Source: Candidatus Desulfovibrio gallistercoris (GTDB lineage Bacteria > Desulfobacterota > Desulfovibrionia > Desulfovibrionales > Desulfovibrionaceae). From it: a DNA stretch of 64,000 bases. Position 1 is the stretch's first letter. Every line of letters starts with the position of its first letter. A model generated the notes under the pieces. It had not been told where the DNA came from. It saw nothing but the letters and a program-made list of their open reading frames with translations, and did no database searches. The DNA lies in assembly GCA_019118745.1 (NCBI GenBank), contig DWYJ01000106.1:1-64000 (forward strand). The letters run 5' to 3'. Shown one piece after another: positions 1 to 64,000 of this stretch. A program made the translations under genes and the position numbers.

Positions 1-1
1 T

Positions 2-112
2 ATGTTTGCTCGATTGAAAGACTGGCGCCGCATAGCCATGCGCTATGATCGCTGTGCCCATACATTCCTTTCGGCAATCCATATTGCTGCCATTGTCATT
101 TTTTACCTTTAA
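2..112 (+). pseudogene. IS5-family transposase, C-terminal fragment
   Basis: The last 36 codons of a transposase enter from the left edge of the window. They contain the RLKDWRRIAMRYDRCAHTF stretch that typically ends IS5/IS427-group DDE transposases, and stop at TAA 110-112. The sequence right after the stop (AATGAGTCCTGACCC, 111-125) resembles the terminal inverted repeat of that group, and the flanking CTAG would suit its usual target. The rest of the element lies outside the window, so I cannot tell whether the copy is intact. What is seen is the C-terminal peptide; the family call is from recognition. Confidence 0.75.
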
Positions 113-250
113 TGAGTCCTGACCCTAGAAGTTTGCCGCGTTAAAAACTTCGCCGGATAGATTGTTGTAAAAAAATACTCTAGCACGTTCTTATTTTACA
201 TTGATGATATTTAGTTAAATGCTATAAAAGATGGACAATATATTTGTTTT

Positions 251-1192
251 CTACAGATAATCAGATGTCGTACCATCGTATGTATATCTCTTGACACAGC
301 CGAACTCATCGATGACATTTTCTACAAAACGATAGTTTATCTTATCCAAAACCAATAAATCACTATATATTTTAATTATATCTCTTTCCGAAAGACGAGC
401 GTATCCATCATCAAAATACATAGACGGAAATAAAAATTCGGGAGTCAATAGTTTTGAATTGTTAATCCATTTTATTATTGTTTTTACACACTCTTAACTT
501 TACTACAATATCACTATACATATTAGTTTTTGATGTTGTCAATCTATTCCTGCGTGTAAGTTTTTTTTATTAAAATTCCATGTTGCGCATGAGGCCGAAG
601 ATACATAGACGGAATGCATTTTCTTAAATCTACCACCTTATACAATTTATCAGTCTGTATAGCTTGGTTTATACAATTATTTATGTTGATTATTTTCCCA
701 GCAGACAATACATATATCTCCATAGCCTTTATCATCAAAATACATCAACTCATCAAATCTATTATATCCATTACAACGCCATGCTAAAGACGAAAAAATC
801 AAAGCCACCCATGTATTATCAACAAAATCAATATAGTGCGTTTTAAAACCATAATGCTGTAAAATTGACTCATAATAATATTTATCTACAGAGCTAAAAA
901 AAGCATGCTGCTTAGCTAACTCTCCTATTATTAAATTAAGATAATCAGTTTTTCTTTTTGCAGACCTATCGCTAATCCTACCCCCCTCTTTTCCTCTATA
1001 TAAAGATGGCTCCAACACTCCATAGTCACTTGTTTGCCCCCTATACACAATTATATCATCTTTCATTTTATATTTAACAAACCCAGCAATCTGTATCAAT
1101 GCGTGAGGAGTGAATACATCAATACAGCCACTCTCCTCATTATACTTGCTAATATTATCTGATCCAATCCATGCTTTAATTATATTATCCAT
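251..1192 (-). pseudogene. FRG-domain protein gene broken by frameshifts
   Basis: Three minus-strand reading frames in series look like pieces of one FRG-domain protein. Codons from 1192 to about 700 carry the diagnostic YRGQ motif and the ILQHYGFKTHYIDF stretch. From about 720 to 544 another frame gives MYLRPHAQHGILIKK, which resembles the later part of FRG domains. From 448 to 251 a third frame gives PEFLFPSMYFDD, a typical C-terminal end. Frame changes fall near 700 (an A-rich run) and between 450 and 560. FRG proteins often sit in phage-defence and accessory loci, but their activity is not established here. The locus is AT-rich, unlike the chromosome to the right. The alternative is three unrelated short ORFs, or sequencing errors in homopolymers. 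Confidence 0.6.
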
Positions 1193-1433
1193 GTATCCCT
1201 TCCCAAAGCTATCCTTATAACTTTATCTAGATAAAAGTGCCGTTGCTTGCAAACGGAAGATTCTCATTTTTCGCGCTGCCCACATTTGCTGCGATATATT
1301 CTCCTGATATGAGGAAAAATCTCCTTTTCTTATATCAAAACTACGTGACACTGTACACAAAATTATCTGACTCGTTACAGCCATGTAGTTTGAAATGCAA
1401 GCGTTTCAAACGGAAAATGCTCTAAAAAACAGC
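1193..1433. other. Non-coding interval left of the att site
   Basis: No convincing gene is present. The stretch at about 1380-1420 ends with AAGCGTTTCAAACGGAAAA, matching the tail of the intergenic repeat family found at 28.7, 39.2 and 54.2 kb. This looks like a decayed copy, oriented toward the integrase. Confidence 0.4.
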
Positions 1434-1454
1434 GTGAGGACAAAGTGGGGACAA
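1434..1454. repeat. Paired decamer arm sites outside the left att
   Basis: GTGAGGACAA at 1434 and GTGGGGACAA at 1445 lie 11 bp apart. The pair matches those at 1699/1710 and 37551/37562. By analogy with arm-type sites of tyrosine integrases these may bind the integrase. Their position outside the island's left repeat implies a second element on that side. Confidence 0.5.
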
Positions 1455-1465
1455 CTTCAGCGGAT

Positions 1466-1557
1466 ACGAAAAAAGGACTCACGGCATTACCCGTAAGTCC
1501 TTGTTTTCTCTGGAGCCAGCTAAGAGACTTGAACTCTTGGCCTGCTGATTACGAATC
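1466..1557. repeat. Left attachment-site direct repeat with tRNA-Thr remnant
   Basis: These 92 bp are identical to 37584-37675. They comprise the tRNA-Thr Rho-independent terminator (about 1469-1502) and the 3' 47 nt of the tRNA, from the anticodon loop through CCA (1511-1557, minus sense). Identity stops abruptly inside the anticodon stem, where the right copy continues into the full tRNA and the left copy does not. This is the classic footprint of integration into a tRNA 3' end: the island carried its own replacement 3' half, so the functional tRNA stays on the right. The left copy is the displaced chromosomal 3' end. Confidence 0.93.
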
Positions 1558-1615
1558 GAAAAAATGGCTCTTTCCCGGTATTTCCCGCTGCTTCCCAATT
1601 GCTTGTTTTTGTCCT

Positions 1616-1670
1616 GTTTCTTCAAAAGAAACGGAAGGTTATCTAGGATTTCCATATTCCTTAACCTTCC
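1616..1670. promoter_or_regulatory. Inverted repeats upstream of the integrase
   Basis: Two palindromes precede the integrase: GTTTCTT-CAA-AAGAAAC at 1616-1632, and 9-bp arms GGAAGGTTA (1633-1641) and TAACCTTCC (1662-1670) separated by 20 nt. They lie between the left att repeat and the arm decamers at 1699/1710, where an integrase/excisionase binding region or int operator would be expected. The role is inferred. Confidence 0.3.
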
Positions 1671-1698
1671 CTTGTCCACCCGCTGCTTCACGCAAAAA

Positions 1699-1719
1699 GT
1701 GGGGACAAAATGGGGACAA
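1699..1719. repeat. Paired decamer arm sites inside the left end
   Basis: GTGGGGACAA at 1699 and ATGGGGACAA at 1710 are 11 bp apart, matching the pairs at 1434/1445 and 37551/37562. They sit just upstream of the integrase ribosome binding site (GGGAG at 1726-1730), so protein bound here could also repress int. Confidence 0.5.
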
Positions 1720-1738
1720 CTTTTCGGGAGCGCACACG

Positions 1739-2950
1739 ATGGGCTATCAATGGCATCAGCTGGAAGAAGGCATCCGGGTACGAGAACATCCCACACGCAA
1801 GCACGGCATCAAGCCTGACCTTTATTTTGCCATCCGCTATCAGAAGGACGGCAAGCGGCAGGAAGAGTCGCTGGGCTGGGCATCGCAGGGCATGACCCTG
1901 CACAAGGCCCGTCTGGCGCTGGCTCAGCTTCGGGAAGCGGCGCGCACCGGCAATGGAGCCACACGACTCCGGGAACAGCGGCAGGAAGCCCTGGCCGCGC
2001 GCAAGGCCGAGCAGGAAGCCGCCCTGCAGGCGGCACAAAAAAACCGGACCTTCTCCCAGTTCTGGGAAGAATTCTACTGGCCCTCAACCCGGCAACGCAA
2101 GTCTCCCGGAGCTCTGCGGAGCGAGCAGGCTATCTACAAACACTGGCTGCAACCGCATATCGGCGGGATGCTGCTGCAGGACATTCTTCCCGGCCACGTC
2201 CAGACGGTTGTCGATGCGATCCTGGCACGGGGCAGAGCTCCCCGCACGGCACAGTATGCTCTTGCCGTCATTTCGCAGGTCTGGAATGCCGCCTACGGGC
2301 ACGGCCTTGTTGCTGGAGAAAATCCCGTCCGGCGGGTCAAGAAACCGCGAACGGATAACCGCCGCATGCGCTTTCTCTCCCGTCAGGAAGCTTTTTCTCT
2401 GCTGGAAACCATCAGACCCCGTTCTCGAGATTTGTACGACACCTGCCTGCTGTCGCTTTTCTGCGGGTTGCGCGCTGGAGAAATCTACGCGTTGCGTTGG
2501 GGTGACATCGGTTTCGAGGGAGGAGAGATCTTTATCCGCGATCCCAAGAACGGGTACAATCGTTATGCCTACATGACCGCTGAGGTTCGTGCCATGCTGC
2601 GCCGGCGCTTCAGCGGTCAGACCAGAAATGAGCTTGTCTTTCCGGCAAACACCGGAAGCAGGCGCGTTCAGGCCTCCAAACTCTTCGAGCGCTGCGTCAA
2701 TGAGCTTGGCCTCAATGACGGCTATACGGATCGGCGGCAGCGTATCGTCTTTCACAGCCTGCGCCACACGTTTGCCAGCTGGCATGTGGAACAGGGCACC
2801 CCTCTTTATCAGGTCGGCGCTTTGCTTGGCCATCGTTCCCCCCAGATGACGCAGCGCTACAGCCACCTCTCTCCTGACGCCATACGCAAGGCAGCCCTGA
2901 CGCTGGAGGGATCGCTTCCTGTCGAGGGAGCACAGCCGCTGGAAGGATAA
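1739..2950 (+). CDS. int: Tyrosine site-specific integrase of the island
   Basis: This 403-aa integrase catalyses recombination between the island and the tRNA-Thr 3' end. The N-terminal part (about residues 1-60) resembles an arm-binding DUF4102-like domain. A SAM-like core-binding domain covers about 100-210, and the catalytic domain follows with Arg in GLRAGEI (about 244), Lys in DPKNG, HSLRHT (about 340) and the nucleophile Tyr in RYSHL (about 372). The frame is open back to 1445, through the att repeat, but ATG 1739 has a good ribosome binding site (GGGAG) and gives the usual family length. It sits just inside the left repeat, as expected for tRNA-targeted islands, and a terminator follows. 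All catalytic residues are present, so the enzyme looks functional. Confidence 0.95.
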   Translation: MGYQWHQLEEGIRVREHPTRKHGIKPDLYFAIRYQKDGKRQEESLGWASQGMTLHKARLALAQLREAARTGNGATRLREQRQEALAARKAEQEAALQAAQKNRTFSQFWEEFYWPSTRQRKSPGALRSEQAIYKHWLQPHIGGMLLQDILPGHVQTVVDAILARGRAPRTAQYALAVISQVWNAAYGHGLVAGENPVRRVKKPRTDNRRMRFLSRQEAFSLLETIRPRSRDLYDTCLLSLFCGLRAGEIYALRWGDIGFEGGEIFIRDPKNGYNRYAYMTAEVRAMLRRRFSGQTRNELVFPANTGSRRVQASKLFERCVNELGLNDGYTDRRQRIVFHSLRHTFASWHVEQGTPLYQVGALLGHRSPQMTQRYSHLSPDAIRKAALTLEGSLPVEGAQPLEG

Positions 2951-3017
2951 TCCGTCTTCAAAGGCATACTTTTATGGGCAGAGACAGCCCCTGTCCCTGT
3001 GTCGCAGTCTGTTTCGG

Positions 3018-3043
3018 GCCGCTCGTTTCGGGCGGCTTTTTTT
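3018..3043 (+). terminator. Rho-independent terminator after int
   Basis: An 8-bp stem GCCGCTCG/CGGGCGGC (one wobble pair) with a TTT loop is followed by seven T residues. It lies 68 bp past the integrase stop. Confidence 0.75.
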
Positions 3044-3264
3044 CATGGCTGAGAGCCCCCTCTTCCGGCTGGGAAAAATTTTTACATTTTTACACGACAG
3101 CATGACAGGTACATTTTCATTCCTTGAAAAACACGGTAAAACAGCCCGTTTTTCAGAAGGAGAACCGGAATCTGAAAAGGAATTTTGCCATATCCGTCGT
3201 TGTGAAATCGTCTGTTCCGCTCGCAATCCTGCACGCTGAATACCCCTCCTTCGCCTCCTGCTCA

Positions 3265-3308
3265 CCTCTGCCGTCGTGTCGGAATAACCTCCGACACGAC
3301 GGCAGAGG
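3265..3308. repeat. Perfect 19-bp inverted repeat
   Basis: The arms at 3265-3283 and 3290-3308 are perfect complements (CCTCTGCCGTCGTGTCGGA and its reverse complement) around a 6-nt ATAACC loop. No T tract follows on either strand, so it does not look like a simple terminator. It lies between int and the AlpA-like gene, in a 440-bp interval (2951-3394) that otherwise holds only the int terminator. A recombination-factor site or single-strand origin hairpin is possible. Confidence 0.85.
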
Positions 3309-3394
3309 ATGCGGCAGGCCGCCATGCCCTCCTGTCATTTTTTACTGTGACCCATCACCGGATGCCCGCAAGGGACACCATCTGGAGAATCGCC

Positions 3395-3625
3395 ATGAAC
3401 AGACAAGACAATTCGATCATCGCCCTGCTGGAGGAGCGCCTGCCGCCCCTGATCGCCCGCAAGGATGTTTCCCGGCTGACCTTTGGGCTGGTGAGTGCCA
3501 AGACAATGGCTAACCGTGACAGCCTCGGTACAGGTCCGAAGAATCGTTTCAGAATGGGAAAGGAGATCTGGTATCACAAGAAACAGTTCATTGATTTTAT
3601 CATGGAACAGATCGTTTCGTTCTAG
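3395..3625 (+). CDS. AlpA-like small DNA-binding protein, candidate excisionase
   Basis: This 76-aa protein reads ...LIARKDVSRLTFGL...RFRMGKEIWYHKKQFIDFIM.... The layout resembles AlpA/excisionase winged-helix proteins: a gate for a helix-turn-helix, then a Gly-rich wing and a Tyr/His-containing substitute for the usual Y-x-x-x-D-L-x-W-L ending. Such proteins commonly sit beside tyrosine integrases and steer excision or activate int. ATG 3395 is preceded by GGAG at a suitable distance; the upstream frame to 3347 lacks one. It is followed by a hairpin and the Rep-like gene. No direct evidence separates an excisionase from a transcription activator. Confidence 0.6.
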   Translation: MNRQDNSIIALLEERLPPLIARKDVSRLTFGLVSAKTMANRDSLGTGPKNRFRMGKEIWYHKKQFIDFIMEQIVSF

Positions 3626-3668
3626 ATCACGATCAACAGGAAAGACAACTTTGTCGCATGAGAATTTA

Positions 3669-3693
3669 CCCGATGCATACTGGGTGCATCGGG
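3669..3693. repeat. 9-bp inverted repeat between alpA-like and rep-like genes
   Basis: CCCGATGCA (3669-3677) and TGCATCGGG (3685-3693) flank a 7-nt loop. It lies 140 bp upstream of the Rep-like gene and could be an iteron/nick-site hairpin or a weak terminator. No T tract follows. Confidence 0.6.
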
Positions 3694-3832
3694 GAATTCC
3701 GTCTACAGGAATACATGATTTTGGAGATTTTCTGTCTCGGTTTTTGGTAATAAAGAGAGAGAGAAATAAAAAAGATAAATAAATGAGTAGGAAACAGAGA
3801 AAGAAAAACAGACATGAAAAGGAGAAAGAGAG

Positions 3833-4471
3833 ATGGGGAGAAAAGTATTAAAAAGCAAAATCTACAGAGGATATGATCTTCTGGAATCAACAAAAACAGA
3901 AGATGGATATTACACAAAAACACTTGATCAGATTATCGACATGACGGAATTGATGATGAAGAGGCATTGCAAGACGCTTTCTGTACGCATTGACATTCAT
4001 AACGCACAGGATGCCGAAATACCCATGTCCAGAAGAGAAATCACAAGGACTCTGGAGAATACGCAACGAAATCTGAAGAAAGCTCTTTCAGCAAATCACC
4101 TGCCTGACATCCATTGTGTCTGGGTTGAAGAAAAGGCGCATGAGGACAGGCACCCCCATTACCACCTGCAGTTTTTTGCCAACGGCAATGCCATACAGAA
4201 TGGTTACCGCATATTTCAGGAGCTGGAGAGGCAGATTCAGCGGCGGACCGGCAGAAAGGGACTTGTGCACTTCTGCCGGAGCAATGAGGGAACGGGCCGC
4301 ATGATACAGCGATCCGCTCCCGATGCGGACAGTCAGCTGCGCGAGGTCATCAGGTTCGCCAGCTATCTTGCCAAGGTGCAGGGCAAGGAGAGACTGGCCA
4401 AAGGCAGCAGAGTTTCCTCCGCCTCCCACGGTTTCAGTGTCGCCGCGCCTTTTACGGAGGACAGCAACTGA
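3833..4471 (+). CDS. YfjJ/YagK- or inovirus Gp2-like replication protein
   Basis: This 212-aa protein shares features with the YagK/YfjJ family and inovirus Gp2 proteins, which are thought to act in replication of small mobile elements. Visible features are the HPHYHLQFF motif (about residues 103-111), reminiscent of the HUH pair of rolling-circle initiators, and a following helical segment with Tyr and Arg-rich stretches (YRIFQELERQIQRRTGRKG). A well-placed AAAGGAGA precedes ATG 3833. Hairpins flank the gene at 3669 and 4498, which would suit an origin. It is AT-richer at its 5' end than the BREX genes. The family link is by recognition; nicking activity is inference. Confidence 0.65.
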   Translation: MGRKVLKSKIYRGYDLLESTKTEDGYYTKTLDQIIDMTELMMKRHCKTLSVRIDIHNAQDAEIPMSRREITRTLENTQRNLKKALSANHLPDIHCVWVEEKAHEDRHPHYHLQFFANGNAIQNGYRIFQELERQIQRRTGRKGLVHFCRSNEGTGRMIQRSAPDADSQLREVIRFASYLAKVQGKERLAKGSRVSSASHGFSVAAPFTEDSN

Positions 4472-4497
4472 GACGTCCCCCCTTGCCGCTTGCGGTG

Positions 4498-4522
4498 GGA
4501 GCGAACAGGAGACGTTCGCTCC
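4498..4522. repeat. 9-bp inverted repeat after the Rep-like gene
   Basis: GGAGCGAAC (4498-4506) and GTTCGCTCC (4514-4522) flank 7 nt. There is no T tract. Together with 3669-3693 it brackets the Rep-like gene. Confidence 0.6.
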
Positions 4523-4654
4523 AGCTATGGGAAGCATCCAGCAAACCGCCATACACGTGTAGTCGGGACTGTCCTTTTTCCCTTCTCTGGAGTAGCCTGA
4601 AGGCAGGTTGTCCATCATGCCGATCCGCATCGTTCGTTCCATCGGAGTGCCGTC

Positions 4655-4948
4655 ATGTTGAAGCGATCCATCTGCCTCACCTGTCTTGCCGTCCTGCTGC
4701 TGACCGGCCCCTGCCTTGCCGGAGACAAGAGCGTAAGCGAACTGCGCCAGATCGTTCAGGCCGGCGGCTCCCTCATTCTGGATATAAGCAACCGCCGCTA
4801 TTCGGTGACCGAACTGCTGACGCTTGCCGCCGCTCTGCGCGACAATGCCACCCTGACCATCAGGATGGACAGGGGCGGCGAACTCTCCACCGTGGACTGT
4901 CTGCGACTGAGCAAAAGCCGCCCGGGACAGATTCGTTTCTGGTTTTGA
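4655..4948 (+). CDS. Small exported protein of unknown function
   Basis: This 97-aa protein has a clear Sec-type signal peptide: MLKR, a hydrophobic core (CLAVLLLTG) and an ALAG-like end at CLAGDKS, so cleavage is likely near residue 23. The mature part is about 74 aa, with alternating polar and hydrophobic residues, and ends in RFWF. ATG 4655 is preceded by GGAG. I do not recognise the family. Similar small exported proteins occur as cargo of islands and plasmids. Nothing in the neighbours (the Rep-like gene before, decayed genes after) reveals its job. Confidence 0.6.
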   Translation: MLKRSICLTCLAVLLLTGPCLAGDKSVSELRQIVQAGGSLILDISNRRYSVTELLTLAAALRDNATLTIRMDRGGELSTVDCLRLSKSRPGQIRFWF

Positions 4949-5056
4949 GGTGGCCGGGGCATGGACGCTCCGCCTGCTTCACGGCACCCGCGCTTGCGTT
5001 CTTTCAGCGGCTGGACGGGGTTACTATTTTCCTCCCATTGTTATCGGAATGCACGC

Positions 5057-5425
5057 ATGAGTACCGATTTTTATAATGTCTTCTCCCGCCATGCCAGCGA
5101 TGCGGACTTGCTGCTGGAAAAAGGTCGCTGGGCCAACGCGGATCATCATTACGGACTGGCTTCCTAATGCGTGTTTAAGGCGATCCTTCTGAAGCAGGGG
5201 ATTTCCTCCAAATATATGGACATCATAGAGCCAAAATACAACCAGCATATCAACAAGATCTTGGAAAAATACCAGAGCGTTATGCAGACAAAAAATACGT
5301 GCGTTCTTCCGATGAACAATCCGTTTCAAGACTGGCTCATTGGCCAACGCTATGCCCATGAAAGCGATATCATGGAACAGACCGCGATAAATCATGGCGC
5401 GGCTTTCACCTCACGAGAAAAATAG
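5057..5425 (+). pseudogene. HEPN-like protein gene interrupted by an in-frame stop
   Basis: One reading frame runs from ATG 5057 to 5425, broken only by TAA at 5165-5167. The first part reads ...RHASDADLLLEKGRWANADHHYGLAS, then stop, then CVFKAILLKQG.... In related proteins I recall this junction as L-A-S/A-E-C, so a single GAA-to-TAA change is the simplest explanation. The helical R-x-A-N-A-D-H pattern suggests a HEPN-like fold, common in toxin-type proteins. GTG at 5171 could in principle restart translation. The neighbouring toxin-antitoxin pair is also decayed, which fits relaxed selection in this patch. Confidence 0.6.
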
Positions 5426-5499
5426 TCACTACAGCCGAGATCAAGTGAAGCTTGATTTGTACGGATAAATTCCGTATTGAACAAAAATGGAAGAAAGCC

Positions 5500-5842
5500 A
5501 TGTCTTTGACTACAGATATTCCCATGTCGCGTATTGAAGCCCGGATTCCCTTGTCCGCACGCGAAACCATAGACCGCGCCGCCGCCATGCAGGGACGCAC
5601 CCGCACCGATTTTTTTGATTGCGGCTGCTCTGGAAAAGGCGGTCCTTGCGGAGCAATCACTTGTGCGTCTTGCGCTTGAAGATCAGCGCTCTCTTGCCGC
5701 CGCACTGCTGTCGGAAGATACGAAAGCTCCGTCTCCCTTTCTTAAAAGCTGTCATCCAAATACGCATACCGTGTGGAAAGCCGATGAAACTACTCTTCCG
5801 GTCGCTGTCTGCGAGGATGCCGCGCGCCAGCTTTACTTGTGA
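5500..5842 (+). pseudogene. TacA-like (DUF1778) antitoxin, frameshifted
   Basis: The N-terminal part from ATG 5500 (MSRIEARIPLSARETIDRAA) is a typical ribbon-helix-helix DUF1778 antitoxin that neutralises a GNAT toxin and represses its own operon. At 5610-5616 a run of seven T residues puts the frame out. Removing one T would join ...GRTRTDF to LIAAALEKAVLAEQSLVRLA, the expected C-terminal part, which is readable in the other frame (from TTG 5615). Without correction the protein ends at 5679. A homopolymer sequencing error is the main alternative. The second frame runs to 5842; the true antitoxin end is probably near 5740. Confidence 0.65.
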
Positions 5843-6290
5843 GGAGATGCGCTGGATACCTATTGGCGAACACAGGCCGGACAGAAGCAAAAACGGGGAG
5901 TTGAGACAGACATCACTGACAGTGATGCACAAACTCCCGACAAGGTACTCGGATTTTACACGCTTGCGGCGGCCTCGGTTCTTCTGACGGATGTACCAGA
6001 ATCTGAGGCCCGCCATATGCCGCGTTATCCCGCTCATACGCCTTGGACGCCTTGCTGTAGCTTCGGCCTTTCAAGGACAGCATATCGGGAGCCTGCTTGT
6101 CCTGGATGTCCTGCGCCGCAGCTGCTGCAACGAGCTGACCTGGGCAATCTTTCTGGTGGACGCCAAAGGAGAACGGACTGTTGCCTTTTATGAAAAGTTC
6201 CTGTTCAGGCGATTTGCACCGTCCGCTTTCGCTCTGGATGCACCGCAAACAGGCGGAACGGATTGCGGGCTTGACGGCAAAAGTATATAG
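5784..6290 (+). pseudogene. TacT-like GNAT toxin, frameshifted
   Basis: Pieces of a GNAT acetyltransferase toxin follow the antitoxin. MKLLFRSLSARMPRASFTC starts at 5784. A second frame continues ALDTYWRTQAGQKQKRG...VLGFYTLAAASV, and a third gives IRLGRLAVASAFQGQHIGS...AVAFYEKFLFRRF, the acetyl-CoA-binding core. Frame changes are near 5840 and 6020. TacT toxins acetylate aminoacyl-tRNA; this copy cannot make a full-length product as written. Gene order antitoxin-toxin is normal for the family. It ends just 60 bp before brxA. Confidence 0.65.
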
Positions 6291-6349
6291 TTAATAAATC
6301 AAAGGCGAGATTAAAAAGCCCTTCAAAAGTGCAATAAAAGAGTTTTTTG

Positions 6350-7147
6350 ATGGATTTGACGGAAAAGAATAAATATTTATCTCGATTCGGATTCAGCTTT
6401 GAACGTGGAGGCGCTCATACGTCCCGCACAATGATGCTTGAGGACTTAAGAGTTTTACTGTCTCATGTTGAACGGTCTGATGCTGAAAAGGATTCCTACC
6501 TTCAAGCAATTATGGATGAGAACTGTCTTGGTAAGCGTTCTGCTAAAACCCGTATGCTCACATATCGGCATCTTGTCGAACTCTACTCGCTTGATAAAAA
6601 CAATGTTCTTTTTCGGACACTTCTCTATTTTTGGCATCGCGATGTTGATGGTCAACCATTATTAGCAATGCTTTGTGTATATGCTCGTGATACCATATTT
6701 CGATCTTCCGCACAGTTTATTTTGAAATGTCCAGAAGGTGCAGTTATTCAACGAGAATCTCTTGAAGACTATATCGACGCTCAGGAGCCTGGACGATTTA
6801 GCAATGCCACGTTGAAATCAACAGCGCAAAATATAAATTCAACATGGACCAAATCGGGACACCTTCAGGGACGTTCGAAAAAGGTACGATCTTGCGCACG
6901 TGCAACCGCCGGAAGTGTCGCTTATGCGTTGTTCCTTGGTTACCTTACCGGGGTACGTGGAAATTTGCTTTTTCAAACAGAGTATATCAAAATTCTTGAT
7001 TGTTCCTGCATGAAAGCTGTAGAACTTGCCGAAGAAGCCTCCTGCAAGGGGTGGATTAGCGTTAAGCGTGTTGGCGATGTTATTGAGGTGCTTTTTCCAA
7101 ATCTTATCAAGCAAGAAGAAATGGAGAGGCTTTGTGAGCAGAATTAA
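6350..7147 (+). CDS. brxA: BREX protein BrxA
   Basis: This 265-aa protein has the layout of BrxA (DUF1819): an N-terminal segment (YLSRFGFSFERGGAHTSRTMM), a middle region with FRTLLYFWHRDVDGQPLLAMLC, and an ending with a winged-helix-like RVGDVIEVLFP. BrxA is the first gene of type I BREX operons and is a small DNA-binding protein. ATG 6350 is preceded by an in-frame TTG at 6347; no strong Shine-Dalgarno is seen. Transcription of the operon probably starts in the AT-rich 60 bp after the broken toxin gene. Its 3' end overlaps brxB by 14 bp. Confidence 0.9.
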   Translation: MDLTEKNKYLSRFGFSFERGGAHTSRTMMLEDLRVLLSHVERSDAEKDSYLQAIMDENCLGKRSAKTRMLTYRHLVELYSLDKNNVLFRTLLYFWHRDVDGQPLLAMLCVYARDTIFRSSAQFILKCPEGAVIQRESLEDYIDAQEPGRFSNATLKSTAQNINSTWTKSGHLQGRSKKVRSCARATAGSVAYALFLGYLTGVRGNLLFQTEYIKILDCSCMKAVELAEEASCKGWISVKRVGDVIEVLFPNLIKQEEMERLCEQN

Positions 7148-7685
7148 ACGGTTGTTACAATCCTATAACAAATATATTTCTGTCCCCTGGCGAGATGATG
7201 TCGCGGCGGCGCAGCGTGTAATCTTCTGTATCTATAAAGAAAACGAAGAACGCAGTTTGAGAGCCAAGCTCGATGAATTTGAACTTGTTACACGACAAGC
7301 GGGGCACGACTGGGCTCTTTTTGATTTGACGGATACTTTTGCAACCTGGCTCACCTCGCAAAGATATGCTAAGAGCTATTTCCAGCAGCCGCACTTGCTC
7401 CGCTCGCTCCTGCCGAAATACCTTGTATTTCTTTCTCAGCAGTTCGAAATATTTCTTCAGGAAACTGACAGCTCTCCTAATAGCGTTGTGGCAATGAATG
7501 GCGTCGGTTCGATTTTTGGATTTTTGAAGGTGAAAGAAGTCGTTGACAAACTGGCCCCGCTGGTCACAGGGCGACTGCTGGTCTTTTTCCCCGGCAGCTA
7601 TGAAAATAACAACTATCGGCTCCTGGATGGCTATGATGGATGGAACTATCTCGCCGTGCCGATCTCTGCGGATAAGGATTATTGA
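7134..7685 (+). CDS. brxB: BREX protein BrxB
   Basis: This 183-aa protein matches BrxB (DUF1788) in length and in features such as PWRDDVAAAQRVIFCIY near the start and VTGRLLVFFPGSYENNNYRLLDG near the end. BrxB is required in type I BREX and is thought to work in the complex with PglX and BrxC. The GTG start at 7134 has GGAG upstream and overlaps the end of brxA, indicating translational coupling. The frame is open back to 7026, but that part is the shadow of brxA. The brxC frame follows directly. Confidence 0.9.
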   Translation: MSRIKRLLQSYNKYISVPWRDDVAAAQRVIFCIYKENEERSLRAKLDEFELVTRQAGHDWALFDLTDTFATWLTSQRYAKSYFQQPHLLRSLLPKYLVFLSQQFEIFLQETDSSPNSVVAMNGVGSIFGFLKVKEVVDKLAPLVTGRLLVFFPGSYENNNYRLLDGYDGWNYLAVPISADKDY

Positions 7686-7696
7686 ACGAGGACGCT

Positions 7697-10600
7697 ATGA
7701 TGACGAATCGCGATATTTACCAGAAGGACCCGGCCACCCGTAAACTGGTCAATGAGGGGGTGGCGAACGTCAACGACGATACCAGCGATCAGGCATTGAA
7801 CGTCCTTCGCTATGAACTGGAAACCTTTGTATGCGATGGGCAATATGAAAAAGGTATGTCACATATCCTTGAGACATACCTCAAAAATATCGACCAGGCA
7901 CAACAGCCCGCAGTCTGGGTAAGCGGATTTTATGGTTCCGGCAAATCTCATCTTGTCAAGATGCTGCGTGCCCTTTGGGTTGATACGGTTTTTGCGGACG
8001 GTGCTACGGCGCGTGGCATTGCCAACTTGCCACAAGGCATCCGGGACAGTCTTAAAGAGCTGAGTACGCAGGCCAAACGGCACGGCGGGCTTCACGCCGC
8101 GTCCGGCACATTGGGAGCCGGCGCAAGCGGCAGCGTCCGATTGGCACTTTTGGGTATTATTTTCAAATCTGCGGGACTGCCAGAGCAATATCCGGTTGCC
8201 CGCTTTGTTATGTGGCTCAAACGCGAGGGCATTTATGACCAGGTTCGTTCTTCTGTGGAGCAGAATGGTTGTGACTGGGATGAAGAACTGGACAATTTTT
8301 ATGTGGCGGAGAGTCTTCATAGAGCACTTGTTCAGACCAAGCCCAAGCTATTTTCTTCTGCTGAATCCTGTGTCACGACGTTGAATAATCTGTATCCTTA
8401 TGTGGAGGATGTTTCCAGCGATGATATGCTCAAGGCGATTCAGCAGGCCCTGACAAAAGATGGGAAGTTCCCGCTGACCTTGGTGGTACTCGATGAGGTA
8501 CAACAGTATATCGGAGAAGATAGTCAGCGCTCTATTGCTGTTCAGGAGGCTGTGGAAGCCTGCTGCAAGAATATTGGCGGCAAATTGCTTTTCATCGGCA
8601 CTGGCCAGACAGCAGTAACCGGAACCAGTAATCTAAAGAAACTTGAGGGGCGTTTCACTATCCGGGTGGAACTTTCCGATGCAGATGTGGATGCTGTTAT
8701 TCGCCAGGTTATTCTGGCCAAGAAGCCGGAAGCCAAAATGCCCATTGAACAGATAATGCAATCCAACCTGGGCGAAATTTCCCGGCATCTGGCGGGCACA
8801 ACCATTGGACACCGACAGGATGACATATCCTACTTTCCCCAGGATTATCCCATTCTGCCGGTACGTCGTCGTTTTTGGGAAAACACGCTGCGGGTTTTGG
8901 ATCAGACAGGCACGGACAGTCAGCTCCGCAATCAGCTCAGCATGATCCACAAGGTCATTCAGACAAATTTGAATGAACCTCTTGGACATGTTGTTGCGGC
9001 CGACTATCTCTATTTTGACTCCGCCGACAAATTGCTCCAGTCCAGAATGGTGCCGCGCAAAGTCTACGAAATGACCATGCGCTGGCATAACGGCTCTGAA
9101 GAGGAGCAGCTTATGGCTCGCGCCTGTGGTCTGGTCTTTCTTATCAATAAGCTCAAAAGCCAGAACAATGAAATAGGTATTCGCGCCACTGTTGATACCC
9201 TGGCGGATCTGCTGATCGAGGACTTGCCTCATGGCAGTGGTAATTTACGGAGCAAGCTCCCCTCTCTTCTGAAAAAATGCTCTCTACTGATGATGGTGGG
9301 AGATGAATATCGCATTCAGACAGAAGAAAGTACTGCCTGGAATGACGAATTTGCGAGCCAGAAGGCGGCGTTGTCCAACGAGGCTCATCGTATTGAAGCC
9401 GAACGTGATGACCGCATTCGTAAACGCTTTGGCGAGATGGTGCGCAAGCTTTCACTGATTCAGGGAGACTCAAAGGTCTCTCGCGACATTTCCCTTGTGT
9501 TTGACGCGCAGCTTCCCTCCGACGCCGAGCGGCGTATTTGCGTCTGGGTGCGCGATGGCTGGAGTGTTGATGAAAACTCTGTGCGGGCCGATGCGCGGCA
9601 GGCGGGCAATCAGTCGCCAACAGTTTTTGTATTCATCCCCCGGCGTTCGGCCGACGACCTTCGCCATTACCTCATTGAGTACAAGGCCGCCAGTGCGACG
9701 CTGGATAAACGTGGCGTGCCCAATACCCCGGAAGGCAGCGAAGCCCGCGCAGCCATGGAAACCACTAAGCAGAACGCGGAAGGCAAAATTCGTGATCTGC
9801 TTGGAGACGCCTTCTCCGGGGCCCGTGTGTTTCAGGGTGGCGGCAATGAGATTCCCGGCAACGATCTTCAGGATATGGTGCTTGATGCCGCCAATAACGC
9901 GCTGCAACGGCTTTATCCTCAGTTCCGTATGGCTGATCATGCGGGGTGGTCCAAGGTTTATGAAAAGTCTCAGAAAGGCGCTCCCGATGCGCTCAAAGCT
10001 GTGGGCGATGACGGCGAGGCCGCGAAAAACCCAGTGTGCAAAGCAATTCTTGGCTCTATTGCCGGCGGGAAAAAGGGGGTGGACATCCGCGCGCAGTTTG
10101 AATCTGCCCCTTATGGGTGGTCGCGTGACGCTGTGGATGGCGGCTTGCAAGTGCTGCTGGTTGCCGGACTGCTCAGAGCGCATGATGAGCGCGGACAAGC
10201 CGTAATCCCCAGGGAGCTGGAGCGTAAAGCTATCGGCAAGGCGCTGTTCAAAGTGGAGTCCGCGACCGTCTCAACGGCGCAACGTATCCAGATCCGCAAA
10301 TTGTTGCAGAAGGCCGACATTGCAGCCAGGCAGGGTGAAGAGTTGGGAAGCGTGCCCCCCTTTCTGCAATACATGATGGACCTTGCCGATAAGGCTGGCG
10401 GCGAGGCTCCAAAACCGGCCCGACCGGATACTACCTCCCTCGACGATATTCGTCTTGCCTCGGGTAATGAACAACTACTTGCCCTCTTCAACCGGCGGGA
10501 AGAGCTGGGAAGCAACATTGATGCCTGGACCGCACTTGGCCGGCGCATTGCCGAGCGCTGGCCCGGCTGGCACGATGTAACATGCCTGATGGCTCACGCC

Positions 10601-11137
10601 GCAAACCTTTCATCCGCAGAAACTCTACAGGCACAGGTAGAGACGATTAAACAGCAGCGTCTACTGATTGAAGAACCAGACCCGGTCGCTCCCTTGCTTG
10701 CCAGTCTGACACAGCTGCTACGCGAAGAACTGAATCGGCTTCAAAACGACTATTCCGCGCGCCATGAAGAAGGGATGAAACGTCTGTCGGTTGATGCAAA
10801 CTGGCAACAACTGACTCCTGAACAACGTCATCAGCTTTTATCCGAGCAGTCTTTGCATGATGCTGCCCGCCCGAAAGTCGAGGTGCAGTCCGCCAGCGAT
10901 GTGCTGACAACGCTGGACCGCTGCAATCTCTCGATGTTTGCCGATCGCGTGGCGGCCATGCCCGCCCGCTTTGACAACGTCGTCCGCGAAGCCGCTGAAC
11001 TGTGTGAACCTCAGACGCAGTTTATTCAGATCCCTCGCCGCATGCTGAAAACAGATGAAGATATTTCTGCCTGGCTTGAGGAGGTTGAACAGCGGCTTAA
11101 GACAGCGTTGAAAAACGGCCCTATAATGATTCATTAG
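7697..11137 (+). CDS. brxC: BREX P-loop ATPase BrxC
   Basis: This 1146-aa ATPase is the large P-loop component of BREX. The Walker A motif is SGFYGSGKSHLVKML (about residue 75-90) and the likely Walker B is LTLVVLDEVQQYIGED (about 258-273). The rest is long and helical, with a C-terminal part rich in Glu/Gln. The double ATG at 7697/7700 follows GAGG; an upstream TTG at 7682 is also in frame. BrxC is needed for both methylation and restriction in characterised systems. The gene ends 56 bp before the embedded ATPase-PIN pair, the only sizeable gap inside the operon apart from the pglZ junction, consistent with an insertion point. Confidence 0.93.
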   Translation: MMTNRDIYQKDPATRKLVNEGVANVNDDTSDQALNVLRYELETFVCDGQYEKGMSHILETYLKNIDQAQQPAVWVSGFYGSGKSHLVKMLRALWVDTVFADGATARGIANLPQGIRDSLKELSTQAKRHGGLHAASGTLGAGASGSVRLALLGIIFKSAGLPEQYPVARFVMWLKREGIYDQVRSSVEQNGCDWDEELDNFYVAESLHRALVQTKPKLFSSAESCVTTLNNLYPYVEDVSSDDMLKAIQQALTKDGKFPLTLVVLDEVQQYIGEDSQRSIAVQEAVEACCKNIGGKLLFIGTGQTAVTGTSNLKKLEGRFTIRVELSDADVDAVIRQVILAKKPEAKMPIEQIMQSNLGEISRHLAGTTIGHRQDDISYFPQDYPILPVRRRFWENTLRVLDQTGTDSQLRNQLSMIHKVIQTNLNEPLGHVVAADYLYFDSADKLLQSRMVPRKVYEMTMRWHNGSEEEQLMARACGLVFLINKLKSQNNEIGIRATVDTLADLLIEDLPHGSGNLRSKLPSLLKKCSLLMMVGDEYRIQTEESTAWNDEFASQKAALSNEAHRIEAERDDRIRKRFGEMVRKLSLIQGDSKVSRDISLVFDAQLPSDAERRICVWVRDGWSVDENSVRADARQAGNQSPTVFVFIPRRSADDLRHYLIEYKAASATLDKRGVPNTPEGSEARAAMETTKQNAEGKIRDLLGDAFSGARVFQGGGNEIPGNDLQDMVLDAANNALQRLYPQFRMADHAGWSKVYEKSQKGAPDALKAVGDDGEAAKNPVCKAILGSIAGGKKGVDIRAQFESAPYGWSRDAVDGGLQVLLVAGLLRAHDERGQAVIPRELERKAIGKALFKVESATVSTAQRIQIRKLLQKADIAARQGEELGSVPPFLQYMMDLADKAGGEAPKPARPDTTSLDDIRLASGNEQLLALFNRREELGSNIDAWTALGRRIAERWPGWHDVTCLMAHAANLSSAETLQAQVETIKQQRLLIEEPDPVAPLLASLTQLLREELNRLQNDYSARHEEGMKRLSVDANWQQLTPEQRHQLLSEQSLHDAARPKVEVQSASDVLTTLDRCNLSMFADRVAAMPARFDNVVREAAELCEPQTQFIQIPRRMLKTDEDISAWLEEVEQRLKTALKNGPIMIH

Positions 11138-11193
11138 GGTTCCTTGCCATTGAGAAAACACCTTAAACCGAAAAGCTCCGGGGAGAAGGTTTC

Positions 11194-12501
11194 ATGCTCT
11201 CGTCATTGGTCATTAAAAATTTCAAGAGTTATGTTGAAGCCGTTATCCCTCTGGCTTCCATGACATTTCTCATAGGGCCCAATGCTTCGGGCAAGAGTAA
11301 TGCTCTGGAGGCCTTTCGGCTTTTGAGCTGGCTGGCAAGGGGCATGCGTCTGGATGATATCGAGCGCAATATTCAGAACGGTGATGCCCATATCCGTGGC
11401 CGTGCGGTTGATCTTTTCAAGGATGCGACTGCGGGGTTGACTATCGGTTGCCGTCTTGACGAGCCTGAACTCAGCTGGAATGAGCTGCAGCTGGAAATCG
11501 GGATGTCGAATGCCCAGCTTGTTCTGGCGGGTGAAGTCATCAACGGTTCTTCGGAAGTCCTGCCCCTCTATCGTGTGGAGGGCCTGCAATCAGAGCATAC
11601 CAATGTGCTCAACGTCATGTACAATAACTTTAAGCGCGGTAGATATAAGCCTCATGTTTCATGCACCAATCAGCAGGCCATATTTTACCAGCTGGAAACT
11701 CCGGGAAGATTTTTCCAGAAGGACACGCGTGCGCAAAAAGAGATTCCGGCAGTAGTCCAGTGCTTTCGGGAACAGTTGCGCAATATTGTTTTCCTCGACC
11801 CCAATCCGGCAGCCATGCGGGGCTATTCTTTTGCTGGGGACAACGAACTGAAGGAAGACGGCTCAAATCTTTCCAGCGTTCTCGCAAAGCTCTGTCAGCA
11901 GCCCCAGATGAAGCAAACCTTACTGGATTTTATCCGTTCTTTGCCAGAGCAGGATATCACTGATATTTCCTTTATTACCACAGAACGCAACGACGTTATG
12001 GTGCGTTTGCACGAATCTTTTGGCAGTAAGGCGCAAAAAATAGACGCGCCTTTGCTGTCTGACGGAACGTTACGAGTCCTCTCAGTGGGGGCTGTGCTGC
12101 TCAGTGCGCCGGAAAAGGCGCTGGTCGTCATTGAAGAAGTGGACAACGGCATCCATCCGAGTCGTGCCGATTTTCTGGTAAGACAGATTCAGAACATCGC
12201 TTCCCGCCGTGGCTTGCGTGTGCTTATCTCCTCCCATAATCCGGCTTTGCTGGATGCTGTCCCCGATACGGCCCTGGGGGACGTGCTGTGCTGCTATAGA
12301 AATCCTGAAGATGGGGACAGCCGCATTGTACGCATGGCGGACATGAAGCGTTTTCCTGAGTTGATGGCGCAGGGCTCTCTGGGGCAGCTGATGACCAGCA
12401 ACAGGCTGGAAAAATTTCTGAAAGATACAACGTCAGAGGAAGATCGCAAACAGGCGGCACTTTCCTGGCTGGAGCGGCTGAGCAGGGAGACGGAGGCATG
12501 A
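11194..12501 (+). CDS. AAA15/AAA_21-type ATPase embedded in the BREX operon
   Basis: This 435-aa protein is an ABC/SMC-like single-polypeptide ATPase. Walker A is GPNASGKSNALEAF (about residue 28-41). An ABC-like signature region LLSDGTLRVLSVGAVLL lies near 285-301, followed by Walker B ALVVIEEVDNGIHPSR (about 308-323) and an H-loop-like ISSHNPALLD. It resembles the ATPase half of OLD-, PARIS- and Septu-type defence systems but carries no TOPRIM domain. It overlaps the PIN gene by ATGA (12498-12501), so the two are surely co-translated. It is not a standard BREX component. Likely role (inference): sensor ATPase controlling the PIN nuclease. Confidence 0.85.
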   Translation: MLSSLVIKNFKSYVEAVIPLASMTFLIGPNASGKSNALEAFRLLSWLARGMRLDDIERNIQNGDAHIRGRAVDLFKDATAGLTIGCRLDEPELSWNELQLEIGMSNAQLVLAGEVINGSSEVLPLYRVEGLQSEHTNVLNVMYNNFKRGRYKPHVSCTNQQAIFYQLETPGRFFQKDTRAQKEIPAVVQCFREQLRNIVFLDPNPAAMRGYSFAGDNELKEDGSNLSSVLAKLCQQPQMKQTLLDFIRSLPEQDITDISFITTERNDVMVRLHESFGSKAQKIDAPLLSDGTLRVLSVGAVLLSAPEKALVVIEEVDNGIHPSRADFLVRQIQNIASRRGLRVLISSHNPALLDAVPDTALGDVLCCYRNPEDGDSRIVRMADMKRFPELMAQGSLGQLMTSNRLEKFLKDTTSEEDRKQAALSWLERLSRETEA

Positions 12502-12953
12502 GCATCTGTTTGCTTGACACCTCGGTATTTGTCGAATTCCTGAACGTGCCCCATATGAATGCACAGCATGCAGCGATTCATAATGAGCTGAAACAAAAGA
12601 TTCAGGACGGAGAATTCCTGTTTCTGCCTATGGCAACCATTCTGGAAACCGGCAATCACATTGCCCAGAATGGTGATGGAAAACAGCGCAGAAAGGTTGC
12701 TGATTTTTTTGTGGAACAGGTGCAGCTTGCTCTGGATGGAGAGTCGCCCTTTACGCCCATAGCTTTCCCGACGCAGGACGCCATGCGGGAATGGCTTGCT
12801 GCATTCCCCGATGTTGCCATGCGGGGACAGGGGCTTGGGGATTTGTCCATTGTTCATGACTGGGAACGGATGTGTGCGCAGCACCCAGGGCATCGCGTCT
12901 ATATCTGGTCCCTTGACCATCATCTTGCTTCGCATGACAGGAGACCGTCCTAA
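12498..12953 (+). CDS. PIN-domain nuclease partner of the embedded ATPase
   Basis: This 151-aa protein has the PIN-like acidic pattern: LLDTSVFVEFLN at the start (first Asp about residue 7), MATILETGNH (Glu about 47), GLGDLSIVHDW (Asp about 114) and IWSLDHHL (Asp about 139). PIN proteins are metal-dependent RNases (less often DNases). Its start overlaps the ATPase stop and its TAA overlaps the pglX start (TAATG), so it is locked into the operon. No VapB-like antitoxin is present; the ATPase probably restrains it instead. Substrate unknown. Confidence 0.82.
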   Translation: MSICLLDTSVFVEFLNVPHMNAQHAAIHNELKQKIQDGEFLFLPMATILETGNHIAQNGDGKQRRKVADFFVEQVQLALDGESPFTPIAFPTQDAMREWLAAFPDVAMRGQGLGDLSIVHDWERMCAQHPGHRVYIWSLDHHLASHDRRPS

Positions 12954-15900
12954 TGCCCACACTTGATAAAACGCTTCGTTCTCAGCTGGAACGCGACATC
13001 AAAAAGGCTCGCAGTATCGCGGAGACCGCTGCCCGCGCCGCTCTGGAGCAGCTGGGCGTAGGTGAAGCCGCGCCTTTCGAGTATCTGAGCGAAGGTGAAC
13101 GGGTCTTGCGTCGTAAATTACGGGCACATGGACGGCAGCTCGGAGACCCACTCCATAGCGACAAGGTGCAAGCGCTGGATCTGTTGATCGAAGAAGTGGC
13201 CTATGAGCACTGGCACAGGATGCTTTTTGCCCGCTTCCTGGCCGAAAACAACCTCCTCATGTATCCCGATCCGGATGAGCCCGTGTCAATAACACTGGAA
13301 GAATGTGACGAGCTGGCCGCAGATGAGGGCGCGGCCAACGGTTGGGAGCTGGCCGCCCGCTTTGCCGCCCGTATGCTGCCGCAGATTTTTCGCCCGGATT
13401 CGCCGGTGTTCCAACTGGTGCTGCCGCCTGAACATCAGCAAAAGCTGGAGCATCTGGTAAGCGGTCTGCCGCAAGAGGTGTTTCACACATCGGACAGTCT
13501 GGGCTGGGTATATCAATATTGGCAGGCGGACAACAAGGAACGCATCAACAAATCGGGGGGTAAGATCGGTGCGCGAGAACTGCCCGCCGTTACCCAGCTC
13601 TTTACCGAGCCGTATATGGTCAGCTTCCTTCTGGACAATACTCTGGGAGCCTGGTGGGCGACAAAACGGCTCACCGAGCATGACCTCTGTAATGCCGCAA
13701 GCGAGGAAGACTTGCGGCAAAAGGCCGCCATTCCCGGCGTGCCTCTGACCTATCTGCGCTTTGTCCGGCTGGAGGACGGCGCATGGACGCCGGCGGCGGG
13801 AACATTTGAGGACTGGCCCGAAACGTTGTCCCGGTTCAAACTGCTGGATCCCTGTTGCGGATCCGGTCACTTTCTGGTGGCCGCGCTGCATATGCTGGCG
13901 CCCATGCGTATGGTACTCGATGGACTGTCAGCCAAGGAGGCAGTTCATGCCGTATTGCGGGAAAACCTGCACGGCCTGGAGCTGGATCAACGCTGCGTCA
14001 AGCTGGCGGCCTTTGCGCTGGCCTTTGCCGCTTGGACATATCGCATGCCCGACACTCCCACAGCGACCTTTGGATTTGCCAATTCCGGCGGTGTGGGCTT
14101 CGGGCAGGGCCCCTTTGCGGCCGGGCCTCTGGGCCATATGCCGCTGCCGGAGCTCAATGTGGCCTGCTCCGGCCTGCCGGTGACAGCGGACAAGGCCCAG
14201 TGGACAGCGCTGGCCCAGCCGCATACGGCGCTGCGCAACGCTCTTGATCTGTTGTACGACGAATTTCAAAACGCCCCGGTGCTGGGGAGTCTGCTGGCTC
14301 CTGCGGAAGGTATGGCGGCCAATATTGCCCACAGAGATATGACGCCGCTCCTGCGGCAGGCCCTAGCTGCCGAAAAGGGGGAACAGCACGACACCCAACT
14401 GGAGATAGCCGTCATCGCCCAGGGGCTGGCCAGAGCTGTCGCCCTGCTGGCAGAAAGGTATACTCTGGTTATGACCAATGTGCCGTATCTGGCACGGGGC
14501 AAACAGGTGGAGACCTTGCGTGCCTTCTGCGAAACCCACTACCCGGAAGCAAAAAACGACCTTGCCACGGTGTTTCTGGAACGCAGCCTGAAACTGTGCG
14601 CCAAGGGGGGCACGGCCGCCATTGTCCTGCCGCAGAACTGGCTGTTTCTGACAACCTACAAGAAATTTCGGGAAAAGCTGCTCAAACGGGATACCTGGCA
14701 TCTGCTGGCACGCTTGGGGGCTGGCGCGTTTGAAACGATATCGGGAGAAGTAGTTAAAGCGATTTTATTGGCTATTTCTCGTGGAGAGGTCCGTCCCTCC
14801 GGCGGTTTATTGGGAAATAGCAAATCCGCGCATATTTTGCACGGGCTGGACGTGGCCTCTGCCGCGACAGCACAGGCCAAGGCAGACGCCTTGCGCGTTG
14901 CACCTCTCCAAGGCATCGAGCAGGCAAAGCAATTGGAAAATCCGGATGCGCGGGTGGGATTGGAAGAAACTATAGGGAATTTACTAGCAGCGTATGCAAA
15001 TTCTTATCAAGGGATCTCGCCCGCTGATTTGCCTCGGTTTGGGCGAGGATTTTGGGAAAAAAGTTACCGTACAGCGGCGTGGTCATTCTGGCAGAGTACG
15101 TCCTCTTTCACAAGATTTTTTGCAGGAAGACAATTAAGTTTATGGTTGTCTCAAGTGCTTCTCAAAGTTGAGAATGAAGGAACTGCCTATATTCGTGGAG
15201 AAGAATCTTGGGGTAATCAAGGTGTTGTTATCAGTGCTATGCGAGAATTACCAGCAACTCTTGGTAGCGGGGAACCTTCTGATACCAATGTAGCCATCAT
15301 AGTTCCTCATAACCCCGCGCACCTGCCCGCTATCTGGTGCTTCTGCTCTTCGCCAGAATACAATGAAGCTGTACGGCAAATCGATCAAAGCTTGAAAGTC
15401 ACCAATGCCACTCTGGTCAAAGTCCCCTTTGAGCTGGAACGCTGGCAAAAGGTGGCGGATGAAAACTATCCCCACGGTCTGCCCAGGCCGTACAGCGATG
15501 ATCCTACCCAATGGATTTTTCACGGCCACCCCTGCGGTTCCGTGATCTGGGATGAAAGTACAAAGAGGACGGTTGACGGCCCGCTACGCACGGATGCCGG
15601 CGTCTTGCAGGTAGCGGTGGCGCGGCTGCTGGGCTATCGCTGGCCCGCCGAACTGGATACCGGCATGGAGCTTGCCGACGAGCAGCGGGACTGGGTGAAA
15701 CGGTGCGATGCGTTGCTGTCATTTGCCGATGCTGACGGCATTGTCTGTCTGCCTCCTGTCCGGGGGGAGGCCGCTGCAAGCGAACGCCTGCTGAATCTGC
15801 TGGCCGCCGCCTATGGCGACGCCTGGTCCAACGATACTCTGGCGGCGCTCCTCGCAGACGCCGGTCATGCGGGCAAAACGCTGGAAACCTGGCTGCGGGA

Positions 15901-16456
15901 AAAGTTCTTTGCCCAGCATTGCAAACTGTTCCAGAACCGCCCGTTCATCTGGCACATCTGGGATGGCCTGCGGGACGGTTTCGCCGCCTTGGTCAATTAT
16001 CACAAACTGGATCACAAAAATCTGGAAACGCTCATTTACACCTATCTTGGCGACTGGATTTTGCGCCAGAAGCAGGACCTTGACGCCGGTATTGACGGCG
16101 CGCAGGAACGACTGGACGCCGCCGAGGTCCTCCAGAAAAGGCTGGAGCTTATTCTCGCAGGCGAAACTCCTTATGATATTTTTGTGCGCTGGAAGCCGCT
16201 GGAGCAACAGCCTCTCGGCTGGGAACCGGATCTTGACGACGGCGTGCGCCTCAATATTCGCCCCTTCCTCAGCGTGCCAGATGTCGGCAAAAAGGGGGCC
16301 GGAATCCTGCGTGACAAACCCAATATCAACTGGAACAAGGATCGGGGCAAGGACGTGGAAGCGTCCCCCTGGTATCACCTCTTTAACGGTGACCGCATTA
16401 ACGACCATCATCTGACCCTGGCTGAAAAACAAGCCGCTCGGGAGGCTGCCGAATGA
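12953..16456 (+). CDS. pglX: BREX adenine-specific DNA methyltransferase PglX
   Basis: This 1167-aa protein methylates adenine in a non-palindromic BREX site to mark self DNA. Motif I is DPCCGSGHFLVAAL (about residue 299) and the catalytic motif IV is NVPY (about 508), the variant usual for PglX. The C-terminal third would hold the target-recognition region. DNA from about 14950 to 15330 (residues about 667-792) is clearly AT-richer than the rest, suggesting a swapped recognition domain. The start overlaps the PIN stop and the end overlaps the next gene by ATGA. Type I PglX proteins are about 1200 aa, so the length is normal. Confidence 0.93.
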   Translation: MPTLDKTLRSQLERDIKKARSIAETAARAALEQLGVGEAAPFEYLSEGERVLRRKLRAHGRQLGDPLHSDKVQALDLLIEEVAYEHWHRMLFARFLAENNLLMYPDPDEPVSITLEECDELAADEGAANGWELAARFAARMLPQIFRPDSPVFQLVLPPEHQQKLEHLVSGLPQEVFHTSDSLGWVYQYWQADNKERINKSGGKIGARELPAVTQLFTEPYMVSFLLDNTLGAWWATKRLTEHDLCNAASEEDLRQKAAIPGVPLTYLRFVRLEDGAWTPAAGTFEDWPETLSRFKLLDPCCGSGHFLVAALHMLAPMRMVLDGLSAKEAVHAVLRENLHGLELDQRCVKLAAFALAFAAWTYRMPDTPTATFGFANSGGVGFGQGPFAAGPLGHMPLPELNVACSGLPVTADKAQWTALAQPHTALRNALDLLYDEFQNAPVLGSLLAPAEGMAANIAHRDMTPLLRQALAAEKGEQHDTQLEIAVIAQGLARAVALLAERYTLVMTNVPYLARGKQVETLRAFCETHYPEAKNDLATVFLERSLKLCAKGGTAAIVLPQNWLFLTTYKKFREKLLKRDTWHLLARLGAGAFETISGEVVKAILLAISRGEVRPSGGLLGNSKSAHILHGLDVASAATAQAKADALRVAPLQGIEQAKQLENPDARVGLEETIGNLLAAYANSYQGISPADLPRFGRGFWEKSYRTAAWSFWQSTSSFTRFFAGRQLSLWLSQVLLKVENEGTAYIRGEESWGNQGVVISAMRELPATLGSGEPSDTNVAIIVPHNPAHLPAIWCFCSSPEYNEAVRQIDQSLKVTNATLVKVPFELERWQKVADENYPHGLPRPYSDDPTQWIFHGHPCGSVIWDESTKRTVDGPLRTDAGVLQVAVARLLGYRWPAELDTGMELADEQRDWVKRCDALLSFADADGIVCLPPVRGEAAASERLLNLLAAAYGDAWSNDTLAALLADAGHAGKTLETWLREKFFAQHCKLFQNRPFIWHIWDGLRDGFAALVNYHKLDHKNLETLIYTYLGDWILRQKQDLDAGIDGAQERLDAAEVLQKRLELILAGETPYDIFVRWKPLEQQPLGWEPDLDDGVRLNIRPFLSVPDVGKKGAGILRDKPNINWNKDRGKDVEASPWYHLFNGDRINDHHLTLAEKQAAREAAE

Positions 16457-19269
16457 GTTCCTCTTACAAAGGGATGCGCTGGCTGAAATGTGACCTGCAC
16501 ATGCATACTCCTGCGGATGCGCGGCACTGGAAAGGTGATTCCTCCGCAAGCGTAGAGGAGGCAGCAAAAAAGTTTGCGGAAGCCTGCCATAAAAAGTGGT
16601 TGGATGTGGTGGGTATTACCGACCATAATTTCCTTAGCAAAGATTTTATACCTCACCTACAGGATGCATTTGATGATATTGAGCGAGAATATCAGCATAG
16701 GATTACATTGTTCCCTGGATTTGAGTTCGAGGCAGATATCGGCAAGGGAATACATGTCATTTGTCTTTTTGAACCGGGAACAGCGACTGAGGAAATAGAC
16801 CATATTTTAACAGAATGTGGAGTTCGCAGACCGCGAATAGAAAATGGCCTGTTAGCTAAATCAACAAAACGCCTACCTGATATTTTGGACATAGTACAAA
16901 GACCAAAACAAGATGGATTATGGCGTGGAATCGTTATTGTTCCCCACATATTTAATAATGGTCTTTTTGATAATAAGCGAACTAACGATTGGCTTCAGCA
17001 GGAGGAATTTCGCAACCCGGATCTTTTGGCTGTCGAAGTTCACAAACCTGTAAGTTTCATGAGTGAAAACTTGCAAAAACTATTTCGATCAGGAGAAGAT
17101 TGCAACCCCGGCTGGAAGCGTATTCGTCCTATTGCCACGCTTATGTCTTCGGACAATAAAATGTTGGATAAAGATGATGCACACAATAAACCTGAGCCCA
17201 ACAGTATCGGCTATCGATACTCATGGATCAAAATGTCTGCGCCCTCTATCGAATCCCTTCGCCAGGCATTCCTTGATCATGAATCACGTATCGTGTTGCC
17301 GGAAGACGTTTCGGAGGAGATACATCCAGAACAGCGTAATCGCCATGCGTACATCAAATCCATCTCTATCAACAATGCGGCTTTTCTAGCTGATCAGGAA
17401 GTCCATTTTTCCCCAAACATGAACTGCATCATTGGTGGGCGGGGCAGTGGAAAATCTACCTTGCTTGAATATCTGCGGATTATTCTGGGTAAGGACTCAC
17501 AGAAAGAGCTAGATGCTGAAACACAGAAGCGAATTGCGCGCGCAAAAAGCACGCTGACGCCTCAAACGACAATCAAAATCTGCTGGGTTACTGCGGAGGG
17601 GTCAGAAGATACCATTGTCTGGCAAAATAATGAACGCACCGTGCAAGGGCGCGAGTTGATCGATTCGGAAACCTTTTTCAGAGGGCTGCCGCTTAAATTT
17701 TATAGCCAGCATCAGCTTAATCATTTGACCGAGTCAAAAGTTGAGGAGGGGAATCTACGTCAGGCCCAGCGGATCTTGGGGCTGATAGACGGGTTCAGGC
17801 AAAGTGAACTGAATGAACTGGAAACACAGGAAAACCTGCATAATCAGAAAATTCAGGACGCTTTTGCCTTTCTACGAAAGGCCGATAGCCTCAGAAAGGA
17901 GGTCAAGCGACTCCAGCAGGAATATCAAGAACTTGACCGTCAATGGAAAGCTCGCAGCGAGATTCAGGAGGATGCCCGGCGACATCAGCACCTCAAAGGG
18001 GAGGAGCGTTATCTCAAGAGTCTTGCAGAAATATCAGATGCGCTGTTCAACGACATCGTTTCTCCGGCTGAACAGATCGCGACTTCCCATGTTCCTTTTC
18101 AGCTTACAGATTCCCCCCATGCTGATTGGTTCAAACAATTTGATGATAAGGTAAAGAACGCTAAAATTACGCTGGCTCGCGCTATACAGGAGGCTGTCGA
18201 GAGTTTCGAAACAACTCTTGAAGAGCTCAAAAGCAAAGATCCGATATGGTCTGCCATCCAGGAAGACCTTAACCAAGCAGATTCCAAGTTTCATGAAGCG
18301 TGCGCAGCTAAAGGCTTGACACCTGACGATGTAGGCCGCTTACAGGAAATTGATCAAGCACGTATCATGAAACAACAGGAAATCAATAAAATAGCGGCTG
18401 AGATTCGTTGGAATGAAGATGCTGCTGGTGACGTGAATCAGCATATGCAGCAGTTGTATCAAATATGGCGAGCACAATTTCAAAAACGTCTAGAAGCTGC
18501 CAAGAGCGCCAATGAACTTGCCGTTCTTGATGGAAATAAACGGTTTATTGATGTTTCTATAGCTTATCAACAGGACTATAAGAGTTTTGCTGAGCTATGG
18601 CAGAGCTTCGCGCCTTCTGATGGAAGAACACGGCTTGGGCGAATGTGGGAGACTTACGGAAAGGCTCTCTATGATCTTTACAAAGAGCAGACTGAAGAGA
18701 AATCTCCCTGGCTAGTGCTGAAAGAGCGCTTACAGGCGAGAGAAAACTTAATAATTTCTGATGTTGAAATCAACTGTCAAGATATTCTCAAATATATTGA
18801 TGAAAACATGGAACGTTGGAAAACTCTACGCTGTTCCCGAGTGCAAGATTCTGCAGATATTACGCTATTCCGATCTGACGGCTCAAAGGCAGGCAGTATA
18901 GCCGATGGTACACTTTCGGATGGACAACGGAATACCGCTGCTCTCGCACTGCTGCTCGCCCAGGAGGGGGGGCCGCTGGTAATAGATCAGCCTGAAGATG
19001 AACTGGATTCCAACTTTGTGTTCCAGGAGCTGATTCCGATGTTGCGTAAAGTCAAAGCGAAGCGTCAGCTTATCTTGGCTACGCACAACGCCAATATTCC
19101 GGTAAATGGAGATGCTGAACTTGTTTACGCCTTTGAAGCTCGCGAGAGTTCCGGGAGACCTCTTGCTTATGGGGGGCTGGATCAGGCATCAGTAACAAAA
19201 GCTGTCCTCGATATCATGGAAGGTTCGGAAGAAGCTTTCCGGCGCAGACGTGAAAAGTACCATTTTTGA
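16453..19269 (+). CDS. PHP-phosphoesterase / SMC-like ATPase (TrlF-like) embedded in BREX
   Basis: This 938-aa fusion starts with a PHP domain: DLHMHTPADA (about residue 14), VGITDHN (about 54) and GFEFEAD (about 93) supply the metal-binding His and Asp/Glu residues. After about residue 300 comes an SMC/RecN-like ATPase: Walker A GGRGSGKSTLLEYL (about 328), a long coiled coil (about 450-760), signature LSDGQRNTAALALLLA and Walker B GGPLVIDQPEDELD (about 840), then ILATHNANIPV. This matches what NCBI calls TrlF-family proteins. It overlaps pglX by 4 bp. A DNA-end or nucleotide-processing nuclease is likely. It is AT-richer than brxC and pglX and is not a core BREX gene. Confidence 0.82.
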   Translation: MSSSYKGMRWLKCDLHMHTPADARHWKGDSSASVEEAAKKFAEACHKKWLDVVGITDHNFLSKDFIPHLQDAFDDIEREYQHRITLFPGFEFEADIGKGIHVICLFEPGTATEEIDHILTECGVRRPRIENGLLAKSTKRLPDILDIVQRPKQDGLWRGIVIVPHIFNNGLFDNKRTNDWLQQEEFRNPDLLAVEVHKPVSFMSENLQKLFRSGEDCNPGWKRIRPIATLMSSDNKMLDKDDAHNKPEPNSIGYRYSWIKMSAPSIESLRQAFLDHESRIVLPEDVSEEIHPEQRNRHAYIKSISINNAAFLADQEVHFSPNMNCIIGGRGSGKSTLLEYLRIILGKDSQKELDAETQKRIARAKSTLTPQTTIKICWVTAEGSEDTIVWQNNERTVQGRELIDSETFFRGLPLKFYSQHQLNHLTESKVEEGNLRQAQRILGLIDGFRQSELNELETQENLHNQKIQDAFAFLRKADSLRKEVKRLQQEYQELDRQWKARSEIQEDARRHQHLKGEERYLKSLAEISDALFNDIVSPAEQIATSHVPFQLTDSPHADWFKQFDDKVKNAKITLARAIQEAVESFETTLEELKSKDPIWSAIQEDLNQADSKFHEACAAKGLTPDDVGRLQEIDQARIMKQQEINKIAAEIRWNEDAAGDVNQHMQQLYQIWRAQFQKRLEAAKSANELAVLDGNKRFIDVSIAYQQDYKSFAELWQSFAPSDGRTRLGRMWETYGKALYDLYKEQTEEKSPWLVLKERLQARENLIISDVEINCQDILKYIDENMERWKTLRCSRVQDSADITLFRSDGSKAGSIADGTLSDGQRNTAALALLLAQEGGPLVIDQPEDELDSNFVFQELIPMLRKVKAKRQLILATHNANIPVNGDAELVYAFEARESSGRPLAYGGLDQASVTKAVLDIMEGSEEAFRRRREKYHF

Positions 19270-19365
19270 GGCGACAGATGATTGAAGCCAGAGTTCTTTC
19301 TGGCTTTTATACAGGCGACGCCATCCCAGGAAAACTGTATAAGACATTCAGAGGACGTAGTATGT

Positions 19366-21720
19366 ATGCGCGTGCTTGATAATCTTCTGCAAGCGGTTCG
19401 TGGCGCCGCTGTTTTTAACCCGGAAGTACAGGTTGCTCCCGCCTGTATTTTGTGGCCGGATCGCGATCGTCAATGGGAAGCTGTCATGCCTACTTTGCAG
19501 GGGGCGCTGCCTGAACTCCTGATCCTTGGCGACTATGTTCCAGAGAAGCATACGGGGCCTGCCATCTGGTTACGGTGCGTCATTGCCGGCAAGATAGAGG
19601 ATGTTGCGCTGCCCGCAGAGCGGACGCCGATTCTCTACCTGCCGGGCGTCAGCCGTCAGGAACTGCGTGCTGTTGAAAGTTGCCCGGAGCTTTTGAAACC
19701 GCTTGCGGAATTGCAATATCGGGGTGTCTTTTGGTCACAAGTCAATGCAAAAGACTGGACAATTCGATCGTATCTGAAATCTGATCAGGGCGGTCTTGGT
19801 CTGGATGTCGCTCAGGATAACGATACCAGACACGCCATGCAGCTGGCGCTGTACCGACTTCTTGATGAAGAGGCTTCTCTGCTCAAGGGCAAACGTCTGG
19901 ACAGAGATTACTTCAATACCCTGTTGACAGGGGGCGACCCGATTCGCGATCTCCTGCAATGGCTCGATCAGGGGGATAGTTTTCGGAACAGGCTGAGTGA
20001 GAACGAGTGGAAAGCCTTTGTTGCGATTTGTCTGTCTCAATTGGCTTTCAATCCTCAGGATGAAGGGATTCTGGCCGGAAGTATTCGCCTTGCCAACCAT
20101 GAAGGGCCGTGGCGTGCTGTGTGGGAGCGCTATAGGGAGGCTCCCCGGCGATATCCCAATATTCCGGCACAAATTGAAAAATGCCGTCCCCCCAGCGATA
20201 CGATGTTCTGGTATATGGAAGGCGGCTCTTTTGAAGGATGGCCTCAGTGGAATGACGAGCAGGAAAAGAGCCTTCGTCAGGATTTGATGGCCCTTGCCTG
20301 CATGCCCGCACACGAGGCAAGAGTCAAGATTAAGGAATTGGAAAAACGACACGGAAACAGACGAAACCTGGTCTGGGCCGAACTGGGGAGCGCTCCTCTG
20401 GCGTATGCCGTGGAGTACCTGGCCTGTCTTGCGGATACAACGCAGAAAAACCTGGCCGCAGGAACAGTGGATGACCTCACAGCAGGCTATTGCAGCTACG
20501 GATGGCAGGCGGATGACAGCGTGCTCCGGGCTTTGGCGCAAGTAGAAAATTCGGCCGATATTGATGCCGTTACGACAGCGATTCGAGCCCTTTATCTGCC
20601 GTGGGCGGAAGATTCGGCCCGATATCTTCAACAACTGGTGGATAATGCCTCGTATCCTGGCGGCACCTGCGAGACGGCAAAGGCCGTAGCTTTCACCTCG
20701 GGAGACTGCGTTTTTTTTGTTGACGGGCTTCGTTTTGATGCCGGGAAGCGGTTGCGCAGAGCCTTGGAGGCTGTCGGGCTGACAGTCTCCGAGGAACCCT
20801 TCTGGGCTGCCCTGCCCAGTGTAACGGCAACGGGTAAGGCGGCAGTCACCCCGGTACGGGACAGGATATGCGGACGAGAAGGCAGTCTGGATTTTGAACC
20901 GTCAGTGGCAGATACCGGACAATCATTGAAGGGCGGCTACCCCTTGAAAAAGTTACTGGACGACGCGGGGTGGTCCATTCTGGATCGTTCTGCTGTTGGC
21001 GATGGGCAGGGGAAAGCCTGGTGCGAATGTGGCGATATCGATCACGAAGGTCATAATCGAGGCTGGAAACTTGCAAAACATCTTGACGCCCTGATTGCCG
21101 AGATTGCAGCGCGAATCCGGGAGCTTGTGACAGCAGGCTGGAAGCGTATTCGCGTTGTGACGGATCATGGCTGGTTGCTGGTTCCCGGCGGCCTGCCAAA
21201 AACTGATCTTCCCGGAGCTCTGACAGATAATAGATGGGGTCGGTGCGCTGCCTTGAAAACAGGGGCCATGTCCGAAGAGCGACTATTCCCATGGTTCTGG
21301 AATTCCAGCCAGTATTTTGCCCTTGCTGACGGAGTAAGCTGCTTTAGAAAAGGGGAGGAGTACACCCACGGCGGACTGAGTCTGCAAGAGTGTCTGACCC
21401 TGCATTTGACGGTAACACCGGGTGAATCTGTCCACGTTGCCGCAGCTATCGAGCTGACCGATGTCGTATGGAAAGGGCTGCGCTGCACCGTTGCCGTAGA
21501 TGGCAACTATGCAGGTCTGTCGCTTGATATTCGCAGTCAGGCCGGTAATGCCCTGTCCAGTGTGGTCGTCAGCAGCAAGCCTCTTAAGGAAAACGGCACT
21601 GCCTCTGTTGTCGTCGAGGATGAGGAGCTGGAAGGGCAGGAGGCAACAGTTGTCTTGATTGATTCCCAGGGCATGCTGCTTGCGCAATATCCCACTGTGA
21701 TTGGTGGAGGTGACCGATGA
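19366..21720 (+). CDS. pglZ: BREX phosphatase-superfamily protein PglZ (type B)
   Basis: This 784-aa protein has the alkaline-phosphatase-like fold of PglZ, with FFVDGLRFDAGKRLRRAL (about residue 451) and VVTDHGWLLVPGG (about 597) as the likely metal-site segments. The N-terminus MRVLDNLLQAV...PACILWPDRDRQWE is the form seen in the type B PglZ variant of BREX-1 loci. ATG 19366 matches family N-termini; the frame is open to TTG 19282 but those codons look non-homologous, leaving about 95 bp between genes. PglZ is essential for BREX protection. The stop overlaps the brxL start. Confidence 0.88.
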   Translation: MRVLDNLLQAVRGAAVFNPEVQVAPACILWPDRDRQWEAVMPTLQGALPELLILGDYVPEKHTGPAIWLRCVIAGKIEDVALPAERTPILYLPGVSRQELRAVESCPELLKPLAELQYRGVFWSQVNAKDWTIRSYLKSDQGGLGLDVAQDNDTRHAMQLALYRLLDEEASLLKGKRLDRDYFNTLLTGGDPIRDLLQWLDQGDSFRNRLSENEWKAFVAICLSQLAFNPQDEGILAGSIRLANHEGPWRAVWERYREAPRRYPNIPAQIEKCRPPSDTMFWYMEGGSFEGWPQWNDEQEKSLRQDLMALACMPAHEARVKIKELEKRHGNRRNLVWAELGSAPLAYAVEYLACLADTTQKNLAAGTVDDLTAGYCSYGWQADDSVLRALAQVENSADIDAVTTAIRALYLPWAEDSARYLQQLVDNASYPGGTCETAKAVAFTSGDCVFFVDGLRFDAGKRLRRALEAVGLTVSEEPFWAALPSVTATGKAAVTPVRDRICGREGSLDFEPSVADTGQSLKGGYPLKKLLDDAGWSILDRSAVGDGQGKAWCECGDIDHEGHNRGWKLAKHLDALIAEIAARIRELVTAGWKRIRVVTDHGWLLVPGGLPKTDLPGALTDNRWGRCAALKTGAMSEERLFPWFWNSSQYFALADGVSCFRKGEEYTHGGLSLQECLTLHLTVTPGESVHVAAAIELTDVVWKGLRCTVAVDGNYAGLSLDIRSQAGNALSSVVVSSKPLKENGTASVVVEDEELEGQEATVVLIDSQGMLLAQYPTVIGGGDR

Positions 21721-23762
21721 TTGCAATGGATCAGATCGACAAAAAAGCAGCCGCCGTGCTTGAGGGGTATCTGGTTCGAAAGGATCTCGTCCGCACGTTC
21801 AGTCGTCAGTTCCCCGTGCCGACCTATGTGGTCGAGTTCCTGCTTGGCCGTTACTGCGCCAGCACCGAGCAGGATGAGATAGATGAAGGTATCGAAATTG
21901 TTCAGCGCCAGCTTTCTTCACGCACGATCAAGGCCGGCGAAGAGGAACTTTTCAAGGCTCGGGCCAGAGAGCAGGGCGAAGTCAAAATTATTGATCTCAT
22001 CACAGCTCGCTTGGATGCCAGAACCGACTCCTACATTGCAACGTTGCCCGGTCTGCGTCTGACAGATGTCCGTATCAGCCCGGAATTAGTGAAAAAACAT
22101 GAACGTATGCTGACAGGAGGCTTTTACGCAGAAATCAGCCTGAATTATGATGCCGCTATCGCTCAGGAAAGCAAGGGAAGGCCTTTTGGTATTGCCTCTC
22201 TCCGGGAAATCCAGCTCTCCAGGCGTGATGTGCTTGATATCCTGGCCGAGGCCCGCAAATCCTTCTCAACCGACGAATGGAAAGACCTGCTGCTTCGTTC
22301 CATAGGTCTGGAGCCGGACGGATTATCCCTGCGGCAACGCGATGCCCTGATGCTGCGCATGGTTCCCTTTGTCGAGCGCAACTACAACCTTGTGGAGCTT
22401 GGTCCCAGAGGCACAGGCAAGAGCCACCTCTTCCAACAGGTTTCTCCGTATGCGCACCTGATCTCCGGAGGTAAGGCCACGGTCGCCCGGATGTTCGTCA
22501 ATAACGCAAATGGCCAGCGAGGGCTGGTCTGCCAATATGATGTGATCTGTTTTGACGAGGTGTCCGGCATCTCTTTTGACCAGAAAGACGGCGTGAACAT
22601 CATGAAAGGCTATATGGAATCGGGAGAGTTCAGCCGTGGCAAGGAGAGCATTCGGGCCGATGGCAGTATCGTCATGGTTGGCAACTTTGATGTGGATGTC
22701 GAGCATCAACAGCGCCTGGGGCACCTGTTTGGCCCCATGCCCCCAGAAATGAAAGACGATACGGCTTTCATGGATAGAATCCATGCCTTTTTACCTGGTT
22801 GGGATGTCCCCAAAATCAGTAAGGAGCTACTCACAAACCATTTCGGTCTGGTGAGTGATTTCTTGTCCGAATGCTGGAGTCAGCTGCGTCAGCAAAGCAG
22901 AGTGGCCATACTGCAAAACCGTGTTTTCTTCGGCGGAGCTCTGTCCGGACGTGATACCAATGCCGTCAACAAAACCGTAAGCGGATTACTTAAACTCCTG
23001 TATCCCGGAGATGGCGAAATCCCCGATGAAGATATTGAGTGGGCCGTACATATTGCCATGGAAGCAAGACGTCGCGTCAAGGAGCAGCAGAAACGTATCG
23101 GGGCTGTGGAGTTTCGCAACACCCATTTCAGCTATGTAATGGGTACTGATGGCGTGGAAAAATTTGTCTCGACACCAGAGCTGCAAAACGAAAGCAGCAT
23201 CGGGAGTGATCCCCTTGAGCCGGGTCAGGTATGGACCATTTCTCCGGGCTGTGGCGAAGATTATCCGGGCCTTTACCGTATCGAAATCAACGAAGGACCA
23301 GGCTCCGGCGTTAAAATTCTTAATAAACCTGTACCTCCTGCTTTCAAAGAAAGCATGGGCTATGCTGAGCAAAACCTTTATGCTCGCGCAATGCAACTGG
23401 TCGGAGATAAGGAACCGCGTCACCATGAATTTTCCGTCCAGCTCAGGGCCTTCGACGCTTCCAAAACCGGTGCAGGACTCGGTATGGCATCTCTAATTGC
23501 CCTCTGCACGGCACTCCTAAAGAAAAGTGTCCGCGGCAGCCTCATTATTGTAGGTGAGATTAATTTGGGTGGTTCTATCGAACCTATTCATAATCCTGTC
23601 AACATTGCAGAAATAGCGGTGGAAAAAGGGGCCTCTGCTCTCTTGATGCCGGTTTCTTGCCGCCGTCAATTGTTGGATCTTTCCGATGACATGGCGACAA
23701 AAATTTCTATTCAGTTCTATTCCGACGCTAGAGATGCACTCTTTAAAGCTTTGAAAGAGTAA
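21717..23762 (+). CDS. brxL: BREX Lon-like AAA+ protein BrxL
   Basis: This 681-aa protein has a central AAA+ domain (Walker A ELGPRGTGKSHLFQQV at about residue 227; Walker B VICFDEVSGISFD at about 275) and a C-terminal Lon-protease-like fold from about 560. BrxL is the last type I BREX gene and is needed for phage exclusion, though not methylation. In the Lon-like part, the position of the catalytic serine reads SKTGAGLG (582-589), with Gly where Lon has Ser, and GSIEPIHNPVNI lacks the usual catalytic Lys. The domain is therefore probably structural. Start overlaps the pglZ stop (ATGA). Confidence 0.92.
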   Translation: MIAMDQIDKKAAAVLEGYLVRKDLVRTFSRQFPVPTYVVEFLLGRYCASTEQDEIDEGIEIVQRQLSSRTIKAGEEELFKARAREQGEVKIIDLITARLDARTDSYIATLPGLRLTDVRISPELVKKHERMLTGGFYAEISLNYDAAIAQESKGRPFGIASLREIQLSRRDVLDILAEARKSFSTDEWKDLLLRSIGLEPDGLSLRQRDALMLRMVPFVERNYNLVELGPRGTGKSHLFQQVSPYAHLISGGKATVARMFVNNANGQRGLVCQYDVICFDEVSGISFDQKDGVNIMKGYMESGEFSRGKESIRADGSIVMVGNFDVDVEHQQRLGHLFGPMPPEMKDDTAFMDRIHAFLPGWDVPKISKELLTNHFGLVSDFLSECWSQLRQQSRVAILQNRVFFGGALSGRDTNAVNKTVSGLLKLLYPGDGEIPDEDIEWAVHIAMEARRRVKEQQKRIGAVEFRNTHFSYVMGTDGVEKFVSTPELQNESSIGSDPLEPGQVWTISPGCGEDYPGLYRIEINEGPGSGVKILNKPVPPAFKESMGYAEQNLYARAMQLVGDKEPRHHEFSVQLRAFDASKTGAGLGMASLIALCTALLKKSVRGSLIIVGEINLGGSIEPIHNPVNIAEIAVEKGASALLMPVSCRRQLLDLSDDMATKISIQFYSDARDALFKALKE

Positions 23763-24052
23763 TTCTGCTGACTTGTATGCAGTGTGCCAGAACGTTACTT
23801 CCCTCCGTTCAGGCAAGAATCCGAATATCTTCTGCCAAGGGGCGAGAGGCAGATACACAAAATTGTAATGATACGTTCATACCGTCCCACAGGCAGCGTT
23901 GCCCGGAAAGATTGCGAATTGGCCACCGGCGAAACATCATGAATGTAAGCATACAGGTATTCCCATCCCGAAGAGGACAGTCTTGCCGTTTCTCGTCTTT
24001 CTGTGTCCCAGTCGATTTTATCCCAAAAATGCGCCGCCATAGTGGATAGAGT
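23763..24052. other. Non-coding interval between brxL and the SIR2 gene
   Basis: I see no gene, clear terminator or repeat in these 290 bp. The spacing suggests that the SIR2 gene has its own promoter rather than being the tail of the BREX operon. Confidence 0.4.
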
Positions 24053-27000
24053 ATGCAGTTCATCCCCCACGGCCCGGACATTCCCAACGACATGCTGCAA
24101 GCCCATGAGGAGGGGCGGCTCGTCTTCTTTTGCGGCGCAGGCATATCCATGCCTGCGGGACTTCCCGATTTCAGCCAGCTGGTCGATAACGTTTGTGAAA
24201 AGATCGGTACCCATCTGCAGGAGCCGGAAAAAAAAGCCTTTGACAATGGACTCTACGACAGGGCGCTCATGCTGCTGGAAAGGCGCCTTCCCGGCGGCGC
24301 TGAACAGATGCGCAAGGCAATGTGGGAATGCCTGCAACCGCCCCTTTCCGATCACCTTGATCTGAAGACCCATGAAGCCCTGCTTGCGCTGGGCCGTGAC
24401 CGGGCAGGCATGCTGCGTCTGATCACGACAAATTTTGACAGACTTTTTATCCAGGCAGCCTCCCAAGCAGGACACGACGTTGCCCATCTGGCAGCGCCGC
24501 AACTTCCCGTGCCTCGAAACGAGCGCTGGAACGGCATCGTCTATCTGCATGGGCTGCTTCCGGAACGCCGCGACGATAACATGACCCTGAAAAATCTCGT
24601 CGTCACAAGCGGGGACTTTGGCCTTGCCTATCTGCACGATCGGTGGGCAGCACGCTTCGTCAGCGAAATGTTACGCACCTACAACATCTGCTTTGTGGGC
24701 TACAGCCTGGGTGATGCCATCCTGCGTTATATGGTGGACGCCCTGGCCGCGTTGCAATTGGAGACAGGAACCGAAGGAATGAATTGCTGGGCTCTGGCAG
24801 AGAACGGGGCTAGCAGTCGGGAACAATGGGAAGCCAAGGGAGTCAAGCCGATCCTCTACAAGGAGGGCAGGCATGACCTTCTGCATCGTACCCTGCATGC
24901 ATGGGCCGCACACTACAGGGACGGTTTGCAGGCAAAGGCAGCAATCATTTCCCGCAATGCTCCGTTGCCGCCCGACACAGGAACAGAGGAGGACGACTTC
25001 GTTGGGCGTGTGCTCTGGGCCCTTTCCGATCCGTCAGGCGCACCAGCCGAGCATTTTGCCCAGCTGGATCCGCCGCCTCCGCTGGAGTGGTTGCTGGAGG
25101 CTTTCTACAGGAAAAATTCTCCGCTTGCCCCCATCCTGTCCGATTCCGCCCCGCCAGGAAGGAAAATCATGCGAAAGCTGTTCCCCTGGGTGGTGAGGCA
25201 TGCCCATGATCCCCGCCTGCTGCTCTGGATACTGCGGCAGGAGGAACAGCAGCAAGTCCGCTGGCGAGAGCTGTTCCGGGGAATACGGCTTGACGACATC
25301 GGCAAGGAGACGGATCTTACCGAGGATGACAAGGCATACTTGCGAAATGTCTTTGCCCTTTTTCGCAATGGCTGGATCATAGGTCGCAACATGACTCTCA
25401 CGGATCTGCCCCCAGAGGAGGAAGCACAACGCCTGTCCGCCTGTCTGAGCCTGCGTCAGGCGCTTGTGCCGTATCTTGTGCTTCGTAAGGGAATTCAAGA
25501 GCAGATCGAGAACGTTAGTTCGCCTCGGACAATTACGCACTTCTGGCCCGAGATCATTCTTGCTGATGATGCCAGTCTGTTGTTTGAGTCTGATTTCTTG
25601 GAAAAATGGCGGATAATACTTCCCGACTTGGCGGAACCCGTTCAGCAACATCTGCTTGACGCTCTGAACATGCTGGAAGAGCTGGCTCCCAAAACCGTGA
25701 ATGGCAGACGTGATTTTTCCATTTTTTGTTTTCCCTCCATTTCGCAACATGAGCAAAACTGGGATCATTCCGCCCGGGCACTCCTGATGCACCTTCTGCG
25801 CGAGGCATGGAAAAGCCTGCACCAGCAGAACCCCACTGCTGCCATCAGCATGGCCGAAAGCTGGTTTGGCAAGCCCTATCCGACCTTCAAACGTTTTGCC
25901 CTGTACGCCGCCGCTCAGGACGGCGTGATCGCGCCTGCCCGCTGGGTGGACTGGCTGCGTCAGGACAACGGCTACTGGCTATGGATCTCTGAAACCCGGC
26001 GTGAAGTCTGCCGTCTGCTCGTCCTGCAGGGGCACAGCTTGGGTACAGTGCTGCGGGAACAACTGGAAGAGGGCATATTGGCCGGGCCCCCCCGCGACAT
26101 TTTCAGGGAGGATATGTCGGAAGAAGAATATCAGGGGTACACGCAATATCTTTCCTGGCTGCTCCTGAAGAAATTGTCCCAGAACTGTTCCTTGTCCTCG
26201 CATGCGCGCTCCCGACTGGAGCAGATAGAGCAGGAGGAACCCCGGCTGCGCCGCGAACCGGATGAGCAGGAGGAATTCCCCGTCTGGGTAGGCTCTCCAC
26301 AAGATGCCGCTTCGTCTCCTGTTGCCATTTCCGCACTGCCGCAAACCTGCGATGGAATTGTCCGCTGGGTCAAAAAGAACGACCTGTACTTTTCACGCAG
26401 GGAACAATGGCGGCAACTCTGCAGAGAAAGGGGACAGAACTGCCTGCAGGCCCTGCAACGTCTGAGCAGAGAAAATATTTTTCCTCGCGAATTCTGGTGG
26501 GATGCCGTCCAGATATGGACAGAGGCCATTTCCAAACCAGCATTTCATCAGGAGCTTCTCGACTGGTTTTTATACCTACCGGACAATATGCTCTTGCAGC
26601 TGGCGGAAAGCTGCTCGTGGTGGCTTGTACGCTGCGCGAAAAGCAATCTTCTTGTCGGGTCAGCGCAATTTATAGATTTGTGCCACAAACTGCTTTTTCT
26701 TTCCTATCCGGAAAAAATCAGCCGTTATTCTGATTCCAGCGATATCGTCAACCAGGCCCTGAGCAGCCCGCAGGGAAACACAGCTCTCGCACTCCTTCAC
26801 ATCTGGGATAATAATGGACTCAGGGACAATGCGGGACTTGTGGAACCTTACCGAACATTGCTTACCGAACTATGCGACCGGCACGAGCCACTGCCCATCC
26901 ATGCACATGTTTTTCTGGGTAGGTATGCCATAACGCTGTACCGTGTTGACAGAGGCTGGACTGAGGAGTACCTGCTGCCGCTTTTTGACTGGCAGCAAAA

Positions 27001-27673
27001 TGAATGGGACGCCTCCGCCCTTTGGAGCGGATTCCTGTGGACTGCCAGATTTTATCCCGATCTGTTCATGGAGTTCTGGTCCTCCTTTGTCGCCTGCAGC
27101 AGGCATTATGTCGAGCTGGGAGCGTTGGGAAGGCAGTACGTCCAGTTGGCAACGCTCATTGCCATCGAACGAATGGACGATTTTCCATCGGAAGATTGTG
27201 CAACCATCTTCAACTCTGTGCCTGTTGAAGCTCTGCCTGACGCACTGGACTGGCTGGAGGACAGTATCAAACGGATGGAGGAAGAGCACAGGGCTGCCTG
27301 CGTGCTCGATCGGGTAATTCCCTTTTTTCATGACTGCTGGCCCAAGGACAGGCGGTACATGACACCAGAGATTTCCGGTGGGCTTGCCGCACTTTGTCTT
27401 GTTTCTCCGGCGGCTTTTCCAGCCATCTGGGAGGCGTGCAGGCACAACATCGGGCCAGTCTCCCCATTGCGCTCTATCCTGTTCAGGCTGCAACAGTGCG
27501 GCATTTGCCGCTCGTTACCGCGTGAGGCTCTGGACTTTCTTGACAAGATTTGCGGTGGCGGTGCCCCCTTTTCTGGTCGGCATCTCGGTGAATGCCTTGC
27601 CGAACTGCGAGAGGCCGAACCGGAGCTCGGCAATACCGCTGTCTTTGCCCGCCTGACTTCCCTTGCGTCCTGA
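24053..27673 (+). CDS. Large SIR2-domain antiphage-type protein
   Basis: This 1206-aa protein opens with a SIR2-like NAD-binding domain: VFFCGAGISMPAGLPDF (about residue 24), ITTNFDRLF (about 124), IVYLHG (about 162) and VGYSLGD (about 215). These are the hallmarks of defence SIR2 enzymes that destroy NAD+ when phage is sensed. After about residue 300 there is a roughly 900-aa helical region with many Trp and acidic residues and no motif I know, similar in size and position to the DUF4020-type sensor part of other large sirtuins. It sits directly after BREX with its own leader, as in many defence islands. NADase activity and triggers are inferred. Confidence 0.8.
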   Translation: MQFIPHGPDIPNDMLQAHEEGRLVFFCGAGISMPAGLPDFSQLVDNVCEKIGTHLQEPEKKAFDNGLYDRALMLLERRLPGGAEQMRKAMWECLQPPLSDHLDLKTHEALLALGRDRAGMLRLITTNFDRLFIQAASQAGHDVAHLAAPQLPVPRNERWNGIVYLHGLLPERRDDNMTLKNLVVTSGDFGLAYLHDRWAARFVSEMLRTYNICFVGYSLGDAILRYMVDALAALQLETGTEGMNCWALAENGASSREQWEAKGVKPILYKEGRHDLLHRTLHAWAAHYRDGLQAKAAIISRNAPLPPDTGTEEDDFVGRVLWALSDPSGAPAEHFAQLDPPPPLEWLLEAFYRKNSPLAPILSDSAPPGRKIMRKLFPWVVRHAHDPRLLLWILRQEEQQQVRWRELFRGIRLDDIGKETDLTEDDKAYLRNVFALFRNGWIIGRNMTLTDLPPEEEAQRLSACLSLRQALVPYLVLRKGIQEQIENVSSPRTITHFWPEIILADDASLLFESDFLEKWRIILPDLAEPVQQHLLDALNMLEELAPKTVNGRRDFSIFCFPSISQHEQNWDHSARALLMHLLREAWKSLHQQNPTAAISMAESWFGKPYPTFKRFALYAAAQDGVIAPARWVDWLRQDNGYWLWISETRREVCRLLVLQGHSLGTVLREQLEEGILAGPPRDIFREDMSEEEYQGYTQYLSWLLLKKLSQNCSLSSHARSRLEQIEQEEPRLRREPDEQEEFPVWVGSPQDAASSPVAISALPQTCDGIVRWVKKNDLYFSRREQWRQLCRERGQNCLQALQRLSRENIFPREFWWDAVQIWTEAISKPAFHQELLDWFLYLPDNMLLQLAESCSWWLVRCAKSNLLVGSAQFIDLCHKLLFLSYPEKISRYSDSSDIVNQALSSPQGNTALALLHIWDNNGLRDNAGLVEPYRTLLTELCDRHEPLPIHAHVFLGRYAITLYRVDRGWTEEYLLPLFDWQQNEWDASALWSGFLWTARFYPDLFMEFWSSFVACSRHYVELGALGRQYVQLATLIAIERMDDFPSEDCATIFNSVPVEALPDALDWLEDSIKRMEEEHRAACVLDRVIPFFHDCWPKDRRYMTPEISGGLAALCLVSPAAFPAIWEACRHNIGPVSPLRSILFRLQQCGICRSLPREALDFLDKICGGGAPFSGRHLGECLAELREAEPELGNTAVFARLTSLAS

Positions 27674-27864
27674 TGCGCTGGCAACCAACGGGAGGCCGGA
27701 ATACTGCGGCAGGCAGGGGAACACGCGAGAACGGCCTTGCGCGGATGGTATCGATCATCCCCGCATCTGGGCACGGCAACAACGCACAGCCCGTGTCATC
27801 CACTCCATTTCACAGCTATATTACCATAGTGAAACGACAGACTTTCATGTCGAAAACAACGGCA

Positions 27865-27898
27865 GACAGCGCCTTGTCCCTCGGGACAGGGCGCTGTC
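27865..27898. promoter_or_regulatory. Strong hairpin in the erf leader
   Basis: Arms GACAGCGCCTTGTCCC (27865-27880) and GGGACAGGGCGCTGTC (27883-27898) pair almost perfectly. The hairpin ends 8 nt before the ribosome binding site GGGAGG of the ERF gene. It is followed only by CGCGTTTT, so it could be a weak terminator, an attenuator or an mRNA-stabilising leader. Confidence 0.6.
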
Positions 27899-27916
27899 CG
27901 CGTTTTGGGAGGTCGT

Positions 27917-28630
27917 ATGCAGGAAATGAATTCCCCGGAAATCACCCGACTGGCAAAGGCGCTGCTTGCGGTACAGCGCGAACTTGTCCCGGCAAGCAAG
28001 GATGCCACCAACCCTTTTACCCGCAGCCGTTACGCAACCCTCAATTCCGTCATGGAAGCCTGCCGGGAGGCTTTGCTGACGCACGGCATCTGGCTGACGC
28101 AGCTTCCCGTCCCGGCTCCCCCGGAGCTGGGGCCGGGGCATATCGGTCTGCTGACCAAGCTCACTCATGCCGAATCCGGGCAATGGCAAGGCTCGCTGAC
28201 GGTCGTACCCCTGCCCAAAGCCGATCCGCAGGGCATGGGCAGCGCCATTACCTACGCCCGTCGCTACGCGCTGACGGCCATGCTGGGCATGATCACGGAA
28301 GATGATGACGGCGAAGGCGCAAGGGCCGGCACACAAACCTCGACCCGCCGCGAACAACCTCCCCGCACCGCGACGGAACCACGGCCTGCGCAACGGAGCA
28401 GAACCAGGGCAACCCGCTCACAAGCTGGAGAAAAGAGCGAGCCGCCGGACGCCACCGGGCCGTTGCCGCCACTTGAGGGTGTTGCCTACCAGCGGGTCAC
28501 GGCGCAGGACGGACGTCCCTGCATCGTGGCGACGGGCAATACCCAGCCCCGCCGGGAAATCCTGAGCGGAGCGGGCTTCCGCTGGGATGCCCGGCGCGGA
28601 CTCTGGTGGAAATATGACGATGCCGCCTGA
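27917..28630 (+). CDS. erf: ERF-family single-strand annealing protein
   Basis: This 237-aa protein matches ERF-type recombinases, which anneal complementary single strands in phage and plasmid recombination. Residues about 1-135 form the ERF core: LAVQRELVPASKDATNPF near the start and GMGSAITYARRYALTAMLG at about 108-126, the most conserved family segment. Then comes a Pro/Arg/Thr-rich linker and a C-terminal module ending FRWDARRGLWWKY, which resembles a small DUF-type tail found on ssDNA-associated proteins. ATG 27917 has GGGAGG. It opens a module with a Cas4-like nuclease downstream, a common annealer-plus-exonuclease pairing. Confidence 0.85.
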   Translation: MQEMNSPEITRLAKALLAVQRELVPASKDATNPFTRSRYATLNSVMEACREALLTHGIWLTQLPVPAPPELGPGHIGLLTKLTHAESGQWQGSLTVVPLPKADPQGMGSAITYARRYALTAMLGMITEDDDGEGARAGTQTSTRREQPPRTATEPRPAQRSRTRATRSQAGEKSEPPDATGPLPPLEGVAYQRVTAQDGRPCIVATGNTQPRREILSGAGFRWDARRGLWWKYDDAA

Positions 28631-28650
28631 TGCCGCATCCCCTTCACACG

Positions 28651-28808
28651 TACCATTTACGCAACAAAAGCATTCTGCCTTTGCAAAAAGGCAAAACGCG
28701 AGATGGCGGCACTGTGCCGCCCGGTCATGCGTGAGCGGAAAAACCACGTGTTGTCCGCGAAACGACAGGCCGCATAGTTAAAAACCAAAGCGTTTCAACC
28801 GGAAAATG
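28651..28808 (+). repeat. Structured intergenic repeat, copy A
   Basis: This belongs to a family with copies at 39148-39293 (minus), 40486-40575 (minus, partial) and 54121-54262 (plus). Shared parts are a GGCAAAACGCG block, the stem GGCGGC-ACTGT-GCCGCC (28705-28721), a GCGG...CCGC stem and the tail AAAGCGTTTCAACCGGAAAA. It ends 18 bp before the start of the gene at 28826 and points the same way. Confidence 0.8.
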
Positions 28809-28825
28809 ATCAAGGAGAGGAAAAC

Positions 28826-29062
28826 ATGTCATCCCGAATACCTGTCCATTTCATGGGTATGGACGGCTGGGACAGGGCCGTCTTTGCCACGCCGGACCGG
28901 CGGCTGTTCTTCAAGTCCGTTGAACTGATGCCGCACCCGGATTTTCACAGCCTGCCCGAATCCGACAGGGAAGCTCTTCTCCGCTCCCTGCACGACACGG
29001 ACGGCCCTGACGGCGAACCCGGCTGGCCCGTCCCCAGGGAGGCCGTCCAATGGCTGCCCTGA
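28826..29062 (+). CDS. Small acidic protein of unknown function
   Basis: This 78-aa protein starts MSSRIPVHFMGMDGWDRAVF and is acidic overall. A strong AAGGAGAGG precedes ATG 28826. Its last codons overlap the start of the Cas4-like nuclease gene, so the two are likely co-translated. I do not recognise the family. The size, coupling and location between ERF and nuclease genes suggest an accessory subunit of the recombination module, or a protein that follows the mobile element. No catalytic motif is visible. Confidence 0.65.
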   Translation: MSSRIPVHFMGMDGWDRAVFATPDRRLFFKSVELMPHPDFHSLPESDREALLRSLHDTDGPDGEPGWPVPREAVQWLP

Positions 29063-30246
29063 CCCGACAAACCCCGCCTGATCCTCATCGCGGCAAGGCC
29101 CTGCTGGACATCTTCCGGCAGGGTCTTGTCCATGTGGCGCACGATCACACGGCGCGAACGCTCGGTCAGCGCGAAACCTATCTGGGCTTGAGCGAGCTTG
29201 CCCGCTTTGCGGAATGTCCCCGTGCCGCCGTAGCTGCCAAACTGTCGTCACTTCCGGCAGAGTTGCCGCGTCTGCTTACGCTGCAACGCGGTCACTGGTT
29301 CGAGCGTGGCGTGGCGGACAGCCTGTCCGCCCTCGGGATATCCCTCCTCAATCAGCTGGAAATCCGCTGCGAACAGGGGGAAATGCCCCTCGTTGCCCAT
29401 TGTGATCTTGTTCTGGTCTGGCAGCACCCCCGTCCCGCCGTGCGCATTCTGGAAATAAAAAGTACGGAAACCCTGCCCGTCAGTCCCCATGCCGCCCATG
29501 AACGGCAAATCCTCGGACAGACGGCCATGCTGCAACAGTGCTGGCACCTGCCTGTCTTTTGCCTGCGGGATGCCGGCGGTCACCCTGTCGGCGATCCCGT
29601 GTCCTTTCCCCGCCTCTGCCGGGCGCTGCTGAACATCGCTCTGCCCGATGACGTGGAACAGGTGGATATGGAAGGCTGGCTGCTTTGCCTCTCCATGCGG
29701 GACGCCGTGAGCTTCGGACCGTATGCGCTCCCCGCAACGGACGGCAAGGCCGTCCTGCGGCAGCTGCGGCAGGAGGCGGCCCTTTTCCGGCAGCATGTCC
29801 TTTCCTGCCGTGCGGGCGGATCGCTGGATGCGGTGCCGCATGCTCGGGGATTTCATCCGCTCTGTTCCGTCTGCGATCATGCAGCGGACTGTCCGAAGTT
29901 TCCTACGGGCGACACGCAACCCCAATGGGAGCCGCTTCTTGTGAAGCTGGCGGAACTTCGGACACAGCGGAACAGTCTGGAAACGACCATCAGGGAAGGG
30001 GAAGCCACCTTACGGCAGGCCTTTCGGCTTTCCGGCACCCGGGACTGGATCCGCGCGGGCGCGTACCGCTTTCGGGAAGGGAGGACTGCCGGGCCAAGAC
30101 GTCTGCAACGGGAAAGGCTGTATGCCGAGTTGAAGATGATCCTCCACCACGCCGGTCTGGACGATGTGGACGTGGAGGCGCTTCTGAGCCGTTGCGAGCA
30201 GGAAGGGAAGCCCGGCACACGACTTTTCATCAACAGGATATCCTGA
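29050..30246 (+). CDS. Cas4/RecB-like PD-(D/E)XK nuclease
   Basis: This 398-aa protein has the RecB/Cas4-type nuclease core: ECPRAAVAAKL with the first Cys (about residue 57), GHWFERGVADSL (about 80), VAHCDLVLVW with the metal Asp (about 118) and LEIKST as the E-x-K motif (about 138). A C-terminal group of Cys residues (LCSVCDHAADCPKF, about 275-288), with the early Cys, suggests a 4Fe-4S cluster as in Cas4 and AddB. A coiled segment and a basic tail follow. The role is probably 5'-3' or 3'-5' end resection feeding the ERF annealer. No CRISPR array is present, so it is not an adaptation nuclease. Confidence 0.8.
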   Translation: MAALTRQTPPDPHRGKALLDIFRQGLVHVAHDHTARTLGQRETYLGLSELARFAECPRAAVAAKLSSLPAELPRLLTLQRGHWFERGVADSLSALGISLLNQLEIRCEQGEMPLVAHCDLVLVWQHPRPAVRILEIKSTETLPVSPHAAHERQILGQTAMLQQCWHLPVFCLRDAGGHPVGDPVSFPRLCRALLNIALPDDVEQVDMEGWLLCLSMRDAVSFGPYALPATDGKAVLRQLRQEAALFRQHVLSCRAGGSLDAVPHARGFHPLCSVCDHAADCPKFPTGDTQPQWEPLLVKLAELRTQRNSLETTIREGEATLRQAFRLSGTRDWIRAGAYRFREGRTAGPRRLQRERLYAELKMILHHAGLDDVDVEALLSRCEQEGKPGTRLFINRIS

Positions 30247-30260
30247 AAGGAGGACCTTGC

Positions 30261-30671
30261 ATGGGATATTATTCGGAAGTGGGCCTTGCGCTGACAGCGA
30301 AAGGCCATGAAAAACTGACTTCGGCTCTGGCAGCCGAAACGGATGACGCCGTGCGGCATGACGTAACAAGCCTGCTGCAACATGCCGATCGTCAATACGG
30401 CATCCCCGGCGGGGAACATGCCTGGTACTGGAGCTGGCTCAAGTGGTACCCGGATTTTCGGGAAGTGGCGTGGCTGGAAACGCTGCTGCACACGCTGGAA
30501 CATGCGGATTGGCACTTCATTCGCATTGGGGAGGACCATGACGATTGTACCGTGGCGGGTGGTTATGCGGACAATTCCTTCGGTATGGAACTGAGCCGGG
30601 GCATCCTGCTTGCCGAGCCGCCTGCCTCTCCCGCCGGGGTGGGTACTGCCGCGCCGCATGCGGCGGCTTGA
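30261..30671 (+). CDS. Conserved-looking plasmid/phage protein of unknown function
   Basis: This 136-aa protein begins MGYYSEVGLALTAKGHEKL and contains a Trp/Tyr-rich middle (HAWYWSWLKWYPDFREVAWL). Proteins starting MGYY.. of this size are common in phage and plasmid recombination modules, but the function is unknown to me. ATG 30261 has a near-perfect AAGGAGG. Its last 109 bp overlap, on the opposite strand, the end of the RHH-ParE fusion, so one of the two 3' ends may be a rearrangement product. Confidence 0.7.
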   Translation: MGYYSEVGLALTAKGHEKLTSALAAETDDAVRHDVTSLLQHADRQYGIPGGEHAWYWSWLKWYPDFREVAWLETLLHTLEHADWHFIRIGEDHDDCTVAGGYADNSFGMELSRGILLAEPPASPAGVGTAAPHAAA

Positions 30672-31024
30672 GAAATCGCGGCATCCAGCTCACATGCCGC
30701 ATCAGCATTATCGGCCGCAATGTTGTCGAAAATCTCCTCGCGACGCCTGACGGCATGGGCAGTCCATACCGCCCGCGCCATCAGGCCCCCGGCACGCAGC
30801 GCGGAGCGTCGAGCCGAAAAGGAGCGTTCCACGTCATCGGCAGGGGGGATGTTGCCCCGTGCGGCATCATCCCGACCGGCTTTGATCTCTGCCTGCCATT
30901 CCAGCCCCTCAAGATATCTGTAGCTGGCTTCCTGCAGGATGGCCTTGCGGGAAAGCGACAAGTCACTTGCCACGGCATCAATGCGGGCCGGTGCAGCCTC
31001 ATTGAGGAATACCTGCGCCTGCAT
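30563..31024 (-). CDS. RHH antitoxin fused to a truncated ParE-like toxin
   Basis: Residues 1-75 (from ATG 31024) read like a ribbon-helix-helix antitoxin (QVFLNEAAPARIDAVASDL...). Without any stop, the frame continues into MARAVWTAHAVRRREEIFDNI, the typical start of a ParE/RelE toxin. Only about 45 toxin residues remain before the sequence runs into the 3' part of the opposite gene, so the toxin lacks its catalytic or gyrase-binding end. The antitoxin may still bind DNA: a palindromic operator candidate lies just upstream. Alternatively the ORF is a decayed remnant. The minus strand is the only strand with this reading, opposed to the surrounding operon. Confidence 0.55.
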   Translation of the reverse strand: MQAQVFLNEAAPARIDAVASDLSLSRKAILQEASYRYLEGLEWQAEIKAGRDDAARGNIPPADDVERSFSARRSALRAGGLMARAVWTAHAVRRREEIFDNIAADNADAACELDAAISQAAACGAAVPTPAGEAGGSASRMPRLSSIPKELSA

Positions 31025-31040
31025 GCTTTCTCTCACGTTT

Positions 31041-31062
31041 TCACACTGTTACCAATGTGAAC
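31041..31062. promoter_or_regulatory. Palindromic operator candidate for the RHH protein
   Basis: TTCACACTG-TTAC-CAATGTGAA is a 9-bp-arm palindrome with one mismatch. It lies 17 bp upstream of the RHH protein's start and 48 bp upstream of the divergent CobS-like gene, so autoregulation could affect both directions. Confidence 0.5.
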
Positions 31063-31109
31063 GGCTTCTCGTCAAACGGGAGGCCGTTTACGCTTTCAGG
31101 AGTTGCTCC

Positions 31110-32429
31110 ATGCCTACACTTCAGGAAGAACTCTCCCGCCTGCAACCCGTGGACTGTGACGCGGGTCTGGTTTTCGGCGGCAAGGCCTCGGGAACCGTCG
31201 TGCGGGGATACGCCGACGCCACCGCGCTCACGCCGCGTATCGATCCGCATTTCCGCTTCCCCGAAGCAAGCCGGGACGTGATCGTCTGGTTCATCGCTCC
31301 GGAAGATCCCCTCTACCTCTTCGGCCCTACCGGCTGCGGCAAAAGCAGCTGCATCAGACAGCTTGCCGCCCGTTTGAAATATCCCGTCTTTGAAGTGACG
31401 GGACATGGCCGCCTGGAATTTGCCGATCTGGTCGGCCATCTGAGCCTGAAAGACGGCAGCATGACCTATGAATACGGCCCGCTTGCCTTGGCCATGCGCT
31501 ACGGCGGGCTGTTCCTGTTCAACGAAATGGACGTCATCGCGCCGGATGTGGCCGCCGGACTGCACGGCGTGCTGGACGGTTGCCCGCTGTGCATCCCCGA
31601 AAACGGCGGCGAGCTCATCGTGCCGCATCCGCTCTTTCGCTTTGCGGCCACGGCCAATACCAACGGCGGGGGCGATACGACCGGCCTCTATCAGGGTACG
31701 CAACGGCAGAACCTTGCCTTTGCCGACCGCTTCCTCCTGTGTGAGATAAGTTATCCCGACGCCTCGGTGGAAGAGGAACTTCTCCGGGAACGCTTCCCCA
31801 CACTGCCGCCGCAGCTCTGTCGGAGCATGGTGGACTATGCCAACGAGATCCGACGGCAGTTCATGGGGGATCGGGCGGACGGCGGGCTTGTCCATGCCGT
31901 GGAAGTCACCTTTTCCACGCGCAGCCTGCTGCGCTGGGCGGATCTCACCATCCGCTATCAGCCGCTGGCACGGCACGGCATCCAGCCCATCACCTATGCC
32001 CTTGACCGGGCGCTGGCCTTCCGGGCCGGACGCGAGACCCGGGCCATGCTGCATGAGCTGGCCCAGCGCATGTTCCCCCAGGCCGGTGAATCCTCCCCGT
32101 CCACCGCAGGGGAGAGCCCGCTTTCCGGTGACGCGGCCATACGCTTTCTTGCCGATGGTCTGGACGGTGTTGACGCCGGCCATTGTCCAAAGATTCATCT
32201 GCGCAAGACGGGGCATGGGCCGCAGGGCGTCACAAGCAAGGACTGGTGCGGCGAAGCCCGGCCCGACGGCATGTATCTGCGTTTCGGGCGGACCGGTAGC
32301 GGTGGGCAAGGCCGTTTTGTGGCGGCGGATGCCTGCTGTCGTCAGGATCCGGTGTGTGAGCTGCGCCGGCGGGCAGCCCGTAAGCTGCGTGACGGCTATG
32401 TGCTCATCCATTCGGAAAACATGCGCTGA
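31110..32429 (+). CDS. CobS-like MoxR-type AAA+ ATPase
   Basis: This 439-aa AAA+ protein has Walker A LFGPTGCGKSSCIRQL (about residue 70), Walker B GGLFLFNEMDVI (about 134), FRFAATANTNGGGD as sensor-1 region (about 177) and a C-terminal domain with several Cys. It resembles CobS of cobaltochelatase and CbbQ/MoxR ATPases, which work with a VWA protein. ATG 31110 has CAGGAG upstream; the frame is open further back. The next two genes, DUF3150 and a VWA protein, complete a trio I know from plasmids and integrative elements. No cobalamin genes are nearby, so a chaperone-like remodelling role on DNA or protein is more likely. Confidence 0.82.
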   Translation: MPTLQEELSRLQPVDCDAGLVFGGKASGTVVRGYADATALTPRIDPHFRFPEASRDVIVWFIAPEDPLYLFGPTGCGKSSCIRQLAARLKYPVFEVTGHGRLEFADLVGHLSLKDGSMTYEYGPLALAMRYGGLFLFNEMDVIAPDVAAGLHGVLDGCPLCIPENGGELIVPHPLFRFAATANTNGGGDTTGLYQGTQRQNLAFADRFLLCEISYPDASVEEELLRERFPTLPPQLCRSMVDYANEIRRQFMGDRADGGLVHAVEVTFSTRSLLRWADLTIRYQPLARHGIQPITYALDRALAFRAGRETRAMLHELAQRMFPQAGESSPSTAGESPLSGDAAIRFLADGLDGVDAGHCPKIHLRKTGHGPQGVTSKDWCGEARPDGMYLRFGRTGSGGQGRFVAADACCRQDPVCELRRRAARKLRDGYVLIHSENMR

Positions 32430-32477
32430 ATCGACTCCGCAAATCGAGAAACTTCAACCCCTCTTCAGGGAGGAACC

Positions 32478-33500
32478 ATGACACACCTTCTTTCCGACAT
32501 TCGCATTCTGGATGAATTGCTGGCACTGCATCTGGATATCCGTCTCTGGTCCGCCAGACGAAAGATGAGCGTGGAGGACTTCGGCGGGGCAAAGCTGCCG
32601 CCGGAGGACCTTGCCTCGCTCGGTTCCAAGCGCATCGCCGATCCGGAAACGCTGCGCATCTTCGGCACGCTCAAGGCACGGGCCTTTTCCCATCTGGACA
32701 GGCACGGAGTTCGCTTCCTCTCCGGCTGGGCCATTCCCGAGGACAAGGCCGGAGACATCGTGCAGGAGCTTGTTCGTCTCCGCGACGAATTCCAGCAGGC
32801 CAAGGAAGCCTTTCTGGCCAACTACGACTCGTCCATCCGGGACTGGGTGGACAGACACAGCCAATGGGGCGACATCATCCGCCATTCCACGGTCGGCCCC
32901 GACTATGTACGGGCACGGCTTTCGTTTCGCTGGCAGATGTACAAGGTCGCGCCGCTGATGCGGCATGATACGGAACAGGCCGTACTGGAAGCCGGTCTCA
33001 TGGAGGAAGTGCAGGGCCTGGGCAATACTCTGCTGGCCGAAGTCACCCGCCATGCCGACGACATGTGGCGAAGAGTCTACGAAGGCCGCACGGAGGTGAC
33101 CCACAAGGCCCTTTCCCCCCTGCGAACGCTGCATGAAAAGCTCACCGGGCTTTCCTTCGTGGAACCCCATGTGGCCCCCATCGCCGATATCATCCGTTCC
33201 GCATTGGATCGGATGCCCGGCAGGGGCCCCATCGGCGGAACCGATCTACTGCTCTTGCAGGGGCTGGTCTGCCTGCTTCGCGACAGCCGCTTGCTTGTGG
33301 AACATGCGCGAAAGCTCATGGCCGGACAGGGAACCATGTCCGTACTGGACAGCCTGCTGACGTTCAACGACATGCCGCAACCGGATTCCCCGTCAGAGGC
33401 CGCCCTCCTTCAGCCGGACGAGCTGGAGGAAGCTCCTCTGCTGTCGGAAATACCGCCGCTTTCCCGTGGACTGTCCATACCGGGCATGGGGTTGTGGTGA
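32478..33500 (+). CDS. DUF3150-family protein
   Basis: This 340-aa protein matches the DUF3150 pattern: an N-terminal LDIRLWSARRKMSVEDFGG, the helical middle (FSHLDRHGVRFLSGWAIPED...) and a long coiled region with no catalytic motif. DUF3150 proteins are found next to CobS-like ATPases and VWA proteins on plasmids; their function is unknown. ATG 32478 follows GGAGG. The TGA stop overlaps the next ATG (TGATG), so the two are coupled. A bridging subunit between the ATPase and the VWA protein is a reasonable guess by analogy with MoxR-VWA systems. Confidence 0.8.
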   Translation: MTHLLSDIRILDELLALHLDIRLWSARRKMSVEDFGGAKLPPEDLASLGSKRIADPETLRIFGTLKARAFSHLDRHGVRFLSGWAIPEDKAGDIVQELVRLRDEFQQAKEAFLANYDSSIRDWVDRHSQWGDIIRHSTVGPDYVRARLSFRWQMYKVAPLMRHDTEQAVLEAGLMEEVQGLGNTLLAEVTRHADDMWRRVYEGRTEVTHKALSPLRTLHEKLTGLSFVEPHVAPIADIIRSALDRMPGRGPIGGTDLLLLQGLVCLLRDSRLLVEHARKLMAGQGTMSVLDSLLTFNDMPQPDSPSEAALLQPDELEEAPLLSEIPPLSRGLSIPGMGLW

Positions 33501-35128
33501 TGCCGGGCAACAGAGATATCCTGCGTTGTCTGCCGCTGCTGGCTTCCGTTCTGGGCCGACGCTACGGCGTATCGGTACACGTCGGCGGCAATCGGGCCTG
33601 CACTGACGGAAAGACCATCCGTGTGCCATCGTTACCGATGGACGACAATGACGAATGGCTGGCGCTGGCACGGGGCTATCTGGATCACGAGGCCGCCCAT
33701 ATCCGGCATACGGACTTTGCCGCCATGCGGGAAGCACGTTTGGATGCCCTTACCGGCAATCTCTTCAATGCTCTGGAGGACTGGCGGGTAGAGAAATGTC
33801 TTTCAGCCATCTTTCCGGGCTGCCGCCGGAATCTGAACTGGCTGATACGCCGTTTCTTTACGGAACTGCCGAGGAAGGCCGGGGAGATTTCCCCGGCCTT
33901 CCTCGTTTCACGGCATGTCCTGCTGACGGTACGATCCTGGGATGTTCCCGAAGTGGCCGCCGCGCTCAAGGAATCCCACGCACAGCTGTTGAGGCTTGGC
34001 GAAAGTGCGGCACACCACGTTGAAAGCATTCTGGAGCAGGTGCGCATGCACTGCCCGGATACGGCAGCGGCCATTGTCTGGGCCCGCCGGCTGGCGGCCT
34101 GCGTTCCCTCGGGAACGGAAGCCTCACCGGAGGAATCCGGCAGGGGAAAGGACGTTACGCCTACTGAGTTTGCCGGGCCGTCACAGGAACACAACACAGG
34201 CCCCGGTTCTGCCGTGCAGACCGGCGACGCCCAGATGACGGACGCCTTGCCCGCAGGCAGGGAAGACATGGCCGCAAGAGAGTCAGAGGCTGGCGACGTC
34301 CTGCCGCCGCAGTTGGGCGAATGGCTGGAGGAACGCCTCTCTGCTCATGCACGCGATCATCCTTCGCAGGAAACGGAGGTGGCGGCCTGTCGTTCTCTTT
34401 GCGTTGACGCATTGTCGGAAACGGAGAAGTCATTGGCCCTGCGAAGCTCTCAGGCCCTTCGGGTGCGTCTGCACGGTCTGCTGCAGGCGCAGGCGGCACG
34501 GCGCTGCCGCCCGGCTCGGCATGGCCGCCTGCATGGTGGCAGCCTGCACCGTATCGCCACGGGGAACCCCCGGTTGTTCCTTTCGGAATGTCGGCGGCCC
34601 GCCCTGAATGCGGCGGTACATATCCTGCTGGACTGCAGCGGCAGCATGTCCGGCGAGGCCATGTGCCTTGCGCGGCAAGCCTGCTTTGCCGTTGCTGTCG
34701 CCCTGGACGGCATCAGGGGCGTCAATCCCGCCGTCACGGCCTTTCCCGCAGGACGCGGAACGAACGATGTCTTCCCGCTGCTGCGGCACGGCGAGCGCAT
34801 GACGGATCGTTTTGCCGTACATGCCGCAGGCGGCACGCCGCTGGGGCCTGCCCTCTGGCATGTCCTTCAGGCACTGCAAGCCCAGCCGGAAGAGCGAAAG
34901 ATCCTGCTTATCCTGACGGACGGCGTACCGGATGCCTTCCGTCCCTGTGAACTGGCCATCCACAGCGCGATCCGGCTCGGTGTGGAGGTTTGCGGCATCG
35001 GCATCCGGCATGCGGCCATTCGTCGACTGCTGCCGGACAGGAGCAACGTCATCAGCACGCTGACGGAACTGGCTCCGGCCATATTCCGTCTGCTGCAGAC
35101 ACATCTCCTGCAAGGAGACGACGCATGA
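33500..35128 (+). CDS. CobT-like VWA-domain protein
   Basis: This 542-aa protein has an N-terminal part containing HEAAHIRHTDF (about residue 61), a metallopeptidase-like H-E-x-x-H, and a C-terminal VWA domain from about 365 with the MIDAS motif LLDCSGSMSGEAM and a later TPLGPALWHV and ILTDGVPDAF. The middle is low-complexity and acidic. It resembles CobT of cobaltochelatase and the VWA partners of MoxR ATPases. ATG 33500 overlaps the previous stop; two upstream GTGs are also in frame. It presumably presents a target to the CobS-like ATPase. The HExxH may be structural. Confidence 0.82.
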   Translation: MPGNRDILRCLPLLASVLGRRYGVSVHVGGNRACTDGKTIRVPSLPMDDNDEWLALARGYLDHEAAHIRHTDFAAMREARLDALTGNLFNALEDWRVEKCLSAIFPGCRRNLNWLIRRFFTELPRKAGEISPAFLVSRHVLLTVRSWDVPEVAAALKESHAQLLRLGESAAHHVESILEQVRMHCPDTAAAIVWARRLAACVPSGTEASPEESGRGKDVTPTEFAGPSQEHNTGPGSAVQTGDAQMTDALPAGREDMAARESEAGDVLPPQLGEWLEERLSAHARDHPSQETEVAACRSLCVDALSETEKSLALRSSQALRVRLHGLLQAQAARRCRPARHGRLHGGSLHRIATGNPRLFLSECRRPALNAAVHILLDCSGSMSGEAMCLARQACFAVAVALDGIRGVNPAVTAFPAGRGTNDVFPLLRHGERMTDRFAVHAAGGTPLGPALWHVLQALQAQPEERKILLILTDGVPDAFRPCELAIHSAIRLGVEVCGIGIRHAAIRRLLPDRSNVISTLTELAPAIFRLLQTHLLQGDDA

Positions 35129-35223
35129 TGATTCCTCTCGATCTGGCAAGGGAAGCTGGACAATGTACTATGCTCTCGTCCCGAAACATCACAAGACTGC
35201 AGCGTCTTGCACGCGCTGCCTGA
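35125..35223 (+). CDS. Possible 32-aa small protein
   Basis: ATGA overlap with the VWA gene stop would allow translational coupling of this short ORF (MMIPLDLAREAGQCTMLSS...). Its stop lies just ahead of the strong ribosome binding site of the next small gene. It may only bring ribosomes to the microprotein. Weak candidate. Confidence 0.3.
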   Translation: MMIPLDLAREAGQCTMLSSRNITRLQRLARAA

Positions 35224-35234
35224 AGGAGGGCCCC

Positions 35235-35306
35235 ATGAGCTGGGCAACCTGGATACCTGTCGTCATCGCTGTGCTGGAATTAGTCAAAAAAGAGCTTGAC
35301 GATTAG
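35235..35306 (+). CDS. 23-aa hydrophobic microprotein
   Basis: A near-perfect GAAGGAGGG lies 8 nt before ATG 35235. The product is MSWATWIPVVIAVLELVKK plus a short acidic end: a single short hydrophobic helix with Trp at one end and Lys at the other. This is typical of small membrane peptides such as type I toxins or holin-like regulators, but no homology is claimed. It is the last gene before the operon terminator, and it is too short for routine annotation. Whether it is translated is unknown; the ribosome binding site is the main argument. Confidence 0.5.
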   Translation: MSWATWIPVVIAVLELVKKELDD

Positions 35307-35332
35307 GCATGTCCCTATTTCAGGACATTGCG

Positions 35333-35373
35333 AAGCTCTGGTTGACGACTTATAAAGTCGTCAACCAGAGCTT
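35333..35373. terminator. Perfect 19-bp terminator hairpin
   Basis: AAGCTCTGGTTGACGACTT (35333-35351) pairs perfectly with 35355-35373 around an ATA loop, followed by TTCG. It separates the plus-strand operon from the converging minus-strand gene ending at 35406 and may serve both. A smaller hairpin (about 35308-35332) precedes it. Confidence 0.75.
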
Positions 35374-35405
35374 TTCGTAAAAATTTGTTACATTTGGAAA
35401 TATCT

Positions 35406-37280
35406 TTACTGTTTTTTATAAATAATAACTTTCCCCCTATATCTGGGACAGTTCGGAACGACTTCTTTTATCAAAAAATCTCCAATAAGCCTCTTGATAA
35501 CAGCATTCAGGCATGAAGGAGAGTAGCTTGAGAACCTTCTTTGTAGGTCTCTATGATAAAAAAAGTCTTGCTTGCTTGTTATTATAAAATTTTTTACTGC
35601 TTCAAGGCATCTTTTTTGTTTAGTGAGTATTCTAATGCGCTCATCCCGTTCACGGATGATCGCATTAGCTAAAAAACACCCTTCATCAAGCGCCCCTTCA
35701 CTTACCTGAAGATGATCATTATCAATCGTACAATTTCCTTTTGTTATTTCATGTAGTATTGCCAACTGTATTGCTATGGTTGTAAAAAATTTACGGACTC
35801 CCTGGCGTGTGAAAATTGTTGCATCCCTGTCAAACTCATATGAAAAACGTTTATCTAGTTTTTCTATATTTATTTTTAAGTAAATATTATCCTTGCTATT
35901 CATGCAAAATTTGGCAATTTTTTGTATCTGTTCGATATTTATACTAGAAAGTTCACCAGTATGACAAACAATTGCCCTTTCAAGGTAGCCTGTTTTTTTC
36001 AATGGCCCATACGAAAAAGTTTTTATGAGGGTTTCGAAATCTAAAAATTGCAGGATATTCAACTTACAAATTTTTTTATCTTTCGATTCAATAAAGGGAG
36101 TTGCATCTTTAAGGGCGGATATTCGCTTGCTGTAATTGGGACTTCTGCTGCGAAGGGAGCGAATAAATACGCTTTCAGAAGAAAATGATAAAATACTTGA
36201 TGTACCTTGCACCTTTCGTAGGTTGCGAATCTGAAGTAGACTGATGTCTTGGGTGATATCAAAAACAATATCGTTATATTTCTGAATAAAATCATCGATA
36301 AACATTCTTGTTTTTTCATCATGTTGAATTATATATCCAACGATCCCCAGATGCAATGGTATTTTATTCAGAAAAAATTTTTTATGACGCAGGATGTGGC
36401 AGCCCCAAAAAAGAAACAATGTAACTCTGGATATGCTCTCCCTATACACTATTTCTTTTTTTATTTCAACTGGATGATAACATTTTGGGTGTTCTTTTTT
36501 CGGGATATGAAGTGGAGATTTTATTCCGCATTTGACTTTGCAATCTGAAAGACAATCCCACCTTGGCTCATATACGCCCTTATTTATACGATAATCAATG
36601 TGCCCCTCTTTTAAATTGTTAAACATATAATACAACATTACATATTGAATTTTGTAATTAAACTGTCTAAACATCAACAGTTTATCAAAAATATCATATC
36701 TCTCAAACTTAACATGCCTAATAAATTTACAATCAAGTAACGAACCTAGCTTTCTAATTGCCAATATAAACCTAAGCATGCTATTAGATTTATTATGAGT
36801 TATAATTTCATGCGTTATACGATCTGGATGCTTTATCCAGTCATATTCTCTATATATAAAGAAAGGAGGTATGGTGAAATTGTGTAGAAATAATACATTT
36901 ATCATATCTGCAAAAATAACAAATTGGTCAAGGTAAAGTTTGTGACTGATATGCAAATTTTTACAAATTTCAATATCATCAAAAATGTAGACGAATTTTC
37001 TGGGCTGCCCACATTCCATTTTGATAATTTTAGAAACTAAAAAGGCACGCGAAAATAAACTAAGAATATGATTCACGTTGTGCCCATACATGGGATCTTC
37101 TGGATTGCCTCCAAATGTGACTGCCAAGGGAATTCGAGTAATATTTTTACCCGATCGCGTATAAGCAGCAACAGACACTTCATCAAACTGAGAAATCGCC
37201 TTCTCGGAAATATCCCGTATTAACTTGATGTTGCCCGATCTGTCGCGCACTCGCCAATATCCATTCGGCTCCCTGAGCAT
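35406..37280 (-). CDS. AT-rich orphan protein at the island's right end
   Basis: This 624-aa protein is not recognised. ATG at 37280 is chosen because AAAGGAGGGG lies directly upstream; the frame is open to 37571, inside the att arm region. The composition is strongly AT-rich and Lys/Ile/Phe-rich, unlike the island core, so it was acquired separately. The last part (FFYHRDLQRRFSSYSP...AVIKRLIGDFLIKEVV) looks like a winged helix, and the helical stretch before it recalls the C-terminal end of DUF3987-type replication proteins. No P-loop or nuclease motif is visible. It starts close to the att site, a place where islands often carry regulatory, replication or defence cargo. Confidence 0.7.
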   Translation of the reverse strand: MLREPNGYWRVRDRSGNIKLIRDISEKAISQFDEVSVAAYTRSGKNITRIPLAVTFGGNPEDPMYGHNVNHILSLFSRAFLVSKIIKMECGQPRKFVYIFDDIEICKNLHISHKLYLDQFVIFADMINVLFLHNFTIPPFFIYREYDWIKHPDRITHEIITHNKSNSMLRFILAIRKLGSLLDCKFIRHVKFERYDIFDKLLMFRQFNYKIQYVMLYYMFNNLKEGHIDYRINKGVYEPRWDCLSDCKVKCGIKSPLHIPKKEHPKCYHPVEIKKEIVYRESISRVTLFLFWGCHILRHKKFFLNKIPLHLGIVGYIIQHDEKTRMFIDDFIQKYNDIVFDITQDISLLQIRNLRKVQGTSSILSFSSESVFIRSLRSRSPNYSKRISALKDATPFIESKDKKICKLNILQFLDFETLIKTFSYGPLKKTGYLERAIVCHTGELSSINIEQIQKIAKFCMNSKDNIYLKINIEKLDKRFSYEFDRDATIFTRQGVRKFFTTIAIQLAILHEITKGNCTIDNDHLQVSEGALDEGCFLANAIIRERDERIRILTKQKRCLEAVKNFIITSKQDFFYHRDLQRRFSSYSPSCLNAVIKRLIGDFLIKEVVPNCPRYRGKVIIYKKQ

Positions 37281-37550
37281 ATCCCCTCCTTTGCCAATGC
37301 CCTGCCCAATCTCGGTTTGTCGTGTTTCTTGACAGGTTCTTTTGGCCAAGCCGCACAATTTTTGGACGAGGCTCTCGCCTTTTCCTGAACCTGACCTGAG
37401 TTCCTCTGCCTCTTGCTGCGCCTTCGGATGCTGCACGAATGATACAGGCAGCAAAATTTTTCCACCAGACACGGGCACAAAAATTTTCTTGGCAGGTCCG
37501 GCTTTACCTCCCCCAACATCCCGGCTACATTTCCTTACGACAAAAACGAA

Positions 37551-37571
37551 GTGGGGACAAAGTGGGGACAA
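37551..37571. repeat. Paired decamer arm sites at the right end
   Basis: Two copies of GTGGGGACAA start at 37551 and 37562, again 11 bp apart, 13 bp before the right att repeat. They match the pairs at 1434/1445 and 1699/1710. Confidence 0.6.
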
Positions 37572-37583
37572 CTTCCGCCGGAG

Positions 37584-37675
37584 ACGAAAAAAGGACTCAC
37601 GGCATTACCCGTAAGTCCTTGTTTTCTCTGGAGCCAGCTAAGAGACTTGAACTCTTGGCCTGCTGATTACGAATC
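37584..37675. repeat. Right attachment-site direct repeat
   Basis: These 92 bp are identical to 1466-1557. They contain the tRNA terminator and the 3' half of the intact tRNA-Thr gene. The island lies between the two copies, about 36.1 kb repeat to repeat. Confidence 0.93.
37587..37620 (-). terminator. Rho-independent terminator of tRNA-Thr
   Basis: On the minus strand AAGGACTTAC-GGG...CCGTGAGTCCTT forms a stem of about 11 bp with one mismatch, followed by a T run. It lies 8 bp past the tRNA and is duplicated at 1469-1502 as part of the att repeat. Confidence 0.85.
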
Positions 37676-37704
37676 AGCTGCTCTACCAACTGAGCTAAGC
37701 TGGC
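37629..37704 (-). tRNA. tRNA-Thr (anticodon CGT), island target site
   Basis: This is a 76-nt cloverleaf read from 37704 down to 37629. The acceptor stem GCCAGCT pairs with AGCTGGC and the CCA end is encoded. The D arm is TAGCTCAGTTGGTAGAGCA, the anticodon stem is GCTGA/TCAGC with loop TTCGTAA, and the T arm is AAGAG-TTCAAGT-CTCTT. Anticodon CGT reads ACG, so it is threonine. The gene is complete, so the island did not destroy it. The island replaced the part 3' of the anticodon stem with an identical copy. Confidence 0.95.
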
Positions 37705-37713
37705 GCGAAGGGA

Positions 37714-37742
37714 ATAATGCGTTAAATCCGGCAGCGTGTCAA
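37714..37742 (-). promoter_or_regulatory. Promoter of tRNA-Thr
   Basis: On the minus strand TTGACA (37742-37737), a 17-bp spacer and CATTAT (37719-37714) precede the tRNA 5' end by 9 nt. The -35 box is a perfect sigma-70 consensus. Confidence 0.8.
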
Positions 37743-37803
37743 GAAAAAATGTACATCTTTCTGCGCCGCCCGTCCTTTTCCCTGCTCCGCCGGGCAGACG
37801 GCA

Positions 37804-39135
37804 TCAGATCAGCCCCAGACCGTGCAAGAGCACCAGCAGGATGAGCAGCGGCGTGGCGGTGCGGCAGAGGAAGCGCACGGCACGGGGCGCGCGGCCGTCC
37901 CCCAGTCGCGCGAGCACTTGCCCTCCGGCGGCCGAATAGCCCACGAACAGGCAGGTGGCTATGCCGCACACGGGCATGAGGAGCATGGAGGACAACGCGT
38001 CGTAGAGGTCGAAAAAGGACATGCCGCAGACCTTGACGTCCTTCCAGATGCCGAGCGAGAGCGTGGCCGGCACGCCCAGCAGCATGAGTCCGGCCAGCAC
38101 GGCGGGCACCGCCTTGGCGCGCGAACAGCTCAGCCGCTCCGCCAGACAGGAGACAGGCACTTCCAGCAGGGACAGGATGGCCCCCGTGGCGGCGATGCCG
38201 GACAGGATAAAGAAGACGGTGGCAAGCAGATGGCCGCCGGGCAGGGAGGCGAAAACGGCGGGGACTGTCATGAACAGCAGCGCGGGCCCCTGGGTGACTT
38301 CGAAATCGAAGCTGAACACGGCCGGGAAGATGGCTATGCCGGCCAGCAGAGAGACCAACAAGTCGCAGACCATGACCCGCAGGGCCGTAGCCGGGATATT
38401 CACTTCTTCCTTGAAATAGCTGCCGTAGATGAGCATGCAGCCCATGCCCACGGACATCTTGAAAAAGGCCAGTCCCATAGCCGTCAGGATGACCTCGCCG
38501 GATATGCGGTCCCACTGCGGCATGAAGAGGAAGCGCAGGCCCTCCCCTGCTCCCGGCAGGGTCAGGCTGCGCAGGCAGATGCCGAGCAGCAGCAGAAAAA
38601 GCAGCGGCATGAGCACGCGCGTCACCTTCTCGATGCCTTTCGAGGCCCCGCGCATGATGATGGCCCCGGTCAGGATGAGGACGCCCCATTGCCAGCCCAG
38701 CGAGGCCAGCGGATCGCCGGTCAGCAGACTGAAGGTCTGCCCGGCCGCTTCGGGGTCGGTCGTGGCCGTGCCGCCCAGCGCGGACTTGAAGATGTAGGCG
38801 AAGACCCAGCCCGCCACATCCGAGTAAAAACCCAGGATCACGATGCAGCTCACGATGGCCCCCATACCGATGAGCCACCAGGAAGAGCGCGGCGCGATGA
38901 CGCGGAAGACATCCACCACATTGCGGCGTCCGGCCCGACCGATGGCCAGCTCGGCGATCATGAGCGGCAGGCCGATGCAGAGCGTGGCCAGGATATAGAC
39001 GAGCAGGAAGGATGCTCCGCCGTTCTGGCCCACGAGGGCCGGGAATTTCCAGATGTTGCCCAGCCCCACGGCCGAGCCGAGGGTAGCGGCCAGCACTCCG
39101 AGGCGGGAGGAAAAGTGATCTCGCGCGGCTGCCAT
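37804..39135 (-). CDS. Sodium-dependent transporter, NSS (SNF) family
   Basis: This 443-aa inner-membrane protein imports a small solute, usually an amino acid, with sodium. The first segment has the diagnostic GSAVGLGNIWKFP with the unwound TM1 and sodium-site residues (about 20-32). About eleven membrane helices follow, including LSLLEVPVSCLAERL late in the chain. The bacterial NSS length (about 440-500) fits. ATG at 39135 follows AAGGAGA. It is the first chromosomal gene beyond the tRNA. Repeat copy C lies directly in its leader. The substrate cannot be read from the sequence. Confidence 0.92.
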   Translation of the reverse strand: MAAARDHFSSRLGVLAATLGSAVGLGNIWKFPALVGQNGGASFLLVYILATLCIGLPLMIAELAIGRAGRRNVVDVFRVIAPRSSWWLIGMGAIVSCIVILGFYSDVAGWVFAYIFKSALGGTATTDPEAAGQTFSLLTGDPLASLGWQWGVLILTGAIIMRGASKGIEKVTRVLMPLLFLLLLGICLRSLTLPGAGEGLRFLFMPQWDRISGEVILTAMGLAFFKMSVGMGCMLIYGSYFKEEVNIPATALRVMVCDLLVSLLAGIAIFPAVFSFDFEVTQGPALLFMTVPAVFASLPGGHLLATVFFILSGIAATGAILSLLEVPVSCLAERLSCSRAKAVPAVLAGLMLLGVPATLSLGIWKDVKVCGMSFFDLYDALSSMLLMPVCGIATCLFVGYSAAGGQVLARLGDGRAPRAVRFLCRTATPLLILLVLLHGLGLI

Positions 39136-39147
39136 ACGGTCTCCTTA

Positions 39148-39293
39148 GAGTATGTTGGGTTTGAAACGCTTCGCGCCTCAAACCATACGGCCTGTCGCTT
39201 CACGGAAAAAACGCGATCCTTCCGCCAGGTCTGGGCCGGGCGGCGCTGTGTGCCGCCGCCTCGCGTTTTGCCTGTTGCCAATGGCAAAACGCT
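39148..39293 (-). repeat. Structured intergenic repeat, copy C
   Basis: On the minus strand the order is a GCGTTTTGCC/GGCAAAACGC hairpin, the stem GGCGGC-ACACAGC-GCCGCC, GCGGAA...CGCGTTTTTT, AGGCCGTATGGTTTGAGGCG and the tail AAGCGTTTCAAACCC. The tail ends just before the NSS gene's ribosome binding site, and the repeat has the same orientation as that gene. It starts at the stop of the upstream permease gene. Confidence 0.85.
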
Positions 39294-40460
39294 CTATATC
39301 CGAGGGGAGGAGGGTTCGGACGGAGACGCTCCGGGCGCGGACGCGTCGCCTTCCACAGGGGTATCCTCAGCCGCGGCGTCCTCCGCGGCAGAGGCGGCGG
39401 GCGTGGCCGCCTCTGCGGAGGAGAACTCCTCCATGAAGATCTGCCACAGGGTCACGAACAGCACCGCCAGCACCGGCCCGGTGATGAAGCCGTCCAGCCC
39501 GAAGAGCGCAAAGCCGCCCAGCGTCGAAAGCAGCACCATGAAGTCCGGCAGCTTGGTGTCGCGTCCGACCAGGATGGGCCGCAGGGCGTTGTCCGCCAGG
39601 CCGATGACGCAGACCCCGTAGACCATGAGCACCACGCCGGACACAGGCTCGCCCGTCAACAGCAGGTAGATCGCCGCCGGCAGCCAGACGACCGCCGCCC
39701 CCACCACGGGGATAAGGGACAGCAACGTCATGATGACGCCCCAGAGCACGGGAGCGCGCAGCCCCAGCACGGCAAAGATGAGCCCGCCCAGGGCCCCCTG
39801 CGCCACGGCCACCAGCAGCGAACCACGCACCGTGGCCCGCAGCATGAGCGCGAAACGGGCGAAGAGCAGTTCCTCACGATGATCGCCGAAGGGCAAGGCC
39901 CGGATGAGCAACTGGCGGATGCATTCGCCGTCCCGCAGGAGGAAAAAGGCCAGATAGAGCACGATGGCGAGATCGATGAACCAATTGACGGTGCCGCCCC
40001 CGATGGCCATGGTCTGCCGGGCCAGATAGCCGCTCACGGTCACGGCGGCGGACGAGAAAGCCGCCTTGATCTTCTCCGGTCCGTAGCCGAACTTTTCCAG
40101 CCACTCGATGACCGCGGGCAACGCCTGCCGCAACTTGTCCACCATGACGCCTATCTCATCCGCGTTGCCGGACAGCCGCGTGTAGAGCTGCGCCAGTTCC
40201 GTCAGGCAGGTATACAGCAGATAGCCCGCGGGCAGGATGATGAAGGCCAGACTGACCAGCACCGTGCAGAGCGAAGCGGCATTGGCCCCCAGCCCGCGCC
40301 GTTGCAGCCACTGCCGCAGCGGCATGAACAACAGACCGATGACGACGCTCCAGAAGATGTCGTCGAAAAACGGCCGTAGCATCCAGAGAAAGGCCAGCGT
40401 GGCCAGCAGCAGCAGACCGAGGAAGGCATTGTTCTCCAGACGGGAAGGCGGTGTCGTCAT
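39294..40460 (-). CDS. AI-2E/PerM-family membrane transporter
   Basis: This 388-aa protein of the AI-2E exporter (YhhT/PerM) family has about eight membrane helices. They start with FLGLLLLATLAFLWML and end in the typical last third GVIMTLLSLIPVVGAAVVWLP and PILVGRDTKLPDFMVLLSTLGG. A C-terminal Ala/Glu/Ser-rich cytoplasmic tail of about 45 residues is unusual but harmless. ATG 40460 follows CAAGGAG; the upstream open frame is in the repeat. Members export signals or act as sodium/proton antiporters, and the substrate here is unknown. The partial repeat copy D lies in its leader. Confidence 0.88.
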   Translation of the reverse strand: MTTPPSRLENNAFLGLLLLATLAFLWMLRPFFDDIFWSVVIGLLFMPLRQWLQRRGLGANAASLCTVLVSLAFIILPAGYLLYTCLTELAQLYTRLSGNADEIGVMVDKLRQALPAVIEWLEKFGYGPEKIKAAFSSAAVTVSGYLARQTMAIGGGTVNWFIDLAIVLYLAFFLLRDGECIRQLLIRALPFGDHREELLFARFALMLRATVRGSLLVAVAQGALGGLIFAVLGLRAPVLWGVIMTLLSLIPVVGAAVVWLPAAIYLLLTGEPVSGVVLMVYGVCVIGLADNALRPILVGRDTKLPDFMVLLSTLGGFALFGLDGFITGPVLAVLFVTLWQIFMEEFSSAEAATPAASAAEDAAAEDTPVEGDASAPGASPSEPSSPRI

Positions 40461-40485
40461 GTGTGCTCCTTGCAGGGCAGCCTTA

Positions 40486-40575
40486 TGGCTGCGGGGGAAA
40501 AACCGTTCAGCGCCGGTCATCCCGACCGGGCGGCGCTGCGCCGCCGCCTCGCGTCCTGCCTTTCCCCTGGGCAAA
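40486..40575 (-). repeat. Structured intergenic repeat, partial copy D
   Basis: On the minus strand GGCAGGACGCGAGGCGGCGG, then GCAGCGCCGCCCGGTC, match the core of copies A-C, followed by a diverged segment ending in GGTTTTTCCCC. The AAGCGTTTCAA tail is missing. It lies about 30 bp upstream of the permease start, in the same orientation. Confidence 0.65.
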
Positions 40576-40713
40576 GTGCCGTAAAAAGGGCACGACGGAC
40601 CGTCATGCCCTTTCAGCACGCTGCGGGGCCTGTGCGGCAGAGACGCTTTCCGCTCCCTGCGCACGCGGACAGCGGGCGCGCACGCCGTTCAAACTGCGTG
40701 CGCCCAAGAGGGA

Positions 40714-41082
40714 TCAGGCCCGCTCGATGACGAACGGGATGCAATGCAGCTCGCGGCTTTTTTCCTGAGTGGAGCCGAGCTTCCAGGGGCTGCCGGCAGC
40801 CCAGCCCAGCTTTTCGGCGATGGCCCGGGCCACCCCGGCCACATTCAGCACGGGATGCCGCTGGAACACCTGCGGGAGCCCGTACGTAAGATTGCACACC
40901 AGGCACTTGCCCGGCCGCTGATGCAGTTCAAAGGCCAGTTCCGCCCTGTCGTCGCTGACGTTGCGGCACACCAGCCGGATGTCGTACGCCCCTTCCTCCG
41001 CGCCGCCGAACAGCGCGTCAAAAAAAGCGTCCGTCCGCTCCGCGGGAAAGACCGAGTCCAGAAAAGCCTGATCAAGAACCAT
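40714..41082 (-). CDS. Conserved hypothetical protein
   Basis: This 122-aa soluble protein starts MVLDQAFLDSVFPAERTDAFFDALFGG, and a central part (AYDIRLVCRNVSDDRAELAF) is followed by CLVCNLTYGLPQVF with two Cys. ATG 41082 has a perfect GGAGGAAA upstream. I recall similar short proteins in Desulfovibrio genomes, sometimes with meaningless names, and no known function. The paired Cys (C-x-x-C) could bind metal. It is encoded between the permease and gluQ, both also on the minus strand. Confidence 0.75.
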   Translation of the reverse strand: MVLDQAFLDSVFPAERTDAFFDALFGGAEEGAYDIRLVCRNVSDDRAELAFELHQRPGKCLVCNLTYGLPQVFQRHPVLNVAGVARAIAEKLGWAAGSPWKLGSTQEKSRELHCIPFVIERA

Positions 41083-41202
41083 GTTTCCTCCACTGCAGTT
41101 GTGCGTGATGGCGGCGCGCAGCCCGGCGGCCCGATGTCCTCGCATCCGGCAGCCATACCCTCCCCGCTGCCGCGCGGTACCGGCAGGCCGCAGGCCCGCC
41201 GC

Positions 41203-42255
41203 TCATTCGTATGCGGCCGCGCCCGAGGGCGCACCATACCGCAGCCAGTCCAGCAGCGCACCGTCAAGGCGGCAATCCCGCCGCGGCAGCCTGTCCGGAC
41301 GGAAGGCCGCCGTCATGCCGGCGGCGGTCGCCTCCCGGCGGTCAGGATTGGCTCCGGCCAGCCAGGCCAGCAGACCGACGATGCGTTCCGGCGGCACGCC
41401 TTCCGCACGCAGGCTGCGCAGGGCAAGGCTGTTGTGCCGCTTGGCGAGCCGCTCCCCTTCCGCATCACACAGCAGGGGAACGTGCGCATACGTCGGAATC
41501 TCATAGCCCAAAAGCCGTAAAAGGGCAATCTGACGGGGGGTGGAGGGCAGGATATCGCGCCCTCGCACCACCTGATTGATGCCCATGCGGCCATCATCCA
41601 CCGCTACGGCGAGCTGATAGGCGATGACCCCGTCCGAGCGCTGGACGGCAAAGTCCCCGCCGCAGTCCTCCAGGGTGAAGCACTGTTGCCCCTGCACCGC
41701 ATCGGTGAAGGCGACAGGCTCCGACGGCCCGTGGAAACGCAGACTGGCGCGCCGTCCGGCCTGCCGCAGCGCCATCCGCTGCGCTTCGCTGAGCCGGCGG
41801 CAGGTGCCGGGGTAGGGAGCCCCCATGTCGTCCACATGCGGCGCACCGGCCAGGGCGCGCAGCTCCTTGCGGGTGCAGAAACAGGGATAGAGGCAGCCCA
41901 GCCTTTCGAGGCGTTGCAGGGCCTGGGCATAGATGGCGGCGCAGCGGCTTTGTACATAGGGGCCGCAGTTTCCCCGCTCCGGCAGCGGCCCGCCGCTCCC
42001 GTCGGAAGGGAGGCCGGGGCCTTCGTCCCAGTCCATGCCCAACCAGCGCAGGTCTTCCATGATGGCGAGCGCGAACTCGTCACGTGAGCGCTGGGGATCG
42101 ATGTCCTCCAGCCGAAGGATGATGCGCCCCCCCGCCTGCCGGGCGGCCCACCAGGCCAGGAGGAAGGCCCAGGCATTGCCCAGGTGCAGATAGCCTGTCG
42201 GGCTGGGCGCAAGGCGTCCCCGAATCTCGCAGGGGGCGTGTGCGGTCTCGGTCAT
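41203..42255 (-). CDS. gluQ: Glutamyl-queuosine tRNA(Asp) synthetase
   Basis: This 350-aa enzyme is a truncated GluRS-like protein that attaches glutamate to queuosine in tRNA(Asp). The HIGH-like motif is PSPTGYLHLGNAWAF (about residue 17-31). A zinc-binding set CxC...Y...C is visible around CLYPCFCTRKEL (about 119) and PGTCRRL. The KMSKS-like motif is RLAKRHNSLAL (about 268). The absence of the anticodon-binding domain separates it from GltX. ATG 42255 has AGGAAAA upstream; the open frame before it is not homologous. A hairpin separates it from the rhodanese gene. Confidence 0.93.
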   Translation of the reverse strand: MTETAHAPCEIRGRLAPSPTGYLHLGNAWAFLLAWWAARQAGGRIILRLEDIDPQRSRDEFALAIMEDLRWLGMDWDEGPGLPSDGSGGPLPERGNCGPYVQSRCAAIYAQALQRLERLGCLYPCFCTRKELRALAGAPHVDDMGAPYPGTCRRLSEAQRMALRQAGRRASLRFHGPSEPVAFTDAVQGQQCFTLEDCGGDFAVQRSDGVIAYQLAVAVDDGRMGINQVVRGRDILPSTPRQIALLRLLGYEIPTYAHVPLLCDAEGERLAKRHNSLALRSLRAEGVPPERIVGLLAWLAGANPDRREATAAGMTAAFRPDRLPRRDCRLDGALLDWLRYGAPSGAAAYE

Positions 42256-42300
42256 CGTATTTTCCTGCCGCAAGGATCGGTCCGCCGCCATAAGCAAAGC

Positions 42301-42332
42301 GGGGAGCATCCTCCGTCGAGGCGATGCTCCCC
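42301..42332 (-). terminator. Hairpin between rhodanese and gluQ
   Basis: GGGGAGCATC (42301-42310) and GATGCTCCCC (42323-42332) form a perfect 10-bp stem with a 12-nt loop. The T run after it on the minus strand is weak (GCTTTGCTT), so termination may be partial. Confidence 0.55.
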
Positions 42333-42423
42333 CGCTTGTGCGGCACGGTCTTCCCTTCCCGCAAGGCGGCCCACCTTCCCTCAGGCTGGGCCGGGCTCGC
42401 GGTCCGTGTCGGAAAGCTGGATC

Positions 42424-42939
42424 TTACTTTTTGTTCCAGGGCATCTTGGCCAGCAGCTTGGCCATGCCGCAGACGCCGGTCAGCCCCGCGTAGATCAGCC
42501 CCGCACCCACGAAGGCGCTCAGCCAGACGAAGATGGGGAAGACGCAGGAGGCCAGCAGACCGAACAGCACCAGCGCGCCGGCGCCGATCTGGATCTGGCG
42601 GTTCATGGGCAGCGGGCACTTTTCGTGCCGTTCCACGGGCAGTCCGGCCTTTTCCCAGGCGCTCACGCCGCCAAGGACGATCCAGGCGGGACCGGCGGCC
42701 ACCCGTTCCAGCACGTCGGCATTGTCCCGCGTGCGCGAACCGGAGTTGCATATGAACACGATGGGCTTCTGGGCGGTGGCGGGCTCCAGCTTCAGGAAGG
42801 GCAGCGCCGAAAGGGGCGCGGCTTCAGCGCCGGGCACGGAAACGACGGCCAGTTCATCGGCTTCGCGCACATCGACCAGGCGGATCTCTCCGGCTTGCAG
42901 GCGCTTGTAAACTTCGACAGGGCTAAGAGACGGCAGCAT
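42424..42939 (-). CDS. Rhodanese-domain membrane protein
   Basis: This 171-aa protein has an N-terminal rhodanese domain: IRLVDVREADELA and FICNSGSRTRDNA, with the active-site Cys in CNSGSR (about residue 64), so sulfur transfer is plausible. After PLPMNRQIQIGAGALVLFG come two membrane helices of the DUF2892 type. Such fusions are common in sulfur-metabolising bacteria and tether the domain to the cytoplasmic face of the membrane. ATG 42939 follows GAGG. It is 45 bp downstream of the NlpC gene. The physiological sulfur acceptor is not known. Confidence 0.9.
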   Translation of the reverse strand: MLPSLSPVEVYKRLQAGEIRLVDVREADELAVVSVPGAEAAPLSALPFLKLEPATAQKPIVFICNSGSRTRDNADVLERVAAGPAWIVLGGVSAWEKAGLPVERHEKCPLPMNRQIQIGAGALVLFGLLASCVFPIFVWLSAFVGAGLIYAGLTGVCGMAKLLAKMPWNKK

Positions 42940-42984
42940 GTGACCTCACTTTGGTTGGGGGAACGACGATCTGACACCAGTTCA

Positions 42985-43938
42985 TTATTTCTTCTTGGAA
43001 GAACTCTTGCGGGACGAACCAGACGTCCCCTTGTCCTTCTTCTTTTGCTGCTGAGACGACGCGCGGGCCTTTGCCTTGCTCTTGCCGCTCTGACGCGAGG
43101 ATGCGGCAGCCTTTGTCTTGCTCTTGCCGCTCTTGCGTGAAGCAGAGGCCTTGTCCTTGCTCTTGCTTTTGCCGCTCTTGCGGGAAGCGGACGCCTTGTC
43201 CCGGCTTTTCCGGCGCTGTTCGGACGGCTTGCGCACCTGATCCTTCTTCTTGCGCTGGGACGAGACCTGCGACGACTGCTTGCCCTTCTTGCGGCTTTCG
43301 CTCGCGGCCTCCTTGCGCGCCTTGCGGGAACGCTCCATGTCGCGCACGGCGCGCTCCTCGGTATACTGCGCCATGCGGCTTTCCGCCTGCGCCACCAGAT
43401 CCTGCCCGTCGGCGCTCATGCTGACCCGCCGCGCCCCAAGGAAGGTATTGTTGAAGTAGGGGTCATCCAGCGAGCTGATCTTGACGGAGCTCCGCCGCCG
43501 CGGGCTGTGCACGAATTTGCCGTCCCCGACATAGATGCCCGTGTGGTAGCCCCGCCGCGGATGCCGAAAGGCCACGATGTCGCCCGCTCGCATGTCTTCC
43601 ACGCGCGTGATGCGCTGCCCGATGGAGGACTGTTCCCGTGCCGTGCGGGGCAGCTTGACCCCGACGCTCTGATACGCCCACTGCACGAGGCCCGAACAGT
43701 CGAAACCGCCCGGATTGCGCCCGCCGGGCACATAGGGCGTGCCGATGGCCGAGCGGGCCGTCTTCACCACGGACTGGCCGGAGGCCCGGTCCCGCGCATC
43801 TTCCTGCCGGTTCAGGACGTCTTCCACATTGGCCCGGTAGCGGATCAACAGATCCTTGTCCTGCTGCTTGCGCGCCGTGCAGCCGAGGAGCACGGCAGAG
43901 ATCAGAAAAAGGGTCAGCAGATTGCGTACTTGGCGCAT
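42985..43938 (-). CDS. NlpC/P60 peptidoglycan hydrolase lipoprotein
   Basis: This 317-aa lipoprotein starts with a signal peptide and lipobox AVLLGC. An NlpC/P60 domain covers about residues 55-170, with catalytic Cys in FDCSGLVQW (about 81), His in YHTGIYVG (about 134) and a third polar residue in KFVHSPRR. It probably cuts D-Glu-meso-DAP stem peptides in the periplasm. From about 190 on there is a Lys/Ser/Arg-rich tail with repeats of RKSGKSK and similar units, likely disordered and able to bind the anionic cell wall or membrane. ATG 43938 has GGAG upstream; a TTG five codons earlier is also in frame. Confidence 0.9.
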   Translation of the reverse strand: MRQVRNLLTLFLISAVLLGCTARKQQDKDLLIRYRANVEDVLNRQEDARDRASGQSVVKTARSAIGTPYVPGGRNPGGFDCSGLVQWAYQSVGVKLPRTAREQSSIGQRITRVEDMRAGDIVAFRHPRRGYHTGIYVGDGKFVHSPRRRSSVKISSLDDPYFNNTFLGARRVSMSADGQDLVAQAESRMAQYTEERAVRDMERSRKARKEAASESRKKGKQSSQVSSQRKKKDQVRKPSEQRRKSRDKASASRKSGKSKSKDKASASRKSGKSKTKAAASSRQSGKSKAKARASSQQQKKKDKGTSGSSRKSSSKKK

Positions 43939-43977
43939 TCGTTCTCCAGACAAGGGTAAACCCGCTTGCGCGGGTTG

Positions 43978-43997
43978 AAAAAACGGGCAGAACCCGT
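43978..43997 (-). terminator. Terminator after the FlgC-like gene
   Basis: On the minus strand ACGGG-TTCTG-CCCGT is followed by TTTTTTC. A second GC hairpin (CCCGC/GCGGG) follows about 10 bp further on, in the leader of the NlpC gene. Confidence 0.75.
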
Positions 43998-44013
43998 ACT
44001 ATCCACAGAGATA

Positions 44014-44427
44014 TCAGGCCTTCATGTCCAGAATGACGCCCAGCATGTCATCCGCTGTGCGTACGACCTGGGCATTGGCCTCATAGGTGTGCGGCATGGC
44101 CACAAGATCGACCATTTCCCGCTCCAGGCTGGTGCCGCTGGGGAAAAGGCTTTCCAGCGGCGTGCCGTCGCTGGCGCCCATGTCGCGGGCGCGCTGGCGC
44201 AGCTCGTCATAGGAGACGCGCGTGCCTTCCTGTCCGGCCAGGCCGTCACCCTGGAAGACGGCATCCAGCCGCGTGCCGTTGTTGCCGGCGATATCCGAAT
44301 ATTCCGCACGCTGCGGATTGAAGCCCGCCGTGTTCACGTTGGCGATATTGTGCGTCACCGTCTGCATGCCGGCGCCGAACGCGGAAAGGGCCGACGAACC
44401 GATGCTCATACTGCTTGAAATGCTCAT
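44014..44427 (-). CDS. Small flagellar rod/hook-like (FlgC-type) protein
   Basis: This 137-aa protein has both sequence signatures of flagellar rod and hook proteins. The N-terminal part contains SALSAFGAGMQTVTHNIANV followed by NTAGF. The C-terminal part EMVDLVAMPHTYEANAQVVR precedes DDMLGVILDMKA. Both ends form the coiled D0 region in the family. It fits FlgC best by size. It stands alone here rather than in a flgBC operon, so it may be a paralogue or an orphan rod-type protein. ATG 44427 follows GGGGAG, and a terminator follows. Confidence 0.85.
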   Translation of the reverse strand: MSISSSMSIGSSALSAFGAGMQTVTHNIANVNTAGFNPQRAEYSDIAGNNGTRLDAVFQGDGLAGQEGTRVSYDELRQRARDMGASDGTPLESLFPSGTSLEREMVDLVAMPHTYEANAQVVRTADDMLGVILDMKA

Positions 44428-44512
44428 AGTATCACTCCCCTTTCCCGGTTTTTAGCACAGACTGTCACAAAAGGCAAAAGGCTTTTTACCGGGGCGGCGG
44501 AAGGAGACGCGC

Positions 44513-45301
44513 TCAGTCCCGGCCGGACGGGTCCAGGTGGCGCTCGATGCAGGCAAAGGCGTTGTGGCTGTGGATGGATTCCATACTTTCCACCTCCACC
44601 CGGAACCACGATATCTGCCCGTGCTCCAGCAGGCGCTGCGCCACATTGCGCACCACGTCCTCCACGAAAGTCGGCTGGGCGAAGGCGTGTTCGGTCACGT
44701 ACTTCTCATCCTCCCGCTTGAGGAGGGTGTAGACGGCCGACGAGCCCGACGCTTCGGCCATTTCGATGAAGTCCTCGATCCAGCTGAAGTGCGTCATGCG
44801 CACGGACAGCCTGATCATGGTGCGCTGGCTGTGCGCCCCTTCCCGGCTGATGGCCTTGGAGCAGGGGCAGACCGTCATGACCGGCACGTTGACGTCCAGC
44901 GAGAACGACTGTCCCTCGTCGGTCAGCTCGCCGGTCAGGCGGCATTCGTAGGCCACGAGGCTCTCGCTGCCGGAGGCCGGGGCCGCCTTGCGCATGAAAT
45001 AGGGGAAACAGAAATGCACATAGGCCCGCCGCGCCTCGAGACGCTCCTTGATGGCGGCGAGCAGACGCCGCACGGACTGATAGCTGATGGCGTCGTTCCA
45101 CTCTTCCAGCGCCGCCACGAAGCGGCTCATGTGCGTTCCCTTGAAGGCGGCGGGCAGATCCACGCCCATATCCACGCGGGCCACGGTCTGGCGGCTGCCC
45201 TCGGCCTTGTCCCGCACCAGCAGGGGCATGGTGATGCCCCGCACCCCAACCGTATCTATCGGCAGCGCCACCTGCGGCGCATGACGTTGCACATCTTCCA
45301 T
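44513..45301 (-). CDS. folE2: GTP cyclohydrolase I type B
   Basis: This 262-aa enzyme converts GTP to dihydroneopterin triphosphate, the first step to folate (and queuosine precursors). FolE2 features include [13 protein letters not shown] near the start, [15 protein letters not shown] (about 48), and [19 protein letters not shown] (about 142) with the metal Cys, followed by the Glu/His-rich C-terminal part. ATG 45301 is used; TTG 45310 is also possible. It begins directly at the end of nikR, so the two are probably co-transcribed. FolE2 accepts several divalent metals, so pairing with a metal regulator is noteworthy. Confidence 0.95.
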
Positions 45302-45302
45302 A

Positions 45303-45722
45303 TCAGGCAAGATCCTGTCCTGTCGTTGTTCCGCTGAAAGTGCCGTGCTTCACGCCCTTGCAGGAGACAAGACGGTCGGCGAGCGCGCGCACCCGGCCCG
45401 CGTCCCCTTTCAGCACCAGCACTTCCAGACAATTGTGATGATCAAGATGCACATGCAGGGTCGTGATGATGATGTCGTGATCATCATGCTGCATGCGCGT
45501 CAGCTTGCGGGCCAGATCGTTCTTGTGGTGATCGTAGACCAGCGTCAGCGTGCCGGCCGCCTCGGCCTCGGCGCGCTGCCATTCTTCCTCGACCAGCGCC
45601 TTGCGGATAAGATCGCGGATGGCCTCCGAACGATTGCCGTATCCCTTGCGGCGGCACAGATCGTCAAAGGGCTCCAGGAGCTCCTCATCCAGTGAGACGC
45701 CGAAGCGCGTCAGCTTGCCCAT
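45303..45722 (-). CDS. nikR: Nickel-responsive regulator NikR
   Basis: This 139-aa protein has an N-terminal ribbon-helix-helix ([20 protein letters not shown]) and a C-terminal ACT-like metal-binding domain with [17 protein letters not shown], which holds the nickel His and Cys ligands. NikR represses nickel uptake when nickel is plentiful, which matters to hydrogenase-rich sulfate reducers. No nik operon is seen in the window, so its targets are elsewhere. It is 27 bp downstream of the methyltransferase gene and immediately upstream of folE2. Confidence 0.95.
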
Positions 45723-45749
45723 GTGCCTCTTCCTCTCCTGCTGTCTTCC

Positions 45750-46484
45750 TCAGCACGCCGCCTGACGCCGGCTGATCTCCCAGACGTGCACCGTGACCGG
45801 CACAGGCTGGGCATAAAGAGGCTCCACCTCCGCGCTGAAGACCCGCCGGCCCTGCCAGCCGCCGCCGTGCAGCGCCTGCAGGAAGGCGTCGTACACGCTG
45901 CGGCCGGGCTCGGCCACCCAGGCCACGCCGTCAGGGGAGAGCGCATGCTCCAGAAAGCGCATGACCGGCGCCACGAAGCGTTTCTCGTACATGATGTCCC
46001 CGCCCCAGATCCGCTCGATGCCGCCGGGCCTCAGGGCGGGCTGCCGCCAGTCCATGACGGCCCAGAGCGGGCCGGGCCGCATCCCGTTGTGCGCGGCATT
46101 GCGCGCGGCAAAACGGATGGCGTCCATCTCGTAATCCAGCCCCAGCACGTTCGCCCCCAGCCAGGCCCCCACCAGGGCGGTCAGCCCCAGGCCGCAGCCC
46201 AGATCGAGACAGCGCCGCCCGACCAGTTCCTCGCGCCGCAGCTCCAGCCAGCGGGCCAGCACCAGACTGGACGGCCAGAGCTCCGTCCAGTAAGGCAGGC
46301 GTTCATCCTCGAAGTTCCGGGGATCTTCCGTCATGGCCTCCCAGAGCTCCTCCAGATTGGCGGACCGCAGCAGTTCCCAGCGGCGTCCGCACGCCGTCAC
46401 CTGGATACGGGCGCGGTCTTCGAGCGGTTCCGCGGCCTGAGGGGCGCCGCCGGGACCGGAAGGGGAGGCGAAAATGTGTTCCAT
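45750..46484 (-). CDS. Class I SAM-dependent methyltransferase (METTL21-like)
   Basis: This 244-aa enzyme has the Rossmann SAM motif CLDLGCGLGLTALVGAWLGA (about residue 90) and a following LGLDYE acidic loop. The segment ERLPYWTELWPSSLVLARWL just before motif I is typical of the nicotinamide-N-methyltransferase/METTL21 protein-lysine methyltransferase group. GGDIMYEKR (about 158) takes the place of the catalytic D-x-x-Y motif, read here as DIMYE. The substrate is unknown. ATG 46484 follows GAGGAG. It is divergent from cvpA, sharing a 151-bp intergenic region. Confidence 0.85.
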   Translation of the reverse strand: MEHIFASPSGPGGAPQAAEPLEDRARIQVTACGRRWELLRSANLEELWEAMTEDPRNFEDERLPYWTELWPSSLVLARWLELRREELVGRRCLDLGCGLGLTALVGAWLGANVLGLDYEMDAIRFAARNAAHNGMRPGPLWAVMDWRQPALRPGGIERIWGGDIMYEKRFVAPVMRFLEHALSPDGVAWVAEPGRSVYDAFLQALHGGGWQGRRVFSAEVEPLYAQPVPVTVHVWEISRRQAAC

Positions 46485-46635
46485 CTCCTCACCATAGCCT
46501 ATTGCCCCCCCGCTGTACAGACGTGCCCCCCGCCCTCCCCTTCCGGAAAAAACAGGCGGGGCGCGCTCTTGTGAGGAAGGCCGCCTTCTGCTAGGCTGTC
46601 GCCACTTCTTTTCCGAGGTTTTTTTCGAGGGATCT

Positions 46636-47124
46636 ATGGGACAGGATATTTTTGACGTCATCGTCGTGCTGGTGCTGGTCTTTTTTACCCTGCGCGGCTT
46701 CTGGAACGGTTTCGTGGGCGAGGTGGCCGGGCTGGTCTCCCTGGTGGGCGGTTTCTGGGCCGCGCATAACTTCCACCCCCTCCTGTCCGAGCATCTGACC
46801 TTCATCAGCGAACCGGCCTGGCGGCAGCTTGCCGCCTATGTGCTGATCTTCGTCGCCACGCTCATCCTGGTGGCCGTGCTGGCCCGCATCCTCCAGAAAG
46901 TCCTGTCCTTCAGCTTCGTCACCTGGGTGGACAGGCTGGCCGGCGGCATCCTGGGGCTGGCCAAGGGGCTGCTGCTCTGTTCCGTCGTGCTGCTCATACT
47001 CCAGAAGCTCATGGGCAACATGGCCTTTCTCCAGAATTCGCGCGCCCTGCCCTATTTCACCAGTCTCATCGAGCAGATCCGGGCCTGGCTGCCGCCGGAC
47101 GTGCTGAGCTGGTTCAACATCTGA
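46636..47124 (+). CDS. cvpA: CvpA-family membrane protein
   Basis: This 162-aa inner-membrane protein has four hydrophobic helices, and the CvpA-type start FDVIVVLVLVFFTLRGFWNGF and central VDRLAGGILGLAKGLLLCSV are diagnostic. In other bacteria CvpA affects colicin V production, purine metabolism links and envelope stress resistance; the molecular role is unclear. ATG 46636 follows GAGGG. It is followed by mazG after 142 bp, in the same direction. Confidence 0.9.
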   Translation: MGQDIFDVIVVLVLVFFTLRGFWNGFVGEVAGLVSLVGGFWAAHNFHPLLSEHLTFISEPAWRQLAAYVLIFVATLILVAVLARILQKVLSFSFVTWVDRLAGGILGLAKGLLLCSVVLLILQKLMGNMAFLQNSRALPYFTSLIEQIRAWLPPDVLSWFNI

Positions 47125-47266
47125 CAGGAAGCATGCGGGGACTGAGCGCACGGACGCTTTCCGTCCCGCCCGGCCCCACGGGCACATCACGCCCTGACGC
47201 GCCGGGGCCCGCCGCCGTCCGCACGGTCTGCGGGCAGGGCATGCCGCATCAATAAAGGATCGAGAT

Positions 47267-48070
47267 ATGGAAAAAAGCGCACTGGAACGATTGCAGGAGG
47301 TCCTTGACCGCCTGACGGCCGAAGAGGGCGGCTGCCCGTGGGACAAGGAACAGACGCCCCGCACCCTTGCCGAGTACATCATCGAAGAGAGCCACGAGCT
47401 CGTCAGCGCCATCCGTTCCGGCACGGACGCCGACGTCTGCGAGGAACTGGGCGACGTGGCCTTTTTGCTGCTCTTCGTGGCCCGGCTCTATGAAAAGCAG
47501 GGGAAATTCTCGCTGGACGACGCCCTGGCGCACAATTGCGCCAAGATGATCCGCCGCCACCCGCATGTCTTCGGCGACGCGCATTTCGACACGCGGGACG
47601 AACAGCTCAAGACCTGGGAACAGATCAAACGGACCGAGCACGCCGACGCCGAGGGCCGCCCCAAGGGGCTCTTCGACAGCCTGCCCTCCAGTCTGCCGCC
47701 CCTGACCAAGGCCTACCGCATCCACTCCAAGGCCGCCCGCGTGGGCTTCACCTGGCAGCAGGACGAGGAGGTGGAGCAGCAGGTGGAAGCCGAATGGCTG
47801 GAATGGCTGGACGTTTCGGCCGGCGACGACACCGACGCCCAGCGGCATGAACTGGGCGACCTGCTCTTCAGCATCGCCGAACTGGGACGGCGCAAGGGCA
47901 TCAAGGCCAGCGAGGCGCTGGACGACGCCAATACCCGCTTCCTCCGGCGCTTCGCGCGCATGGAAGAGCTCGCGCGCGCCCAGGACCGGGACTTTGCCGC
48001 CCTCTCGCTGGACGAGAAGGACGAACTGTGGACACAGGCCAAGGCGGAAGAAACAGCCGGGAAGGCCTGA
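47267..48070 (+). CDS. mazG: Nucleoside triphosphate pyrophosphohydrolase MazG
   Basis: This 267-aa enzyme hydrolyses (d)NTPs to monophosphates and diphosphate, cleaning the nucleotide pool and lowering (p)ppGpp effects. It has the usual two MazG repeats. The first starts GGCPWDKEQTPRTLAEYIIE, with EESHELVSAI and EELGDVAFLLLF as the E-E-x-x-E...E-x-x-D metal set. The second carries ELGDLLFSIAELGRRKG. ATG 47267 follows AAAGGA. The next gene begins only 2 bp after its stop. Confidence 0.95.
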   Translation: MEKSALERLQEVLDRLTAEEGGCPWDKEQTPRTLAEYIIEESHELVSAIRSGTDADVCEELGDVAFLLLFVARLYEKQGKFSLDDALAHNCAKMIRRHPHVFGDAHFDTRDEQLKTWEQIKRTEHADAEGRPKGLFDSLPSSLPPLTKAYRIHSKAARVGFTWQQDEEVEQQVEAEWLEWLDVSAGDDTDAQRHELGDLLFSIAELGRRKGIKASEALDDANTRFLRRFARMEELARAQDRDFAALSLDEKDELWTQAKAEETAGKA

Positions 48071-48072
48071 GC

Positions 48073-50157
48073 ATGCGCACGCTTCCGTTGTCTGGATGCC
48101 GGGCCGCGCGGGGCCTCATGCTGCTGCTCCCCCTGCTCGTGGCGGCGCTGCTCATGGCGGCCTGCACGGCAGGCAGGACGCCGGGCAGGGGCACAGGGGC
48201 CGCCGTACGCCCGGAGGCCCGCCTGCCGCGCGCCGATCCGGGCTATGTGCAGTGGCTGGAACGCCAGTCCATGCTGGGGGCCGCGCCGCTGCTGGCGGGG
48301 CAGGTATCGGGGACGGAACGCATCTGGAGCAACAGCGCCCTGAGCAAGAACCGCTCCCTGCTGCTGACCGCCGCGTCCAACTGGCTGGAAGTCGATCCCT
48401 ACACCGTCGGCGCATCCGACGGCGTCCTTGCCGCGCTGGGCGGCAGTCTGCCCCCGCTGCTGGGCCAGCTGGGCATCGGCGGCCTGTACGTGTCGCCCAC
48501 GGGAGAACGGGGCGACATCTGGCAGGAAGCGCCGCGCGTCGGCACGGCCGACAACGTGACCGCGCTCCACTTCGACAAGGCCGTCGGCACCGATGAGGAT
48601 CTGACCCGCCTGCAGGGACGCCTTGAAGCCGCGCACATCCAGCTCGGCGGCGAACTGCCGCCCGCGGCCACGGGCCTCGGCCCGGACTTCATCCTGCAAG
48701 CCCGCCACGCGCCCCGCTTTGACGGCCTCTACGCCATGATCAGCGTCCCGCGCGATCTCTGGGCCAGCCTGCCGTCCGTCCCCGGCGAATGGGATTGTCT
48801 GGCCCTGCGGCCGGAAGCGGTGAGCGCTCTCCAGGCCCGGGGCCTGCTGCCGCCCACCCTGCTGCGGCAAAAACTGGCCTGGGCCGAGCCCGGCGGCTGG
48901 GCCGCCACGGGCGAGGTGCGCGGCACGGACGGGCAGATCCGCCGCTGGGTCTACCGTTTTGCGGACGATCCCCAGCGCCCCGTCCTGCTCTGGCAGGACC
49001 CGTCTGGTCAGGCTCGCCGCATTTTTTCCGCGGCCATCATCCGCCATACGGGCCTGCAGGGGCAGGCGCTGGCCGGGCTGCGGCTGGAAGCCCTGTTCGG
49101 TCTTGACGTGCCGCCTCCGGCAGGCGAAGGCAGCGCCGCCTCTCTGTCGGACCGGCTGACGCCGGGCTACGGCGCGCTGGTCGCCGCCGCGCGGGAAGTG
49201 CACCGCTATGGCGGCTGGGCCGTGCAGGCCGATGCCCTGCCCCCCTCGCTGCTCGCGCCCGTCCTGCGCATGGGCGTGGATTTCTCGCGGGACAGCCTCA
49301 CCGCGCCCGCCGCGGAATACGCCCTGCTCAGCGGCGATGCCGCGCCCCTGGCCCGCCTGTTGCGGCAGGCGCTGGAAAGCGACCTGGATCAGACCCGCCT
49401 TGCCCGCGGACTGCACGGCTGGCAGGGGGTGGACTGGCGTCTGCTGCGTGATCTGCCCGATGGGGAACGCCTCGTCAGCGAGGCCCGCCGCCTGAGCGGC
49501 CTGGACGGCGAGGACTTCCGCCTCTGGACGACGCCGACCTCTCTGGCGGCCCGCGCGCTCGGTCTGGACGCCGAAGCGGCCCTGCGCCCGGAAAATGCCG
49601 AGAAGCTGCGCCGGGCCTCCCTGGCCCTGCTCTCCTGCCGGGCCGGCCTGCCGGGGCCGCTCTTCATCAGCCTGCAGGAGCTGACCGGCGCGCTCGATGT
49701 GCCGCGCAGCGTCTCGCGCGACATCCTGCCCAGCCGCGGCCTGGTCCCCCTGCCCGACGCCTCCGCCCGGAGCGGGGCCGTGCCTTCCGCTCCGCTGGCT
49801 TTCGGCCCCCTGCGGGAACAGATGGCCGCGCAGGACAGTTTCCTCATGCTGGCGGCCCGTCTGCTGCTGGCCCGTCAGGCGGCCGGCCTCGCGCAGGGGA
49901 AACTCGTGTCCGTCCAGCAGGCGGGCGGCTGCCTCGCGCTCTGCTCCTCCCTGCCGGAGGGCGGCTACTGGCTGACCGTCATCAATCTTTCCGGCCGGGA
50001 GCGGGAATTTTCCGTACAGCTCCCCGCCGCCGGCGATATGCTCGATATCTTCAGCGGCCAGAGCCTCAGCGCCGGCCGCCGGCTCTCCCTGAACCTTGCG
50101 GCGTACCAGTCGCGCCATCTGGTCATGGATGCCCACGCCGCCACTTCCGCCCCATAG
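48073..50157 (+). CDS. Large lipoprotein with degenerate alpha-amylase-like features
   Basis: This 694-aa protein starts with a signal peptide ending in a lipobox (LLMAAC, Cys about residue 34), so it is membrane-anchored. Parts resemble GH13/trehalose-synthase-like proteins: the late segment with an NLSG... beta-sandwich and VQLPAAGDMLDIFSG...AYQSRHLV looks like the C-terminal beta domain of that family. The catalytic Asp/Glu/Asp regions are not recognisable, so it is probably not an active glycosidase. It is directly after mazG and 9 bp before the next membrane protein, with which it probably functions. The family call is tentative. Confidence 0.55.
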   Translation: MRTLPLSGCRAARGLMLLLPLLVAALLMAACTAGRTPGRGTGAAVRPEARLPRADPGYVQWLERQSMLGAAPLLAGQVSGTERIWSNSALSKNRSLLLTAASNWLEVDPYTVGASDGVLAALGGSLPPLLGQLGIGGLYVSPTGERGDIWQEAPRVGTADNVTALHFDKAVGTDEDLTRLQGRLEAAHIQLGGELPPAATGLGPDFILQARHAPRFDGLYAMISVPRDLWASLPSVPGEWDCLALRPEAVSALQARGLLPPTLLRQKLAWAEPGGWAATGEVRGTDGQIRRWVYRFADDPQRPVLLWQDPSGQARRIFSAAIIRHTGLQGQALAGLRLEALFGLDVPPPAGEGSAASLSDRLTPGYGALVAAAREVHRYGGWAVQADALPPSLLAPVLRMGVDFSRDSLTAPAAEYALLSGDAAPLARLLRQALESDLDQTRLARGLHGWQGVDWRLLRDLPDGERLVSEARRLSGLDGEDFRLWTTPTSLAARALGLDAEAALRPENAEKLRRASLALLSCRAGLPGPLFISLQELTGALDVPRSVSRDILPSRGLVPLPDASARSGAVPSAPLAFGPLREQMAAQDSFLMLAARLLLARQAAGLAQGKLVSVQQAGGCLALCSSLPEGGYWLTVINLSGREREFSVQLPAAGDMLDIFSGQSLSAGRRLSLNLAAYQSRHLVMDAHAATSAP

Positions 50158-50166
50158 GAGTCGCCC

Positions 50167-52569
50167 ATGAGTCAATATTATCCCGGCCAGCAATCGGACA
50201 ACGACATCCGTTGTGATACGGGTATCCCGACCCGGCCCGCGCCCGAAAAGCCCCTTGCCGCCGATGCGCCCGGCGCGGCAGCTTCCGACGCCGCGTCCGA
50301 TGAACGGCCTCCGGCTGCCGGCGACGCCGTTTCGCCGGACGAGACGGCGTCCGCCGCAACACCGGCCCCCGACGCTCCTGACGCCCCCGAGGCGGGACAT
50401 GCCGCACCGCAGGAGGAGGCCGCGCCCTCCCCGGACGCCCCTGCTCCTGACGCCTCCGCTTCTGAATCGGAGGCGGCTGCCGCCGCCCTCCCTCCCCGCC
50501 CGGTCACGGCCGCGACGCGGGGCACGACGGCCCATATCGACCCTGTCCCCGATGATGAGGACATCCCTGTCCTGGAAGTCGCGCCGCCCACTGGGCGCAG
50601 CCGTCCCGCCGGACGGGCGCAGCAGCTCTTCCAGCGGCTGGCCGTGGCGGGGCCGCTCGCGCTCCTCGTGCTGCTGGCCGTGCAGATCTGGCCCATCTTC
50701 CTGACCGGCGGGCGCTTCTGTCCGGCGGAATGGCCTTCCGTGCTGGCGGCGCTCACCAGCCTGTCCGACGGTCAGTGGCTTTGCCCCAGCGGACCGCAGG
50801 GGGCCCAGCTGCCGCTGCTCTTCTGGCTCATGAGCGGCCTGCATCAATTGCTCCTGCCGGCCGGGCTGTCTGATCTGCTCCTCTTCCCCGTCACATCGGC
50901 GCTTTGCGGCGCGCTGGCCCTGCTGGCCACCTGGCTGCTGAGCCGGGCCACGGGCAATGACCGGGAATCCGCCCTTGCCGCCGGACTCATGCTGCTGTGC
51001 AGTCTGCTCTTCCCCTTCTTCGCCCATTTCATGGGCCCGCCGCCGCTGGCGACGGCGCTGACGCTGCTCTCTCTGGCCTGTCTTTGCCGCGGCTGGCAGA
51101 GCGCGTCCACATCGCTGCTGCTGCCGCTCGGTTTCGTGCTGGCCGGACTGGCGGGCCTGACGGGCGGTCTGGCCTACATGGCCCTGCCGCCCCTCACCAG
51201 TCTCGTCTGGCTGCTCTGGCGGCTGCGCCTCGGCCGGGCCCAGCGTCTGGACGCCGTCATCGGCTTCCTCCTCATGCTGCTGGTCATCGCCGTCTGGTTG
51301 CTGGCGCTCATCATCCTTGTGGAAGCCGACACCTATCTGCAATCCGTGGTCCGGCAGTTCTGGCACTGGCCCTTCCCGCTTTCCGGCAAGTGGTGGCTGC
51401 CCCTGGCGGCGGGCGTGCTGGGCATGGGCCCGTGGCTTGCCCTCATCCCCTTCGTCTCCTGGACGCGCGTGCTGCGTCAGGCCCCGCATGCGCTGGCCGC
51501 GAGCCGGCATGAGAACTGCGGCGCGTCCTTCCTCTGGATAGCGCTGATCCTCTCGGCCGTCCTGAGCCTGCTGGCTCCCGGTCTCAGCGGTTCCGGGCCG
51601 CTGCTCTGCCTGCTGGCCATCCTGCTGGGCCGCGCCCTGCTGCGCCTCTCGGACCTGGGGAGCCGCATCTTCTATCTCGTGGTCGCCCTGCTCTTCCTGC
51701 ACGCGGGCATGGCCCTCACGGCCTGCGGCTTCGGCGTGACTCTGGACTGGCTCGTCAACTTCACTTCGCTGAAGCTGACGCCGGAGCAGCAGCAGGTCGT
51801 CCTCAAGCTGAGCGGCCTGCCCGTGCTGGGCATCCTCGGCATCCTCTGCGCCGTTACCGTCACCCGCCTGGTTCGCCGCTCCTGGCCCGGCGGCGCGCTG
51901 CTGGTCTGCACCCTGCTGGCCTGCCTGCTCGCCCAGCCGGCGCATCTTCTGTTGTCGCCGCAGCTCGGCGCGCAGGCCTCGATGCCTCTGCCCAGCGCTG
52001 AAGAGCTGCGGGCCTTCCTGACCCAGCGGAACGAAAAGCCGCTGCCGCCGTGGTACCCGGCCCCCATCGACCTGAAGGCCCTGCCGCCCGCCGGGGAAGC
52101 GCCCGCCGCTCCCGACGGCGCGGACACGGCGGACAGTCCGGCAGCGCCCGCAGAACCGGCTCCGACCGCCGGACAGGCAGACGATGCGGCAGCCGGACAG
52201 GCCACCGATGCGCCCGCCGCATCCGGCGATACGCACAAGGCGGACGGTGCGGAAGGCTCGGCGACGCCCGCCGAACCCGCCCCGGCGGACGAACCGGCGA
52301 ACGCAGCGGCAAGCGAGCCGTCCGCCGAAGCTCCGGCAGCGACGGAAACGCCGGATGCTGCGACCGCCGGACGGCCGGAGGCCGGTAACGCCGGGCAGCC
52401 TCTCCTCAGGGGAGACGGCCTTGCTCCGGCGGAAGGCGCGCCCACGCCCGGCAAGCAAACTCTCCCCGCCCCGGCCCCCGACGCTCGGGCGGCGGAAGAA
52501 CCGGATGCGCCGGCGATCCGGGAGGAAGCCGCGCCCGCTGACGCGGAACCGGAAGCCACGACACTCTGA
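50167..52569 (+). CDS. Multi-spanning glycosyltransferase-like membrane protein with disordered tails
   Basis: This 800-aa protein has a 150-residue Ala/Pro/Asp/Glu-rich N-terminal tail, then about ten to twelve membrane helices (about residues 160-590), then another Ala/Pro/Glu-rich tail of about 180 residues. The helical core layout resembles GT39/ArnT-type lipid-linked sugar transferases (GLHQLLLPAGLSDLLLFPVT..., PFFAHFMGPPPLATALTLLSL), but the D-E catalytic loop is not obvious. It is cotranscribed with the amylase-like lipoprotein. Both tails look intrinsically disordered. The function is inferred only from topology. Confidence 0.55.
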   Translation: MSQYYPGQQSDNDIRCDTGIPTRPAPEKPLAADAPGAAASDAASDERPPAAGDAVSPDETASAATPAPDAPDAPEAGHAAPQEEAAPSPDAPAPDASASESEAAAAALPPRPVTAATRGTTAHIDPVPDDEDIPVLEVAPPTGRSRPAGRAQQLFQRLAVAGPLALLVLLAVQIWPIFLTGGRFCPAEWPSVLAALTSLSDGQWLCPSGPQGAQLPLLFWLMSGLHQLLLPAGLSDLLLFPVTSALCGALALLATWLLSRATGNDRESALAAGLMLLCSLLFPFFAHFMGPPPLATALTLLSLACLCRGWQSASTSLLLPLGFVLAGLAGLTGGLAYMALPPLTSLVWLLWRLRLGRAQRLDAVIGFLLMLLVIAVWLLALIILVEADTYLQSVVRQFWHWPFPLSGKWWLPLAAGVLGMGPWLALIPFVSWTRVLRQAPHALAASRHENCGASFLWIALILSAVLSLLAPGLSGSGPLLCLLAILLGRALLRLSDLGSRIFYLVVALLFLHAGMALTACGFGVTLDWLVNFTSLKLTPEQQQVVLKLSGLPVLGILGILCAVTVTRLVRRSWPGGALLVCTLLACLLAQPAHLLLSPQLGAQASMPLPSAEELRAFLTQRNEKPLPPWYPAPIDLKALPPAGEAPAAPDGADTADSPAAPAEPAPTAGQADDAAAGQATDAPAASGDTHKADGAEGSATPAEPAPADEPANAAASEPSAEAPAATETPDAATAGRPEAGNAGQPLLRGDGLAPAEGAPTPGKQTLPAPAPDARAAEEPDAPAIREEAAPADAEPEATTL

Positions 52570-52699
52570 TCCCTGCGCGGGGAGCCGCTCTTAGGGTCTG
52601 GTAACACAAATTTTACTAATTATTTCTGTAGATAAGTCATCCATACAAACTCCGCTTGTTCTCATGGGCGGGGTGCCTCGTCCTCCGTATCCTCCCCTG

Positions 52700-52743
52700 A
52701 TAAAAGCGCGCTGGGGAAGGGATGGGGGGCTTGGGGGGAAGGG
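52700..52743 (+). repeat. Left arm of inverted repeat flanking ddh
   Basis: AAAAGCGCGCTGGGGAAGGG followed by ATGGGGGGCTTGGGGGGAAGGG matches the reverse complement of 54078-54120 apart from one- or two-base differences in G runs. Confidence 0.75.
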
Positions 52744-52858
52744 AAACCCGCTCCCGCGCCGGCGGAGGGGTTTCCCTTCCCCAAACAGGCAACGAATAGT
52801 GTTAACTCGCCCTAAGGGCAGCTCCCCGCGTTTTCCTTTCCAGCCGCTTTCCCGTCTC

Positions 52859-52916
52859 TTGACGCGGCACGGCTCTTGCCTCTACAAAAAACTTCCCGCC
52901 TCCCGGCGGGATTTTT
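52859..52916 (+). promoter_or_regulatory. Promoter and attenuator-like hairpin of ddh
   Basis: TTGACG, 18 bp, TACAAA form a plausible sigma-70 promoter. Transcripts would then pass CCCGCC-TCCC-GGCGGG-ATTTTT (52895-52916), a short Rho-independent terminator, before the ribosome binding site AAAGGAA. This could limit or regulate ddh expression. Confidence 0.45.
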
Positions 52917-52941
52917 CCGACATTTTGCCAAAGGAACGACC

Positions 52942-53865
52942 ATGAAAGAATTTACGCTTGCCGTGCATAGTCTGGGCAATATCGGCTGCAAGGTGGTGGA
53001 AGCCGCCCTCGCGGCTCCTGACTGCCGCTGCCTCGGCGTCATCCGCCGTGCCGATTCGCTGGGGACCCGTGCGCAGGATCTGCGCGGACTGCCCGAATAC
53101 GCCAGCCTTGCCGATCTGGAAGCGGCCCAGGGCCGTCCGGACGTCATCGCCCTCTGCGGCCCCTCCCGCAGCATCCCCGACACGGCCGAGGCCTTCCTGC
53201 TCAAGGGCTACAACTGCGTGGACAGCTTCGACGTACATACCGACATCCCGCAGAGCGTGGCCCGTCTGGACAAGGCGGCCCGCAGCGGCAAGGCCGTGAG
53301 CATCACCGCCGCCGGCTGGGACCCCGGCACGGACTCGGTCATGCGCGCCCTTTTTGAAGCTATGGCCCCCACGGGCGTGACCTTCACCAACTTCGGCCGC
53401 GGCCGCAGCATGGGCCACTCCGTGGCCGCCCGCGCCATCGAAGGCGTGGCCGATGCCGTGTCCATCACCATCCCCGTGGGCGGCGGCCGCCATTCCCGCC
53501 TCGTCTATGTGGTGCTGGAAGAAGGGCAGAACCTGGCCGACGTCACCGCCCGCATCAAGGCCGATGACTACTTTGCCCATGACCCGCTCGATGTGCGCCA
53601 GTGCCGCGACCGGCAGGAGCTCTCCTTCGTGGCCGACCAGTCCCACGGCGTCCTCATGGAGCGCACCGGTGCATCCGGCATGACGGACAACCAGATCCTC
53701 AAGTTCGACATGCGCATCAACAACCCCGCCCTCACGGCGCAGATCCTCGTCTCCTGCGCGCGTGCCGCCACGCGCATGGAAGCCGGCTGCCACACGCTCA
53801 TCGACGTGCCGCCCATCAAGCTGCTGCCCGGCGAGCGCATGGATATCATCACGCGCATGGTGTAG
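52942..53865 (+). CDS. ddh: meso-Diaminopimelate D-dehydrogenase
   Basis: This 307-aa enzyme catalyses NADP-dependent reductive amination of tetrahydrodipicolinate to meso-DAP in one step, bypassing four steps of lysine and cell-wall DAP synthesis. The N-terminal part holds the dinucleotide-binding segment (HSLGNIGCKVVEAAL). The substrate-binding middle has ITAAGWDPGTDSVMRALFEA (about 117-136) and NFGRGRSMGHSVAARAIEG (about 152-170), and the end carries DVPPIKLLPGERMD. These are highly characteristic of Ddh. Length is near the usual 320. It stands alone between inverted repeats. Confidence 0.93.
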   Translation: MKEFTLAVHSLGNIGCKVVEAALAAPDCRCLGVIRRADSLGTRAQDLRGLPEYASLADLEAAQGRPDVIALCGPSRSIPDTAEAFLLKGYNCVDSFDVHTDIPQSVARLDKAARSGKAVSITAAGWDPGTDSVMRALFEAMAPTGVTFTNFGRGRSMGHSVAARAIEGVADAVSITIPVGGGRHSRLVYVVLEEGQNLADVTARIKADDYFAHDPLDVRQCRDRQELSFVADQSHGVLMERTGASGMTDNQILKFDMRINNPALTAQILVSCARAATRMEAGCHTLIDVPPIKLLPGERMDIITRMV

Positions 53866-53914
53866 AAGCTGACGGCACTTTCACTGCTTGTTTTTGGGGA
53901 AGAAGGGGAACCCC

Positions 53915-54057
53915 TCGCGCTCTGCTGTCGATGCCTGTAAGGCCTTACGGCCTAACAGGCACGGCCCTGCGGGCCGCCTTTCGGTCGCGCTCTGCTGTCG
54001 ATGCCCGTAAGGCTCCTGCGTCGCCTAACGGGCACGGCCTGCGGCCGCCTTTCGGTC
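53915..54057. repeat. Tandem duplication of a double-hairpin unit
   Basis: Two units of about 70 bp (53915-53984 and 53985-54057) both read TCGCGCTCTGCTGTCGATGC, then a hairpin, then ACGGCC...GGCCGCCTTTCGG. The first hairpin covaries: GCCTGTAAGGC/GCCTAACAGGC in unit 1, GCCCGTAAGG/CCTAACGGGC in unit 2. Confidence 0.75.
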
Positions 54058-54077
54058 GCCGCCGGGGCGCGAGGGGG

Positions 54078-54120
54078 GCCCCTTCCCCCAAGCCCCATCC
54101 CTTCCCCAGCGCGCTTTTAG
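54078..54120 (-). repeat. Right arm of inverted repeat flanking ddh
   Basis: This is the reverse-complement match of 52700-52743. The two arms enclose ddh and the double-hairpin units (about 1.4 kb). Confidence 0.75.
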
Positions 54121-54262
54121 CGCATGTTGCCGTTGAAAAAGGCAACATGCGCGGCGGCGCCAAGATGCCGCCCGGCCCAAACCAAGCGGAAAAACCGCGT
54201 TTTTTCTACGAAACGCCAAGACGTATGGTTTGAAGCGCAAAGCGTTTCAACCCCAAAATGCG
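54121..54262 (+). repeat. Structured intergenic repeat, copy B
   Basis: The copy opens with a perfect 11-bp hairpin CGCATGTTGCC/GGCAACATGCG (54121-54151). It continues with GGCGGC...GCCGCC (54153-54172), GCGG-AAAAA-CCGC (54186-54198) and GCGTTT...AAACGC (54197-54216), then GTATGGTTTGAAGCGC and the tail AAAGCGTTTCAACCCC. It points toward cheW, whose start is 133 bp further on. The interval 53866-54394 contains no gene. Confidence 0.85.
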
Positions 54263-54394
54263 CATGCAGGACGGCAGGCGGGAAAGCGCTCCTGCCGAGA
54301 AAGGATTATTTTTTGCTGTTGCCCTATGCCTTTGCCCGCGGCTGACGATAAGGAAAAGCAAAGGTTAGGTACGCTTTTCCCACAAGGAGCAGCT

Positions 54395-54871
54395 ATGGAT
54401 TTGAATCAGAAAAAGCAGGATGACCAGCTCCTCCAGCTCGTGACGTTCAGCATCGGCGAGGAAGAGTTCGGCGTCAACATCCTGAAGGTGCAGGAGATCA
54501 TCCGCACCATGGAAATCACCAAGGTGCCGCGTGCGCCCGACTTTGTGGAAGGCGTCATCAATCTGCGCGGCAAGGTGATCCCCATCATTGACCTGCGTCG
54601 CCGGTTTGGCCTTGCGCCTCGTGGGCATGACAAGAATACGCGCATCATCGTCATCGAAATCAATAACATCATTGTGGGTTTTGTGGTGGATGCCGTTTCC
54701 GAGGTGCTCCGCATACCGGCCAGTACGGTGGAACCGCCGCCACCGGTGGTCGCCGGGGTGGAGTCCGACTATGTGAGCGGCGTCGGCAAACTGCAGGACC
54801 GCCTGCTCATCATGCTGGATCTGGATCGCCTGCTTTCCAGCGAGGACATGGAAGCCCTGAGCTGCCTGTAA
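54395..54871 (+). CDS. cheW: Chemotaxis coupling protein CheW
   Basis: This 158-aa scaffold protein links chemoreceptors to the CheA kinase. It has the two SH3-like CheW barrels: LVTFSIGEEEFGVNILKVQE at the start, INLRGKVIPIIDLRRRFGL in the middle, and GVGKLQDRLLIMLDLDRLLS near the end. These are the most conserved receptor- and CheA-facing segments. ATG 54395 follows AAGGAGC; the open frame upstream belongs to the repeat. No other chemotaxis gene is in the window, so it may serve a cluster elsewhere. A strong terminator follows. Confidence 0.95.
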   Translation: MDLNQKKQDDQLLQLVTFSIGEEEFGVNILKVQEIIRTMEITKVPRAPDFVEGVINLRGKVIPIIDLRRRFGLAPRGHDKNTRIIVIEINNIIVGFVVDAVSEVLRIPASTVEPPPPVVAGVESDYVSGVGKLQDRLLIMLDLDRLLSSEDMEALSCL

Positions 54872-54895
54872 ACCACTACGTCCACCAAAATACGA

Positions 54896-54930
54896 AAAAG
54901 CCCTTTCGCACATGCGGAAGGGCTTTTTTT
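54896..54930 (+). terminator. Rho-independent terminator after cheW
   Basis: GCCCTTTCGC and GCGGAAGGGC pair around CACAT and are followed by seven T residues. Confidence 0.88.
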
Positions 54931-55394
54931 CATATTGCTCTCCCCTGCCCCGCCGCCCGCACGCCGTAAAGGAAAACCGGTCTTCCTTGCCGCAGCCGTG
55001 CCGCCATGCATCCCGGCGAAAATCATCCTTCAGTTTCGCGCCGTTGGGTTCCGTGGCCCTGACGGTGTCCTCTCGCATTCCAGCGCCCTCCAGCTCGCCG
55101 CAGGGCCGCTTGCCTGCGCTTCTGAAAAACACCGGGCCGAAAGACGCCGCTCAGCCGCATAGACATATCCCGCCGATAAGATTCACAATAACTATATAAA
55201 TAAAAATATGACGGGATATCGAGTTCCCCCCTTGCCATCTCTTTTGATTATATATATTGTAAAACAAATATGTATATTTTTTATACATATTTGGATATGT
55301 CCTCCCGCTTGCGGGAGCTTCCCGAAACTTCAGCACACTGTGAGGACGCCTCTCTCGCCATCCCCAACCTCAACGCTTCGCACAGGAGGAAGCC
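54931..55394. promoter_or_regulatory. AT-rich upstream region of the adhesin gene
   Basis: No gene is seen. After GC-rich sequence to about 55170, an unusually AT-rich block (55180-55295) contains a perfect palindrome AAATATGTATA-TTTTT-TATACATATTT (55266-55292), a likely protein-binding site. A CCCGC/GCGGG hairpin (about 55302-55316) and the AGGAGGAAG ribosome binding site follow. This looks like the control region of the large adhesin gene. Confidence 0.5.
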
Positions 55395-58300
55395 ATGCCG
55401 GATCAGAGTAGCTTTTCCCATACTGACGACAGCACCGAACAGTTGAGCAACGATACCGCGCTCGGCAGCGAGCCGCTTGTCTCGAATGCCGATGGACTCA
55501 TGGCAGGGGGCGTGTCCGCGGAGCCCCCTATCCTGCTTCCGCAGAGAGAGACAAGCACCCCTTCATATACCCCTCCCACGCGCCCCAATATGCAAAGCAA
55601 CGCTGAGATCACAGCCAGCGTGGCTCTGGAGTATGAGGAGCCGGAAAACGAAAACGAGCAGGACATCGCAGGGGCGGCAATCACTGTTGCGATGACGGGA
55701 AAATCCTTGCGTCCGGGAATGCCCGCAGTTATCGACGGCTATCTGTCTCATGTGGAATTTTCACCGATGGATGAAAATTCTCCCTTTGGCGTATTTTACA
55801 TCAAGCTGGAAGACCAGATCCTTGAATTGACGAATGGTATGGTATTTGAGGATTATGCGGGGAACATATATACGATCTCCTCGTCCGAAAACTCTTTTTC
55901 CATCACCATCGACAGTTCGTCATCTTCCTGGAAGCCGGTAGACTTGTCACAACTCAACCTGTGGTACCACGGGGCTGAATATGACGACAAGGATCCGCAA
56001 CTGAATTATGTCATCCTGGCGGACAGTGGCAAGGGCGAAACCAAAAATATCGACTCGCAACTTTATATCACCATTGACGCTGTCGCGAATGCGCCTGTTT
56101 ACGAGACCGGTACGGCGGGCGGAGCTGTCATCGGCCCGGAAGACGGCAGCAACCTGTCTGTTTCCGAGACCGACAACGGCAATGGGGTGATCACGCAGAC
56201 CATCAGCGGAGCAAGCCAGGCGGAAACCGGCTCCACCATGTTCTCCCTCGGCACCGTCACGTTCAAGGACTATAACGACGTCCCCAGAGTAGACCCCGAA
56301 GGCACGGGAGACGGGGTGGAATATCATTATATCCTCATCGCCGCCGAGGATGTTTCGCTTGACTGGGATATCGATCTTGCCAAGCTTTCCGAAATGAGCG
56401 GCGGCATGTTCACTTTGCCGGATTCCGGCGAGCTGGAGACCGTCTGGCTTGACGCCAACAATGCCAAGGTGGAAGCGGGGACGCACGGCGCGAAAGAATA
56501 CATCAAGCTCCCCATCAGCAACGAATATCTGGCGGCGCACGGCGGAACGATCGATCTCAACCTGCCCATCAAGCTCCCGGAAGGCATGGAAGCCGGTGAA
56601 TATATTTTCGACGCCAAGGCCGTCGCGGAAGAAAATCCCGTCAATTCCTGGGTGGACTGGGAGGAATACACAGACAACAACTTCGCCGTCACGGACATTG
56701 AAGCCGTGCGAGTCCTCGTCCAGGACGTCGAGGCGAAGATAACCATCTCCACCGGCTGGGCGTACGAAAGCGGCGCGGCGGCGGGCAGCGCGGACAATCC
56801 CGACGCCGATCCGGCGGGTGCGGGCATGGCGGCGGGCGAAAGCACGCAAACGTTCCAGGGCCTTCCCGTTTCCGCTGTGCCCATCAAACTGACGTTTGAG
56901 ATGGGAGAAGACGAGAGCGTCGGCCAGTGGATCACCCTGAGCTATGACGCGGGCCTCGGCGACGTCTACTTCAACGGCTCCAAGGTCAACTCCACCATCG
57001 GGGGCAAGGCCTTCGTCACCCTGCCCTCCAGCGGCATCGTGGATGGCGAGCTGACGGCCTGGTTCGTCCCTGACCCGGCATCGGATGCCGATGCGGACTT
57101 TGATCTGCATTATGACTTCACGGTGACGAAGGGCACAGGAGAGGATGCCAAGACCTTCAACGCCGTCGGCGACATGCCTGTCGTCATCGATGCGGTGGCC
57201 GACCCCGCCGCGGCTGCCGTCGCGCCCAGCGGCGAGCCGCCGGAAAGCGACGGCTTCACCCTGGCCTATACGCTGCCTCTTTCCCAGGACAGCGCGGAAA
57301 CGCACTATATCGTCATCTCCAATCCCGACGGACAGCTTTCCCTGGGCGATCTTGGCGGGCTGGCGTCCCATCTTTCGCCGGTGACGCTGGCGGAGCTGCA
57401 GGCGTTCGAACATCCCGATCCGGCGATCGGACGGCACTTTGACCATATCGGCCCCAACGACATCATCCTGCGCATCGACGATCCCGCCGCACTGGACGCG
57501 CTGGACGGCAGCGCCGACGGGAGCATCGCTCTGCGTCTGCCGTTCACGGTGAACGACAGGGCCGCGGCCGGAGAAAGTCTTGCCGTCACGGTCTCGACCG
57601 TGGTGGTGGAAGGCGGCGGCAACAACCCCGACAACTGGGATCAGACGTCGGACAAGGAATACGACTTCGCCAACAATATCGCCGTGACCGCCGAAACGGC
57701 CACCGTGCACCTTGCTCAGGGCAGTCTGGCGCTTGCGGTCACCGGCGGCGTGCATGAAGGCGACCTGCCCGACCAGCATATCGGCGGCAGCGTACAGGCG
57801 TACGGCGTCCCCATCCAGATGACGCTTGGCGATCCCTTTGAGGCCGTGCGGGAGATCTCCTTCAACCTGAGCACGGCGGACGGTTCGCCCGTGGACGGCG
57901 CGATAGCCTTCGGCATCGGTGGGGACTTTACGCTCGTGCCCGAAGGCGGCAGCCTGCGCTTCTCCGCGGAAGCGGGGACGGACGCGGCGCTCTATACCGG
58001 CGTGGACATCCTCGACGCCGCCGGGAGCGTCATCAAGAGCTACGTCATCTCCCCGGCGGCCACGCTGGAAGATCTCGCCGGGAGCGGCGAGGCATCCGGC
58101 CTGCGCTTCATCCCGTCCGGCGACAATGACGCCGACGTGCACGCCGGCATATCTTCGCTCACGGTGACGGATACGCGTTCCGGCGATCTGGTCACCGTGG
58201 ACACGGAGTCCGTGGCCCCCGTCACCATCATCCGCGACGCTGTGGCCGACCTGGCCGAGGCCTCTTCCAGCATCACGCCCGAAAGCGGCCATGAGGCCGT

Positions 58301-61300
58301 GGTGGCCGGTTCCACCGTGACCGTGGATATCGCCGCCACCTTCACCGATCACGGCGACGGTTCCGAGGCGCAGTATCTCTTCGTCAGCAAGGCTTACCTG
58401 TCTTCCCTGACCATCCCCGCTTCGCTGTCCGGCGTGCTGACGGTCCTTGACGATGACGCGGCCAATGCCGTGTGCGGCAAGATAGACGGCCAGGGCGGCA
58501 TCCCCGGCGCGACGGCGGACGCGTATTTCGTCATCAGGGTCGATCCGGCCCATCTCCAGCAGACCGGCGGTCAGCTCGACCTGCCGCTGGGGGCCACCCT
58601 GCGCACCGACATCGTCCAGGACGGCAACGCGCAGATCGACATCAAGGCCGTCACCGTGGAGCATGACGGTTTCCTCACCCCGACCGGTACGGATCTGGGC
58701 GGCGGCAATGTGGAGTCTGACGCAAGCAACAACGTGGCCGTCAGCGACGCCCCCGCTCACATCGCCTGGGCGACGCTGGAGAACGTCTTCACGTTCACGG
58801 TGGACGGTCCCGCGCACGAAGACGACCTCCCCGACCAGCACAGCACCCTCACCCCCCAGCCCGAAGGCGGCGCGGCCATCCGCATCACGCCGCAGGACGA
58901 CAGCGAGGTCTTTGATACGCTGACCGTCGGCTATGCCGGAGAAGACGGCTCGCCCGTGTCCGGCAGCCTTGTGCTGAGCGCCGGCGGCGCATCCCTGACC
59001 ATCCCCAGCGGCACGACGCTGATCTTCACCTACGACGCGGACGATCCCGCGCGCTGCATCAAGGTCAGCTACACGGACGGCGAAGGGGAGCACAGCCTTG
59101 CCGTGCCCGGTCTGACGCTGGCGGAGCTGACGTCCGGCGGCCTGCGCTATGTGCCCGCATCGGGCAGCGACAGCGATACGGATGTGGAGGTCACGTTCTC
59201 CGGCACCACGCGCGAGACGGAAAGCGGCGAGACCGGCGTCTATGCGCAGCAAACGGTGCAGATCGTGATGGACGCCGTGGCCGACAAGCCCGCCGGCGAG
59301 ACCTCGGCCTATGACTACGGCATGGATGCCGACGGCCGGCCTCTTGCGGCCCTGCCGGAGAACAGCCCCGTCTCCTTTGCCGTCGAGGCCGTCTTCGGGG
59401 ACTATGCCGACGGCTCGGAGGCGCACTATCTTTTTGTCAACACGAAGTATCTTGCCGATGGCAGCCTGCAGCTGCTGGATGGCGGCCAGCCCTTCACGGG
59501 CGGCACGCAACTCGCCGGCGATGCGCTGGACACGCTGCTTGCGCAGATCGCCGGGGATCCCGGCCTGATCCCCGGCCCGGACGACGCCTACGTGGTCTGG
59601 AAGCTCGACCCTGAGTATCTGGCGGGACATGGCGGCTCGCTCTCGCTGACGGTCACGGGCACGCTGAAGGATGCCGCCGCGCTTGCGCCCATCGGGCCGG
59701 AGAAGACGCCGCTCGATCTGGAGGTCAAGGCCGTAGCCGTGGAGCATGAGGGCTACCTCACCTCCGAGCAGGGCACGGCAAGCGGCAACGATGACGAACC
59801 CGACGCGACCAACAATGTGGCCGTCACCGAAGTGGGGACGCAGATCCAGTGGGACGCCCTTGCGGGGCAGTTCGATCTGACGGCGGAAAACGCCCACGAA
59901 GGCGACCAGCCCGGCCAGCATGCCGGCGACCTTGCCGTGGCGGGCGGCGCGACCCTGACCATCACGCCGCAGGACGCCACGGAAGTGCTCACCAGCATGA
60001 CGCTCTCGTATGACGCCGGCCACGGCGATCTGGTGCTGAGCGTCGATGCGCAGCCGCCTCTCGTGCTTGCTCCCGGGGCGGAGATCTCCTTTGTCTTCGA
60101 TCCGGCCAGCCCCACCCGCATCGTCAGCCTGACCTGCGGCGACACGACCCTGACGGTCCCCGGCCTGACGCTGGAGGAACTGACCTCCGGCGGCCTGCGC
60201 TATGTGCCGCATGCCGGCGACGATGACGATGCCGACGTGACGGTGAGCATCGAGGCCGCCACGCTGGAGACGAATACCGGCGTCACCGGCACGGCCGGCC
60301 TGACGGGCGTCATCGTGGTGGATGCCGTGGCCGACCGTCCCGCCGATGCGGCATCCGCCCTCATCGTGACCAGCGGCAAGGGCGATACCGTCATCGTCAA
60401 CGAAGCGAAGGCCATCGACAGCTTTGACGTGTCCCTCAAGGCGACGTTCGCCGACTACGCTGACGGCAGCGAAGCGCATTATTTCTTCATCAGCGACCAG
60501 TACCTGGCCTCGCTTGAGGGCCTGCCCCAGGGCATCAGCCGGGTCGACGCGGCGCAGGCGGCGGACATCATCGCCGATGCGGGCCTGGAGGGCGGCTATT
60601 TCGTGCTGCGTGTGGATAGCGCCTACCTCCAGTCCCATGCCGGAGAGGTGGACGTCACCCTCACGGCGCATCTGGACGGCGACAAGCTGCCGCCGGAGGA
60701 TCAGGCCCTGCATGTGGACATCCAGGCCGGGGCCATCGAGCATCAGGGCGTCAACACGCCCGTGGACGGGACGGGCCTCGGCGACGGCCACGGACAGGAC
60801 AGCGACGCGACCAACAACGTCTCTCTGGTGGATATGGGCCTCGATCTGCATTATGCCCGTCTGGACAATGGGTTCGAGGTCAGCGTGAGCACCGCCCATG
60901 AAGGCGACGCGCCCAACCAGCATGTGGGCGACACGCTGCCCGAAGGCGGGGCCACGGTGGACTTTGCCCCCGCTGACGCAAGCGAGGTCTTCGACACGCT
61001 GGCCGTTTCCTATGACGGCGGCGAGGGTTCGCTCTACCTCGATCTGCCCACGCTGGAGGCGGGGAACATCCGTCTGGAACTCCCCAGCGGCGCGCAGCTT
61101 TCCTTCACCTACCGCAACGAGGGCGCGGGCGCGACGACGTGCACGGGCGTCAGCGTGACGACGCCGGAAGGCACGACGGTCTATACCCTGTCCAGTCAGC
61201 TTGAGCTGCGCGATCTCATGGGGGGCGGCCGGCTGCATTACATCCCCGCCGCGGACAGCCAGAGCGATGCCGACGTGGTCATCACCTTCTCCGGCACGTC

Positions 61301-64000
61301 CCGCGAGACGGCCACCGGCGAAAGCGGAGACTTCAGCCATGACGTGACGGTGACGGTGGACGCGGTGGCCGACCGGCCCGATGCCACGGGCGGCGCGTCC
61401 AATGTGGAAGCGGGCCGCACGGCGCTGGAACCGGGTACGTCATTTACCGTCTCCGTCAATGCGGACTTCGGCGGCGACCTCAGCGACGGTTCCGAAAAGC
61501 ATTACGTGTTCATCAGCAGGGAACACCTGTCCGGTCTGGTCATCCCGGCCGCTCTTGGCGGTGCGGTCAGCCTGCTTGCCGGCGACGCCGCCGCGGCGGT
61601 CTGCGCGCAGGTGGACGGCGCGAACGGCATCCCCGGCGCCAATGCCGATGATTACTATGTGCTGGCCGTCGATGATGCGTGGTTACAGGCGCATGACGGC
61701 AAGATCGACCTGCAGCTGGAAGGCACGCTGAAGGATGCGGCGGCCCTGACGGAGGCGGGCGGCGCGGAAGGCGCACCCCTCACGCTGGAGATGAAGGCCG
61801 TGGCTGTGGAGCATCAGGGCTTCCAGACCCCGACGGGCGAGGATCTCGGCGGCGGGCACGGGCAGGACGGCGACGCGTCCAACAACGTTTCCGTGGAGGA
61901 CGCCTCGGCGGACTTCACCTGGGCCGTGGTGGACGGCGGCATCAGCGCCGAAGCGGCCCCCGCCTTCGAGGGCAGCCAGCCGGAACAGCATCTCGGCGAC
62001 TTCACCGCACAGGGCGGCGCGGCGGTCACGCTGTCCCCGCAGGATGCAAGCGAGGTCTTCACCGACCTGACGCTGACCTACGACGACAGCCACGGCAGCC
62101 TGACGCTTGCCTCGCCGGACGGGACGTCCGTCACGCTGGGCAACGGCGCGCGTCTGGTGTTCTCGTACGACGCGGATGATCCGACACGATGCCTGTCCGT
62201 CCAGGTCTGGCAGGCGGGCGGCACGGCTCCCGTGGCGACGTTGTCCTTTGCGGATGCCGCCGGGGCGGGCCTTGACCTTGCGGCCCTGACGTCATCGCAT
62301 CTGAAGTACGTGCCGGCCGCGGGCGACGACAGCGACGCCGATGTGGGCATCAGCTTCTCCGGCACGCTGCTGGAGACGGCCTCCGGCGCGCAGGCCCCGG
62401 TCAGCGGTTCGCTGAACGTGGTGGTGGACGCCGTGGCCGACATGGCGCAGGATGCGTCCGGCAGCGCCGTGGTGATCACGGAGGGCGGCGAACGTCCCGG
62501 CGCGCTGCCCGGCGAGACCGTCACGGTGAGCCTCGACGCCACGTTCGACGACTACGCCGACGGCACGGAAGCGCATTACATCTTCGTGGCCAGGGAGCAC
62601 CTGCCGGTCCTGAGCGGCATCCCCTCCGGCGTGGAGGAGGTGACGGATCCCGCGACCCTCGCGGACATCTTCAACGCCATCGCGAAGGCGGACGGCACGG
62701 GCATCCAGTCCGGCCCCGGCGCGTCGGCGGACTATCACGTCCTGAAGGTGAGTTCGGACTATCTCCTGGCGAATGACGGCCGGTTCTCCATGAGCATGAC
62801 CGTCACGGCGGGCGAAAAGGGCGTCTACCCTGTGGATGCGGCCGCCGTGAGCGTGGAGCATGACGGCTACCTGACGAACACCGGCGATGCGGACGGCAGC
62901 GGCGCGAACCGCGACGCCACGGCGGAAAACAACGTGGCCGTGGCCGATATGGGTTTTGCCATCGTGGTGCGCGAGTTCGAGCCGGGCGAGGTGACGGCGG
63001 TGCTGGGTTCCGAATGGGCCTATGAGAACGACCGCTCCGAGGGCGACGAGGCCTATCACGAGGCCGGCAGCCCTGAGGACCGCGATCACGGCGTGACCAT
63101 CAACTTCAGCGGCCAGGGCGAGGGCAACGTCATCACCTCCGCCACTTTCGAGTACGCCATGCCGTCCAACGGCAGCGCCGTGCCGCACACGATCCAGAGC
63201 CTCAATGCCGACGGCACGGTCAATACGGACGTGACCGTCCATGTGGACACCACCAGCAAGCCGGGAACGGTCATCGTCACCGTGACGTCCAACGATCCCT
63301 ACGGCAGCGTGGGCGATCTGCACTTCATCCCCGGCGACAACTACGACAACGACGACGTGGACATCACCGTCACCAACGTGGAAGTGGCCGACCCCTTCCT
63401 GCACCAGAGCACGGTGGACGATCCGGCGTGGGGCAACGGCGTGGCTCCCGACGGCGCGGCCCTGCACGTCAAGGTGGACGCCGTGGCGCAGGCTCCCGGT
63501 CTGGACAACTTCGTGGTGGACCATGACAGCGGCAACCCCGTGGAGGCGGGCGGCGTCATCCACATCACCGGCAAGGTGTCCTATGAAGACACGTTCGATG
63601 GTTCCGAGCGGCACTTCCTGCTGCTGGAGCTGCAGGACGGCTACTACTCCGACGGCGTGACCCTGACCTTCAACGGTGAGACGGTCACCATCCCTGTGGA
63701 GCATTACGTTTCCGGCAATCCGCCCACGGAGGCCAATTATACTCTGCAGCAGCTCATCACGGCGGATGACGGGCAGCCGCATCTGTTCATCAAGCTGCCG
63801 GTGGACGGCGCCCTTGCGGAGCTGATGGATGGCCGGCAGCTGGAGCGTATGGACGACATCAGCCTTGACGTGACCTACCAGACCCGCGAATGGGCGTCCG
63901 AAGGCGCATCCCTGCACTTTGCGGCCATTGCGTCGGAAGATGTGGAGTCCGTGCGCGAATACGACGCCGGCTGGAACATCACCAACGACGAACTGCCCTT
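55395..64000 (+). CDS. Giant repetitive surface adhesin (partial, runs off the window)
   Basis: The frame from ATG 55395 (AGGAGG upstream) stays open to the end of the window: at least 2868 codons, 3' end missing. There is no Sec signal, consistent with type I secretion through a C-terminal signal outside the window. After a unique N-terminal region (about 225 residues), similar modules of 345-371 residues repeat. Each ends in a V-x-V-D-A-V-A-x motif and contains Asp/Gly-rich DYADGSEAHYLFV, AVEHDG/EHQG and DATNNVAV segments. These resemble cadherin-like/BIg-type repeats of LapA- and RTX-type adhesins; many Asp residues suggest calcium binding. Likely role: biofilm or host-surface attachment. 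The long reverse-strand frames here are shadows. Confidence 0.88.
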   Translation, partial: MPDQSSFSHTDDSTEQLSNDTALGSEPLVSNADGLMAGGVSAEPPILLPQRETSTPSYTPPTRPNMQSNAEITASVALEYEEPENENEQDIAGAAITVAMTGKSLRPGMPAVIDGYLSHVEFSPMDENSPFGVFYIKLEDQILELTNGMVFEDYAGNIYTISSSENSFSITIDSSSSSWKPVDLSQLNLWYHGAEYDDKDPQLNYVILADSGKGETKNIDSQLYITIDAVANAPVYETGTAGGAVIGPEDGSNLSVSETDNGNGVITQTISGASQAETGSTMFSLGTVTFKDYNDVPRVDPEGTGDGVEYHYILIAAEDVSLDWDIDLAKLSEMSGGMFTLPDSGELETVWLDANNAKVEAGTHGAKEYIKLPISNEYLAAHGGTIDLNLPIKLPEGMEAGEYIFDAKAVAEENPVNSWVDWEEYTDNNFAVTDIEAVRVLVQDVEAKITISTGWAYESGAAAGSADNPDADPAGAGMAAGESTQTFQGLPVSAVPIKLTFEMGEDESVGQWITLSYDAGLGDVYFNGSKVNSTIGGKAFVTLPSSGIVDGELTAWFVPDPASDADADFDLHYDFTVTKGTGEDAKTFNAVGDMPVVIDAVADPAAAAVAPSGEPPESDGFTLAYTLPLSQDSAETHYIVISNPDGQLSLGDLGGLASHLSPVTLAELQAFEHPDPAIGRHFDHIGPNDIILRIDDPAALDALDGSADGSIALRLPFTVNDRAAAGESLAVTVSTVVVEGGGNNPDNWDQTSDKEYDFANNIAVTAETATVHLAQGSLALAVTGGVHEGDLPDQHIGGSVQAYGVPIQMTLGDPFEAVREISFNLSTADGSPVDGAIAFGIGGDFTLVPEGGSLRFSAEAGTDAALYTGVDILDAAGSVIKSYVISPAATLEDLAGSGEASGLRFIPSGDNDADVHAGISSLTVTDTRSGDLVTVDTESVAPVTIIRDAVADLAEASSSITPESGHEAVVAGSTVTVDIAATFTDHGDGSEAQYLFVSKAYLSSLTIPASLSGVLTVLDDDAANAVCGKIDGQGGIPGATADAYFVIRVDPAHLQQTGGQLDLPLGATLRTDIVQDGNAQIDIKAVTVEHDGFLTPTGTDLGGGNVESDASNNVAVSDAPAHIAWATLENVFTFTVDGPAHEDDLPDQHSTLTPQPEGGAAIRITPQDDSEVFDTLTVGYAGEDGSPVSGSLVLSAGGASLTIPSGTTLIFTYDADDPARCIKVSYTDGEGEHSLAVPGLTLAELTSGGLRYVPASGSDSDTDVEVTFSGTTRETESGETGVYAQQTVQIVMDAVADKPAGETSAYDYGMDADGRPLAALPENSPVSFAVEAVFGDYADGSEAHYLFVNTKYLADGSLQLLDGGQPFTGGTQLAGDALDTLLAQIAGDPGLIPGPDDAYVVWKLDPEYLAGHGGSLSLTVTGTLKDAAALAPIGPEKTPLDLEVKAVAVEHEGYLTSEQGTASGNDDEPDATNNVAVTEVGTQIQWDALAGQFDLTAENAHEGDQPGQHAGDLAVAGGATLTITPQDATEVLTSMTLSYDAGHGDLVLSVDAQPPLVLAPGAEISFVFDPASPTRIVSLTCGDTTLTVPGLTLEELTSGGLRYVPHAGDDDDADVTVSIEAATLETNTGVTGTAGLTGVIVVDAVADRPADAASALIVTSGKGDTVIVNEAKAIDSFDVSLKATFADYADGSEAHYFFISDQYLASLEGLPQGISRVDAAQAADIIADAGLEGGYFVLRVDSAYLQSHAGEVDVTLTAHLDGDKLPPEDQALHVDIQAGAIEHQGVNTPVDGTGLGDGHGQDSDATNNVSLVDMGLDLHYARLDNGFEVSVSTAHEGDAPNQHVGDTLPEGGATVDFAPADASEVFDTLAVSYDGGEGSLYLDLPTLEAGNIRLELPSGAQLSFTYRNEGAGATTCTGVSVTTPEGTTVYTLSSQLELRDLMGGGRLHYIPAADSQSDADVVITFSGTSRETATGESGDFSHDVTVTVDAVADRPDATGGASNVEAGRTALEPGTSFTVSVNADFGGDLSDGSEKHYVFISREHLSGLVIPAALGGAVSLLAGDAAAAVCAQVDGANGIPGANADDYYVLAVDDAWLQAHDGKIDLQLEGTLKDAAALTEAGGAEGAPLTLEMKAVAVEHQGFQTPTGEDLGGGHGQDGDASNNVSVEDASADFTWAVVDGGISAEAAPAFEGSQPEQHLGDFTAQGGAAVTLSPQDASEVFTDLTLTYDDSHGSLTLASPDGTSVTLGNGARLVFSYDADDPTRCLSVQVWQAGGTAPVATLSFADAAGAGLDLAALTSSHLKYVPAAGDDSDADVGISFSGTLLETASGAQAPVSGSLNVVVDAVADMAQDASGSAVVITEGGERPGALPGETVTVSLDATFDDYADGTEAHYIFVAREHLPVLSGIPSGVEEVTDPATLADIFNAIAKADGTGIQSGPGASADYHVLKVSSDYLLANDGRFSMSMTVTAGEKGVYPVDAAAVSVEHDGYLTNTGDADGSGANRDATAENNVAVADMGFAIVVREFEPGEVTAVLGSEWAYENDRSEGDEAYHEAGSPEDRDHGVTINFSGQGEGNVITSATFEYAMPSNGSAVPHTIQSLNADGTVNTDVTVHVDTTSKPGTVIVTVTSNDPYGSVGDLHFIPGDNYDNDDVDITVTNVEVADPFLHQSTVDDPAWGNGVAPDGAALHVKVDAVAQAPGLDNFVVDHDSGNPVEAGGVIHITGKVSYEDTFDGSERHFLLLELQDGYYSDGVTLTFNGETVTIPVEHYVSGNPPTEANYTLQQLITADDGQPHLFIKLPVDGALAELMDGRQLERMDDISLDVTYQTREWASEGASLHFAAIASEDVESVREYDAGWNITNDELP
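56076..64000 (+). repeat. Tandem ~1.05-kb repeats inside the adhesin gene
   Basis: The Asp codon of the D-A-V-A motif occurs at 56076, 57189, 58236, 59271, 60321, 61359, 62427 and 63477. Spacings are 1113, 1047, 1035, 1050, 1038, 1068 and 1050 bp, all multiples of three. Units are similar rather than identical, so the array is old or diversified rather than a recent expansion. Confidence 0.9.

Follow-up and report, generated by a model that had tools for sequence, protein, structure and literature searches.

The window analysed here, a 64,000-nucleotide stretch of DNA from Candidatus Desulfovibrio gallistercoris (contig DWYJ01000106.1), carries a BREX operon with an ATPase gene and a PIN-domain gene lodged between brxC and pglX. 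Judged by sequence, the pair belongs to an already catalogued family and is not an unknown kind. We think that it is a portable two-gene module that resides in BREX, in which the ATPase would sense infection and switch on an RNA-cutting PIN nuclease, likely stopping the infected cell. We would put the probability of this reading at roughly 60%. This work adds evidence for a portable cartridge that is common to BREX, type I restriction and Shango loci, and for two variable cargo slots in this BREX subtype.

The ATPase gene (PDC-M07A, 11194..12501, forward strand) begins with an ATG and encodes a 435-residue protein of the ABC/OLD-Rad50 type. The PIN gene (PDC-M07B, 12498..12953, forward strand) also begins with an ATG and encodes 151 residues. 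The stop of the first and the start of the second overlap in an ATGA (12498..12501, forward strand), while the PIN stop overlaps the pglX start at 12953 in a TAATG (12951..12955, forward strand); both overlaps were reported in the initial annotation and both are present. Read in the same way, a purine-rich stretch resembling a ribosome-binding site precedes the ATPase, PIN and pglX starts. Upstream of the ATPase gene we found one promoter-like site (11099-11127) compared with 1.4 expected in shuffled sequences, and we do not claim an internal promoter. Pfam assigns the ATPase to AAA_21 (1e-29) and AAA_15 (4e-17), and it has a Walker A motif at about residues 28-36, an LSDGTLR signature at 288-294, a Walker B/EE motif at 313-315 and an H-loop histidine, H348. 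Its predicted structure (pLDDT 90.9) resembles the Rad50/SMC, PtuA and OLD folds; AriA is not among the 50 matches listed in the PDB fold comparison. A PDB sequence search with the ATPase gave a single weak match, to OLD (6p74, 2e-5).

The smaller protein has no Pfam match itself, and its profile found no match in a PDB sequence search. We consider it a PIN protein because it matches the PDC-M07B models, because PF01850 (PIN) is precomputed on one homologue (P0015) among the 120 listed, because its AlphaFold2 model (pLDDT 95.9) is VapC-like, and because four acidic residues (D7, E50, D115 and D140) are conserved. The best PDB matches of that model are mostly VapC toxins, with VapC20 at the top. 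Open reading frames, Pfam, PADLOC and fold thus agree with the initial annotation that an AAA_15/AAA_21-type ATPase gene and a PIN gene lie between brxC and pglX.

PADLOC-DB 2.0.0, a library of known and candidate defence proteins, places the pair within PDC-M07, a two-gene phage-defence candidate. The ATPase matches PDC-M07A along residues 1-432 of 435 (E 3.4e-195); its PIN partner matches PDC-M07B models and no others, along residues 2-149 of 151 (E 2.4e-58). We take 'PDC' to stand for phage defence candidate, and PDC-M07 reportedly originated in the 'genetically embedded' screen by Payne et al. No paper with the name PDC-M07 was among the matches listed by our literature search, and we found no experimentally tested family member in the literature searched.

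The general architecture has been described before. In the sections consulted, Rakesh & Krishnan 2026 (PMC12839542) report that OLD-ABC ATPases occur with a PIN endoRNase, an HNH nuclease or an REase within BREX and related loci or next to them, count 594 taxa for the three kinds of partner pooled, and propose these modules as backup suicidal effectors of BREX. Their OLD-ABC and PIN modules have the same architecture and proposed role as the window's pair, although their PIN set may or may not be the PDC-M07 family. Neither this architecture nor the backup proposal is therefore new. The sections consulted of PMC12839542 hold no report of a fixed slot or of type I restriction hosts, both of which we find for the PDC-M07 pair. 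The new observations are the constant pairing of the ATPase with a PIN protein, a fixed place next to pglX in BREX, the type I, Shango and plasmid hosts, the repeated changes of linkage, the varied slots, and the conserved acidic residues and VapC20-like fold of the PIN protein.

The earlier interpretation is partly supported. The initial annotation had compared the pair with the ATPase-plus-nuclease logic of PARIS, Septu and OLD, and sequence and fold bear this out. Its suggestion of a new BREX accessory module does not survive in novelty or in BREX specificity, since the pair is PDC-M07, since OLD-ABC ATPases with PIN partners in BREX are published (PMC12839542, sections consulted), and since 66 of 79 pairs are without BREX, some of them in type I operons. 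As far as novelty is concerned, the pair is largely a described BREX component.

How constant is the pairing? A pattern scan with the PIN alignment over genome contigs, keeping the best 80 of 276 relatives, gave together with other loci a set of 85 PIN loci; the sample leans towards close kin because only these best relatives were kept. Wherever the gene next upstream is visible, in 84 loci, it is an ATPase gene in the same orientation; in the remaining one (L033) the contig starts inside the PIN gene. Three of the 84 are duplicates (the window appears as both L001 and L092, L002 again as L082 and L042 again as L083), and one locus has a split ATPase gene (L030). This adjacency is more than chance. 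Using longest-ORF starts, which inflate overlaps in the fetched loci, the two genes overlap or lie within 12 bp of each other in 82 of the 84, and the overlap is exactly 4 bases in 35. The nearest proteins and loci come from Desulfovibrio: one protein (P0121, from an uncultured Desulfovibrio sp.) is 98% identical, and the PIN match in Candidatus Desulfovibrio intestinigallinarum (L002) shows 99% identity. For most counts below we used 79 pairs, leaving out duplicates as well as L003, L030 and L033, which are truncated or have a split gene. Of these, 75-79 pairs retain the ATPase motif residues (those reported at 90% or more), and 78-79 retain the four acidic PIN residues.

Protein distances across BREX loci point the same way. 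The ATPase and PIN proteins are the tightest couple (Pearson 0.91, Spearman 0.72, 13 loci), compared with PIN-PglX (0.70 and 0.36), ATPase-PglX (0.75 and 0.46), PIN-BrxC (0.54 and 0.15, 11 loci), ATPase-BrxC (0.64 and 0.40) and PglX-BrxC (0.76 and 0.54). The contrast with the BREX partners is moderate, and it is weakened by ATPase-PglX being about equal to PglX-BrxC in Pearson correlation. No fixed third gene emerged from clustering the ORFs of at least 80 residues that lie up to four ORFs away from the pair in 78 non-window loci. The largest non-BREX neighbour cluster, a loose single-linkage group of 16 ORFs from 11 non-BREX loci in mixed positions and on mixed strands, has Response_reg and HATPase_c matches that suggest two-component proteins; the remaining groups printed hold 3-5 ORFs each. 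We also looked for fusions. The single 335-residue match among 72 candidates (322-1025 residues) is a broken metagenome ORF and was not counted. Because no true fusion was found, a physical complex of the two proteins would be deduced from linkage only.

Within BREX the pair has a fixed address. Fifteen distinct BREX loci carry it (the window, L002, L003, L007, L009, L010, L011, L012, L014, L016, L018, L021, L026, L033 and L087), and the window has near-copies in L002 and L003. The sources are Thermodesulfobacteriota, Cloacimonadota, Pseudomonadota and, for L016, a methanogenic archaeon; L012 has no assigned origin. In all 15 the next gene downstream is pglX, although broken in L021 and L087, and brxC lies directly upstream in 10 of the 11 loci where that side is visible; in the exception, L018, a Schlafen-family gene stands between brxC and the pair. 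The overlap of PIN with pglX is seen only in the window, its two near-copies and L033, the other BREX loci having apparent spacers of 1-101 bp. We therefore rejected a translational tie to BREX, which the initial annotation had stressed, as the key feature of the pair.

Most sampled pairs are found elsewhere. Searching in BREX and outside it, as had been proposed, placed 13 of the 79 pairs in BREX, all beside pglX, and left 66 with no BREX gene in the fetched flanks, meaning none found by comparison with the window's proteins within at most 10 kb; one of these 66 (L054) has less than 500 bp downstream, seven have less than 500 bp upstream and none is short on both sides. On a quick tree of the pairs all 13 BREX members fall within one supported group of 30 rows, alongside 17 non-BREX pairs. 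The BREX label changes 8 times on this tree, at least 6 of them forced by supported branches, compared with 12.3 changes in shuffles; long branches are flagged and gain cannot be distinguished from loss. BREX linkage is thus clustered, yet not of single origin. For example, Ectothiorhodospira pairs that lack BREX are nested among Halomonadaceae pairs that have it, and methanogens have pairs of both kinds.

Several of the other hosts are themselves defence systems. On plasmids of Photobacterium damselae (L105) and Vibrio campbellii (L106) the order is hsdM, hsdS, ATPase, PIN and hsdR, with overlaps running from hsdM to hsdR. In Serpens (L074) the pair follows hsdM and hsdS and is separated from hsdR by a gene of 353 residues. 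A type I REase gene lies downstream of the pair in L034 and an hsdR-like gene upstream in L070, the latter clustering with those of L074 and L034. In a Desulfovibrio locus (L049) genes matching Shango SngA-B-C precede the pair and a DpdE-like protein follows it. The pair also occurs on a 9.1-kb mobilizable Acinetobacter plasmid that lacks annotated restriction genes. Overall, the PIN protein has matches in 9 of 72,556 plasmid records and, at E 1e-5, in none of 50,697 phage records. The weakest of the plasmid matches, from Lactococcus at 25% identity, likewise follows directly on an AAA ATPase gene.

The surroundings of the 66 non-BREX pairs are more mixed. Among the matches listed, restriction genes appear in few cases, and the others are two-component, transport and metabolic families. 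We compared 123 immediate neighbours of non-BREX pairs with a control set, 92 ORFs lying further away in those loci. At E 1e-10 the neighbours matched 301 PADLOC families and the control 50; among the matches listed no family had more than 3 members in the neighbours or more than 2 in the control, and the control likewise holds defence genes (PD-T4-6 and IetA). Given the redundant PADLOC models, the tiny families and the defence genes in the control, we claim no defence enrichment around these pairs. The two-component, transport and metabolic neighbours mean that the pair may have a stress or other role.

The host operon in the window is a complete type I BREX, inferred as an operon from gene order and spacing, with all genes on the forward strand. 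It comprises brxA (6347..7147, PADLOC BrxA 2e-108), brxB (7026..7685 as the longest ORF, PADLOC BrxB 2e-79), brxC (7682..11137, PADLOC BrxC E 0, NF033441 956 bits with a cut-off of 400), pglX, the BREX methyltransferase gene (12953..16456, PADLOC PglX E 0), pglZ of type B (19282..21720, NF033450 956 bits, cut-off 400) and brxL (21717..23762). The true start of brxB is probably nearer 7134, as most homologues here are about 183 residues long. The operon is likely carried by an integrative island of about 36 kb at tRNA-Thr. A 92-bp exact direct repeat has its left copy, the likely left attachment site, at 1466..1557 (forward strand) and its right copy at 37584..37675 (forward strand), overlapping the 3' part of tRNA-Thr(CGT) at 37629-37704 on the reverse strand. 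Beside the left repeat lies a tyrosine integrase gene (longest ORF 1445..2950, forward strand, PF00589 2e-27), whose true start is probably further downstream because the longest ORF overlaps the repeat. Such an island would explain the mobility of the whole BREX-plus-cargo set.

This BREX subtype has two cargo slots with varying content. In the window the first, between brxC and pglX (11138..12952, forward strand), is filled by the ATPase-PIN pair, and the second, between pglX and pglZ, by a TrlF-family AAA-like ATPase gene (16453..19269, forward strand; NF045780 TrlF 535.8 bits, cut-off 350; PADLOC Ppl 3e-55). Sampling anchored on BrxC at E 1e-100, with hits in 10 of 297 genomes of the class and 11 of 395 of the phylum (both counting the window's own), yielded 18 other loci with a visible first slot; a nineteenth, L103, ends inside brxC. 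Only one of the 18 (L087) holds the pair. Eight have no called gene in the slot, that is, no ORF of at least 60 residues between brxC and pglX (L084, L085, L088, L090, L091, L096, L098 and L100), with a small gene possible in L096 and L100, where the pglX start is uncertain. Four hold HEC-02 A and B, found by PADLOC in L089 and by similarity to L089 in L094, L101 and L095, the last with a Schlafen gene ahead of HEC-02. Two have a lone Schlafen gene (L093 and L097), and the other three carry a 179-residue protein with no Pfam match (L086), a PDDEXK_3 nuclease (L099) and a phosphatase-like protein (L102). The content of the second slot also varies and includes TrlF-like ATPases in the window, L086, L087 and L101, Septu PtuAB in L085, HEC-01 in L009 (by PADLOC) and in L014, L090, L093 and L094 (by similarity), only the HEC-01 A gene at a contig end in L091, AbiU in L084, a Schlafen-type protein in L095 and nothing in L088 and L098.

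A good illustration of this exchange is the comparison of L085 with L094. Their DNA is 90% identical along brxC as far as the L085 stop codon, all but its last base, and identity resumes inside pglX; in between, L094 alone has HEC-02. On a BrxC tree of 28 loci, built under a simpler model, first-slot content requires 11 changes over five states compared with 14.8 in shuffles, so that cargo changes repeatedly yet is partly inherited with the core. For the pair alone the count is 6, and supported branches force 2 of these.

Taken together, co-occurrence, kept motifs, the solo, BREX, type I and Shango settings and a BREX link that is gained or lost across the tree form the basis of the module reading. 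The best reading is of an autonomous, ATPase-gated and probably RNA-cutting abortive cargo that would follow PARIS- or PrrC-like logic, with a backup abortive role the most likely one. The ATPase is the presumed sensor and the PIN protein the presumed effector, because motifs and acidic residues are kept and the genes travel together. Our hypothesis is that the ATPase keeps its PIN partner docked or inactive in the way that PtuA or AriA does with its nuclease. Some phage signal, such as an anti-restriction protein, a phage DNA structure or a replication protein, would shift the ATP state of the ATPase, and the PIN protein would then cut tRNA or ribosomal RNA, by analogy with PtuAB and AriB. 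BREX would be the first line of defence and the module the second. Sensing would be built into the ATPase, with no need for BREX proteins, because no BREX gene was seen in the fetched flanks of 66 of the 79 sampled pairs. If this reading is right, BREX and type I restriction operons draw on a common stock of ATPase-gated killers, so that phages able to disable restriction would run into a further trap, one that can be exchanged.

The same facts can be read differently. The BREX or type I enzyme might silence the module through physical contact, as with PrrC, so that a phage inhibitor which disables the enzyme fires it. The position directly before pglX in all 15 distinct pair-bearing BREX loci, the hsdS|hsdR position in type I operons, the PrrC precedent (PMC3874165, PMC2610378) and the inhibition of BREX by Ocr (PMC7261183) speak for such a guard, and the fixed slots make it a serious rival. 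We still regard it as unlikely. The 66 pairs with no BREX gene in the fetched flanks, at least 3 of which (L034, L070 and L074) do have type I genes nearby, include standalone copies that would require another silencer, and PIN evolution tracks BrxC loosely (Pearson 0.54). Position alone is no proof of functional coupling either, because Ocr failed to activate the PARIS system embedded in Salmonella BREX, which is the best analogue of the arrangement seen here (PMC11341690, sections consulted). The slot with no called gene in 8 of the 18 sampled BREX loci offers a natural with/without design for telling a module that guards its host system from one that merely travels with it.

A more ambitious version joins these elements, and we hold it only tentatively, as something rather doubtful. 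PDC-M07 might be a split, PIN-armed counterpart of PrrC, an interchangeable suicide cartridge that fits the brxC|pglX and hsdS|hsdR slots of unrelated restriction systems, guards these against anti-restriction proteins and, once triggered, cuts the ribosomal sarcin-ricin loop or tRNA, with type I BREX operons serving as two-slot carriers that keep their core and exchange their cargo.

Could the pair instead be a toxin-antitoxin addiction cartridge, with a VapC-like PIN toxin and the ATPase as its antitoxin, that mainly stabilises the operon or island? The VapC fold, the tight gene overlaps and the presence on plasmids (the 9 records noted above, the 9-kb mobilizable one included) are what such a cartridge would lead us to expect. 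However, the overlapping genes leave no space for a VapB-like gene, the ATPase has kept motifs that a pure antitoxin does not need, and its fold is that of nuclease-partner ATPases. We therefore consider addiction improbable. A genuine BREX component, required for methylation or restriction by this subtype, is very unlikely: the pair does sit inside the operon, packed tightly with pglX in several loci, and some of the slot content descends with the core (11 changes compared with 14.8 in shuffles, and only 2 of the pair's 6 changes forced), but 17 of the 18 other BrxC-anchored loci lack the pair, 8 of them with no called slot gene, and most sampled copies are outside BREX.

Comparison with known systems helps to place the preferred reading, that of a portable abortive module. 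Like the window's PIN protein, which has VapC20 as its best match, the toxin of VapBC is a PIN-fold nuclease with conserved acidic residues. VapBC has a small VapB antitoxin gene upstream, whereas here a 435-residue ATPase gene overlaps the PIN start and leaves no room for vapB. If the preferred reading is true, a VapC-type nuclease has come under an ATPase controller instead of an antitoxin. OLD nucleases carry a TOPRIM domain in the ATPase chain; the window's ATPase, with its weak sequence relation to OLD 6p74, has Pfam ATPase domains only. After PDC-M07A the closest named ATPase models are HEC-01A (2e-35) and MAD3 of MADS, the latter at 97.9 bits against an NCBIfam cut-off of 420.

The ATPase fold of Septu and retron PtuAB is among the closest solved nuclease-partner ATPases. 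Fold is all that is shared, as the Septu PtuA model NF041760 scores 25.7 bits with a cut-off of 500, and PtuB is an HNH nuclease whereas the partner here is a PIN protein. In the sections consulted of PMC11555353, PtuAB of retron-Eco7 lowers tRNA-Tyr, with both parts needed for growth arrest, while with PtuAB of retron-Eco4 tRNA is not lowered. PARIS also combines an ABC ATPase (AriA) with a small nuclease (AriB), which cleaves tRNA (PMC12409363, sections consulted). The window's partner has a PIN/VapC fold and matches PDC-M07B, whereas AriB is a TOPRIM protein, and the best AriA model reaches 8.9e-29 compared with 3.4e-195 for PDC-M07A. Salmonella BREX carries an embedded PARIS; in the sections consulted of PMC11341690, Ocr gave no activation of it, and its deletion left methylation near wild type.

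PrrC resembles the window's pair in a different way. Its exact place in EcoprrI is between hsdS and hsdR, the position that the pair takes in some of its relatives. According to the sections consulted (PMC3874165, PMC2610378), PrrC joins an ABC ATPase to an RNase within the type I operon, where the EcoprrI type I system silences it until the phage peptide Stp releases it. This kind of type I embedding is seen in relatives of the pair and not in the window, and whereas PrrC is a single chain that has a catalytic triad of its own, the window's module is divided into two chains with a PIN domain.

The gap between brxC and pglX hosts different genes in different BREX loci. In one comparison locus from another genome (L018), a protein with Schlafen AlbA_2 and HATPase_c_4 domains (6883-8559) is found there together with the ATPase-PIN pair, therefore a single slot can take stacked modules. 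In another (L086), the same gap is occupied by a 179-aa protein that has no Pfam match (5441-5980). A close relative of this locus, L084, shares 96% DNA identity with it across most of brxC, and here the gap is empty, with no ORF of 60 aa or more called.

The pglX-pglZ gap can also carry accessory genes. In the window it holds a TrlF-family AAA-like ATPase (16453-19269), a second accessory module of this BREX operon besides the ATPase-PIN pair. In the comparison locus L101, the corresponding gap contains two short ORFs of 64 and 102 aa (8647-9146, reoriented coordinates), which are weakly similar to the ATPase and the PIN protein, respectively. These are possibly the remnants of a related ATPase-PIN pair.

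In two further loci, L021 and L087, pglX is broken into several ORFs with other ORFs interspersed; the ATPase and PIN genes upstream of the split pglX are both open. In the window, the 3' end of brxC, ahead of the ATPase gene, contains a promoter-like sequence whose TATAAT box is perfect (11099-11127). This is the one such site found there, where 1.4 are expected in shuffles, no excess over chance.

A 92-bp exact direct repeat (window 1466-1557 and 37584-37675) encloses a stretch of ~36.1 kb; an integrase gene marks one of its ends and a tRNA-Thr(CGT) the other. This stretch is likely to be an integrative island, with BREX, the ATPase-PIN pair, TrlF and Dsr1 aboard. The BREX-bearing island also hosts an ATPase-VWA module of three neighbouring genes, encoding a CbbQ/MoxR-like AAA ATPase, a DUF3150 protein and a CobT/VWA protein (30939-35128). 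Elsewhere in the window there is a 1797-aa ORF on the reverse strand that has no Pfam match (55947-61340). Downstream of brxL lies the Dsr1-type SIR2 defence protein (24053-27673), which scores 1144.5 bits against the NCBIfam Dsr1 model; as this is below the cut-off of 1400, we consider it a divergent member of the Dsr1 type.
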